36,893 bases of DNA from Thiotrichaceae bacterium (lineage in GTDB: Bacteria; Pseudomonadota; Gammaproteobacteria; Thiotrichales; Thiotrichaceae). Position numbers and translations under genes: made by a program. This document shows, in pieces, positions 1-36,893 of this stretch. A model generated the notes under the pieces. The model was not told where the DNA came from. It did no database searches and was given only the letters and a program-made list of their open reading frames with translations. The stretch spans positions 1-36,893 of the forward strand of contig JALXAX010000185.1 in NCBI GenBank assembly GCA_026991755.1, read 5' to 3'. How positions within the stretch are numbered: the first letter of the stretch is position 1; each line of letters starts with the position of its first letter.

Positions 1-158
1 CATGGAATAGACAAAGTTCCCTCCACCTAGCAGGGGGAGGGTTAGGGAGGGGGTAGATAGTCTGATAAAAAAGACGACCTTAGAACATCTCCCCCCTCCC
101 CAGCCCTCCCCCCCAAAGGGGAGAGGGAGCTTATTTCATTTAGCATTGAACAGCCTTG
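1..158 (-). repeat. MITE-like element, copy A (cut by window edge)
   Basis: This stretch is nearly the exact reverse complement of 22286-22452. It carries opposed C-rich and G-rich blocks that can fold back, and it ends with the 12-base terminal motif TGAACAGCC(C/T)TG at 147-158. Its other end lies outside the window. It sits just beyond the stop codon of the thioredoxin gene. No reading frame of note lies inside. Confidence 0.8.
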
Positions 159-181
159 CATGCTACAGCACCCACTAGTCT

Positions 182-508
182 TTATAGGTGTTGGTCTATA
201 AATGAACTAAGTTGTGATTTAGATACCGCACCTACTTTTGTAGCCTCAACACTGCCATCTTTAAATAGCATAAGCGTTGGAATACCACGGATTCCATATT
301 TAGGTGGTGTGCCTGAATTCTCATCAATATTCAGTTTAGCTACCTTGATTTTGTCACCATATTCACTGGCGATTTCGTCAAGGATAGGTGCAATCATCTT
401 ACAAGGGCCGCACCACTCTGCCCAATAATCTACCAGCACAGGTACATCATTTTTAAGTACTTCTTCTTCGAAACTATCATCTGATAGGTATGTTATATTC
501 GAGCTCAC
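182..508 (-). CDS. trxA: Thioredoxin 1
   Basis: Cytoplasmic thiol-disulfide reductant that is recycled by thioredoxin reductase. The protein is collinear with E. coli TrxA over its whole length, with the redox motif WCGPC, the following [11 protein letters not shown] helix and the cis-proline motif GIPT. I chose the GTG at 508-506 (108 residues): GGAG lies 6 bases upstream, and the N-terminus then aligns with E. coli TrxA. An ATG five codons earlier (523) has no ribosome-binding site. The gene is monocistronic, with a MITE on either side (1-158 and 574-850). Confidence 0.95.
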
Positions 509-573
509 CTGTATCTCCATCATGTTTGAATGGCTCTATTATCGGGGTTAGATGATAAAATACAAGTAAATTC

Positions 574-850
574 AACCTAAAATCCTCAGTTAAACAGCCT
601 ATAGAGTGATTCTCTTCGGCTGAATGGCGTAGTAAAAAAAGGAATTAATGGTTGACCCTTAATGAGTTTTTATACATAGCCAGTCAGCAGAAGACTTAGT
701 TGAGTTTTAGCGAAACTTAGAAGCTTCAGCAGGGTTGCTCTATAGGCTGTAGCGCCTTCACTCTATAAGTGAAGATAGATAAAGATTCTTACTTTAATAC
801 TATTAGTAGCTTAATCAGTGCTGGAAGCGGTTAACTGAGGAATTTAGGTT
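574..850. repeat. 277-bp MITE with 20-bp terminal inverted repeats, copy 1
   Basis: The ends AACCTAAAATCCTCAGTTAA and TTAACTGAGGAATTTAGGTT are inverted repeats with one mismatch. Subterminal blocks (GCCTATAGAG and CTCTATAGGC) form a second inverted repeat. Highly similar copies lie at 13067-13342 and 17458-17695. There is no coding capacity. It occupies most of the 562-bp gap between trxA and the DUF3108 gene; the remainder (851-1070) is AT-rich DNA in which I see no convincing feature beyond the downstream gene's leader. Confidence 0.88.
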
Positions 851-1070
851 CAAGAAACATTGATTGAGTTTTATCAAATAAGCATAGGGTAGTTTCTCTG
901 CTTGTAGCCTTTCATCATAAATATCGACTTAACGAGGTCGTTGAATGAACTTTTTATAGACTCTAACTATCAGAGTGGTTAATGATGCAATTTCAGATTA
1001 ATAACGATTTGAAAATGTGATTGAAATAACACCCCGATTAATTAGGTAATAGTTATACCTGTGAGGACTT

Positions 1071-1784
1071 ATGAGAATAATAAAGCAAATACAATTATTT
1101 ATAGTGCTAATGTCGATAAGTATAGGAGCTTTTGCATTACCTGCTGCTTTTAATGCTAGCTACACCGTCTCAAAAAGTGGTTTAACTTTAGGCGATATGC
1201 GTATGTCGCTCGTTTATAAAAACAACACTTATGCTTATCACAAAAGTACCAAAGCTACAGGTCTCGCCTCTTGGTTAAGCGGTGATAAAATGGTCGAGAA
1301 TTCAGAGGGTAAAGTCGATGGCAACTACATTCAGTCAACGAGCTATTTATTTCATCACACCAGCAAAAGAAAGAATCGTAAGGATCAATTCAAGTTTACA
1401 GCCCCAAATAAAGTGAAAGGTCAATACAAGGATCAAGCTTATGATGTTCAAGTCCCAAATGGCACTATGGACAGAGCTACGCTTGAGCTGGCTTTGGCTC
1501 GTGATTTAGCCTTGAAAAAGAAAGCGCTAAATTATTCAGTTACGGAGAAAGGAAAAGTAAAAAGCTATCATTTGAAGCGTTTAGGTCAAGAAAAAGTCAC
1601 TGTGCGTGGCAAAGAATATATGGCGGAAAAGCTAATGGTTGCCAGAAAAGGAACGACAAGGAAAACTACTTTCTGGTTAGTAAAAGAGTTTGATTACATG
1701 CCTGCAAAAATTGACCACATTGAAAAGGGAAGCTCAATTGTTACCAAATTAAAGTGGTTTAAATTTCTAGATAAAGCTAAATAA
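1071..1784 (+). CDS. DUF3108 family secreted protein
   Basis: 237-residue protein with a Sec signal peptide (charged MRIIKQ, hydrophobic stretch to about residue 21, cleavage near AFA-LPA). The mature part starts FNASYTVSKSGLTLGDMRMSL and continues with alternating beta-strands, a pattern I associate with DUF3108 periplasmic proteins of proteobacteria. The role of that family is not well defined; an envelope function is likely. An AGG precedes the ATG at short spacing. It converges with the EptA-type gene, with two inverted repeats in the gap (1801-1895). The family assignment rests on recalled similarity. Confidence 0.75.
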   Translation: MRIIKQIQLFIVLMSISIGAFALPAAFNASYTVSKSGLTLGDMRMSLVYKNNTYAYHKSTKATGLASWLSGDKMVENSEGKVDGNYIQSTSYLFHHTSKRKNRKDQFKFTAPNKVKGQYKDQAYDVQVPNGTMDRATLELALARDLALKKKALNYSVTEKGKVKSYHLKRLGQEKVTVRGKEYMAEKLMVARKGTTRKTTFWLVKEFDYMPAKIDHIEKGSSIVTKLKWFKFLDKAK

Positions 1785-1800
1785 GCCAATTGTTTGTGTT

Positions 1801-1831
1801 AGGCCTGATGCAACTTAATGCGTCAGACCTA
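1801..1831. terminator. Imperfect hairpin downstream of the DUF3108 gene
   Basis: AGGCCTGATGC pairs with GCGTCAGACCT across a short AT loop, with one mismatch and one wobble pair. There is no run of T after it, so rho-independent termination is only possible. It lies between convergent genes. Confidence 0.35.
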
Positions 1832-1858
1832 TGAAGCTGTTCGAAAACTAAGAAGCTC

Positions 1859-1895
1859 CTAGTACTCCATCAAACCTAAGTTGTTGGAGTACTAG
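1859..1895 (-). repeat. CTAG-ended palindromic repeat (CTAGTACTCCA ... TGGAGTACTAG)
   Basis: A perfect 11-bp inverted repeat encloses the motif AAACCTAAGTTG. Read on the minus strand it begins CTAGTACTCCAACAACTTAG and goes on to GTTTGATG. The same end sequence occurs at 9766-9793 (+), 35117-35142 (+) and, shortened, at 11514-11542 (-). It lies between convergent genes, so it may also act as a terminator stem. Confidence 0.6.
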
Positions 1896-1919
1896 CACAG
1901 TGCTCAACCTAAGTACAAC

Positions 1920-3551
1920 TTACTTACAAGAAGCAAAAATATCCAGCTCCACATCGCGCACTTTCGTATCAATATTAAGCAGCCCCAACATAGAACTAAA
2001 CAAGTTATCGTGGGAAAGATCATCAGAAGCCTTCCTGGCTACACACGCCTTATCAATCCCATAAGTGTTAACATAACCATCAGACAACCACATCACAAAG
2101 GGCACTTTCTTTTGCTGATCAGGTGCAACCATATAAGGTAACCCATGTAGATAGAGATTACTCTCCCCTAACGACTCTCCATGGTCAGATATATAAACCA
2201 TCGCTGTATCATATTCAGCAGACTTAGCCTTCAAAAACTCAATCGTTTTTGCCAAGGTATAATCCGTATAAAGAATGGCATTGTCATAAGCATTGACCAC
2301 CTCCTCAGTAGAACATGTTTGAAGCTGATTCGTCTTACACGCAGGCTTAAACTTTTCAAATGCATCAGGGTAGCGTAAATGATACGTTGGCCCATGATTG
2401 CCTTTCTGGTGCAAAACAATAAACTGATCTGAGCTAGCACCTTCGCCTAAATCCCGATCAACCACTGCTTGTAAATCCGCTAGCAAAATCTCATCGACAC
2501 AATTACCTTCTTCACAAAATGATTCAACCTTTTTACGAGCTAAATCCTCAAAGGGAATACGTTTACACGTCCCCTGGCAGCCAGAATTATTATCACGCCA
2601 CAAAATACTGTAATTTGCATATTTCACAACATCCAGTAGATTCTCGTACTTTTTACCCTTGGTATTACTATAATCATCTCGAGAAAACTTTGAGAACATA
2701 CATGGTACTGAAACAGCTGTAGCCGTACCGCAAGAAGATACATCACCAAAGTTAATAATATCTTCTTTTGCCAACAATGGATTGGTATCACGAGAATAAC
2801 CATTCAATGAAAAATTCATTGCGCGAGCGGTCTCTCCTAATACCAAAATAACTAAAGCAGGTTTATCACGCTGAGACTCATCCAGAACTTTCTTAGCATC
2901 CTCCCCAACTGGCTCAACAATAATCTCACCCGCGTTAATATGCTCTTTGATAATAGACTTTAAACCAAAGATATAATTGGTGGGGTTGATCAAATGGCGC
3001 AGTTCACGATGCTCCCGAGCGAAGAATGAAATCTCCTGATAATTGATATACAACGTCCCCACCATAACAATAAGCGTAAGAGTGATAGCCACAACCTTAT
3101 ATAACAACCCCTTAAAAAATGGCTGATAACGAATAGGCGTTTTAAATAATACAAAGACAGGTAAAACACCTAATAAGAAAACAGTCACCACCAAACGAAA
3201 GCTAAATAACTCCCCCGCTTCATGTACATCGGTAGCCAACGTATTTTGGATCATGCTCGAATCAATCATTACTGCATAATTATCCATAAAATAAGCAGCA
3301 AATGCTGAAGCCAAAATAATAATAGAGGCAACTATCTTAAAAAGTGGCTTAAAACTGATCAGACTAAGTAAGAAGTTAGTCAGCATTAAAATAACCACAA
3401 AGAAAGAAATAAACAGCAGCGGGCTATCAGAAAAAGAAGTTGCTTTGTCCATACCTTTCCAGAAAGAAAAGTTTCCGAGAACGGTAATGAATAGAGAGAT
3501 TAGAAGGGTGACTAGCCAAACAGGAAGTCTAAATCGAGGTGTGTTACTCAT
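1920..3551 (-). CDS. eptA: Phosphoethanolamine-lipid A transferase, EptA/MCR family
   Basis: Inner-membrane enzyme that moves phosphoethanolamine from phosphatidylethanolamine to lipid A, lowering surface charge; the family confers resistance to cationic peptides. The 543 residues have the family architecture: about five N-terminal membrane helices (residues 12-170), then a periplasmic alkaline-phosphatase-like domain. Visible active-site elements are E240 in LGETARAMNFS, the nucleophile T278 in CGTATAVSVPC (C274 and C284 fit the conserved disulfide) and D456-H457 in SDHGES. Further cysteine pairs (CQGTC, FCEEGNC, CKTNQLQTC) match family disulfides. No strong ribosome-binding site. It stands alone, with no two-component regulator adjacent. 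Confidence 0.93.
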   Translation of the reverse strand: MSNTPRFRLPVWLVTLLISLFITVLGNFSFWKGMDKATSFSDSPLLFISFFVVILMLTNFLLSLISFKPLFKIVASIIILASAFAAYFMDNYAVMIDSSMIQNTLATDVHEAGELFSFRLVVTVFLLGVLPVFVLFKTPIRYQPFFKGLLYKVVAITLTLIVMVGTLYINYQEISFFAREHRELRHLINPTNYIFGLKSIIKEHINAGEIIVEPVGEDAKKVLDESQRDKPALVILVLGETARAMNFSLNGYSRDTNPLLAKEDIINFGDVSSCGTATAVSVPCMFSKFSRDDYSNTKGKKYENLLDVVKYANYSILWRDNNSGCQGTCKRIPFEDLARKKVESFCEEGNCVDEILLADLQAVVDRDLGEGASSDQFIVLHQKGNHGPTYHLRYPDAFEKFKPACKTNQLQTCSTEEVVNAYDNAILYTDYTLAKTIEFLKAKSAEYDTAMVYISDHGESLGESNLYLHGLPYMVAPDQQKKVPFVMWLSDGYVNTYGIDKACVARKASDDLSHDNLFSSMLGLLNIDTKVRDVELDIFASCK

Positions 3552-3701
3552 TTCGGTAGTTATTTAACATAGTTTTAAAAGTCGCACATTCTGAACCGTA
3601 AAGAACGAATATGCAATAACAGCGAAGCAGCAGTTGAGCGTAAAAAACTATCTTTGATGGCGCCTTGATATATCCTCTGTAAAAAAACAAAGGGAAATCT
3701 A

Positions 3702-3908
3702 ATGGATGGTCAATCACAACTCCTATTGGGAGTGATTTTTGGTGCTATAGGCTGGGGATTCTTCTCATATGGCAAAAAACAAAAAGCTATAGTGCCACTG
3801 CTTACAGGCATTGGACTTTTTGTCTTTCCCTATTTTATTTCGCAAACTGCTCTGCTCATAGTTATAGGTGCTGTTTTAATGGTGTTACCTTATTTTGTTA
3901 GTATATGA
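3702..3908 (+). CDS. Small two-helix membrane protein
   Basis: 68 residues: a short N-terminus, a glycine-rich hydrophobic segment (LLLGVIFGAIGWGFFSY), a basic loop GKKQK and a second long hydrophobic segment ending PYFVSI. I recall similar small proteins in gammaproteobacteria, sometimes called amino acid transport protein without evidence; I assign no function. AGGG lies upstream of the ATG. The stop codon abuts the repeat at 3907-3944. It converges with the SulP gene. Confidence 0.7.
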   Translation: MDGQSQLLLGVIFGAIGWGFFSYGKKQKAIVPLLTGIGLFVFPYFISQTALLIVIGAVLMVLPYFVSI

Positions 3909-3944
3909 GGCCTTTGCACGAAAGATATGACGGATAAAGGTCTC
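3907..3944. repeat. Short fragment with GAG(A/G)CCTTTGCA-like ends
   Basis: It starts GAGGCCTTTGCACGAAAG and ends AAAGGTCTC. The first 25 bases after the end (CCTTTGCACGAAAGATATGA and following) are nearly the same as the left end of the longer element at 12387-12502, so this looks like an internally deleted copy. The ends resemble those of IS5-group insertion sequences, which is a weak family guess. Confidence 0.55.
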
Positions 3945-3946
3945 TT

Positions 3947-5677
3947 TTACCCACACTCCTCAAAAATACGCGATTTACAATTTGCACAAATGGACTGATC
4001 AAAGTGCTTGTAAATCTTTTGTATGGCCTGTGATTTAGCGTCAAAAAAGTGATCGTTTCCAATCTGCTTGATAAAGCATGATTTTGCGGCAAACTCATAA
4101 ACAGAAGGTTTTAAGCCAACAAAATACAATCCCCCTCCTTGTTTTAATAGGCTGTTGTTTTCAGCAACTAATGCTTCTGCACCCGCTAAATCTATAAAAT
4201 TGATACCACTTGCTTCGATTAGAATATGATGAATGCCATGCTCTTCGACAATACGGGCGATACGCTTTTGGATGTGGGTGATGGAGCCGAAGTAAACCGA
4301 CATATCTATTCTAATAATTTTAAGCTGAGGACATTGTTTTAAAGGGCGTTCATAAATGTTTACAAACTTACGGTGTGTGCTTTTGGGTGAATCCTCAATA
4401 GATAAAGTGGGGATTTCTGGTGTTGATGTTTTAGCCAAGAATAAGATCAGTGATAGCAAAACACCTAAATAAATCGCAAACTCCAACTCAAGAAACAGTG
4501 TTGCAAAAAAGGTGGTTAGTAAAATAGCAGACTCGGCTTTGCTGAAGGATAAAGTCTGTTTAATGTGGTGAAAGTCAATTAGGTTGTAGGCGACTAATAA
4601 GATGATTCCGCCCATAGCGGCTATAGGTAAATATGCGGTTAGTGGTGCGATAAGTAGTACGATAATGATTAGAAAGATAGCTGCGAAAATAGCAGATAAT
4701 GGAGTTTTTGCACCTGCTTCGTAGTTAATGCCAGAACGCGTAAATGAGCCAGAACCCGCATAACTAGAGAAAAAGCTACCGACCATATTAGACATACCTT
4801 GACCAATAAACTCCTGATTAGCATCAATGCGTTGAGCGGATTTGTTCGCAACTGCACGGCTGATGGAAACGGCTTCTATTAAGCCGAGTAGCGCGACAGC
4901 AAAAGCTTCAGGCGCTAACATTTTGATGGTAGCTAATGAGAAGGTAGGCATAGAAAGCGGCGGTAATTGTGCGGGGATTTCACCAACCAGCTTAATATCG
5001 GGTGCAACATCCTTGAGGAAAAGAGCAATAACACTACCCACAACCATACCGATTAATAGGTTAGGTAGTTTTGGCATTATTTTTTTCGAGACAATAGCAA
5101 CAATCAGGGTCGCTATTGCAATGAGAAGAAGGTAGAAATTAATGCTACTCATACCATGAATCAGGTCAAACCATGTATGTAAAAAAGATTCGCCTTTGGG
5201 TATAAAAATCCCTGTTATATGTTTCATTTGGCTGGTAGCAATTAGAATAGCTGCACCAGCCGTAAAGCCAATGACAACGGTATGAGAAACAAAATTAACA
5301 AGTGCACCTAGTCGAGCAAGTCCAAAGGCGAACTGGTATACACCGGCTAAAAAAGTAAGTGTTAGCGCCAGGCTTAAAAACTCAGGAGTACCTGGTTCTG
5401 CGTGATGGCTAATCGCAGAAAAAACGACGATAGAAATAGCGGTAGTAGGCCCTGAAACCAAATGAAAAGAGGAGCCAAACAAGGCCGCGATAACGGGTGT
5501 GACCATTGCCGTGTAAAGCCCGTATTCTGGTGGCAGACCTGCGATGGTTGCGAAAGCGACACCTTGAGGTAAAACAATGACAGCACCTGTTAATCCTGCC
5601 AAAAAATCAGCCTTGATAGACTCTTTGGTGATTAATTTGAACCAAACAAGAAAAGGAAAGATAGATTCAAGTTTCAT
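3947..5677 (-). CDS. SulP family anion transporter with STAS domain
   Basis: Inner-membrane permease of the SLC26/SulP family, which moves sulfate, bicarbonate or other anions. 576 residues: many hydrophobic helices over residues 20-420, with the family start DFLAGLTGAVIVLPQGVAFATIAGLPPEYGLY (split here for length as DFLAGLTGAVIVLPQG then VAFATIAGLPPEYGLY), then a STAS domain (about 440-555; IRIDMSVYFGSITHI, HILIEASGINFIDLAGAEAL). The last residues hold an unusual cysteine tail, CANCKSRIFEEC. AAGG lies before the ATG. Substrate cannot be told from sequence. There is no carbonic anhydrase or sulfur gene beside it. Confidence 0.92.
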   Translation of the reverse strand: MKLESIFPFLVWFKLITKESIKADFLAGLTGAVIVLPQGVAFATIAGLPPEYGLYTAMVTPVIAALFGSSFHLVSGPTTAISIVVFSAISHHAEPGTPEFLSLALTLTFLAGVYQFAFGLARLGALVNFVSHTVVIGFTAGAAILIATSQMKHITGIFIPKGESFLHTWFDLIHGMSSINFYLLLIAIATLIVAIVSKKIMPKLPNLLIGMVVGSVIALFLKDVAPDIKLVGEIPAQLPPLSMPTFSLATIKMLAPEAFAVALLGLIEAVSISRAVANKSAQRIDANQEFIGQGMSNMVGSFFSSYAGSGSFTRSGINYEAGAKTPLSAIFAAIFLIIIVLLIAPLTAYLPIAAMGGIILLVAYNLIDFHHIKQTLSFSKAESAILLTTFFATLFLELEFAIYLGVLLSLILFLAKTSTPEIPTLSIEDSPKSTHRKFVNIYERPLKQCPQLKIIRIDMSVYFGSITHIQKRIARIVEEHGIHHILIEASGINFIDLAGAEALVAENNSLLKQGGGLYFVGLKPSVYEFAAKSCFIKQIGNDHFFDAKSQAIQKIYKHFDQSICANCKSRIFEECG

Positions 5678-5974
5678 GTGTATACCTTGCTAATGTGTTT
5701 ATCGACCTGTAACACACTGGCTTGGATAGGAAGGTAGCGCGTATGACCACTATGAAATAATGGCAAAGATCAAGATGGCGCGAATATATCAAAATATTAC
5801 TATGTTGTAATATTTATTTGAGCGTTGGTTTTTAAATTGAACGAAATAGATGAATGATGAGGCTTAGGAAAATTATAATCATGACCTGTCTCAACAATCG
5901 GCATAGAGCCGAAGTAGCATTGCATGGATTTATTTCAGCTTTGCAATCTTCGATCCTAGCTTTGCATTAAGGCA
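5678..5974. other. Leader of the SulP gene and noncoding DNA
   Basis: No credible gene. It holds the upstream region of the minus-strand SulP gene (AT-rich near 5780-5860, promoter not resolved) and then leads into the structured repeat at 5975-6142. Confidence 0.5.
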
Positions 5975-6180
5975 CAGTGCGCAGGCGGCAGCGTCCTTGT
6001 CAAACACTGTAACGCAGAGGCAGAGCCTCACAAAAGCGTCCAAAGGGTTGTCCTGCCTGCCCCCATGCCGTTGTTGCACTTTTTGTGAAGGGAACAACCA
6101 TTCCCTGCAAAGTGCGCCTAGCCATGAAGGCAGACAGGATATCTGAGACCGTCATTTTGAGCTGGTTGATGTACTAGTTT
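5975..6180 (-). ncRNA. Structured intergenic element, copy 1 (conserved hairpin core)
   Basis: On the minus strand the core reads GCACTTT-GC-AGGGAA-TGGTTG-TTCCCT-TCACAA-AAAGTGC, two nested stems (6068-6115), followed by GCAACAAC. It is enclosed by a further stem of CCTGTCTGCC/GGCAGGCAGG type (about 6050-6141). Copy 2 (9800-9937) has the same core but different, equally paired, outer stems. The left flank (CTAGTACATCAACC and AAAATGAC, 6150-6177) is related to 34959-34985. Whether it is transcribed is unknown. I label it a candidate structured RNA or DNA element. Confidence 0.5.
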
Positions 6181-6848
6181 ACAGTGATATAAGCGACAGG
6201 CTCACCCCAGTTATATGTTGCGGCAGATACATCAGCCACACCTTGCAAACCAGGATGTGGTTTTACAAAGTTATTCGCCTCTCTTTCTGCATTAAAGCCT
6301 TCGCCCCCACATTGTGGCCCTGGGATATTGGTACATACTTCATCATTAAACTCTGTACCCGCATCGTAGGATTTTAGCCCTAATTGCCCACGCCACTTGA
6401 TACGTTTCACTCTTACTCCTGATGCGTAAATAAAGCCATCATTCGTCGGTAAAATCATGGCCGCAGTATGTAGAAAGCTACGTCTATTTCCTTGTACTTC
6501 TAATGTAACCGTTTCACCAGGTAGAACAGGCGTGGCTGATGCGGCCTGACTACAACCATTATTGGTAAATATTGTAGATAGCGCAGTGGTATCGCCGCTT
6601 TCAGCTAAAGGTTCTAATGCACTGCTTGCGGGTGAGCCAACGCTAGCAATAGGATCCATCCTTTGGTTACACAGTGCAACAATAGGGGGAGTTAATACAG
6701 TATTACTAATATTAGTGATGCTGATCTTCATTGTGCGAGTACCTTGTTTACCTTTCTTATTACCATCGTTGTGTGATGCATATGAAGCAGAAAGCATAAA
6801 AAGAGTCGTCAATGAGAGCAGTAATGTACTTTTTTGTATTATTTTCAT
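6174..6848 (-). CDS. Spondin-domain secreted protein
   Basis: 224 residues with a clear signal peptide (MKIIQKSTLLLSLTTLFMLS, cleavage near ASYA-SHN). The mature protein has ITNISNTVLTPPIVALC, a central GDTTALSTIF segment, the LPGETVTLEV strand, MILPTNDGFI and a C-terminal metal-site-like segment (YDAGTEFNDE, HPGLQGVADVSAATYNW). This is the pattern of bacterial spondin_N proteins, which are extracellular and of unclear function. GGAGG lies 9 bases before the ATG. It is monocistronic; its 3' end meets the conserved flank of the structured element. Confidence 0.8.
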   Translation of the reverse strand: MKIIQKSTLLLSLTTLFMLSASYASHNDGNKKGKQGTRTMKISITNISNTVLTPPIVALCNQRMDPIASVGSPASSALEPLAESGDTTALSTIFTNNGCSQAASATPVLPGETVTLEVQGNRRSFLHTAAMILPTNDGFIYASGVRVKRIKWRGQLGLKSYDAGTEFNDEVCTNIPGPQCGGEGFNAEREANNFVKPHPGLQGVADVSAATYNWGEPVAYITVN

Positions 6849-7165
6849 GTTGAGTTTCCTCCATTGGAAGTATGAATGTTCTTTTGTTTATAAAGACTTA
6901 TGTTGCCCCTGAATTTTAAGCCAAAGCTGAATGGAATCTTAACGAAGGTGTAAAGAAAGTATCACAAAAGTGTAAACTGAGAGGTGTTTTATTTTTCACA
7001 GACCATTGATTTATATAAATATACCGGTTGTCTGTATGAGTGAACTAAGGAGGCTAAGATGGTTCTCACCTTGATAAGCAAAGGTCGTATCGATTAGTCA
7101 TATTTATCTTATTCCCTTCCCTTCCGATTTTGGAAGAAAAGGCTGCGTTTAAAGTTTAAGTTTAG
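6849..7165. other. Intergenic region, no clear gene
   Basis: 317 bp holding the leader of the spondin gene and the 3' side of the copper ATPase gene. A 12-codon frame (7059-7097, plus strand) follows a strong AAGGAGG, but it is too short to call. No terminator-like hairpin with a T tract is evident. Confidence 0.4.
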
Positions 7166-9673
7166 TTACAGCTTCAAACGACGAAGACGTAATGCATTGG
7201 TGATGACCGATACCGAGCTAAAACTCATCGCCGCCGCAGCAATCATAGGTGAGAGCAGTATGCCGAAGAATGGGTAAAGAATACCCGCTGCAATAGGCAC
7301 ACCTAGCGAGTTATAAATAAAGGCAAAGAACAAGTTCTGGCGAATGTTCTTCATTACGCCTCGGCTCAAACGCCTAGCTCGCACAATACCTTTCAAATCA
7401 CCTTTCACCAAAGTTACCCCCGCGCTTTCCATAGCAACATCTGTACCTGTTCCCATGGCAATGCCAACTTGAGCTTGAGCCAGAGCGGGTGCATCGTTAA
7501 TGCCATCCCCTGCCATGGCGACGATATGGCCTTCGGCTTGTAATTGCTTAACAGCTGCTGCTTTCTGGTCGGGTAAGACATCGGCTTGTACTTGATCAAT
7601 ACCTAGTTTTTTGGCAACGGCTTCTGCGGTCTTTTGGTTATCACCTGTGAGCATTACGATGGTCAAGCCTTCTTTATGTAAAGCCTCAATCGCTGCGGGT
7701 GTGGTTTGCTTTATAGGATCTGCCACGCTAATAACCCCTGCTAACGTATTATCAATGATGATATACATAGCAGTCTGGCCTTCTTGACGTAACTGATCCG
7801 ACTTTTCGGGCAAACTTGCGGTATCAGCATCAGCATTGAAATCAACACCTAGCTCATCACAGAGCTTTCGATTACCGATAGCTATACGTTGATTAGTGCT
7901 ATCTAGTGAAATCGTACCAATAACACCACGTCCCGTGAGGGACTCAAAATCGCTCACCTCTGCTAGCGTTAATCCTTTCTCTTTAGCCGCTAATACAATA
8001 GCTTCAGCCAGAGGATGTTCACTGGCTTGCTCAAGGCTAGCAACGGCTTGTAATAGTGTATCTTCATGCTGTTGATTGATGCTGATGATGCCTGATAACT
8101 TTGGCTTGCCCTCCGTGAGAGTGCCTGTTTTATCAACCACTAAAGTATCGACTTTCTCTAGTATTTCGAGAGATTCAGCATTCTTAATAAGTACCCCAGC
8201 CGATGCACCTTTACCGGTTCCGACCATAATCGACATAGGAGTAGCTAATCCTAGCGCACAAGGGCAGGCGATAATCAGCACGGCTACGGCATTGATAACC
8301 GCATAAGCTAAGGCGGGAGTAGGCCCGAAAACCCACCAAAGAACAAAGGTGATCACCGCTACCGATACTACGATAGGTACAAAGTAACCTGCCACCATAT
8401 CCGCTAACTTCTGAATGGGCGCGCGTGAACGTTGTGCTTCTGATACCATTTTAACGATCTGTGATAGCAATGTATCCGTACCGACATTTTCAGCTTTCAT
8501 CATTAAACTACCTGTACCGTTAACGGTTGCTCCAATGACTTTATCACCCTCTTGTTTGGCGACAGGGATAGGTTCGCCTGTGATCATAGACTCGTCTATA
8601 TTGCTATCACCGCTAACCACAACGCCATCAACAGGGATCTTCTCACCAGGACGAACACGTAATGTGTCTCCTTTGACAATTTGCTCTAACGGCACATCCT
8701 GTTCTTCACCGTTTTCATCAACACGTCTAGCGGTATTAGGCGCTAACTCTAACAGAGATTTAATCGCGGCATTGCTACTACTACGAGCCTTTAGTTCTAG
8801 CACTTGCCCCAGTAGTACAAGCACAGTGATAACGGCTGCTGCTTCAAAATAAACGGCAACCGTACCACCATCGTGCTGCATATCTGCAGGGAAAATGGAG
8901 GGAAAGAGGAGGGCGATGACGCTATAGACCCATGCCACTGACACCCCCATGCCAATGAGCGTAAACATATTCAGATTCCATGTAACGACCGATTGCCAGC
9001 CGCGTACAAAGAACGGCCAGCCACCCCATAATACGACGGGAGTAGCGAGGACAAATTCAATCCATTGTATGGTTTTCATGGAAAGCCCATCGGGTAGCCA
9101 TTGAGGCATTAAATCGGCAACCATAGCTAGTACAAACACCAAAAAAGCAGGGATCAAGCTATAGCGAAAACGACGTAACATATCGGTGAGTTCTTCATTC
9201 TCCTCCTCTAGAGTGACAGTCATCGGTTCGAGTGCCATACCACACTTGGGGCAGCTACCTGGCTCATCCTGAATAATTTCTGGATGCATTGGGCACGTGT
9301 ATTGGGTTTTAGTAGGTAAAGCGGTTATTGTTTCAGGCTCTAGCGCCATACCACACTTGGGGCAACTCCCCTGTCCTTGCTGACGTATTTCTGGGTGCAT
9401 GGGGCAGGTGTACATAGTATCAACGGAAGCATCGGCTATGGGTTGTGCGCTTGAATTGTCATGGGAATGACAGCAACTATGATCATTACGGCGATCATCT
9501 GTATTCTTATCATCAGATAAGTAAGTACTGGGGGATGCCTGAAATTTACCGTGACAATGTTCACTACAGAAATAGTAGGTATGACCTTGATGGCTGAGAT
9601 GGAAACCACTGTCTTTCGTAACATCCATTCCACAGACGGGATCTTTGAGATGCTCTTCATGCTGATGATTCAT
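7166..9673 (-). CDS. copA: Copper-exporting P1B-type ATPase with YHS and two CPMHP-type N-terminal domains
   Basis: Inner-membrane pump expelling Cu(I) from the cytoplasm. 835 residues. The N-terminus has a YHS domain (11-50; [14 protein letters not shown]), a His/Cys linker (HSCCHSH) and two heavy-metal-binding repeats (88-113 and 125-150; YTCPMHPEI...[10 protein letters not shown]) in place of the usual CxxC HMA domains. The core has the CPC ion site (470-472, [11 protein letters not shown]), the phosphorylated D514 in [11 protein letters not shown] in [14 protein letters not shown] and [22 protein letters not shown] precedes the ATG. The nearest regulator is the MerR gene 2 kb away. The sequence does not separate Cu(I) from Ag(I) export. 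The symbol is shared with the unrelated oxidase at 15006. Confidence 0.93.
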
Positions 9674-9709
9674 GTTTCTCTCCTTAGTTTTGTGTATCTG
9701 CTACATAAG

Positions 9710-9741
9710 AGTGTAGATGCTGTGTGTTGCACATAGGTCAA
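9710..9741 (-). promoter_or_regulatory. Candidate MerR-type promoter of the copper ATPase gene
   Basis: On the minus strand TTGACC (9741-9736) and TACACT (9715-9710) are separated by 20 bp, the over-long spacer typical of MerR-family promoters. A partial dyad (TGTGCAACACA) lies within the spacer. The distance to the ATG is about 36 bases. The dyad is weak, so this is tentative. Confidence 0.35.
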
Positions 9742-9765
9742 GAAAAGATTTAAATCTAATAGGTA

Positions 9766-9937
9766 CTAGCACTCCAACAAGTTAGGTTTGATGAATACAG
9801 CGAGTCAGGAAGCGGTTAGCCGCTAGGCGTGTCTAGCAGGGAATGGTTGTTCCCTTCACAAAAGGCGCAACAACGCGGATAACCGCTTCCTGGCTCGCCC
9901 GAAGGGAGCAACCCAAAGCACTCAATACTGCGTTAGG
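9766..9937 (+). ncRNA. Structured element, copy 2, with CTAG-ended left flank
   Basis: It begins CTAGCACTCCAACAAGTTAG, goes on to GTTTGATGAATACAG, and then forms a long stem: GCGAGTCAGGAAGCGGTTA (9800-9818) pairs with TAACCGCTTCCTGGCTCGC (9880-9898) with one wobble-type mismatch. Inside is the core AGGGAATGGTTGTTCCCTTC shared with copy 1, then GCGCAACAAC. A tail (AGGGAGCAACCCAAAGCACT) follows. It bounds the HEPN/HigBA cassette on its left side. Expression is unproven. Confidence 0.5.
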
Positions 9938-10011
9938 CAATAAACCGATATTCCCTGTTTCTTTTAATTTAGCTGTTATTAAAGATATTTTTGATAAGAG
10001 ATGTAGTGAAA

Positions 10012-10539
10012 ATGACTGAAGAAAAACTAACTCAAAATCTTGCTTATGCAGGGTTTATACTTGTAGCTTTTGAGTTGGTCAAAAGCATGATAGTAAGTCC
10101 TATCAAACTTTTTTACATTGATATAACTTTTGGCGAGGGGATGCCATTTAAAACTTACGAACAAGATGTACTATCTCGTCATAAAAACCAATTTGAAGCA
10201 TCCCTTCTATATCTTAGAGATTTCATGGAGGCTATTGATGCAGAGGACTTAACGGCTATTCAAGAACTGAGGAAACATAGAAATGAATTGGCACACAATT
10301 TACCTAAAACTATAAAAAATATAGAAATAAACAAATATTTACAGTTGCTTGATAAAACAAACAAGGTTTTGTTCAAGTTGAGTAATTATAGAATATATAT
10401 GGAGATTGGTTCAGATCCTGAGTTCCAAGATAAAGGAATAGACTGGGGTACGATCAAAGGCTCTGAATATTTGCTTTTTGAAGAGATACTGGAAAAAGTG
10501 AAAATTCTGCAATACGAGACTACTTTAAATACGGCATAA
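10012..10539 (+). CDS. HEPN-motif protein, hypothetical
   Basis: 175 residues, mostly helical by composition, AT-rich. I do not recognise a named family, but R90-N-E-L-A-H95 in ELRKHRNELAH fits the Rx4-6H catalytic motif of HEPN RNases, set in a helix as usual. HEPN proteins often act as toxins or phage-defence nucleases and are commonly paired with MNT antitoxins; no MNT gene is adjacent. I chose the ATG at 10012; a GTG at 10006 and a TTG at 9991 are in frame, and the ribosome-binding site is weak for all three. It lies 43 bp upstream of the higBA pair in the same direction, which suggests one cassette. Confidence 0.65.
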   Translation: MTEEKLTQNLAYAGFILVAFELVKSMIVSPIKLFYIDITFGEGMPFKTYEQDVLSRHKNQFEASLLYLRDFMEAIDAEDLTAIQELRKHRNELAHNLPKTIKNIEINKYLQLLDKTNKVLFKLSNYRIYMEIGSDPEFQDKGIDWGTIKGSEYLLFEEILEKVKILQYETTLNTA

Positions 10540-10582
10540 GAAAACATTTGATCCCATAATGGTATCGGGGTAGACTTTATGC

Positions 10583-10903
10583 ATGAGAGTAATTGCAAAA
10601 AGAACATTGAGAAATTTCTGGGAGTCATTACCCCAATATGCTGATGCACAAGCACAACTTGAAGCATGGCATTCTGAAGCATTAAAAGCTTCATGGAAAA
10701 CACCACAAGAAATAAAGACACAATTTGCTTCAGCAAGTATTCTGAAAAATAACCGTGTTGTCTTCAATATTGCTGGAAACAAATATCGGCTTATAGTTTC
10801 CATAGATTATATAAGACAGGCATGTTTTATTAAATTTGTTGGTACACACGCACAATATGACGCTATTAATGCAGAGGTATATGATGGATATTCAACCCAT
10901 TAA
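10583..10903 (+). CDS. higB: HigB-family mRNA interferase toxin
   Basis: 106-residue type II toxin of the HigB_toxin family (RelE-like fold), expected to cut mRNA on the ribosome. Family hallmarks are all visible: MRVIAKRTLRNFWE start, ASWKTPQEIKTQFASASIL centre, NRVVFNIAGNKYRLIV strand and FVGTHAQYDAINAE near the end. Length is normal and nothing is missing. The 3' end overlaps the antitoxin start by about 20 bases, as usual in toxin-first higBA operons. It is probably autorepressed with HigA. Confidence 0.92.
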   Translation: MRVIAKRTLRNFWESLPQYADAQAQLEAWHSEALKASWKTPQEIKTQFASASILKNNRVVFNIAGNKYRLIVSIDYIRQACFIKFVGTHAQYDAINAEVYDGYSTH

Positions 10904-11252
10904 GAATGAAAAGGATTATGATAAAGCTCTTGCAGAAGTAGAAATGCTATGGGGAGCAGAAATTGGTACTGATAATGGTGATAAATTAGATATTTTGCTT
11001 ATTCTAGTTGAGGATTACGAAAATAAACATCACCAAATCGCTCCACCCGATCCAGTTTCAGCTATAAAATTCAGAATGGAGCAAATGAACTTAACTAGAA
11101 AAGATTTAGAGCCATATATTGGAGGAAGAGGTAGAGTGTCAGAAGTACTTAATCACCGTAGAGGTTTATCAATTAGTATGATTCGCAATCTACACATAAA
11201 CTTATCCATTCCTTTGGAAAGTCTTATTAATGAAGTTCAAGTGAACACCTAG
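10884..11252 (+). CDS. higA: HigA-family antitoxin, XRE helix-turn-helix
   Basis: 122 residues from the ATG at 10884 (GAGG 6 bases upstream; another ATG at 10881 is adjacent). The N-terminal half (IKNEKDYDKALAEVEMLWGA, EIGTDNGDKLDILLILVEDYE) is the HigA/COG5499 toxin-binding part, and the C-terminal half is an XRE-type HTH (IKFRMEQMNLTRKDLEPYIG, RGRVSEVLNHRRGLS). It should neutralise HigB and repress the operon. It overlaps higB by 20 bases. Confidence 0.9.
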   Translation: MDIQPIKNEKDYDKALAEVEMLWGAEIGTDNGDKLDILLILVEDYENKHHQIAPPDPVSAIKFRMEQMNLTRKDLEPYIGGRGRVSEVLNHRRGLSISMIRNLHINLSIPLESLINEVQVNT

Positions 11253-11404
11253 AAACTTATCTTAAGGCTTGTATTAATTTATTTTTAGTTTTAATAAAAT
11301 TATTCAAATAATCAACCATCTATGCCCAACAAGAAGTTCGAAGGAACAAACTAGCTAGGCGGTTGATTTAACTTTATTTTGTTCGGGAAGTGAAACGTGA
11401 TTCA

Positions 11405-11542
11405 AAGTTCAGTAGCTTCGAGCCGTTTGCCCTCAACTGGGCGTTATGGGTCTTGCCAAGGGAACCACCATTGCCTACAACCCAACCCTTGTCTTGAACG
11501 CTTTGGATTGCTCTGTATCCATCAAACCTAAGTTGCTACTAG
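11405..11542 (-). ncRNA. Structured element, copy 3 (divergent), closing the HEPN/HigBA cassette
   Basis: On the minus strand it starts CTAGTAGCAACTTAGGTTTG, ATGGATACAG, the same left flank as copy 2 but facing the other way. It continues into GTAGGCAATGGTGGTTCCCT, a variant of the conserved core hairpin. The outer stem is less clear than in copies 1 and 2. The bases between higA and here (11253-11404) are AT-rich with no gene. Confidence 0.4.
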
Positions 11543-11691
11543 TACAGTAAACAGTAATTACGACTAATAATCTGACGGTCTAAATCCTTGATAACTGCGT
11601 TATCACTCCTCCCATAGCCCTGCTATGACTGTTCTCAAATGATTTATCCTCGCCAGAGTTATTTGTCGTAATTACCGTTCACTGTACTAGT
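11538..11691. repeat. 154-bp MITE with 27-bp terminal inverted repeats
   Basis: The left end ACTAGTACAGTAAACAGTAA (11538 on, continuing TTACGAC) and the inverted right end (11665-11691) differ at only two of 27 positions. The interior has no gene. Its left end overlaps the CTAG end of the structured element, so one element seems to have inserted into or next to the other. Confidence 0.75.
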
Positions 11692-11718
11692 TGGGTTTTA
11701 TATTGATAGCTTTATTGA

Positions 11719-12129
11719 TTAGGGGGAAATAATAGATTCAATAAGATGGCAAACCGAAGGGTCATCAGCCTCCCCATCAGGCATGTCTGCCCATTGAAGT
11801 AATGCTTTTTCCATTCGATTTTGCAAGTTCACCAGTTCTTGTAGGTGTTTGCGATTTTCTACAATTTTGCGTTCAAGAATATGGCGAACTCTGGGGCAGG
11901 GAGAGTTGCCATTTTGTCGATCGTGCATGATTTCTTGAATTTCATGTAGCGTATAGCCCAAGCTCTTCGCTTGCCGAATAAAACGTAACCAATGCACCTC
12001 ACTAGGTTGATATAAACGATAGCCGTTTTCAGGGTTGCGAGTGGGAGTGAGTAAGCCCATGCGAGTGTAATAACGCACGGCATCAGGAGTGGCTCCTGAT
12101 TGTTTGGCTAGTTCAGATACAGTCATCAT
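11719..12129 (-). CDS. MerR family metal-responsive regulator
   Basis: 136 residues. The N-terminal winged HTH is typical (TVSELAKQSGATPDAVRYYTRMGLL, split: TVSELAKQSGAT then PDAVRYYTRMGLL), followed by NGYRLYQPSEV, then a dimerisation helix (81-112). Cysteines are few: C78 in NSPCPRV, at the position of the ZntR/CueR first ligand region, and C127 in DPSVCHLIES; the CueR-type second C-terminal cysteine is missing (DGEADDPSVC). The effector metal is therefore uncertain, though copper or zinc is likely from context. It follows the SHOCT gene by 3 bases, so the two are cotranscribed. A second ATG one codon on is possible. Confidence 0.88.
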   Translation of the reverse strand: MMTVSELAKQSGATPDAVRYYTRMGLLTPTRNPENGYRLYQPSEVHWLRFIRQAKSLGYTLHEIQEIMHDRQNGNSPCPRVRHILERKIVENRKHLQELVNLQNRMEKALLQWADMPDGEADDPSVCHLIESIISP

Positions 12130-12132
12130 AGT

Positions 12133-12360
12133 CTATGCACGCTCCTTATGAGCTAAGTTTTTCTTTATCTGTTCAAACTCCTCACGATCAATGTCGCCTT
12201 GAGCGTAACGCTTTTTGAGGATGTCTAAAGCTGTTTGCTGAGTATCAGTCGTGTTACTTGAGTTGTTAGCGATTGTGTTAACGGCCCATACAATTACAAC
12301 AATGAGTAATATCCAAAAAAACCACATAAATCCTCCTCCAAACCAGTGTCCGTCGTACAT
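12133..12360 (-). CDS. Small SHOCT-domain membrane protein
   Basis: 75 residues: an aromatic, glycine-rich start (MYDGHWFGGGFMWFF), one membrane helix (residues 13-30), a polar linker and a C-terminal SHOCT motif (ALDILKKRYAQGDIDREEFE). Such proteins are frequent beside copper-resistance genes, with unknown role. AGGAG lies 7 bases before the ATG. It heads a two-gene unit with the MerR gene. Confidence 0.85.
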   Translation of the reverse strand: MYDGHWFGGGFMWFFWILLIVVIVWAVNTIANNSSNTTDTQQTALDILKKRYAQGDIDREEFEQIKKNLAHKERA

Positions 12361-12386
12361 GACTAATCTCCTGAAATAATGTTAAG

Positions 12387-12502
12387 GAACCTTTGCTCGA
12401 AAGATATGACGGATTTAGCAAGCTTAATAATTGAGTTGACCGTTTTGATAAAACGGCAAGCTCACTAAAAAACGGCTTGAATCCTTTCATGCAAAGGTCT
12501 CG
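12387..12502. repeat. IS-end-like element, about 116 bp
   Basis: The ends are imperfect inverted repeats: GGAACCTTTGCTCGAAAG on the left and, reversed, GAGACCTTTGCATGAAAG on the right. No transposase remains. The left 25 bases recur at 3911-3935. It separates the DUF302 gene from the SHOCT-merR pair and may have split a former operon. Confidence 0.6.
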
Positions 12503-12508
12503 TTAAAA

Positions 12509-12910
12509 CTAAGGGTTGTCTTCTCCATTAAGTGCTTGTCTTACACGTTCGAGCCGAGCTCGTACTTCACCAGCCAATGTTTTTATATCGTCACGATCGA
12601 CTAGCGTTAAGACTGCACTGGGATCCATAAATGAGACAATAATGGTGTTATCTTCAACTTCTCTTACCACCACATTACAGGGCAACAACAAGCCTATATC
12701 GGGTTCTGCTTCTAGGGCTTTATGAGCAAGAGGTGGGTTACAGGCACCTAGTATTTTGTAGGGGCGATGGTCAATATCTAACTTCTTTTTTAATGTGGCT
12801 TGTATATCAATTTCAGTAAGGACACCGAAGCCTTCTTCTTTAAGTGCTTCAATGACTTTTTGCTCAATAATCTCAATGTCTCCTGCGAGCTTAGTTGAAA
12901 AGTGGTACAT
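12509..12910 (-). CDS. DUF302 family protein
   Basis: 133 residues with the DUF302 pattern: an N-terminal beta-alpha unit (DIEIIEQKVIEALKEEGFGV), LTEIDIQATLKKKL, YKILGACNPPLAHKALE, then IGLLLPCNVVV and IIVSFMDPSAVL. Two cysteines (ACNPP, LPCNV) are the conserved ones. No signal peptide. The family is often found with metal and redox genes; the biochemical role is unknown. AAGGA precedes the ATG. The gap upstream (12911-13066) is AT-rich with no recognised feature. Confidence 0.88.
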   Translation of the reverse strand: MYHFSTKLAGDIEIIEQKVIEALKEEGFGVLTEIDIQATLKKKLDIDHRPYKILGACNPPLAHKALEAEPDIGLLLPCNVVVREVEDNTIIVSFMDPSAVLTLVDRDDIKTLAGEVRARLERVRQALNGEDNP

Positions 12911-13066
12911 GTTAATTTCCTTTTTTAAAATGATTTATATCTGGTTTAGATAAGTGTCTTAATACCAAATGATTTAATAAACTGTCTTCTTGAATGTGTC
13001 ATGTTACTTCCTTATGTTCTAATATCAATGTTGGTGAGACGCTTTTACACATCTTGTTTCTATTTG

Positions 13067-13342
13067 AACCTAAAATCCTCAGTTAGACAGCCTATAGAGT
13101 GATTCTCTTCGGTTGAATAGCGTAGTAAAAAAGGAATTAATGGTTGATCCTTAATGAGTTTTTTTACATAGCCAGTCAGTCGAAGACTTAGTTGAGCTTT
13201 AGCGAAACTTAGAAGCTTCAGCAGGGTTGCTCTATAGGCTGTAGCACCTTCACTCTATAAATGAAGATAGGTAAAGCTGCTTACTTTATTACTATCAGTA
13301 GTTTATTTAATACTGGAAGCGGTTAACTGAGGAATTTAGGTT
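13067..13342. repeat. 277-bp-type MITE, copy 2
   Basis: 276 bp, the same family and orientation as 574-850, with scattered base changes and intact 20-base inverted ends (AACCTAAAATCCTCAGTTAG and TTAACTGAGGAATTTAGGTT). It sits between the DUF302 and DUF411 genes. Confidence 0.88.
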
Positions 13343-13399
13343 GAACTAAGTTTAGAACCTATGTGTTAGGCACAGGTCAATGGTTATTTTGAAATAACA

Positions 13400-13888
13400 T
13401 TAATATTGGCTAAATACCGCTACTTTTTTGCCATCCTTGAAGCTAATTACTTGATAAAGATCAGCGGGTTGTCCTGGTATCTCCATGCCAGGTGTTCCTT
13501 TGGGCATAGCAGGTACGGTTAGTCCTGAGATTTCAGGTTTTTCTTGTAGCAATCGCTTAACATCTTTAGCAGGTACATGCCCTTCGATTGCATAACCCTC
13601 TACAAAAGCGGTATGACACGAGCCGAGGCCCGCGCCTAATTTCGCCTTGTATTTGTAGTCTACTAAGTTGGTGACATTATGGGCTTCCACACGGAATCCG
13701 TTGTCTTCCATGTGCTTTACCCATTTTTTACAACAGCCACAAGTGGCACTTTTGTAGACGGTGACGACAGGTAGACTTGGGTCTACGGGTGTCTTTTTAG
13801 TAAATGCTGAGCTGAAAATCATAATAGCTACAGCAACGGCAGCTATGGCTAGGCCTGTGTATAATGGGCGATTTGTTTTCTTCTTCAT
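13400..13888 (-). CDS. DUF411 periplasmic metal-binding protein
   Basis: 162 residues: a membrane anchor or signal (TGLAIAAVAVAIMIFSSAF), then a DUF411 domain: VTVYKSATCGCCKKWVKHME with a CxCC metal/redox motif, the LGAGLGSCHTAFVEGYAIEGHVP core (split: LGAGLGSCHTAF then VEGYAIEGHVP), GLTVPAMPKGTPGME and the FKDGKKVAVF end. DUF411 proteins accompany copper-resistance clusters and are thought to bind metal in the periplasm. GGAG lies 7 bases before the ATG. It is downstream of copAB but set apart by two strong inverted repeats. Confidence 0.92.
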   Translation of the reverse strand: MKKKTNRPLYTGLAIAAVAVAIMIFSSAFTKKTPVDPSLPVVTVYKSATCGCCKKWVKHMEDNGFRVEAHNVTNLVDYKYKAKLGAGLGSCHTAFVEGYAIEGHVPAKDVKRLLQEKPEISGLTVPAMPKGTPGMEIPGQPADLYQVISFKDGKKVAVFSQY

Positions 13889-13954
13889 GGTATTTCTCCA
13901 TTCTTGATTGATTTAAATGGTTAGTGTTGCCACTGCTCGACTGAAGTAGCACCT

Positions 13955-13989
13955 TGCATCCCTTCCTTTTTAACGAGGGAAGGGATGCA
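13955..13989. repeat. Strong inverted repeat between copB and the DUF411 gene
   Basis: TGCATCCCTTCC pairs with GGAAGGGATGCA across a loop of about 11 bases. There is no T tract on either side, so a terminator call would be weak. It could protect or attenuate the copAB transcript. Confidence 0.6.
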
Positions 13990-13999
13990 CTTATATCTA

Positions 14000-14121
14000 A
14001 GTATTAATGATTTCATATGTATTTGGCACATACTCATGGAACCGAGACTTCAGTCTCGGCTTAACGGGGCTGAAGCCCCGTCTCCAGATGTATGTCATTA
14101 CTTTTGAAACCATTAATACTA
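14000..14121. repeat. Compound palindrome overlapping the copB stop codon
   Basis: The outer arms (AGTATTAATGATTTCA and its near-complement TGAAACCATTAATACT) enclose two tight hairpins, CCGAGACTTCAGTCTCGG (14042-14059) and CGGGGCTGAAGCCCCG (14065-14080). The right arm includes the copB stop codon. It is likely a terminator or 3' end stabiliser, or an inserted palindromic repeat. Confidence 0.6.
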
Positions 14122-14970
14122 AAACCAGGCTTTGATACCCGCAACTAGCTGCGTATCGGAAACATCTCCACCATCAGCACGAGTAAAGTCAGCGGTATTG
14201 CCAAACTTTTTTGCCCATTCCACGCCAATATAGGGGGCAAACTCACGTTTAAACTCGTGTCTTAAACGTAGCCCAACGGTTACATCTGAAAGCCCTGAGC
14301 CTATACGCATTTCGGGGTCATTTTTTCCGTAGAGATTTACTTCAAACTCAGGCGTTAGTATGGTTTTTTGCGTCAACAACAATTCATACTCGCCCTGGAC
14401 GCGTGCTGCGGTACGACCGTTATCACCCACAAAGAGAGCGGCATCTGCTTCAAAGAAATAGGGTGCTAAACCTTTAACACCTAACACTCCCCATTCACGG
14501 CCTACGGGTTTAAAGTCCTTACGAACACCGACCTGAAGATCCCAGTACGGTGCAATAGCTCTACTGTAGAGTGCTTGAAGTTCAAGCTCTTCATTTTCAC
14601 CGTTCACACGCTCACCCTCGGTTTTTAACCAAAGCTTATTGAGGTCTTTGCCGATCCACGCTTCACCTTCCCACGTTACCGGGTTATCGCCATCTGCATC
14701 GTGGATTTCTAACTGTTCTATCATGACTTTAGTGAGAACAGGGTCATCTTCCATTTTGTCTGCTTTGTAGGGGAGTGGCACGTCATGGTCTAAAGAGCCA
14801 TCACTGACGGGAATGGCAGGTTTATGGCTCATTTTCGAATGATCCATTTTCATACTAGGCTTACCCATGTCTTTGTCCATGGGCATAGTATGTTTGGAAT
14901 GATCCATATCAGCAACCACCAAAGGCGATATCAATAAGCTTAGTGTTAATGCAATAACTTGTTTATTCAT
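14119..14970 (-). CDS. copB: Copper resistance outer-membrane protein CopB
   Basis: 283 residues, PcoB/CopB family. Signal peptide, then a Met/His-rich segment (MDHSKHTMPMDKDMG, MKMDHSKMSH) suited to copper binding, then a beta-barrel domain (WEGEAWIGKDLNKLWLKTEG, LYSRAIAPYWDLQVGVRKDF, APYFFEADAALFVG, FAPYIGVEWAKKFG) with the C-terminal phenylalanine usual in outer-membrane barrels. GGAGA lies 7 bases upstream of the ATG. It starts 35 bases after the copA stop, forming a copAB operon. Cells use the pair to tolerate periplasmic copper. Confidence 0.95.
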   Translation of the reverse strand: MNKQVIALTLSLLISPLVVADMDHSKHTMPMDKDMGKPSMKMDHSKMSHKPAIPVSDGSLDHDVPLPYKADKMEDDPVLTKVMIEQLEIHDADGDNPVTWEGEAWIGKDLNKLWLKTEGERVNGENEELELQALYSRAIAPYWDLQVGVRKDFKPVGREWGVLGVKGLAPYFFEADAALFVGDNGRTAARVQGEYELLLTQKTILTPEFEVNLYGKNDPEMRIGSGLSDVTVGLRLRHEFKREFAPYIGVEWAKKFGNTADFTRADGGDVSDTQLVAGIKAWF

Positions 14971-15005
14971 GATTTTTCTCCAAATATTTCTTAGTTAGTG
15001 GGTGC

Positions 15006-16760
15006 TTACGCTACGATGACACGACGGAACATGCCCTTCATGTGATAGAGCAAGTGACAGTGATAAGCCCATTGTCCTTTTGCGTCAGCGGTGACCAGAT
15101 AACTAATTTTGGCACCAGGTTGTACGATGATGGTGTGTTTACGAGGTAGGTAATTATCATCCCCCGTTTCCAGCTCACTCCACATGCCATGTAAGTGAAT
15201 CGGGTGATTCATCATGGTGTCGTTGATCAAGGTAAAGCGAACACGCTCTCCATAACGCAGCCCAATTGGACGTGAATCCTTATAAGGAACCCCGTTAAAC
15301 GACCACATATAACGGCTCATATTGCCCGTTAAATGCAGCTCAATTTCTCGACTAGGATCACGTTTATCTTTGGTGGGGTAGAGGTTTTTAATGTCTGCGT
15401 AAGTCAGTACCCGACGTCCGTTGTTGCGTAAACCCACACCAGGATCATCCAAGCGAACTTGTGGATCCATTGCTAACATGTCGATGTTGGGCCCTGTTTT
15501 TATTTTTACGCGAGCTTTTGAACCACCTTCGCCCATGCCTGCCATGTTGTGACCACTGTGATCCATGCCAGCCATATCGCCTGATCCCATATCCATGCCA
15601 CCCATATTCATTCCCATATCCATATGAGTGAGCAATGGTGCAGGATCCATCGGTGGAACAGTCGCTTTTTGACCATTACTGCTAAGAGATCCAAAGGCAT
15701 AACCCGAACGATCAATTGCTTGAGCAAAGATAGGATAAGCTCCCCCTTGTTGTGGCTGTACGATTACATCGTAAGTCTCTGCGACACCAATGCGGAACTC
15801 ATCAATACCGTGAACAGGTTTTATGTACTGACCATCGGAGGCAACGACTTGCATTTTCAAACCGGAAATACGTACATCAAAAAAGGTCATTGCTGAGCCA
15901 TTAATAAAGCGCAAACGAATCTTTTCACCTGGGCGGAAAGTACCCTTCCAACCTTGGTTAGGTGTTTGACCATTGGCTAAGAAGGTATAGGTGTAACCCG
16001 TGACATCAGAAATATCACGATCACTCATGCGCATCTGATTCCACATCTGGCGGTTGGCTTTGGCCTTTTCGTAGCCCATCTTACGAACTTCTTTGGTGAA
16101 GTCGAATAAGGTACGTTCACGTCGATTATAGTAATCGCCCATCTTCTTGAGCTTGGCGTAAACGGTATGCGGATCTTCATCCGTCCAGTCAGATAGCAAC
16201 ACCACATAGTCCCTATCAAACTGCACAGGTTCGGCATTGCGTGACTCAATCACAATAGAACCGTACATGCCCGTTTGCTCTTGATACCCCGAATGGCTGT
16301 GATACCAGAAAGTGCCGTTTTGTACCGCTGTGAACTGGTAGACATAGGTTTCTCCTGGCTTGATACCTGCATAGCTCAGGCCAGGTACACCGTCCATATT
16401 GGTTGGTAAGATCAAGCCATGCCAATGGATTGATGATGTGACTGACATATTATTGGTAACGCGAATAGTGATATTGTCGCCCTCGCGCATTCTTAACGTT
16501 GGTGCGGGAATAGAGCCATTAATAGCCGTTGCCCTATGCGGGCGACCTGTAAAGTTAACGCTGACTTCATCAATGGTTAAGTCAAAGGTCGGGCCTTCTA
16601 ATATAGGTACTTCAACAGAAGGTGCAGTAGAAGCTAAGTTGGGAATAAGCCCCATACCTGCCAATACGCCCCCTGATGCTAAACCTTGGACAAAGCGACG
16701 ACGGCTTTTATTAACACTGGGGTTAAAGCCAGATGGAGTGTTTTTAGTGATTGTGTTCAT
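15006..16760 (-). CDS. copA: CopA, Tat-exported copper-resistance multicopper oxidase
   Basis: 584 residues, periplasmic PcoA/CopA type, which oxidises Cu(I) and binds copper. A Tat signal (SRRRFVQG, residues 19-26) precedes three cupredoxin domains. Copper ligands: HWHG (112-115), WYHSH (152-156), HPIHLH (519-524) and HCH with C568 and H573 at the end. A Met-rich block (about residues 382-410, MGMNMGGMDMGSGDMAGMDH) is typical of the family. The last motif reads HCHLLYHMKGMF, one residue shorter than the HxxxGM spacing I know in this family. An AGGA-like site precedes the ATG. A possible ECF promoter lies 70-90 bases upstream. Confidence 0.95.
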   Translation of the reverse strand: MNTITKNTPSGFNPSVNKSRRRFVQGLASGGVLAGMGLIPNLASTAPSVEVPILEGPTFDLTIDEVSVNFTGRPHRATAINGSIPAPTLRMREGDNITIRVTNNMSVTSSIHWHGLILPTNMDGVPGLSYAGIKPGETYVYQFTAVQNGTFWYHSHSGYQEQTGMYGSIVIESRNAEPVQFDRDYVVLLSDWTDEDPHTVYAKLKKMGDYYNRRERTLFDFTKEVRKMGYEKAKANRQMWNQMRMSDRDISDVTGYTYTFLANGQTPNQGWKGTFRPGEKIRLRFINGSAMTFFDVRISGLKMQVVASDGQYIKPVHGIDEFRIGVAETYDVIVQPQQGGAYPIFAQAIDRSGYAFGSLSSNGQKATVPPMDPAPLLTHMDMGMNMGGMDMGSGDMAGMDHSGHNMAGMGEGGSKARVKIKTGPNIDMLAMDPQVRLDDPGVGLRNNGRRVLTYADIKNLYPTKDKRDPSREIELHLTGNMSRYMWSFNGVPYKDSRPIGLRYGERVRFTLINDTMMNHPIHLHGMWSELETGDDNYLPRKHTIIVQPGAKISYLVTADAKGQWAYHCHLLYHMKGMFRRVIVA

Positions 16761-16827
16761 CAGTTTTTTTCCTATCTTTTTTGAAATTTAGAATTTTTTT
16801 AGATATAGGAACTGGAAGTTGGAGCTG

Positions 16828-16852
16828 ATGAAGAGAACGAGTAAAAGGTTGG
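16828..16852 (-). promoter_or_regulatory. Possible ECF-type promoter of copA (weaker match)
   Basis: Minus strand CCAACCTTTT followed, 16 bases after AAC, by TCAT. The -35 block is the same as in the two better sites (20510-20534 and 25419-25443), but the -10 block differs from CGAA. The distance to the copA ATG is about 68 bases. Confidence 0.35.
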
Positions 16853-16986
16853 AAATAGTGATATTAAATACAGCTAACACAGGGAAAGCATGACTAAAAA
16901 TATCATTCTAATTACCCACACGTAACTTCAGCGCTGACTTTAATCAATAAATCTGGATTAAAGCGATACGACCAGTTCGAGCAGGA

Positions 16987-17403
16987 TTAAACGAGAGGGG
17001 GTTGTAATTCGGGGGATATGCTACGGGTGTAGTAATTGATATAGCCAGAAACAGGTTTAGTCGAAACCGTTGGCGAAAGTAATTGAATAGTGGGAGTAGT
17101 AAGTGCAGCAGATGCGCCTACACAACTAACACAGCAACCTGAGTCACAGTCCATTGCTGTCATGTCCATATCGGATTCATAACAAGCCATGCTGGGGTCA
17201 TCACAATGCATTTGAGAGCTAGTAATAGCCGTTTCATGCTGAGACTGTAGAGTATCGTGAGTTACCTGATGGTTTAGGTTGTCCGATGTGTTTTTCATTT
17301 CACTCATAGATGCATTTGACATATTGGATGCACACATCGACGCAAACCCTGCTACAGGGAATATGGCGTTAAGCGTTATCAATAAAATCAAAATGCGAAT
17401 CAT
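16987..17403 (-). CDS. Small secreted Met/Cys/His-rich protein
   Basis: 138 residues: a signal peptide (MIRILILLITLNAIFPVAGFA), a mature N-terminal part rich in Met, Ser, His and Asp (MCASNMSNASMSEMK, SSQMHCDDPSMACYESDMDM), then CDSGCCVSC, and a C-terminus ending SISPELQPPLV. I know no named family; Met/Cys/His density and position upstream of copA point to periplasmic copper binding. It shares its plan and PEL(Q/P)PPL tail with the protein at 25741-26085. No clear ribosome-binding site. A CopA-like AACCTTTA block lies about 30 bases upstream. Confidence 0.7.
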   Translation of the reverse strand: MIRILILLITLNAIFPVAGFASMCASNMSNASMSEMKNTSDNLNHQVTHDTLQSQHETAITSSQMHCDDPSMACYESDMDMTAMDCDSGCCVSCVGASAALTTPTIQLLSPTVSTKPVSGYINYYTRSISPELQPPLV

Positions 17404-17457
17404 TGTTTGTTTCTGGTGAAAGTTAACTAAAGGTTAGTGGAAGTGAGAAGCATTTTC

Positions 17458-17695
17458 AACCTAAAATCCTCAGTTAAACAGCCTATAGAGTGATTCTATT
17501 CGGCTGAATGGCGTAGTAAAAAAGGAATTAATGGTTGATCCTTAATGAGTTTTTTACATAGCTAGTCAGCCGAAGAGGGTTGCTCTATAGGCTGTAGCGC
17601 TTTCACTCTATAAGTGAAGATTGATAAAGCTTCTTACTTTAATACTATCAGTAGTTTATTCAATGCTGGAAGCGGTTAACTGAGGAATTTAGGTT
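17458..17695. repeat. 277-bp-type MITE, copy 3 (internal deletion)
   Basis: 238 bp. Both 20-base inverted ends are intact, but about 40 bases present in copies 1 and 2 after CAGCCGAAGA (equivalent to 690-735) are missing. It lies between the small Met/Cys/His protein and the second multicopper oxidase, taking up most of the 362-bp gap. The rest (17696-17765) holds a weak GGGTGG/CCACTC hairpin 3' of the oxidase. Confidence 0.88.
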
Positions 17696-17765
17696 CAAGT
17701 AGCTTTATCACTTTAATGACGAGTGGTTTACGCCACCCGCCATTCTTTTTTACTCTTGTTTTAGC

Positions 17766-20450
17766 TTACTGGATGCGGAAGAAGCCCATCATGCCAGCGT
17801 CTTCATGCTCAAGGATATGGCAGTGATACATATAGTCTCCATAGTTGACTGCTGGGTCAAAGCGACCGATAAAATCAACTGTTTCACCTGGTTGCACTAG
17901 TACCGTATCTTTCCAACCGAGATCAATACCTGTAGCGGGTTGACCATTTCGACTAAGTATTTGCCATTGAATCGCGTGTGCATGGAAAGGATGCGCCATG
18001 GGTGAACGGTTCTGAATAGACCAAATTTCAGTATTACCTTCAGCTAAGTTAATAATCTCATCAATACGGTTCATATCGAAGGCTTTGCCGTTAATAACAA
18101 AGCTCATGCCTCCCATGCCACCGCCGTTGCCCATGCTTCCGCCGTTGCCCATGCCACCGCCGTTGCCCATGCCACCGCCGTTGCCCATGCCACCGCCGTT
18201 GCCCATGCCACCGCCGTTGCCCATGCTTCCGCCGTTGCCCATGCTTCCGCCGTTGCCCATGCCACCGCCGTTGCCCATGCTTCCGCCGTTGCCCATGCCA
18301 CCGCCGTTGCCCATTGCCATCGTCATCACGAAGTTACGAGTTTTAGTTGCATCAGAGGCTACTAAGCGTTCGGTATTAATATCAGCATTGCTAGGTAGGT
18401 TGCTATACAACGTCACGTTATCAGTGGCTTGAGTCGTAATATCAAAACGCATGATGTCCATACGCATACCATTGACTAATGTGCCATTCATTCCACCTCC
18501 ATTGCTCATATTGCTTCCGCCACCCATACCGCTTCCACTCCCCATGCCATTGCCTGTATTCGTACCTGACATTCCCATCATAGGGCTTCCATTAAAGGCT
18601 TTACTGATTAGCATGACTTTGTCGTTTACCGCATATTGAGCAAAGTCGATAACAATCTCAGCGCGTTCTGCTGCACCTAGCATAATGTGATCAACGTCTA
18701 TAGGCTGAGGTAATAAACCCCCGTCTGTTCCAACTACTTTGAAGCTAGAACCATCACTTAATGCAAAGTCATAGCTACGTGCATTTGAGGTGTTGTAGAG
18801 TCTAAAGCGATACTGACGTGTACCCACTTCAAGCTTAGGCAACTCAGCGCCATTAACAAGAATCTTGTCACCTAGCATGCCGTCGTTATCCATCTCTCTA
18901 TCTTTATAAGCAAGCTCACGAACACCGTTAACTTCATCTTTAAAGCGTCGATCCTGAATGAGTACAGGAATGTCGTAATCTCCAGAAGGTAACTTGTTTT
19001 CAGCCACTAACTGTTGGCTAATTGCATCTTCTAATAGATACACGCCAGCCAGCCCGTTATAAACCTGCTCACCTGTTTTCATATCAGGATGCGGATGAAA
19101 CCAGAGTGGTGCAGCGGGTTGCACCATGTTAAAGCTATAGGTTTTACTATTACCCGCAGCCACTGGGAAATCAGGTCCACCATCTTGATCAGCTGGTATT
19201 TTAAAACCATGCCAATGAATCGTAGTTTCATCAGTAAGATTGTTGATCAGATTCAAAGTCATGCTGTCACCACGCTTTGCTTTGATGACGGGAGGGAGCT
19301 GAGAACCGTTATAACGTAACATCGGCGTAGTCCAACTATCACCAGGTACATTAATCGTCACATCAACATTTGGAGTTGCCGTTAGCGTATAAGTAGCGGC
19401 ATTGTTATTAGGATCGCCATCTTCATCGCTCAATACGGGCAAGCGGTTGAAGCTAGGAAGGTTGGTTGCGGCAAGTTGAGCTTGTGTATTATTAGCCGCA
19501 TCTTGGTTGCCCTGATTGAGCTGATCAAAGTAGTCTGTATTGAATCCTAACAGTGCCAGACTAGCTCTTTCGTCATCGCTAATATTACCACTACCAAAAC
19601 GGGCTAGCGTGTTGTTGAGCAAGCGGGTACGTGCTAGACCGTAGTTGTCTTTTTGATTGATTTCATCCAGTTTTCTATTGTTATTATCTTTGTCGGTTAT
19701 CGAAATAGAGATACCTGCATCTTTTCCATCCAGCGTGCCATCTTCAAGGTCTAAAGCACGTTTATCAATCAGCTCGAATACTTGAGAAGGTGTAAGGTTT
19801 AAGCTCTCTGCTTCGTAGGAAAAGCTAATCGCACGGTTGCGGGCTAGTGCTTCTGCTTGATCCGCTGGGGTGGCTGTACTCAAATCACCTATCATAAATA
19901 AAACATCGCCAGAAACGCCCATTGCAGGGTTTGTACCATCAATGAGTTGATCCTGTAGGGTTGCTTTGGCTTCGGCAATAGCTTGGGCGGTAGGTGTACC
20001 TGCGGTGATTTTGTTCTTAACCAGTTTTGCCATTAGTGTTGTTTCTGGCGTTAGCGCGATTGTTTTTCTATCGGCAATAACCGTTTGTAATTCAGCAACC
20101 GTAAAAACAGTCATTAAACCTTTGTCGGATGGATTGACCGTATTGCTGGTAGCCTCGTCGGTATAAGAACCGCCTTGAGTTTCGATAAAGATAGCTTTAG
20201 TGGTATCACTAGGAAGTGTGAAATTATCAAGCTCAAACTTACCTAGTGAGCTAGTACCAGAGGCAATAAGGTTGCCCGCTTCATCGGTAATTTGTGTGGT
20301 AGCGCCATCAATAGGACCTTTAAAAGCACTTCCTAATAATGACGTGGTTGAAGTTGATGGAGTAGTTGTGTCAGACCCTCCACCACAACCTGCGAGTGTA
20401 CTAATGCCAATTGCTAAAGCGACGGCAGTAAATATTTTTGTTCTTTTCAT
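17766..20450 (-). CDS. Lipoprotein multicopper oxidase with Met-Gly-Asn hexapeptide repeats
   Basis: 894 residues from the ATG at 20450 (AGGG 8 bases upstream; the ATG at 20456 is too close to it). A lipobox (STLAGC, C22) is followed by about 330 residues resembling surface-lipoprotein domains (KGPIDGATTQITDEAGNLIA), then a bilirubin-oxidase/CotA-like oxidase: HWHG (412-415), WFHPHP (450-455), HPFHAH (820-825), HCHILEHEDAGMM (876-888). Two Met/Gly-rich blocks lie in the loop before domain 3, including eleven MGNGG(G/S) units (713-778). Expected at the membrane surface, oxidising Cu(I), Mn(II) or phenolics; the substrate is unknown. An ECF-type promoter lies upstream. Confidence 0.9.
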   Translation of the reverse strand: MKRTKIFTAVALAIGISTLAGCGGGSDTTTPSTSTTSLLGSAFKGPIDGATTQITDEAGNLIASGTSSLGKFELDNFTLPSDTTKAIFIETQGGSYTDEATSNTVNPSDKGLMTVFTVAELQTVIADRKTIALTPETTLMAKLVKNKITAGTPTAQAIAEAKATLQDQLIDGTNPAMGVSGDVLFMIGDLSTATPADQAEALARNRAISFSYEAESLNLTPSQVFELIDKRALDLEDGTLDGKDAGISISITDKDNNNRKLDEINQKDNYGLARTRLLNNTLARFGSGNISDDERASLALLGFNTDYFDQLNQGNQDAANNTQAQLAATNLPSFNRLPVLSDEDGDPNNNAATYTLTATPNVDVTINVPGDSWTTPMLRYNGSQLPPVIKAKRGDSMTLNLINNLTDETTIHWHGFKIPADQDGGPDFPVAAGNSKTYSFNMVQPAAPLWFHPHPDMKTGEQVYNGLAGVYLLEDAISQQLVAENKLPSGDYDIPVLIQDRRFKDEVNGVRELAYKDREMDNDGMLGDKILVNGAELPKLEVGTRQYRFRLYNTSNARSYDFALSDGSSFKVVGTDGGLLPQPIDVDHIMLGAAERAEIVIDFAQYAVNDKVMLISKAFNGSPMMGMSGTNTGNGMGSGSGMGGGSNMSNGGGMNGTLVNGMRMDIMRFDITTQATDNVTLYSNLPSNADINTERLVASDATKTRNFVMTMAMGNGGGMGNGGSMGNGGGMGNGGSMGNGGSMGNGGGMGNGGGMGNGGGMGNGGGMGNGGSMGNGGGMGGMSFVINGKAFDMNRIDEIINLAEGNTEIWSIQNRSPMAHPFHAHAIQWQILSRNGQPATGIDLGWKDTVLVQPGETVDFIGRFDPAVNYGDYMYHCHILEHEDAGMMGFFRIQ
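18117..18314. repeat. Tandem repeat, 11 x 18 bp, coding MGNGG(G/S)
   Basis: Eleven in-frame 18-bp units (plus strand GCCACCGCCGTTGCCCAT or with TTCC in place of CACC). Units differ only at the last codon, Gly or Ser, so they are recent duplications and copy number may vary by slippage. Long frames on the plus strand here (PPPLPM repeats) are by-products. Confidence 0.95.
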
Positions 20451-20509
20451 GTGCATAACCCTGTTAGTTTTTAAATTAGCGGTCTGTTTCTACAGACGAC
20501 AGGGTTAAT

Positions 20510-20534
20510 TTCGCGTGGGATGGTAAAAGGTTGA
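20510..20534 (-). promoter_or_regulatory. ECF-type promoter of the lipoprotein multicopper oxidase
   Basis: Minus strand GTCAACCTTTT, then, 16 bases after AAC, CGAAAT. Both boxes and the spacing match the site upstream of the ECF sigma gene (25419-25443). The distance to the ATG is about 60 bases. Confidence 0.6.
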
Positions 20535-20603
20535 CCAAAATATAATAAATAATCCTGATTATCTGGCTGTATCATCCACACTTATAAATATCTAAGAAAT
20601 ACA

Positions 20604-20702
20604 GTAGGTTGGGCTGGCGTTAGGAAGCCCAACAACGATGTATAGATGTTCACCTATTAAATTTCTTACCTGCTGTAGAGACGTTGCATGCAACGTCTCT
20701 AC
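20604..20702. repeat. GTAGGTTGGGC repeat and a perfect 28-bp palindrome
   Basis: GTAGGTTGGGCTGGCGTTAG (20604 on) ends in GCCCAACAAC; it is the left arm of the palindrome seen whole at 25562-25639. The bases upstream of it (20525-20603) also resemble 25434-25561. At 20675-20702 GTAGAGACGTTGCA is followed at once by its exact reverse complement. The rest of the 450-bp gap shows no gene. Confidence 0.65.
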
Positions 20703-20828
20703 GGAAAATTATGTTTCAGAGCTACGACAAGAGGGAAAGACTACATTGGCTAGAACACATCAATCCTAAACTTTTCTACGACTCTCATTATTACTTGCCA
20801 ACATACTAATCTGGCATTCATCAAACAC

Positions 20829-20877
20829 TTTTATGCGCATAAAAAAGTAAATAACTACATTTTTATGCGCGTAATAA
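20829..20877. promoter_or_regulatory. Two operator-like TTTTATGCGC boxes
   Basis: The palindrome TTTTATGCGCATAAAA (20829-20844) and the close variant TTTTATGCGCGTAATAA (20861-20877) lie 32 bp apart, three helical turns, just upstream of the DUF4143 gene. This suggests a cooperatively bound operator, possibly autoregulatory. Confidence 0.5.
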
Positions 20878-20912
20878 TGTATATTAAATGCTAAAACTGT
20901 AGAGGTGTGATA

Positions 20913-22229
20913 ATGAGACGACAACTATTAGACAAACTACTAACGTGGAAAGGACAGAAAAAACGCAAGCCACTACTGATTGATGGCGCTAGACAAACGG
21001 GTAAAACCTACCTATTGAAAAGGCTATTTGGTGCTGAGTTTGATCATGTTCTACATGTAGATTTTCTGGAAAACCCACAACTATCTAACGCTTTTGATAC
21101 CTCCTTAACACCAGAAGAAATACTATCAAATCTAGAGTTGTTAACAGGGCAGATTTTCAACCCAGAAAAGGATTTATTAATTCTTGATGAAATTGGCGAA
21201 TGCCCAAGAGCAGTCACTTCTTTAAAATATTTTGCAGAAAAAGCACCATGTCTATTTGTTGCCGCTAGTGGCTCGAATATGGGGCTGTTAGGCTCGTTTC
21301 CTGTCGGCAAAGTTGAGCAATATAATCTTAGACCACTCACCCTCCATGAATTCATATGGGCAACTGAGCAGCCGATACTCATAAAAAGCTATGAGCAACA
21401 AGCCAATTCCCCCGCTGCTCATCTCAAGTTATTTGAGCAGTTGATTGATTATTACTTTACGGGTGGTATGCCCGAAGCCGTAGCCACATGGTTTGAGTCT
21501 AAAGATAAAAGTATTTTAGAGCGAAGCAAGGCCGTTACGAGTATTCATGCAGATTTAGTAGAAGGCTATAAACGTGATTTTGGAAAATATGCAGGAAAGC
21601 TAGATGCCCAATTGATTGAAGCCGTTTTTACACACATTCCAGCACAATTATCATCCGTGCGAGATGCATCCGTAAAGCGCTTCAAGTTTAAAGGGGTCTA
21701 CCATAAGAAGTCACGCTATGCCGACTTTGAAAGTGCCATTTCATGGCTACACCGCTGTCGTCTCACCTTACAAAATCACCCTATTGAAGGGCAAGCAAGA
21801 TCGCCTCTAGCCGCTTATAAAAAGGACAATAAGCTAAAACTATTTCTATTTGATGTAGGGTTGCTTAACCATATGTTGGGTACAGGATATGAAGAAATCA
21901 AAATGCAAGGCTATGAGTATAAGGGATATATCGCGGAAAATTTTGTCCAGCAAGAACTTGCCGCATTAGGTATTGAACCCAGTTTCTCATGGGGAAATGC
22001 ACGCGCAGAAATTGAATTTATTATTGCCAATAGTTCAGGACAAGTCGTACCGATTGAGGTTAAAAGTGGCAAACGAACCAGAGCAAAATCGTTGCAATCT
22101 TACATTACGAAATGCAAACCGCATAAAACCATTAAACTAACGGGTACTCAAGGGTCTTCGGCTGATGAAAAAGAGCATATTGTCATGCCGCTTTATTTTA
22201 CTGAGTATGTGTTGGTGCGGATTGAGTGA
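20913..22229 (+). CDS. AAA ATPase with C-terminal DUF4143 domain
   Basis: 438 residues from the ATG at 20913 (GAGG 7 bases upstream; the GTG at 20907 is a poor alternative). Walker A GARQTGKT near residue 26, Walker B LLILDEIGECP, ASGSNMG sensor region, then a DUF4143 domain with a nuclease-like C-terminal motif (NARAEIEFIIAN, VVPIEVKSGKRTRAKSL) similar to PD-(D/E)xK sites. This family is widespread in bacteria and archaea; its function is unsettled, and a role in mobile-element or defence biology is a guess. It stands alone, preceded by paired operator-like boxes and followed by a MITE. Confidence 0.9.
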   Translation: MRRQLLDKLLTWKGQKKRKPLLIDGARQTGKTYLLKRLFGAEFDHVLHVDFLENPQLSNAFDTSLTPEEILSNLELLTGQIFNPEKDLLILDEIGECPRAVTSLKYFAEKAPCLFVAASGSNMGLLGSFPVGKVEQYNLRPLTLHEFIWATEQPILIKSYEQQANSPAAHLKLFEQLIDYYFTGGMPEAVATWFESKDKSILERSKAVTSIHADLVEGYKRDFGKYAGKLDAQLIEAVFTHIPAQLSSVRDASVKRFKFKGVYHKKSRYADFESAISWLHRCRLTLQNHPIEGQARSPLAAYKKDNKLKLFLFDVGLLNHMLGTGYEEIKMQGYEYKGYIAENFVQQELAALGIEPSFSWGNARAEIEFIIANSSGQVVPIEVKSGKRTRAKSLQSYITKCKPHKTIKLTGTQGSSADEKEHIVMPLYFTEYVLVRIE

Positions 22230-22285
22230 TGGGTGTTCTTATAGTTTTTAGAAGTTAATTACTACCGGGGACGTTACCTTTTAAT

Positions 22286-22452
22286 CAGGGCTGTTCAATG
22301 CTAAATGAAATAAGCTCCCTCTCCCCTTTGGGGGGAGGGCTGGGGAGGGGGGAGATGTTCTAAGGTCATCTTTTTTATCAGACTATCTACCCCCTCCCTA
22401 ACCCTCCCCCTGCTAGGTGGAGGGAACTTTGTCTATTCCATGAACAGCCCTG
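22286..22452 (+). mobile_element. 167-bp MITE, copy B, with 10-bp flanking direct repeat
   Basis: The ends CAGGGCTGTTCA and TGAACAGCCCTG are exact inverted repeats of 12 bases. ACCTTTTAAT occurs directly on both sides (22276-22285 and 22453-22462), as expected for a target-site duplication. The interior is C-rich/G-rich and can fold. It is the inverted copy of 1-158. Confidence 0.82.
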
Positions 22453-22484
22453 ACCTTTTAATAAGGTGGGTTCATTGAAATAGA

Positions 22485-22504
22485 TTAACTGAGGAATTTA
22501 GGTT
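22485..22504. repeat. Solo end of the 277-bp MITE
   Basis: TTAACTGAGGAATTTAGGTT matches exactly the right-hand terminal repeat of the MITE at 574-850. The rest of that element is absent here, so this is a remnant. Confidence 0.75.
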
Positions 22505-22528
22505 TAATCTGTTTTCTATAAACCATAC

Positions 22529-23551
22529 CTATAACCTCCAAGCCAACCTCAGTGCAAGGCTATAAAACCCCTCCGAATCACTACTAGTAGAATCATAACG
22601 CCCTACATTTGCAGAGAGCTGTAGCCCCAGTTTTGGGCTAAGCGATTTCCCAAGTTGGAGCGATGCAGAGTACACATTGTCTTTTCGCTGTGTTTGATTC
22701 GTGTTTCCACTGGTTTGCGTCATTGGCGTAGTAGGGGGCATATTATTGCTGGCAGGGGTATTAGTAGTACCCATTGAAGGAGATAGCACGCTTTGATTAT
22801 AATCATTTTGCTGCCAATTAAGACCAACCTTGCCTTTAAAGGAAGCAAGCCTTAGCTGGTTAATATGAACTCCCAAACCAAGAGAATCATAGTCACGATT
22901 ATCATCAGTAGCATTATTGCTCTTAAAGGAAGCATCGAAACTGACATAAGCCTTACCTTTCTTATGAGGTAAATAATGGCTTAGTGCTACGCTACTTCGA
23001 TTAGTGTTATAAGGAACGTTAGACGTGGTTGAACTGGTTTGGTCGTGTAGTTCATGGTTTAAAGTAAGGGATATATCCGTGCCACCGCCGCCCTTATCTA
23101 AATAGCCAAAAGTTGCATCCAGCATTAACCCTTTATAGCTATTATCGGGTAGTGCTTCATTCTTATGTTGGTTCGCTGTGATATTGGTACGCAACAGCCA
23201 ATCGGGGGTTATTGCGGAGAGTTTACTGGCAGATAGGGAAATGTTAGTAATATCATCACCGCCTGATATTCCCTTATTAAAGCTAGCATTTGCGCCTACT
23301 ATATAACCACCTGTGTAATCCAGTGATTGTTTGTTTAACGATATTCCTGTTTCGAAACCTGTTCGGTTTAAGTTGTCATTCGTATTGGGATTGACATCAA
23401 GAGCCTGAACTTCGAGATTGTTAGTTGAGGTGATACCGGTAAACAATGTCGTTGTGGTCTCACCGAAAGCAGGCATAAATAAAAAAAGCAGACTACTGGG
23501 GAAGATAGTAGCCTGCGAAAGGGTTAAAAAAGTAAAGCGTGAATTTAGCAT
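22529..23551 (-). CDS. Predicted outer-membrane beta-barrel protein
   Basis: 340 residues with a signal peptide (cleavage near PAFGE-TTT). The mature part alternates hydrophobic and polar residues in a beta-barrel way (GFETGISLNKQSLDYTGGYI, DWLLRTNITANQHKN, KAYVSFDASFKSNN, LGLQLSANVGRYD) and ends with the amphipathic strand YSLALRLAWRL. A Thr/Asn/Pro/Met-rich loop (GTTNTPASNNMPPTTPMTQ) recalls metal-exposed loops. No family recognised. It starts 10 bases after the DUF3106 stop, without its own good ribosome-binding site, so it is probably translationally coupled. It is last in the ECF sigma operon. Confidence 0.7.
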   Translation of the reverse strand: MLNSRFTFLTLSQATIFPSSLLFLFMPAFGETTTTLFTGITSTNNLEVQALDVNPNTNDNLNRTGFETGISLNKQSLDYTGGYIVGANASFNKGISGGDDITNISLSASKLSAITPDWLLRTNITANQHKNEALPDNSYKGLMLDATFGYLDKGGGGTDISLTLNHELHDQTSSTTSNVPYNTNRSSVALSHYLPHKKGKAYVSFDASFKSNNATDDNRDYDSLGLGVHINQLRLASFKGKVGLNWQQNDYNQSVLSPSMGTTNTPASNNMPPTTPMTQTSGNTNQTQRKDNVYSASLQLGKSLSPKLGLQLSANVGRYDSTSSDSEGFYSLALRLAWRL

Positions 23552-23561
23552 GGGGTGTGTA

Positions 23562-24149
23562 TTACCTATTCATTGGACTGGGCATAGCACTTGGCATCTC
23601 TATGTTTCCCATATCTGGCATTGAGCTAGGCATTCCTTGCATAGAATCAGGCATTGACCCGCCAGGCATAACGCGTCCACCACGCTGTTGGAAATCTCTA
23701 AAGCGTTGCATCATTTGTTGCTGTCTTTCGGGCGTCATTTTCTGAAAGCGGTTGTGAGTTTTCAGGATGCGTTGACGATCTTTAACCGATAGCTGTTTAA
23801 AGCGCTGATACGTGTGTTGCATATTTTGTCGAAGGTTGGGTGACATGCTTTGCCAGCGTTGGAAACGTTGCCAGAGTACATCTCGACGATCAGCAGGGAA
23901 GCTTAACCAGCGTTGTCCATTGATTACCAAGCGTTGTTTTTTTGGAGCCGATAATTGCGCCCAGTTCCCTTTGTATTCACCTAATAATAATTGCATTTCA
24001 GGAGATAACGCTTTCCAGTTTTCACGAGAGTTTATAGGGTAGCTTTGTTGGATAGACTCCTCAGCTTCGATAGGCATCATCGTCATTAAGCCTATGCTTA
24101 ATAGCATGATAGAAAGTAAGCTGATCATGCGTTTGGATTTAGTGTTCAT
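23562..24149 (-). CDS. DUF3106-like secreted protein
   Basis: 195 residues from the ATG at 24149 (AGGAGG 9 bases upstream; longer in-frame starts lie within the previous gene). Signal peptide MNTKSKRMISLLSIMLLSIG, then a Trp/Gln/Arg-rich region with the recurrent pattern W..L(S/P)...R..L..R...W..M(S/T)P..R (ENWKALSPEMQ, RFQRWQSMSPNLRQNM, RFQKMTPERQQQMMQRF) typical of DUF3106. The C-terminus is Met/Pro-rich (GGSMPDSMQGMPSSMPD), which could bind copper. Helical repeats like those of CpxP/Spy or ZraP folds are possible. It overlaps the preceding stop by 11 bases. Confidence 0.82.
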   Translation of the reverse strand: MNTKSKRMISLLSIMLLSIGLMTMMPIEAEESIQQSYPINSRENWKALSPEMQLLLGEYKGNWAQLSAPKKQRLVINGQRWLSFPADRRDVLWQRFQRWQSMSPNLRQNMQHTYQRFKQLSVKDRQRILKTHNRFQKMTPERQQQMMQRFRDFQQRGGRVMPGGSMPDSMQGMPSSMPDMGNIEMPSAMPSPMNR

Positions 24150-24489
24150 CAAGAATATCCTCCTGATTATTGGTGTTAGGCAGTGCCTGTTGTTTACTTT
24201 TGGAGTTAGTTTCTTCAGCCTTTTTTGAGGCTTGAGTACTAACGTTGTTATTACTGGCAGAGCTACTGACAGCGCTTTTCTTTTGATACGCGACATACAG
24301 CATAAAGCTCTCAAACTCCTTATCTTTGAACTGTTCTAAAGTCGGCAACTGCTCCAGCAAACCTTTCGGTAAGGTCTTCGGAGCTGCGTCGCTGGCTAAA
24401 GCGATACTGATGAAACTCATTAATAGCCAAGGTAAGAGATTGCTGAAACTTCGCTTGTTTTTCTTCGGGTTGTTGTGCAAGCCAATCAT
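24139..24489 (-). CDS. Small secreted protein of the ECF sigma operon
   Basis: 116 residues from the ATG at 24489; an in-frame TTG at 24507 is possible. The N-terminus is a good signal peptide (NNPKKNKRSF basic, then SNLLPWLLMSFISIALA). The mature part is short, with PKTLPKGLLEQLPTLEQFKD and a low-complexity Ser/Asn/Gln/Lys tail. No family recognised. It overlaps the upstream gene by 170 bases in another frame, which is unusual; both frames look plausible. The ribosome-binding site is weak. Confidence 0.5.
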   Translation of the reverse strand: MIGLHNNPKKNKRSFSNLLPWLLMSFISIALASDAAPKTLPKGLLEQLPTLEQFKDKEFESFMLYVAYQKKSAVSSSASNNNVSTQASKKAEETNSKSKQQALPNTNNQEDILDEH

Positions 24490-24826
24490 AAAATTCAAGG
24501 TTCTCAATTAAAGTAAGAGGAATGTCGGTATCCATTACCCATTCAGGTAATGGCATAGATAGCGGCATAGATTGTGGTGGTATAGCGGAGTCTGTATTTG
24601 GGTTGATAGAGACAGGTGCTTTTAAGAAAATAACCGTACTAACCAACAGCACACTAAAAGCAGTGACCATGGCAGGCTTTACCCAAGATGCGTGCCAAGG
24701 CTGTTGTTGAGGGTATAACGCTTCTTGTGTCATTGCCCGTAAACGCTGTTGATGTTTTTTTGCCAGTGCTTGCTCATGTTGGTCAAGATGTTCATTGGGA
24801 GTAAACGGCAGTTTATTATGTTTCAT
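24320..24826 (-). CDS. One-TM protein, DUF3619-like; possible anti-sigma partner
   Basis: 168 residues: a cytoplasmic N-terminus with charged helix (LDQHEQALAKKHQQRLRAMT), one membrane helix (about 50-68, AMVTAFSVLLVSTVIFLKA) and a periplasmic part with MPLPEWVMDTDIPLTLIENLEFYDWLA, which resembles DUF3619. Such proteins follow ECF sigma genes; an anti-sigma role is inferred from topology and order, not from a recognised ZAS motif. The tail after DWLA is longer than I expect and runs through the start of the next gene. It overlaps the sigma gene by 11 bases. Confidence 0.65.
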   Translation of the reverse strand: MKHNKLPFTPNEHLDQHEQALAKKHQQRLRAMTQEALYPQQQPWHASWVKPAMVTAFSVLLVSTVIFLKAPVSINPNTDSAIPPQSMPLSMPLPEWVMDTDIPLTLIENLEFYDWLAQQPEEKQAKFQQSLTLAINEFHQYRFSQRRSSEDLTERFAGAVADFRTVQR

Positions 24827-25379
24827 TAATCCACCCTCCCAATTGATCTTTTAGTGAGTGCATAGCACGGGAAAAATGGGTTTTCACGCTACCCTCACCA
24901 CATTGCATAATCGCAGCGGTCTCTTTAATGCTCAACCCTTGCCATTGGCGTAATAAATAAGCCTCCTGTTGGCGGGGAGGTAATTGCTGTAAAGCGGCTT
25001 CAAACTGGCTGGATAACTCATCCGCACTGAGTTGTGAGTGGGTTGAATTAGACGCTGTGTTATCTGCATCGGTATGAAAATTGTCGTATTCCTCTTCGGG
25101 TTCACCAAGCTGAGAAAACGGCAATATATGGCGTAATTTACGTCGCCATGTCTGTTTGCGTTGCCAGTCAGTAATACGACGCGTGAGAATTTTGTAGAAC
25201 AAATTAGTCCATGCTTCTTCCTCATAACGATGTGCTGATCTGACAAAACCCATCATGGTTTCCTGTAAAATGTCTAATGCGGTATCTTCGTCTTTTAGCC
25301 TAAAGACGGCAAAAGCTAATGTTTTAGAGCGAATTTGACCTAAAAAACGCTCAAGTTCTCTATCAATGTTTGGTTTCAC
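24816..25379 (-). CDS. ECF-type RNA polymerase sigma factor
   Basis: 187 residues with a GTG start at 25379 (AGGA 8 bases upstream). Region 2: DEDTALDILQETMMGFVRSA, then NLFYKILTRRITDWQRKQ. Region 4: LPPRQQEAYLLRQWQGLSIK, ETAAIMQCGEGSVKTHFSRA. There is no C-terminal Cys-rich domain as in CorE-type copper sigma factors. First gene of a five-gene operon of overlapping or closely spaced genes. A promoter-like site upstream (25419-25443) matches that of the lipoprotein oxidase, suggesting autoregulation and a copper-oxidase regulon. Confidence 0.93.
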   Translation of the reverse strand: MKPNIDRELERFLGQIRSKTLAFAVFRLKDEDTALDILQETMMGFVRSAHRYEEEAWTNLFYKILTRRITDWQRKQTWRRKLRHILPFSQLGEPEEEYDNFHTDADNTASNSTHSQLSADELSSQFEAALQQLPPRQQEAYLLRQWQGLSIKETAAIMQCGEGSVKTHFSRAMHSLKDQLGGWINET

Positions 25380-25418
25380 ACCAAGATCCTTTTTCTGCCA
25401 GAAGCAGTTATCTCTTAC

Positions 25419-25443
25419 TTCGAGCGGAAGATGAAAAGGTTGA
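25419..25443 (-). promoter_or_regulatory. ECF-type promoter of the sigma factor operon
   Basis: Minus strand GTCAACCTTTT, then, 16 bases after AAC, CGAAGT. AAC-N16-CG is the spacing of ECF promoters. It is about 40 bases upstream of the GTG start and matches the site at 20510-20534. Confidence 0.6.
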
Positions 25444-25561
25444 CGGGGCGATTAATTATTCTACGAACTAATATTTCAAGCCAAAGGAGGCTATAGAGAA
25501 GCAATAGAAATCCTGATTACATAGCTGTCTCAGTCATACTTGTAAATATATAATAAAATCC

Positions 25562-25639
25562 GTAGGTTGGGCTGACGTTAGGAACCCCAACAAATGATGT
25601 AGCACTCATGTTGGGGTTCGTTCCTCACCCGCAACCTAC
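25562..25639. repeat. GTAGGTTG...CAACCTAC palindrome
   Basis: A 78-bp imperfect palindrome: GTAGGTTGGGCTGACGTTAG and GAACCCCAACA on the left arm, TGTTGGGGTTCGTTCCTCAC and CCGCAACCTAC on the right. Related sequences are at 20604-20636 and 35010-35077. It lies in the 361-bp gap between the sigma gene and the Cys-rich protein; no gene is seen in the gap. Confidence 0.75.
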
Positions 25640-25740
25640 TGCTTTGTATAAATATTTATATTTCTTTATGATGATGCCTGTAACTATGGCTGGGGTAGCG
25701 AGCAATCAGGTAGATAATTAACCCAGTGGAAGGATGGGTT

Positions 25741-26085
25741 TTATGATAGAGGAGGTGGTAATTCTGGAAGAGTAGGGCGACTAATAGCGCCAAGTTTGTA
25801 ATAAGTATTAGCAACAGGAGAGTGGATAAAAGCGGGACTGCTTAGTAAAGCATAAATAATAGAAACGGATAAATGAGCGCAACTACAAGAGCAATTTGCA
25901 CATTGTTTGTCGCAACAATCGTGTTTAGCTTTGGCACTATGGTTGCATGTGTTAGAGGTGTTTGTACGAATTGTGTTTTCTGAAACGGCACTATGCTTTC
26001 CATCACAACTAGGCTGTGCATTACTCGTTAAAGGAGTTAGCAATAAAGAAATAGCAACTAATAGGGAAAAAATCTTTTTTAGCAT
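25741..26085 (-). CDS. Small secreted Cys-rich protein
   Basis: 114 residues: a signal peptide (MLKKIFSLLVAISLLLTPLT, cleavage near SNA-QPS), a His/Cys region (SCDGKHSA, NTCNHSAKAKHDCCDKQCAN, CSCSCAH), a hydrophobic middle and the tail SRPTLPELPPPLS. No named family. The Cys/His cluster suggests metal binding in the periplasm. It has the same build as the protein at 16987-17403. A TTGACA...AACAAT pair with 17-bp spacing lies upstream on the minus strand (26145-26118). No clear ribosome-binding site. Confidence 0.68.
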   Translation of the reverse strand: MLKKIFSLLVAISLLLTPLTSNAQPSCDGKHSAVSENTIRTNTSNTCNHSAKAKHDCCDKQCANCSCSCAHLSVSIIYALLSSPAFIHSPVANTYYKLGAISRPTLPELPPPLS

Positions 26086-26389
26086 AGATGACAGGGGTGT
26101 GACTTAAAATCTGTTTTTGATTGTTACTTCTGGTTAATTTTTTGTCAATATAAAGGGTGAGAAATTTTAGGTTTATAGACGGTTTCCACTGCGGTTCTTG
26201 TACCCCCCATGATGAGGTTTCCTTTTTGTTCTGTTTTATCTATGAATAAACAGATTGAACTGAATGCCCATATCTATCAGCCACAACAAACGGTAGAATT
26301 ACTAAAATAAGCGTTAATAGTCAACTAAACCAATACAATAAAGTAGAGTGAATATACTCATCTCTACAGACAGAACCCAAGGATACAAA
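26086..26389. other. Divergent intergenic region
   Basis: 304 bp between the Cys-rich gene (-) and mod (+). It holds a sigma70-like promoter candidate on the minus strand. A 22-codon frame (about 26249-26317) has no ribosome-binding site and is not called. No repeat seen. Confidence 0.4.
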
Positions 26390-28282
26390 ATGGATAAAAT
26401 CACTGCGAACAGTTCAGAGGCTCAGAGTGCCGATATCGTTGCGGATAATATCGAACAACTCAAAGTGCTATTTCCTGAAGCGTTTACAGAAGATGGGGTG
26501 AATTTTGAGAGCTTGCGTCAACTATTAGGTGATGCGGGTGTGCTGGATGACGGCGAAGAAAAATATGGGCTAAACTGGCATGGCAAGAAACAGGCAAGAC
26601 AAATAGCATTAACACCCTCAACAGGGACATTGCGACCCTGTCCTGAAGAAAGTGTGGATTGGGATACGACACAAAACCTGTTTATTGAAGGCGATAACCT
26701 TGAAGTCTTAAAGCTCTTGCAGAAATCGTATGCGGGTAAGGTGAAGATGATTTATATCGACCCACCGTATAACACGGGTAAGGAATTTATTTATCCTGAT
26801 AAGTATCAGGACAATCTGGATACCTATTTGAAATATACGGGACAGGTTGATGATGAGGGTATGAAGTTTTCCAGTAATACGGAGACAACAGGGCGCAAGC
26901 ATACGAATTGGTTGAATATGATGTATCCGCGTTTGAAGCTAGCTCGGAATTTGCTTAAGCAGGATGGAGTTATCTTTATTTCTATTGATGACAATGAAGT
27001 TGCTAACTTAAAAAATGTATGTAATGAAATCTTTGGTGCTGACAATTTCGTTTCAAACATTGTGTGGCAAAAAAAATATTCTGTATCAAATGATGATCCA
27101 AGTATTGCACCTATGCATGATCACATCTTGGTATACAGGAAGACAGATTTGTTTAAGAGGGGGTTATTTCCACGTACAGAAAAACAATTAAAACGATATA
27201 CAAATATTGATCATGACCCTCGTGGAGACTGGGCATCAGGTGAATATGTTAGTAGTAAAACTAAAGAACAAAGGCCGACACTATGGTATCCAATTATACA
27301 CCCTAAAACAGGTGATGAAGTGTGGCCCGACTCAAAAGCTGTATGGAGATATTCACAAGATAAGCATAAAAAGCTAGAAGCTGAAGGCCGTCTCTTTTGG
27401 GGAATAGATTACTCATATAAGCTCCCAAGACTTAAGCGCTATATTAGTGAAATGAAAGATGGTGTAGTACCTTCAACATGGTGGACATTTAAAGACGCTG
27501 GTCATAATGATGAAGGGCAAAAGGAAACAGCTAAACTACTCGGGAAAAAAATATTTACTACGCCAAAACCCATTAAATTAATTAAGCAAATGCTGATAGT
27601 TGGAACTAAAGAGGATGAAGTAGTTTTAGATTTCTTTGCAGGGTCATGTGCTACAGCACACGCAGTTATTGATTACTCCCAAAAGAAACCTACAAATACT
27701 AACTTTATTATGGTTCAACTTCCTGAACCCTGTTCTGAAAAATCAGAAGCTTTTAGTATTGGCTACAAAACAATTGCAGATATAGGCAAAGAACGCATCC
27801 GCCGAGCCGCCAAAAAAATCAAACAAGAAAACCCAGACTACCAAGGCGACTTAGGCTTCAAAGTCTTCAAACTAGCCAGCTCCAATATCAAAGCATGGAA
27901 CCCTGATAAAACCGACTTGGAGCAAACCCTGCTAGATCATCAAGAACACCTGGTTTCAGGACGCACCGAACAAGATGTATTGTACGAACTGCTGTTAAAA
28001 CGGGGCGTGGATTTAACCGTTCCTATCGAAGCCAAAGAGGTCAATGAAAAAGCCATTTACTCCATTGGCTATGGCGTGTTGTTTGCCTGTCTGGATGAAT
28101 CACTAGCTCATGATGATATTGAAGGAGTGGCACAAGCGATTATCGCATGGCACAAGGCACTCAAGCCCGCGACCGACACCCATGTTTTCTTTCGTGATAG
28201 CGCGTTTGTAGATGATGTGGCAAAAACCAATATGGCGGCTATACTTGAGCAAAATGGTATTCATCATGTGCGGAGTTTATAG
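26390..28282 (+). CDS. mod: Type III restriction-modification system, methyltransferase subunit Mod
   Basis: 630 residues from the ATG at 26390 (AAGGA 6 bases upstream). Beta-class N6-adenine DNA methyltransferase: DPPYNTG (D124-G130) comes first, then the target-recognition region, then the SAM motif DFFAGSCATAHAV (from D414; CA in place of the usual GT), and the C-terminal RIRRAAKKIKQENPDYQGDL typical of Mod. Mod sets the recognition site and is needed by Res. The middle (about 26990-27780) is more AT-rich than the flanks, so the target-recognition part may have been exchanged. No simple repeats for phase variation are seen. First gene of the locus. Confidence 0.95.
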   Translation: MDKITANSSEAQSADIVADNIEQLKVLFPEAFTEDGVNFESLRQLLGDAGVLDDGEEKYGLNWHGKKQARQIALTPSTGTLRPCPEESVDWDTTQNLFIEGDNLEVLKLLQKSYAGKVKMIYIDPPYNTGKEFIYPDKYQDNLDTYLKYTGQVDDEGMKFSSNTETTGRKHTNWLNMMYPRLKLARNLLKQDGVIFISIDDNEVANLKNVCNEIFGADNFVSNIVWQKKYSVSNDDPSIAPMHDHILVYRKTDLFKRGLFPRTEKQLKRYTNIDHDPRGDWASGEYVSSKTKEQRPTLWYPIIHPKTGDEVWPDSKAVWRYSQDKHKKLEAEGRLFWGIDYSYKLPRLKRYISEMKDGVVPSTWWTFKDAGHNDEGQKETAKLLGKKIFTTPKPIKLIKQMLIVGTKEDEVVLDFFAGSCATAHAVIDYSQKKPTNTNFIMVQLPEPCSEKSEAFSIGYKTIADIGKERIRRAAKKIKQENPDYQGDLGFKVFKLASSNIKAWNPDKTDLEQTLLDHQEHLVSGRTEQDVLYELLLKRGVDLTVPIEAKEVNEKAIYSIGYGVLFACLDESLAHDDIEGVAQAIIAWHKALKPATDTHVFFRDSAFVDDVAKTNMAAILEQNGIHHVRSL

Positions 28283-28332
28283 TAAGCGCTACATCATGAT
28301 AAAAACTTCACTGCGATTCAGGTTAAACACTT

Positions 28333-29445
28333 ATGTCCGAAGGTAGAAAAAATCTAAAGCATATTAAAATTAAAGGCTTTAAATCCATTGCTAAACTTGA
28401 TTTGCCAATGGAGCCGCTAAATATTCTTATCGGTGCTAATGGTGCAGGTAAAACGAATCTAATTTCTTTGTTTACGTTCTTGAGTCACTTATCACAAGGG
28501 AAATTGGGAACCTATGTGGAAACAGAAGGCGGTGCTGAGCGATTCTTTCATTTTGGCACACGAAATACTGATAAAATCACACTGGACTTAATGGTAGATA
28601 TCAATAGCTACCATGTTGAGTTTGTAGCAAATCTTGATGATGATTCACTGGTCTTTTCTAAAGAGTATTGCATGATTGATTCATCACGAAGCATCTATTA
28701 TCTTAAACCCAAAAAGGGTGAAAGTGGTTTTACTTCTTTGGCTACAAGTGAACGTGTGCAACGCTATACCAAAGAATACCTTAAAAAGTGCCGTGTTTAT
28801 CATTTCCATGACACAAGTAGTCAGGCTCGATTTAAAAAAACGAATAAAATAACGAATCAACATTATTTAGAAAAAGATGCAGCCAATATTGCTCCTTTTC
28901 TTTATGGACTAAAAAATAGCAAAACAGAAAGCAATCGTAAGGCGTATCAGCAAATTGTTTCTGCCATTCAGGTAGTCGCCCCTTTCTTTCATGATTTCTA
29001 TCTTGAACCTAACGGTGAAGAGGGTGATAGAAATATTCGTCTACGCTGGACGCATACACAATATGATACCCCTTTTAGTGCCAATGTGCTGTCTGATGGT
29101 ACGGCACGATTTATGTGTTTAGCGACGTTGTTTTTACAACCCCCATCACGTTGCCCGGATACGATTATTCTTGATGAGCCTGAGCTAGGCTTGCACCCAG
29201 TAGCCTTGAATATTTTAGCCGATATTATTAAGGCGGTCTCTAAAACAACACAGGTTATTTGTTCAACACAGTCGGTTGAATTTGCAAATTTTTTCCAGCC
29301 AAAAGACTTTATTGTTGTCGATGCCCAAAAGGGTGTTTCCACCTTCAAACGTCTGGATAAAGAACAGCTTGATGGGTGGCTAGAGGAATATGGTATGGGG
29401 GAAATTTGGCGTAAAAACCTCATTGGAGGTCGTCCAGCATGGTAA
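28333..29445 (+). CDS. AAA ATPase (RecF/OLD-like, AAA_21 type) inside the R-M locus
   Basis: 370 residues. ABC/SMC-type ATPase domain: start LKHIKIKGFKSIAKLDLP, Walker A GANGAGKT (34-41), signature-like LSDGT (253-257), Walker B IILDEPELGLHP (278-289), and D-loop/His region CSTQSVEF. No coiled-coil long enough for SMC. This is the type found with TOPRIM-like partners in OLD/PARIS-type and RloA/RloB-type loci. It starts 50 bases after mod and overlaps the next gene by 7 bases. A defence role is inferred from context. Confidence 0.9.
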   Translation: MSEGRKNLKHIKIKGFKSIAKLDLPMEPLNILIGANGAGKTNLISLFTFLSHLSQGKLGTYVETEGGAERFFHFGTRNTDKITLDLMVDINSYHVEFVANLDDDSLVFSKEYCMIDSSRSIYYLKPKKGESGFTSLATSERVQRYTKEYLKKCRVYHFHDTSSQARFKKTNKITNQHYLEKDAANIAPFLYGLKNSKTESNRKAYQQIVSAIQVVAPFFHDFYLEPNGEEGDRNIRLRWTHTQYDTPFSANVLSDGTARFMCLATLFLQPPSRCPDTIILDEPELGLHPVALNILADIIKAVSKTTQVICSTQSVEFANFFQPKDFIVVDAQKGVSTFKRLDKEQLDGWLEEYGMGEIWRKNLIGGRPAW

Positions 29446-30038
29446 GGGTTGGAGTCTCTGTAGAAGGGCTTACAGAAAAGCTATTTATTGAGGTGTGCCT
29501 TGCACCTTATTTTCTCAATAAGAATATGATACTTACGCCTATTTCCCTTGATGGCAATATAAGCGTTGACCGTATCAGGAGTGAACTTAAAAAGTTGCTT
29601 AATAACTTTGATTTCATAACCACCTTCTATGATTTTTATGGCTTCAAGAAAAAAGAGGTAGGTGAAACGAAGGAAAGCTTAGAGAAACGTATTTTAGATG
29701 CTATGCCTGAAAATAGCCGTGAAAGAGTTATCTCTTATATTCAAGTATACGAATTTGAAAGTCTTTTATTCTCTTCCCCAGAAATAATGGAGGATGAAAT
29801 AGGTAAAAAGGGTTTATCCGATTGGGCTACCCATATCCTCGATGCGTTTAATCAAAACCCTGAAGCTATCAATGATTCACCTCAAACAGCCCCTTCAAAG
29901 CGTTTAGAAAAAGAATCAACGTATGTGAAAACACTACATGGGCCTAATATTGCCTTGGCAATTGGTATTGATGAACTACGAAGTCAATGTGAGGGTTTTG
30001 ATGGGTGGATTACTCGGTTAGAAGCGTTAGGTCATTGA
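29439..30038 (+). CDS. DUF4276 protein, putative TOPRIM-like nuclease partner
   Basis: 199 residues. Family signatures: VSVEGLTEKLFIE near the start (E9, E13), FYDFYGF (D65), and YIQVYEFESLLFS (E105, E107), the layout of DUF4276, which is related to TOPRIM/OLD nucleases. Acidic residues could bind metal. The ATG has GGAGG 9 bases upstream, and the start overlaps the stop of the ATPase gene, so the two are coupled. Partner of the ATPase by order and overlap; the activity is not proven. Confidence 0.87.
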   Translation: MVRVGVSVEGLTEKLFIEVCLAPYFLNKNMILTPISLDGNISVDRIRSELKKLLNNFDFITTFYDFYGFKKKEVGETKESLEKRILDAMPENSRERVISYIQVYEFESLLFSSPEIMEDEIGKKGLSDWATHILDAFNQNPEAINDSPQTAPSKRLEKESTYVKTLHGPNIALAIGIDELRSQCEGFDGWITRLEALGH

Positions 30039-30067
30039 ACCTGCCTAAACAAGTAATACTTTTGCGG

Positions 30068-30098
30068 GTCGGATGGCGCTATCGCTTATTCGACCTAC
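30068..30098. repeat. GGTCGGAT...ATTCGACC hairpin repeat
   Basis: GTCGGATGGCGCTATCGCTT is followed by ATTCGACCTAC; the ends GTCGGAT and ATTCGAC pair with one wobble, and GGCGCTATCGCT forms a smaller dyad. It is of the common short intergenic palindrome type. It separates the DUF4276 and res genes. Confidence 0.6.
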
Positions 30099-30138
30099 AT
30101 AGACTTTTAAACACCACTCCTGAAAAAATAAGGATACT

Positions 30139-33100
30139 ATGAAGCTACATTTTGAAGATAACTTAGATTTTCAACAAAAAGCTATTGCAGCCGTTGTTGA
30201 TTTATTCAAGGGACAGGAAATTACCCAATCTGAGTTCTCTGTATTAGCAAGACCTGATAGCGGTAAGCAGCAAGCGCTTTCAGGTCTGGTGGAAACGGAT
30301 TTAGGCGTAGGTAATCGCTTAAACCTGCTGGATGATGAGTTACTTGATAATCTAAAAGCGATTCAGTTACGCAATGGTTTACGCCCCAGCGATGCCTTAC
30401 GCAGTGGTGATTTTACCGTTGAAATGGAGACGGGAACGGGTAAAACCTACGTTTACTTGCGAACTATTTTTGAGTTGAACCGTGACTATGGTTTTAGCAA
30501 ATTTATTATTGTTGTTCCCTCCGTTGCCATTAAAGAAGGCACGTATAAAACGCTAGAGATAACCCGAGAACACTTTGAAGGCTTATACCCCAAAGCGAAG
30601 GGTTATGATTATTTTCTCTATGATTCCACCAAGCCGGGTTTGGTGCGTAACTTTGCTACCAGTTCCAATATTCAGATTATGGTGACTACGGTGGGAGCGA
30701 TTAATAAGAAGTCGGTCAATAATCTGTATAAAGAAAATGAGAATACAGGGGGTGAAAAGCCCATTGAGCTGGTGAAGGCAACCAACCCAATTATTATTGT
30801 GGATGAACCGCAAAGTGTGGACGGCGGTTTGAACGGTAAAGGCAAAGAAGCACTGAGTGCAATGAACCCTTTATGTACCTTGCGCTATTCGGCTACGCAT
30901 ACCACTACACATCACATGGTTTATCGTTTGGACGCGGTTGATGCTTATGAACGGGGGTTAGTAAAACAAATTGAGGTGGCTTCTGCTGAAGTGGAAGGGG
31001 CGACTAACAAACCTTATGTCAAACTCCTATCAACACATAATCGTAGAGGCTCTATTACGGCAAAAATTGAGCTGGATATTCAACGCGGAAAGAACCTGAA
31101 ACGTGCCGTACTGACGGTTGAAGATGGGGATGATCTTGAGCAATTGGCTAATCGTTCACTCTATGAAAATATGCAAATAGGTACGATTAATTGTGCCAAA
31201 AGTGGCAAAGATGGTAAAGGCAATGCGTCTATTGAGCTAAAAGGCCCTGGGGTTGATAAGTTGTTACAGGCGGGTGAAGAACATGCGGGGGTTGATCAGG
31301 ATCAGTTAAAACGTTTAATGATTCGTCGCACCATTAAGGAGCATCTGGATAAGGAGTTATTCTTTGCGGCTAATGGTAATAAAATTAAGGTCTTGAGTTT
31401 ATTTTTTATAGATCGGGTGGAGAATTATCGTCAGTATGATGACGAGGGCAATGCTGAAAAAAGCAAGTATGCGTTGATGTTTGAGGAGGAGTATCAAAGG
31501 CTGGCTAACTCACCTGATTACCAAAGCTTGTTTAAAGAAATTGATCTTGAAACGAATGCATCAGAAGTGCATGAGGGTTATTTCTCCATTGATAAAAAAG
31601 GTCATTATCAAGCGCTGAAAAGAGGTGCGAAAGGTCAGTTATTAGCAAGTAATGATGATAATTTAGAGCGTGCTTACAACCTGATTATGAAGGACAAAGA
31701 GAAATTATTGAGCTTTGATACCAAGCTTAAATTTATCTTTTCTCATTCGGCATTAAAAGAGGGCTGGGATAATCCCAATGTGTTCCAGATTTGTAATTTT
31801 TCTGCTGTGCAAACCGAACGCTGGCGGCGACAAACCATAGGTCGCGGCTTGCGTTTATGTGTCAATCAACAGGGTGTTCGTATTAAAGATCGCAGTATTA
31901 ATACGCTCACGGTTATCGCGAATGAATCCTATGAGCAGTTTGCAGATGCGCTTCAGCGAGATATAGAGGCCGATTTACAGATTACTTTTGGCATTGTTGA
32001 AGGGCATCAATTTGCGAATATCTCGGTGCAAGGAGAGGGTGGAAAGCCTGTTCCATTAGGGGTTGAACAATCAGAAACGGTATTGGCTTATCTTAAAGAA
32101 CAAGGCTATGTGGATGCGAAAGGCAAGGTACAAGATACGTTGCGTGTGGCACTTCGGGACGGCATATTGGAGCTACCTGAAGCTTTTAGTGAGCAACATG
32201 AGGAGATTGTATCAATCCTCAAGAAACTAGCGGGTAAACTGGATATTAAAGATGCAGATAAGCGCAAGACTATTCGTACTCGTGAAGCCATTTTGCAGAG
32301 TGAGGAATTTAAAGCACTTTGGGATCGCGTTAAATATCAAACCACCTATCGTGTTGAGTTTGATAATGATACGTTGATTGAGAAAGCGGCAAGGGCTTTC
32401 ACTGAGTCGCATACCATTACTAAAACACGGCTTTATTTTCGTAAAGCGGATATTGAAATTGGTCGGGGTGGTGTGACAACTGATAACGAAACCGTATCCG
32501 CTCGCACCACGATACAAGAAGATGATATTGATTTACCTGATTTGATTACGGAGCTACAGGACAAAACCCATTTGACCCGCGCCAGTGTGGTACAAATTTT
32601 GATAAAGAGTAATCGGCTGGAGGATTTTAAGAGAAATCCGCAAGAGTTTATCGACCTGGCAGCGGAAGCGATTAATCGCACCAAACGCATGATGTTGGTG
32701 GATGGGATTAAATATACTCGTATAGGTGATGAACATTTTTATGCTCAGGAGTTATTTGAACAAAAAGAGCTAAAAGGTTATCTGGAAAATACGTTAGAAG
32801 CACAAAAGTCCGTTTATACGCATATCGTTTATGACTCTCAAGGGGTTGAGAAAAAGTTTGCAGAAGCGCTGGAAAGGAATGAATCGGTCAAGGTGTATGC
32901 CAAACTGCCTGCATGGTTTACTATTTTCACCCCGCTAGGGTCATATAACCCCGATTGGGCTGTTCTTGTTGATAATGATGGGTCAGAAAAGCTGTATTTT
33001 GTGGTAGAGACCAAAAGCAGTTTATGGCTAGATGATTTACGCCATGCGGAAGGTGGGAAAATCAAATGTGCTGAGGTGCATTTTGATGTGCTTGCTGAGG

Positions 33101-33174
33101 AAAATGGAATGGATAACCCTGCAAGTTATATAAAAGCATCAACCGTTGATGACATGATGAAGCATGTGGATTAA
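30139..33174 (+). CDS. res: Type III restriction endonuclease subunit Res
   Basis: 1011 residues; SF2 helicase plus C-terminal nuclease that cuts with Mod after ATP-driven movement on DNA. Walker A METGTGKT (96-103), motif II DEPQ (222-225), motif III RYSATHTT, motif VI QTIGRGLRL, and a PD-(D/E)xK nuclease at the end (PD939WAVLV ... VVE957TK959SS). The length is normal and the frame intact. AAGGA lies 6 bases before the ATG. The reading frame ends near a converging permease gene. Confidence 0.95.
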   Translation: MKLHFEDNLDFQQKAIAAVVDLFKGQEITQSEFSVLARPDSGKQQALSGLVETDLGVGNRLNLLDDELLDNLKAIQLRNGLRPSDALRSGDFTVEMETGTGKTYVYLRTIFELNRDYGFSKFIIVVPSVAIKEGTYKTLEITREHFEGLYPKAKGYDYFLYDSTKPGLVRNFATSSNIQIMVTTVGAINKKSVNNLYKENENTGGEKPIELVKATNPIIIVDEPQSVDGGLNGKGKEALSAMNPLCTLRYSATHTTTHHMVYRLDAVDAYERGLVKQIEVASAEVEGATNKPYVKLLSTHNRRGSITAKIELDIQRGKNLKRAVLTVEDGDDLEQLANRSLYENMQIGTINCAKSGKDGKGNASIELKGPGVDKLLQAGEEHAGVDQDQLKRLMIRRTIKEHLDKELFFAANGNKIKVLSLFFIDRVENYRQYDDEGNAEKSKYALMFEEEYQRLANSPDYQSLFKEIDLETNASEVHEGYFSIDKKGHYQALKRGAKGQLLASNDDNLERAYNLIMKDKEKLLSFDTKLKFIFSHSALKEGWDNPNVFQICNFSAVQTERWRRQTIGRGLRLCVNQQGVRIKDRSINTLTVIANESYEQFADALQRDIEADLQITFGIVEGHQFANISVQGEGGKPVPLGVEQSETVLAYLKEQGYVDAKGKVQDTLRVALRDGILELPEAFSEQHEEIVSILKKLAGKLDIKDADKRKTIRTREAILQSEEFKALWDRVKYQTTYRVEFDNDTLIEKAARAFTESHTITKTRLYFRKADIEIGRGGVTTDNETVSARTTIQEDDIDLPDLITELQDKTHLTRASVVQILIKSNRLEDFKRNPQEFIDLAAEAINRTKRMMLVDGIKYTRIGDEHFYAQELFEQKELKGYLENTLEAQKSVYTHIVYDSQGVEKKFAEALERNESVKVYAKLPAWFTIFTPLGSYNPDWAVLVDNDGSEKLYFVVETKSSLWLDDLRHAEGGKIKCAEVHFDVLAEENGMDNPASYIKASTVDDMMKHVD

Positions 33175-33208
33175 CCGAGCTTTCGTGATCCAGCTGCGTT
33201 TTTTGGTT

Positions 33209-33245
33209 CACCTGAATCTGCATTGAAGTCACGGATTCAGGGTTC
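33209..33245. terminator. Inverted repeat between converging res and permease genes
   Basis: CCTGAATC and GATTCAGG are exact complements across about 15 bases. No T tract follows on either strand, so it may be a repeat or a weak bidirectional terminator. Confidence 0.35.
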
Positions 33246-33251
33246 AATCAA

Positions 33252-34511
33252 TTATATTTTACGATAATGCTTCAAGAGCAACCGTAAACTAGAAGCCACA
33301 ATAATAATCAACCCTGCCCATGCTACCCAGAGAGATAGCATTTGTTGATGCGTACTGACTTGGGTTTGTAAATCAATTCCGTTGTTTTCAACGTAGGCAT
33401 CCAACATTAACCCAATAACAATCGCTACTATGGCAACGCCCGATAAGTAGGCCATTAACGAACGACTGCCCAACTCTTTTTTGATCACACCTAATGATCC
33501 TATATTACTAGCAGGACCGGCGAGTAAAAACACCAAAACGGTGCCAGGTGATATACCACTGAGCAGTAAACCCGCTGCCATTGGAGTAGAGGCGGTAGCG
33601 CAGACATACATGGGAATACTAATGGCTATCATCACTAACATGGCGGGCAAACCACTGCCCCATTGTGCCAGGAAATCGGCGGGAATCCATGTTTGGATGG
33701 CAGCAGAGAACGCCAAGCCGATCAGCATCCATAGAATAATAGATTCCAGAAGGTCGGTAAAAGCATAGCGAATCCCAGACAGAGTGGTAGACAATAGGGT
33801 GTTCTGTGCTGTTGTTTGATGGCTATCGTGGGAGGTGGAATCTGAGCTACAACATGAAGCTGTTTCCACAGTGGCTTCTGTACTGCAACATGAGCTGCTT
33901 TCTGCCACAGGTGCGGGATCAGAACTACAGCATGAAGCTGTTTCTACAGTGGCTTCAGTACTACAGCATGAGCTACTTTCTGCCACAGGTGCGGGATCAG
34001 AACTACAACATGATGTGGCTTGTTTCGTGTTCTCTTTTTCTGATGAGCAACAGCTTTCACTACTTGTGTTAAGTGACTTTTTGCCATCAGTTGATTGTTC
34101 TGTTTTACCTACTAATAAACCAGCGGTGATGGCCGATACAATCGCCGCAACAGGTCGTGTGATTGCCATTAAAGGCCCCAGCAGGGCATAAGTCATAATG
34201 ACAGAATCAACACCCGTTTCAGGGGTGGAAATAAGAAAGGAAGTGGTGGCTGATTTGGATGCACCCGCATTACGCAAGCCTAAAGCAGCCGGTAATACTC
34301 CACAGGAACAAAGTGGAAGTGGTGCGCCTAGCAAAGCGGCTTTGAGCACGGGTATAAAACCTTCCCCTTTTAAATGTTTTTCAAGCCAAGAGGTGGGTAG
34401 TAGATTTTTCATTAACCCTCCAATGACCAAACCTAACACTAGCCACGGCGCTGCTTCAAGAGAGAGTGCCAAGAAGTTTTCAAAAAACGGGATGAAATTA
34501 AGAGCGTTCAT
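33252..34511 (-). CDS. Permease of the SO_0444/ArsP (DUF318) family with repeated di-cysteine linker
   Basis: 419 residues; inner-membrane permease thought to export Cu/Zn or arsenicals. Two membrane halves flank a long cytoplasmic linker. Family motif PLPLCSCGVLPAALGLR (C68, C70), then TSFLISTPETGVDS, and in the second half PMYVCATASTPMAAGLL and AGPASNIGSL. The linker (about 150-225) carries six Cys-Cys pairs, four of them in a 26-residue unit repeated twice. Overlaps the preceding lipoprotein gene by 4 bases (ATGA). The transported metal is not certain. Confidence 0.88.
   Translation of the reverse strand: MNALNFIPFFENFLALSLEAAPWLVLGLVIGGLMKNLLPTSWLEKHLKGEGFIPVLKAALLGAPLPLCSCGVLPAALGLRNAGASKSATTSFLISTPETGVDSVIMTYALLGPLMAITRPVAAIVSAITAGLLVGKTEQSTDGKKSLNTSSESCCSSEKENTKQATSCCSSDPAPVAESSSCCSTEATVETASCCSSDPAPVAESSSCCSTEATVETASCCSSDSTSHDSHQTTAQNTLLSTTLSGIRYAFTDLLESIILWMLIGLAFSAAIQTWIPADFLAQWGSGLPAMLVMIAISIPMYVCATASTPMAAGLLLSGISPGTVLVFLLAGPASNIGSLGVIKKELGSRSLMAYLSGVAIVAIVIGLMLDAYVENNGIDLQTQVSTHQQMLSLWVAWAGLIIIVASSLRLLLKHYRKI
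33858..34013. repeat. Tandem repeat, 2 x 78 bp, in the permease linker
   Basis: Two adjacent 78-bp copies encode SCCSSDPAPVAES-SSCCSTEATVETA, residues 167-192 and 193-218, nearly identical at DNA level. A partial third unit (SCCSSD) follows. Plus-strand frames here are by-products. Confidence 0.9.
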
Positions 34512-34927
34512 AAATGCTTAGTATTCGTGTGCTGTCTTATGTCATGGATGTGGTATTTCACTAGGATGGTTGATGATGTTGTCTGTACTCCTTGCAGAGT
34601 ACCATCAAAATGCCACTGTTTACTATTTCCATATTGGCGGTGGGTTCTTGCCTTCATGCTTCTGATTGTTTTGCCATTAGTATCAGTAAGAATGATGTGA
34701 ATATGGCCTGGGATTTTCACAAGTTTGTTGCCAGGTGATCGTTTTCTAACAGCTCCACTTACTTTAAGGCCTTTCGCAGTGGTACGAATCGTTATTTTGC
34801 TGAATAAGACAAGGCCTGCATCTTGAATACTAAGGTTGGAAGGGGAGACGTGTGTTGGAGAGCAGGCAACAATTAAAGGCATGAGTAATAAAGATAGGAG
34901 TGATAGCCTAACGGATAGTGATTTCAT
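34508..34927 (-). CDS. Small lipoprotein, hypothetical
   Basis: 139 residues with a lipobox (PLIVAC, C22). The mature part is beta-rich (LVLFSKITIRTTAKGLKVSG, GHIHIILTDTNGKTI, SSTILVKYHIHDI) and His-rich near the end (KYHIHDIRQHTNTKHL). No named family. GAGG lies 9 bases before the ATG. First gene of a pair with the permease, suggesting a metal-related role. Confidence 0.7.
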   Translation of the reverse strand: MKSLSVRLSLLSLLLMPLIVACSPTHVSPSNLSIQDAGLVLFSKITIRTTAKGLKVSGAVRKRSPGNKLVKIPGHIHIILTDTNGKTIRSMKARTHRQYGNSKQWHFDGTLQGVQTTSSTILVKYHIHDIRQHTNTKHL

Positions 34928-34958
34928 TGAATTGTCCTCTTTTCTGGTGATAGGATTC

Positions 34959-35120
34959 TAGTACATCAACCCCGTTTAAAATGACTATATCTGCAAAAAG
35001 TTAACAGCTAGGTTGGTGCAGAGGCACGAAGCCCAACACAGCAGTGTTTGTTGGGGTTCCTTCGTCACCGCCAACCTTGTCTTTCAATAAACCGAGACTT
35101 TAAACGGGTTGATGTACTAG
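34959..35120. repeat. Nested palindromic element
   Basis: Outer inverted repeat CTAGTACATCAACC(C)CGTTTAAA and TTTAAACGGGTTGATGTACTAG, about 160 bp overall. Inside, 35010-35077 is a GTAGGTTGGG-type palindrome (AGGTTGG ... CCAACCT). The outer left end is related to the flank of the structured element at 6150-6177. Confidence 0.7.
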
Positions 35121-35142
35121 TGCTCCAACAAGTTAGGTTTAT
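35117..35142 (+). repeat. CTAG-ended repeat, copy at the RND pump
   Basis: CTAGTGCTCCAACAAGTTAG followed by GTTTAT; the same end motif as 9766-9793 and 1895-1868. Confidence 0.6.
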
Positions 35143-35156
35143 AGACAACATTGTCA

Positions 35157-35192
35157 CAAAAAAGGAGGATAGATACCATTGATCTATCCTCC
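35157..35192 (-). terminator. Rho-independent terminator of the RND pump gene
   Basis: On the minus strand GGAGGATAGAT pairs exactly with ATCTATCCTCC across a 7-base loop and is followed by TTTTTT. It lies 26 bases past the stop codon of the CzcA-type gene. Confidence 0.9.
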
Positions 35193-35218
35193 CTCTATCT
35201 CCTGTTATATCAAGTTAT

Positions 35219-36893
35219 TTATGTCAAATACTTACGTTTTGAAAACACTTCATATAGCGCAGGTAACACAAACAACGTCAATATCGTTGACGATACTAGC
35301 CCACCGATAACCACGGTTGCCAATGGCTTTTGCACCTCAGAACCCACACCCGTTGCCAGTAGCATTGGGATAAGCCCTAACGCAGCAATGGAGGCGGTCA
35401 TTAATACGGGGCGCAATCGAGATAATGCGCCTTCATAGACGGCTGTATTGACATCCGCACCGCCTTCGCGCTTTTGGTTGATCGCATTCACCATCACCAC
35501 ACCATTTAATACGGCAACACCAAACAAGGCGATAAATCCTATGGAACCTGGCACGGAGAGGTATTGTCCGGAGATCGACAAGGCGACTATTCCACCAATG
35601 AGTGCCAAAGGTACATTGATCATAATTAATAAGGCTTGACCAATGGAGCTAAATGCAAAATATAGCAGCAGGAAGATTAGACCCAGCGACAGCGGTACGA
35701 CAATCATCAAGCGCTTTTGGGCACGTTCCTGATTTTCGAATTGCCCACCAAATACCACGGTATAACCCGGTTGCAGGTCAATTTCCTTATTTATCCGCTC
35801 ACGTAATTCAGCGACTAATCCACCCATGTCACGCCCTTCAACATTGGACTGAATTACCACCCGCCGTTGTACATCATCACGACGTATTTGTGGGGGCCCC
35901 GATTCAATACCAACACTAGCGACTTCACGGAGTTTTACCCATGCACCTTGTGGTGATTCAAGCACTAGGTCGCGTATTGCCTCCACGTTACTTCGGTACT
36001 TTTCTGCCAAACGAATATTAATGTCATACCGTTCATTACCGCGAATAACCTGACCCGCTTCGACACCACCAATAGAGTCTGCAACCAGTGACATGACTTG
36101 TCCAACAGGGATGCCATAACGCGCCAATGCCTCTCTATCTGGCTTGATGACTAACTGCGCTTCTCCCGCAATTTGCTCCATTTCTACGCCGCGTGTGCCT
36201 TCGGTTTTTTTCAGTAGCGCTTCAATTTCCTTCCCCGTTTTTGCCAGAGTCTCTAAATCCGCACCAAATAGTTTTACGGCTAATTGAGCTTTTACTCCTG
36301 ACAACAATTCATCCACACGAGTAGCAATAGGCTGTGAAAAGGAGAACAGTAAACCAGGGTAGACAGACATTTTCTCTTCCATCAATACTTGCAGTTCTTT
36401 ACGATTCGATGCACTAGTCCATTCAGAGGCAGGTTTTAACCCAATGAAAATCTCCACATTGGAAACGGGTTCAGGGTCACCCCCAATTTCTGCACGTCCA
36501 ATTCGGGATGAAGCATAGAGCACTTCGGGGAAAGTCATGACTGCTTGTTCCAGTTTTTGCGCGACTTTAAGTGAAGTACTTAAGCTGGATGAAGGAGCAA
36601 GTGTGACGCGAACGTTAATCGTGCCTTCCTCAAGTTCGGGTACAAACTCCGTACCTAATGTGGTCGCTAACCACAACGAGCCTGCAAACATAGCCACGGC
36701 TATAGCAACCACAAGCCAACGTAATTTAGTGGCGGCTTTGAGTAAAGGCCGATAGACAAAGTTCAACACTTTCATTACCGGGCTTTCGCGGTGGGTAACA
36801 TGGCTTCTAAACATCCAGCTTGCCAACGCAGGGACAACCACTAACGCAACCAGTAACGATGCCAGCATGGCAAGTACAATTGAAATAGCCATC
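35219..36893 (-). CDS. Heavy-metal RND efflux pump, CzcA/CusA type (3' part only)
   Basis: C-terminal 557 residues of an HAE1/HME RND transporter of about 1,030; the 5' part lies beyond the window, and the methionine at 36892 is internal. Visible: FRSHVTHRESPVMKVLNFVY loop, TTLGTEFVPELEEGTINVRV, the second periplasmic part (FSFSQPIATRVDELLSGVKA, LAVKLFGADLE), and the last helices (VPLSLGLIFLLLYFAF, LALIGGIVALSISG, SRLRPVLMTASIAALGLIPM) of the HME group. It expels Cu/Ag or Co/Zn/Cd from the periplasm; the metal-site residues of the N-terminal half are not visible. Probably preceded by its membrane-fusion partner. It ends in a strong terminator. Confidence 0.93.
   Translation of the reverse strand, partial: MAISIVLAMLASLLVALVVVPALASWMFRSHVTHRESPVMKVLNFVYRPLLKAATKLRWLVVAIAVAMFAGSLWLATTLGTEFVPELEEGTINVRVTLAPSSSLSTSLKVAQKLEQAVMTFPEVLYASSRIGRAEIGGDPEPVSNVEIFIGLKPASEWTSASNRKELQVLMEEKMSVYPGLLFSFSQPIATRVDELLSGVKAQLAVKLFGADLETLAKTGKEIEALLKKTEGTRGVEMEQIAGEAQLVIKPDREALARYGIPVGQVMSLVADSIGGVEAGQVIRGNERYDINIRLAEKYRSNVEAIRDLVLESPQGAWVKLREVASVGIESGPPQIRRDDVQRRVVIQSNVEGRDMGGLVAELRERINKEIDLQPGYTVVFGGQFENQERAQKRLMIVVPLSLGLIFLLLYFAFSSIGQALLIMINVPLALIGGIVALSISGQYLSVPGSIGFIALFGVAVLNGVVMVNAINQKREGGADVNTAVYEGALSRLRPVLMTASIAALGLIPMLLATGVGSEVQKPLATVVIGGLVSSTILTLFVLPALYEVFSKRKYLT

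What the first reader, a model, noticed from the sequence alone, without database searches (positions are those of the whole stretch)
26390..33174. Type III R-M locus with an AAA ATPase and DUF4276 pair between mod and res
mod, AAA ATPase, DUF4276 and res run in one direction. The middle pair overlaps by 7 bases and is a unit. AAA plus TOPRIM-like partners are known from OLD/PARIS-type and RloA/RloB systems, the latter found inside type I R-M loci. Here the nesting is in type III. The pair could be a second layer that senses phage attack on, or failure of, the R-M system.
Basis: partly seen in the sequence, partly recalled or inferred. Interest (0 to 1): 0.68.

Follow-up and report, generated by a model that had tools for sequence, protein, structure and literature searches.

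The report
Nuclease pair inside type III restriction operon
A two-gene ATPase and nuclease cassette, of a kind already listed as a candidate phage defence, sits between the two genes of a restriction system; its relatives often live elsewhere, and the gap it occupies is a common parking place for extra genes, many of them defence-like.

Summary
In detail: mod, an ATPase gene, a DUF4276 gene (7-base overlap) and res run in one direction at 26390-33174. The pair matches PADLOC's HEC-01A/HEC-01B (E 1e-136 and 2e-56), a candidate defence published as 'Hma-embedded', so pair and embedding are known in kind. DUF4276 is predicted (pLDDT 96.9) to be a Toprim nuclease nearest the OLD catalytic region, with most of OLD's metal-binding set present. 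The ATPase is an SMC/Rad50/OLD-type head with intact motifs. Nesting is not chance: 10 of 86 surveyed pair loci lie between type III mod and res, at several places on a tree; 3 more lie inside BREX. But 60 of 86 have no restriction-type gene matched nearby, and no other member of the window's own clade is nested between R-M genes. From the other side, 20 of 28 type III mod-res gaps hold extra genes (RhuM, Fic, Schlafen-like, GmrSD, NsnABC and others); ATPase-DUF4276 pairs fill 3. Best reading: an autonomous sensor-nuclease cassette captured in an accessory slot of a type III operon. Sensing failure of the R-M system is possible but untested. New member of a known kind.

The parts
26390..28282 (+). 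mod: type III DNA methyltransferase, 630 aa (DPPY motif seen in the translation)
28333..29445 (+). ATPase of the pair, 370 aa: SMC/Rad50/OLD-type ABC ATPase head; HEC-01A of PADLOC; invariant in 60 sequences: G34 N36 G37 G39 K40, S254 G256, E282, T312 Q313 S314
29439..30038 (+). DUF4276 protein, 199 aa: predicted Toprim nuclease plus helical domain, nearest the OLD catalytic region; HEC-01B of PADLOC; invariant in 67 sequences: E9 E13 D65 Y67 E105 E107 R155 K164
30068..30099 (+). dispersed palindromic (REP-like) repeat in the 100-bp gap before res; six copies in the genome
30139..33174 (+). res: type III restriction helicase-endonuclease, 1011 aa, with ResIII and C-terminal endonuclease domains

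Best explanation
The middle pair is a self-contained two-gene defence cassette of the HEC-01 kind: an OLD/SMC-type ABC ATPase that acts as sensor and keeper, with an overlapping gene for a small Toprim nuclease (DUF4276) that is the effector. Most likely the ATPase holds the nuclease inactive, recognises a phage product or phage-caused lesion, and on ATP-driven rearrangement lets the nuclease cut nucleic acid, stopping the phage directly or by stopping the cell. It was captured as cargo in the mod-res gap of a type III R-M operon, a slot that takes many kinds of accessory genes, so that it is read with mod and res and moves with them. Shown here: the gene order, the pairing, the family matches, the predicted fold with its conserved acidic residues and lysine, the recurrence, and the turnover of the slot. 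Inferred: the sensing and release steps, the substrate (DNA or RNA), co-transcription and translational coupling, and any benefit of the linkage.
For: HEC-01A/HEC-01B matches over nearly full length. ATPase directly upstream of DUF4276 in 82 of 86 loci; of 63 loci with an ATPase of 340-400 aa, the ORFs overlap in 60, counting from the first possible start. DUF4276 model pLDDT 96.9; best solved match the C-terminal catalytic region of B. pseudomallei OLD, 6nk8, Foldseek E 3.0e-3 and Z 10.4, rmsd 4.2 over 177 residues, with other OLD entries at 9.2-7.6 and GajA at 7.3. OLD's metal ligands and lysine are E400, E404, D455, D457, T506, E508, K562 (PMC6755086, passages); DUF4276's invariant residues include E9, E13, D65, E105, E107, K164 in the same order. 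ATPase model pLDDT 92.9, nearest SMC/Rad50 heads, then PtuA; its profile finds OLD 6p74 first (2.9e-15) and also AriA and GajA. Mobility and capture: 10 of 86 loci between type III mod and res, 3 in BREX, 1 in type I, 60 with no hit (PADLOC identities for representatives); on a 75-row tree the type III label (9 rows) needs 5 changes, and the window pair lies in a 16-row clade with no other nested row. Slot turnover: among the window's nearest Res relatives the gap holds GmrSD (69% identity), Fic (63%), another ATPase-DUF4276 pair (66% and 63%, over partial Res matches) or nothing (60%).
Against: No activity has been measured here or found in print. The second Asp of OLD's DxD is Tyr (Y67) in the window's subfamily, OLD's T506 would be E105, and the D-to-E spacing differs (42 residues against 53), so the metal site is not identical. 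No Foldseek match reached E 0.001; an uncharacterised protein, 2p62, scores like OLD (Z 9.2), and GajA at 7.3 is barely above unrelated folds at 7.0-7.2. No residue-level structural alignment was printed, so residue matching is by order and spacing. A profile search of solved structures with DUF4276 found no relative.
Confidence: 0.72

Rival explanations
1. Guard of the R-M system: the ATPase senses inhibition of the type III enzyme (or the phage anti-restriction protein itself) and frees the nuclease to kill or arrest the cell, as PrrC does for EcoprrI and PARIS does for Ocr.
For: Recurrent nesting in type III, type I and BREX loci; same general architecture as PARIS, whose ATPase senses Ocr and releases a Toprim nuclease that cuts tRNA (PMC9122126, passages; PMC12409363, passages). 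A 2025 review groups PrrC and PARIS as guardians (PMC12707154, passages), and a 2026 survey proposes ATPase-linked nucleases as backup effectors in BREX (PMC12839542, passages).
Against: 60 of 86 loci have no R-M-type gene matched nearby; no other row of the window's clade is nested between R-M genes; DUF4435 of AriB is not matched; PARIS itself does not need type I R-M or BREX in the cell.
Confidence: 0.2
2. Direct DNA-degrading partner: the OLD-like nuclease acts on phage DNA, for example on ends made by Res, and so strengthens restriction rather than killing the cell.
For: Closest predicted fold is the OLD catalytic region, whose isolated form degrades linear DNA in vitro (PMC6755086, passages); co-location with an endonuclease that makes ends.
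Against: The pair mostly occurs without Res in our survey; the D-to-Y change at position 67; no substrate data.
Confidence: 0.2
3. Passenger or addiction cassette: the pair was inserted in the operon by chance or for its own maintenance and has no function tied to phage.
For: Occurrence on plasmids, once next to vapBC, and beside genes that look like housekeeping genes; nothing here measures defence.
Against: Exact placement between R-M genes at several separate places, conserved catalytic-type residues, and PADLOC or abortive-infection matches for many of the other cargoes in the same slots.
Confidence: 0.08

Closest known systems
HEC-01 (PADLOC-DB; Hma-embedded candidate, Payne et al. 2024 preprint, not read, known only from passages of PMC12988326, PMC10855318 and PMC12255303)
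   Same: Both proteins match HEC-01A and HEC-01B models over nearly full length, adjacent, same strand; the HEC class was found by embedding in another defence locus.
   Different: The host locus here is a type III mod-res operon, not Hma; 60 of 86 relatives have no R-M-type gene matched nearby.
PARIS (AriA + AriB)
   Same: Separate OLD/SMC-type ATPase and small Toprim nuclease genes; AriA is found by the ATPase profile (8ux9, 5.4e-9).
   Different: The effector is DUF4276, not DUF4435.
OLD nucleases and Gabija GajA
   Same: OLD-type ATPase; Toprim plus helical domain fold (OLD Z 10.4 to 7.6, GajA 7.3); E, E, D, E and K of the active site by order.
   Different: ATPase and nuclease are two genes; no GajB helicase; second Asp of DxD is Tyr in the window's subfamily, though three more distant DUF4276 proteins found before res carry D-R-D or D-Q-D (their profile link to the window's subfamily is weak, probability 28.8%, E 0.0006, but all three hit Pfam DUF4276).
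TOPRIM-linked OLD-ABC modules in BREX (PMC12839542, passages)
   Same: ATPase-Toprim module inside a modification-based defence locus; three of our loci are in BREX.
   Different: Here a type III R-M operon; a search of that paper's main text for 'type III restriction' found nothing.
Type I R-M loci with embedded genes (DarTG2 between hsdS and hsdR, PMC12255303; PrrC in EcoprrI, PMC12707154; passages)
   Same: A second defence module nested between R-M genes.
   Different: Type I host locus and unrelated cargo.

Membership tests
HEC-01 | ATPase matching HEC-01A | tested here: met
   PDLC04175 9.6e-137, residues 6-368 of 370
HEC-01 | DUF4276 partner matching HEC-01B, adjacent and co-directional | tested here: met
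   PDLC04188 2.4e-56, residues 1-197 of 199; 7-base overlap
HEC-01 | PADLOC's own system rule (gene distance, any need for an Hma host locus) | not testable with these tools
   The rule file is not held; the host here matches type III MTase and REase models
HEC-01 | anti-phage activity | not testable with these tools
   needs a phage challenge
PARIS | AAA_15 or AAA_21 above 32 or 27 bits (rule in PMC9122126) | tested here: met
   AAA_21 98.6 bits, AAA_15 58.3 bits
PARIS | DUF4435 partner above 27 bits | tested here: not met
   the partner matches DUF4276 only, at E up to 0.001
OLD class 1-3 / Gabija | ATPase and Toprim in one chain | tested here: not met
   two ORFs in different frames
OLD class 1-3 / Gabija | Toprim plus helical domain fold | tested here: met
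   predicted model against 6nk8: Z 10.4, rmsd 4.2, 177 aligned; prediction only
OLD class 2 | full metal and lysine set E, E, D-x-D, T-x-E, K | tested here: inconclusive
   E9, E13, D65, E107, K164 in order; DxD is D-x-Y and T is E105; no residue-level superposition
Gabija | GajB helicase gene next to it | tested here: not met
   neighbours are Mod and Res
RloA/RloB | RloB domain partner | tested here: not met
   only DUF4276 reported by Pfam at E up to 0.001; that Pfam holds an RloB model is recalled
Type III R-M | Mod and Res of type III, mod first, same strand | tested here: met
   MTase_III 1.2e-228, REase_III E=0, PF19778 7.3e-34
R-M guard (PrrC-like) | constant linkage with the guarded system | tested here: not met
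   17 of 86 loci flanked on both sides by R-M or BREX genes, 60 with no hit
R-M guard (PrrC-like) | activation by inhibition of the R-M enzyme | not testable with these tools
   needs an experiment

The most novel reading that the evidence does not exclude
The gap between mod and res of type III R-M operons is a general socket for second-layer effectors: 20 of 28 gaps examined hold accessory genes, and two type III subfamilies share some of the same kinds (RhuM, Fic, GmrSD-like proteins, ATPase modules). On this reading the cargo is functionally coupled to type III restriction, with the HEC-01 pair as a version that fires when Mod-Res is blocked or when Res has cut, so that type III R-M would be a layered system with exchangeable last lines of defence.
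Probability: 0.22. Interest if true: 0.68.

Novelty: new member of a known kind. Interest (0 to 1): 0.4.

Why it matters
It adds type III R-M, by several separate placements, to the host loci in which ATPase-Toprim modules are embedded. It gives a concrete, testable picture of DUF4276 as an OLD-like nuclease. It also shows that the mod-res gap is a turnover slot for accessory genes, which is a cheap place to look for new defence systems.

Tried and rejected
Viral contigs: a scan with the window's DUF4276 protein alone (close relatives only) gave 4 pattern matches and no relative. Phage records: no match. The pair is thus not shown to be phage-borne.

Flank comparison: ten relatives' stretches around the Cu/Zn transporter homologue shared only that gene with the window, so no empty insertion site was found. 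Megablast of the flanks against plasmids found two short matches only.

Promoter and terminator scan: fewer sites than in shuffles, so nothing was built on it. The AAA_21 label 'putative AbiEii toxin' was not taken as evidence of a toxin-antitoxin pair. Organism: unnamed; a methane-monooxygenase search was negative but its control rang nowhere, so it says nothing. The pair as a fixed part of the second type III subfamily was considered and rejected: 0 of 7 mod-res gaps in the sample hold it, although seven loci found from the pair's side (L007, L039, L044, L050, L054, L064, L072) are of that subfamily.

Literature: full-text searches for DUF4276, for type III R-M with embedded AAA/Toprim and for RhuM with type III restriction found no paper. 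HEC-01 gave 5 papers, four plainly unrelated by title, one on Desulfovibrio prophages not opened. A search on mod and res gave 2,684 papers of which I saw the 20 listed and passages of one. RloA with RloB gave one paper, listing only. The library lacks bioRxiv and many journals, so these are not proof of absence. The 2020 ABC-ATPase classification paper is not held.

Four of them (L073, L079, L083, L085) were dropped because the ORF caller did not recover DUF4276. Seven of 12 plasmid records were read. 'No hit' means that none of 27 R-M or defence queries (29 less the pair's own two) matched within about five genes at E 1e-8; it is not a full annotation, and some no-hit loci do lie beside other defence-like genes (vapBC in L006, an AIPR-family gene in L010, an HD-domain protein in L023). 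In the tree L005 was labelled as having no R-M although HsdR was later found beside it, rows with one-sided hits (L017, L026, L027) also carry that label, and the tree was the quick one. In L094, counted as an empty gap, the mod region holds several tandem mod-like ORFs.

Full report
What is there. Four genes run in one direction: mod 26390-28282, an ATPase 28333-29445, DUF4276 29439-30038 (7-base overlap) and res 30139-33174. Pfam and PADLOC identify a type III methyltransferase, an AAA_21-type ATPase, DUF4276, and a type III restriction helicase with an endonuclease domain. The two middle proteins match HEC-01A (9.6e-137) and HEC-01B (2.4e-56) of PADLOC-DB. HEC stands for Hma-embedded candidate (PMC12988326 and PMC10855318, passages); the source preprint of 2024 was not held and not read.

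The nuclease. An alignment of the window protein with 66 of the 80 genome loci gave a model with mean pLDDT 96.9. Its best solved match is the C-terminal catalytic region of OLD (6nk8: Foldseek E 3.0e-3; Z 10.4, rmsd 4.2, 177 residues), followed by another OLD and an uncharacterised protein, 2p62, at 9.2; GajA at 7.3 is hardly above unrelated folds. No Foldseek match reached E 0.001. In OLD, E400, E404, D455, D457, T506, E508 and K562 bind metals or act in catalysis (PMC6755086, passages). DUF4276 keeps E9, E13, D65, E105, E107 and K164 invariant in 67 sequences, in the same order. The spacings E-E (4 and 4), E-D (56 against 55) and E-K (57 against 54) are close; D to the second E is not (42 against 53). 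It has Tyr for the second Asp, and E105 where OLD has T506. Three more distant DUF4276 proteins, found before res in L100, L107 and L116, carry D-x-D; their profile link to the window's subfamily is weak (probability 28.8%, E 0.0006), though all three hit Pfam DUF4276. The function is inference from a prediction, not a measured activity.

The ATPase. The model (pLDDT 92.9) is an SMC/Rad50-type head (best Z 20.8) with retron and Septu PtuA at 18-19; a profile search finds OLD first and also AriA and GajA. Walker A (GANGAGK), signature (LSDG) and Walker B (LDEPELGLHP) residues are invariant or nearly so in 60 sequences (motif names recalled).

Where the pair lives. The collection scan kept the best 80 of 579 relatives. 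With 7 of 12 plasmid records, the window and two genomes of its family, 86 loci could be read; four of the 80 were dropped because the ORF caller missed DUF4276. Twenty-seven R-M or defence queries were matched within about five genes. Between type III mod and res: 10 (window, L007, L012, L033, L039, L044, L050, L054, L064, L072; in L072 the ATPase was not recovered). Inside BREX: 3. Inside type I: 1. Other R-M-type genes on both sides: 3 (L008, L011, L047). One side only, other defence genes, or weak or opposite-strand hits: 9. No hit: 60 (recounted). Some of the latter lie beside genes that look like housekeeping genes, judged by eye from the protein starts (guaB and guaA in L018, secD and secF in L023, L042 and L067, glmS in L069), three Pseudomonas copies lie beside tRNA-Leu and queA, and a few lie beside other defence-like genes that were not among the queries (vapBC in L006, AIPR in L010).

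More than chance. If a type III system is present in about one genome in ten and a genome has about 3,500 gaps, a random insertion falls between mod and res about 3 times in 100,000; 10 of 86 is far above this (inference; the rate is rounded up from 24 of 369 genomes for one subfamily and 8 of 369 for another). On a tree of 75 pairs the type III label (9 rows) needs 5 changes (shuffled mean 8.7, 0 of 500 as low), so nesting is both repeated and partly inherited. The window pair sits with L023 (67% identity) and L024, both without a hit, inside a 16-row clade in which no other row is nested between R-M genes. In that clade L017 has a C5-methyltransferase-like gene two genes downstream, L026 and L027 lie near other defence genes, L014 and L019 have weak SNF2-type hits, and ten rows have none. 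Capture by the window's R-M operon is therefore most simply separate from the other cases.

The slot. In 369 genomes, 24 carry Res at E up to 1e-60. Its 28 match rows are 26 loci with the window (two rows are pieces of one gene or of a split contig), all examined. In 21, mod stands before res on one contig: 5 gaps are empty and 16 filled. Contents: an ATPase-DUF4276 pair 3 (window, L100, L107; partners of the last two DUF4276 at 1.8e-33 and 7.5e-29), RhuM 4, RhuM-Fic with two others 1, HATPase_c_4 proteins with or without the Schlafen AlbA_2 domain 3, Fic 1, GmrSD 1, ORF6N 1, HAD with small genes 1, unknown 1. Set aside: three with res first (L097, L111, L112), two without mod on the stretch (L116, L117). 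A second type III subfamily (Res of L007) gave 8 loci in the same 369 genomes; 7 have mod before res: 3 empty, 4 filled with RhuM, Fic, AbiJ_NTD4 plus DUF559, and an NsnABC set plus one unknown; none of the 7 holds an ATPase-DUF4276 pair. Together 20 of 28 gaps are filled and 3 hold such a pair.

Mechanism. I commit to an autonomous sensor-nuclease cassette captured as cargo. PARIS is the nearest worked example: the ATPase senses an anti-restriction protein and the Toprim nuclease is released and cuts tRNA (PMC12409363 and PMC9122126, passages), and it does not need type I R-M or BREX in the cell.

Known or new. Embedding of second defences in R-M and BREX loci is in print (PMC12255303, PMC12839542, PMC12707154, passages), and the pair is in PADLOC. 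I did not find a paper on this pair inside type III R-M, or on the mod-res gap as a cargo slot, in the searches (no paper; 20 of 2,684 seen as a list); the main preprint could not be read and may contain it. Hence: new member of a known kind.

Noticed in passing
L116 (G251:C126) 426-4066: Two ATPase-plus-small-protein pairs in tandem (AAA with DUF3226, then AAA with DUF4276) directly before res; a mod of this genome lies near the end of another contig.
   Followed up: partly
L093-L115, L130-L137: The mod-res gap of two type III subfamilies holds RhuM, Fic, Schlafen-like, GmrSD, ORF6N, HAD, AbiJ-like and NsnABC genes; close Res relatives differ in cargo.
   Followed up: yes
L040, L043, L048 near 8000-10700: In three Pseudomonas genomes the pair lies beside tRNA-Leu(CAA) and a queA-like gene; in L023, L042 and L067 it lies near secD-secF-like genes, in L023 also beside a tgt-like gene. 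Possibly a recurrent integration neighbourhood (names by eye).
   Followed up: partly
L076, L078, L088: The pair lies inside BREX loci between PglX and PglZ; L088 has PglX-type genes on both sides of it.
   Followed up: partly
L026, L027: The pair sits behind an argS-like gene (by eye) in an island with a reverse-transcriptase protein (PADLOC DRT), a UvrD-type helicase and, in L026, an AbiLi-like ATPase.
   Followed up: no
window 7166-20456 and 25741-36892: The R-M locus is set in a metal-resistance region: P-type ATPase, multicopper oxidases, CopB, a weakly CopL-like protein, an SO_0444-type Cu/Zn transporter and an AcrB-type pump.
   Followed up: partly
window 30068-30099: A palindromic repeat between DUF4276 and res, with five further copies in the genome; it can fold into a hairpin.
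   Followed up: partly
L100 (G307:C67): mod is interrupted by an in-frame stop while the pair behind it is open.
   Followed up: no
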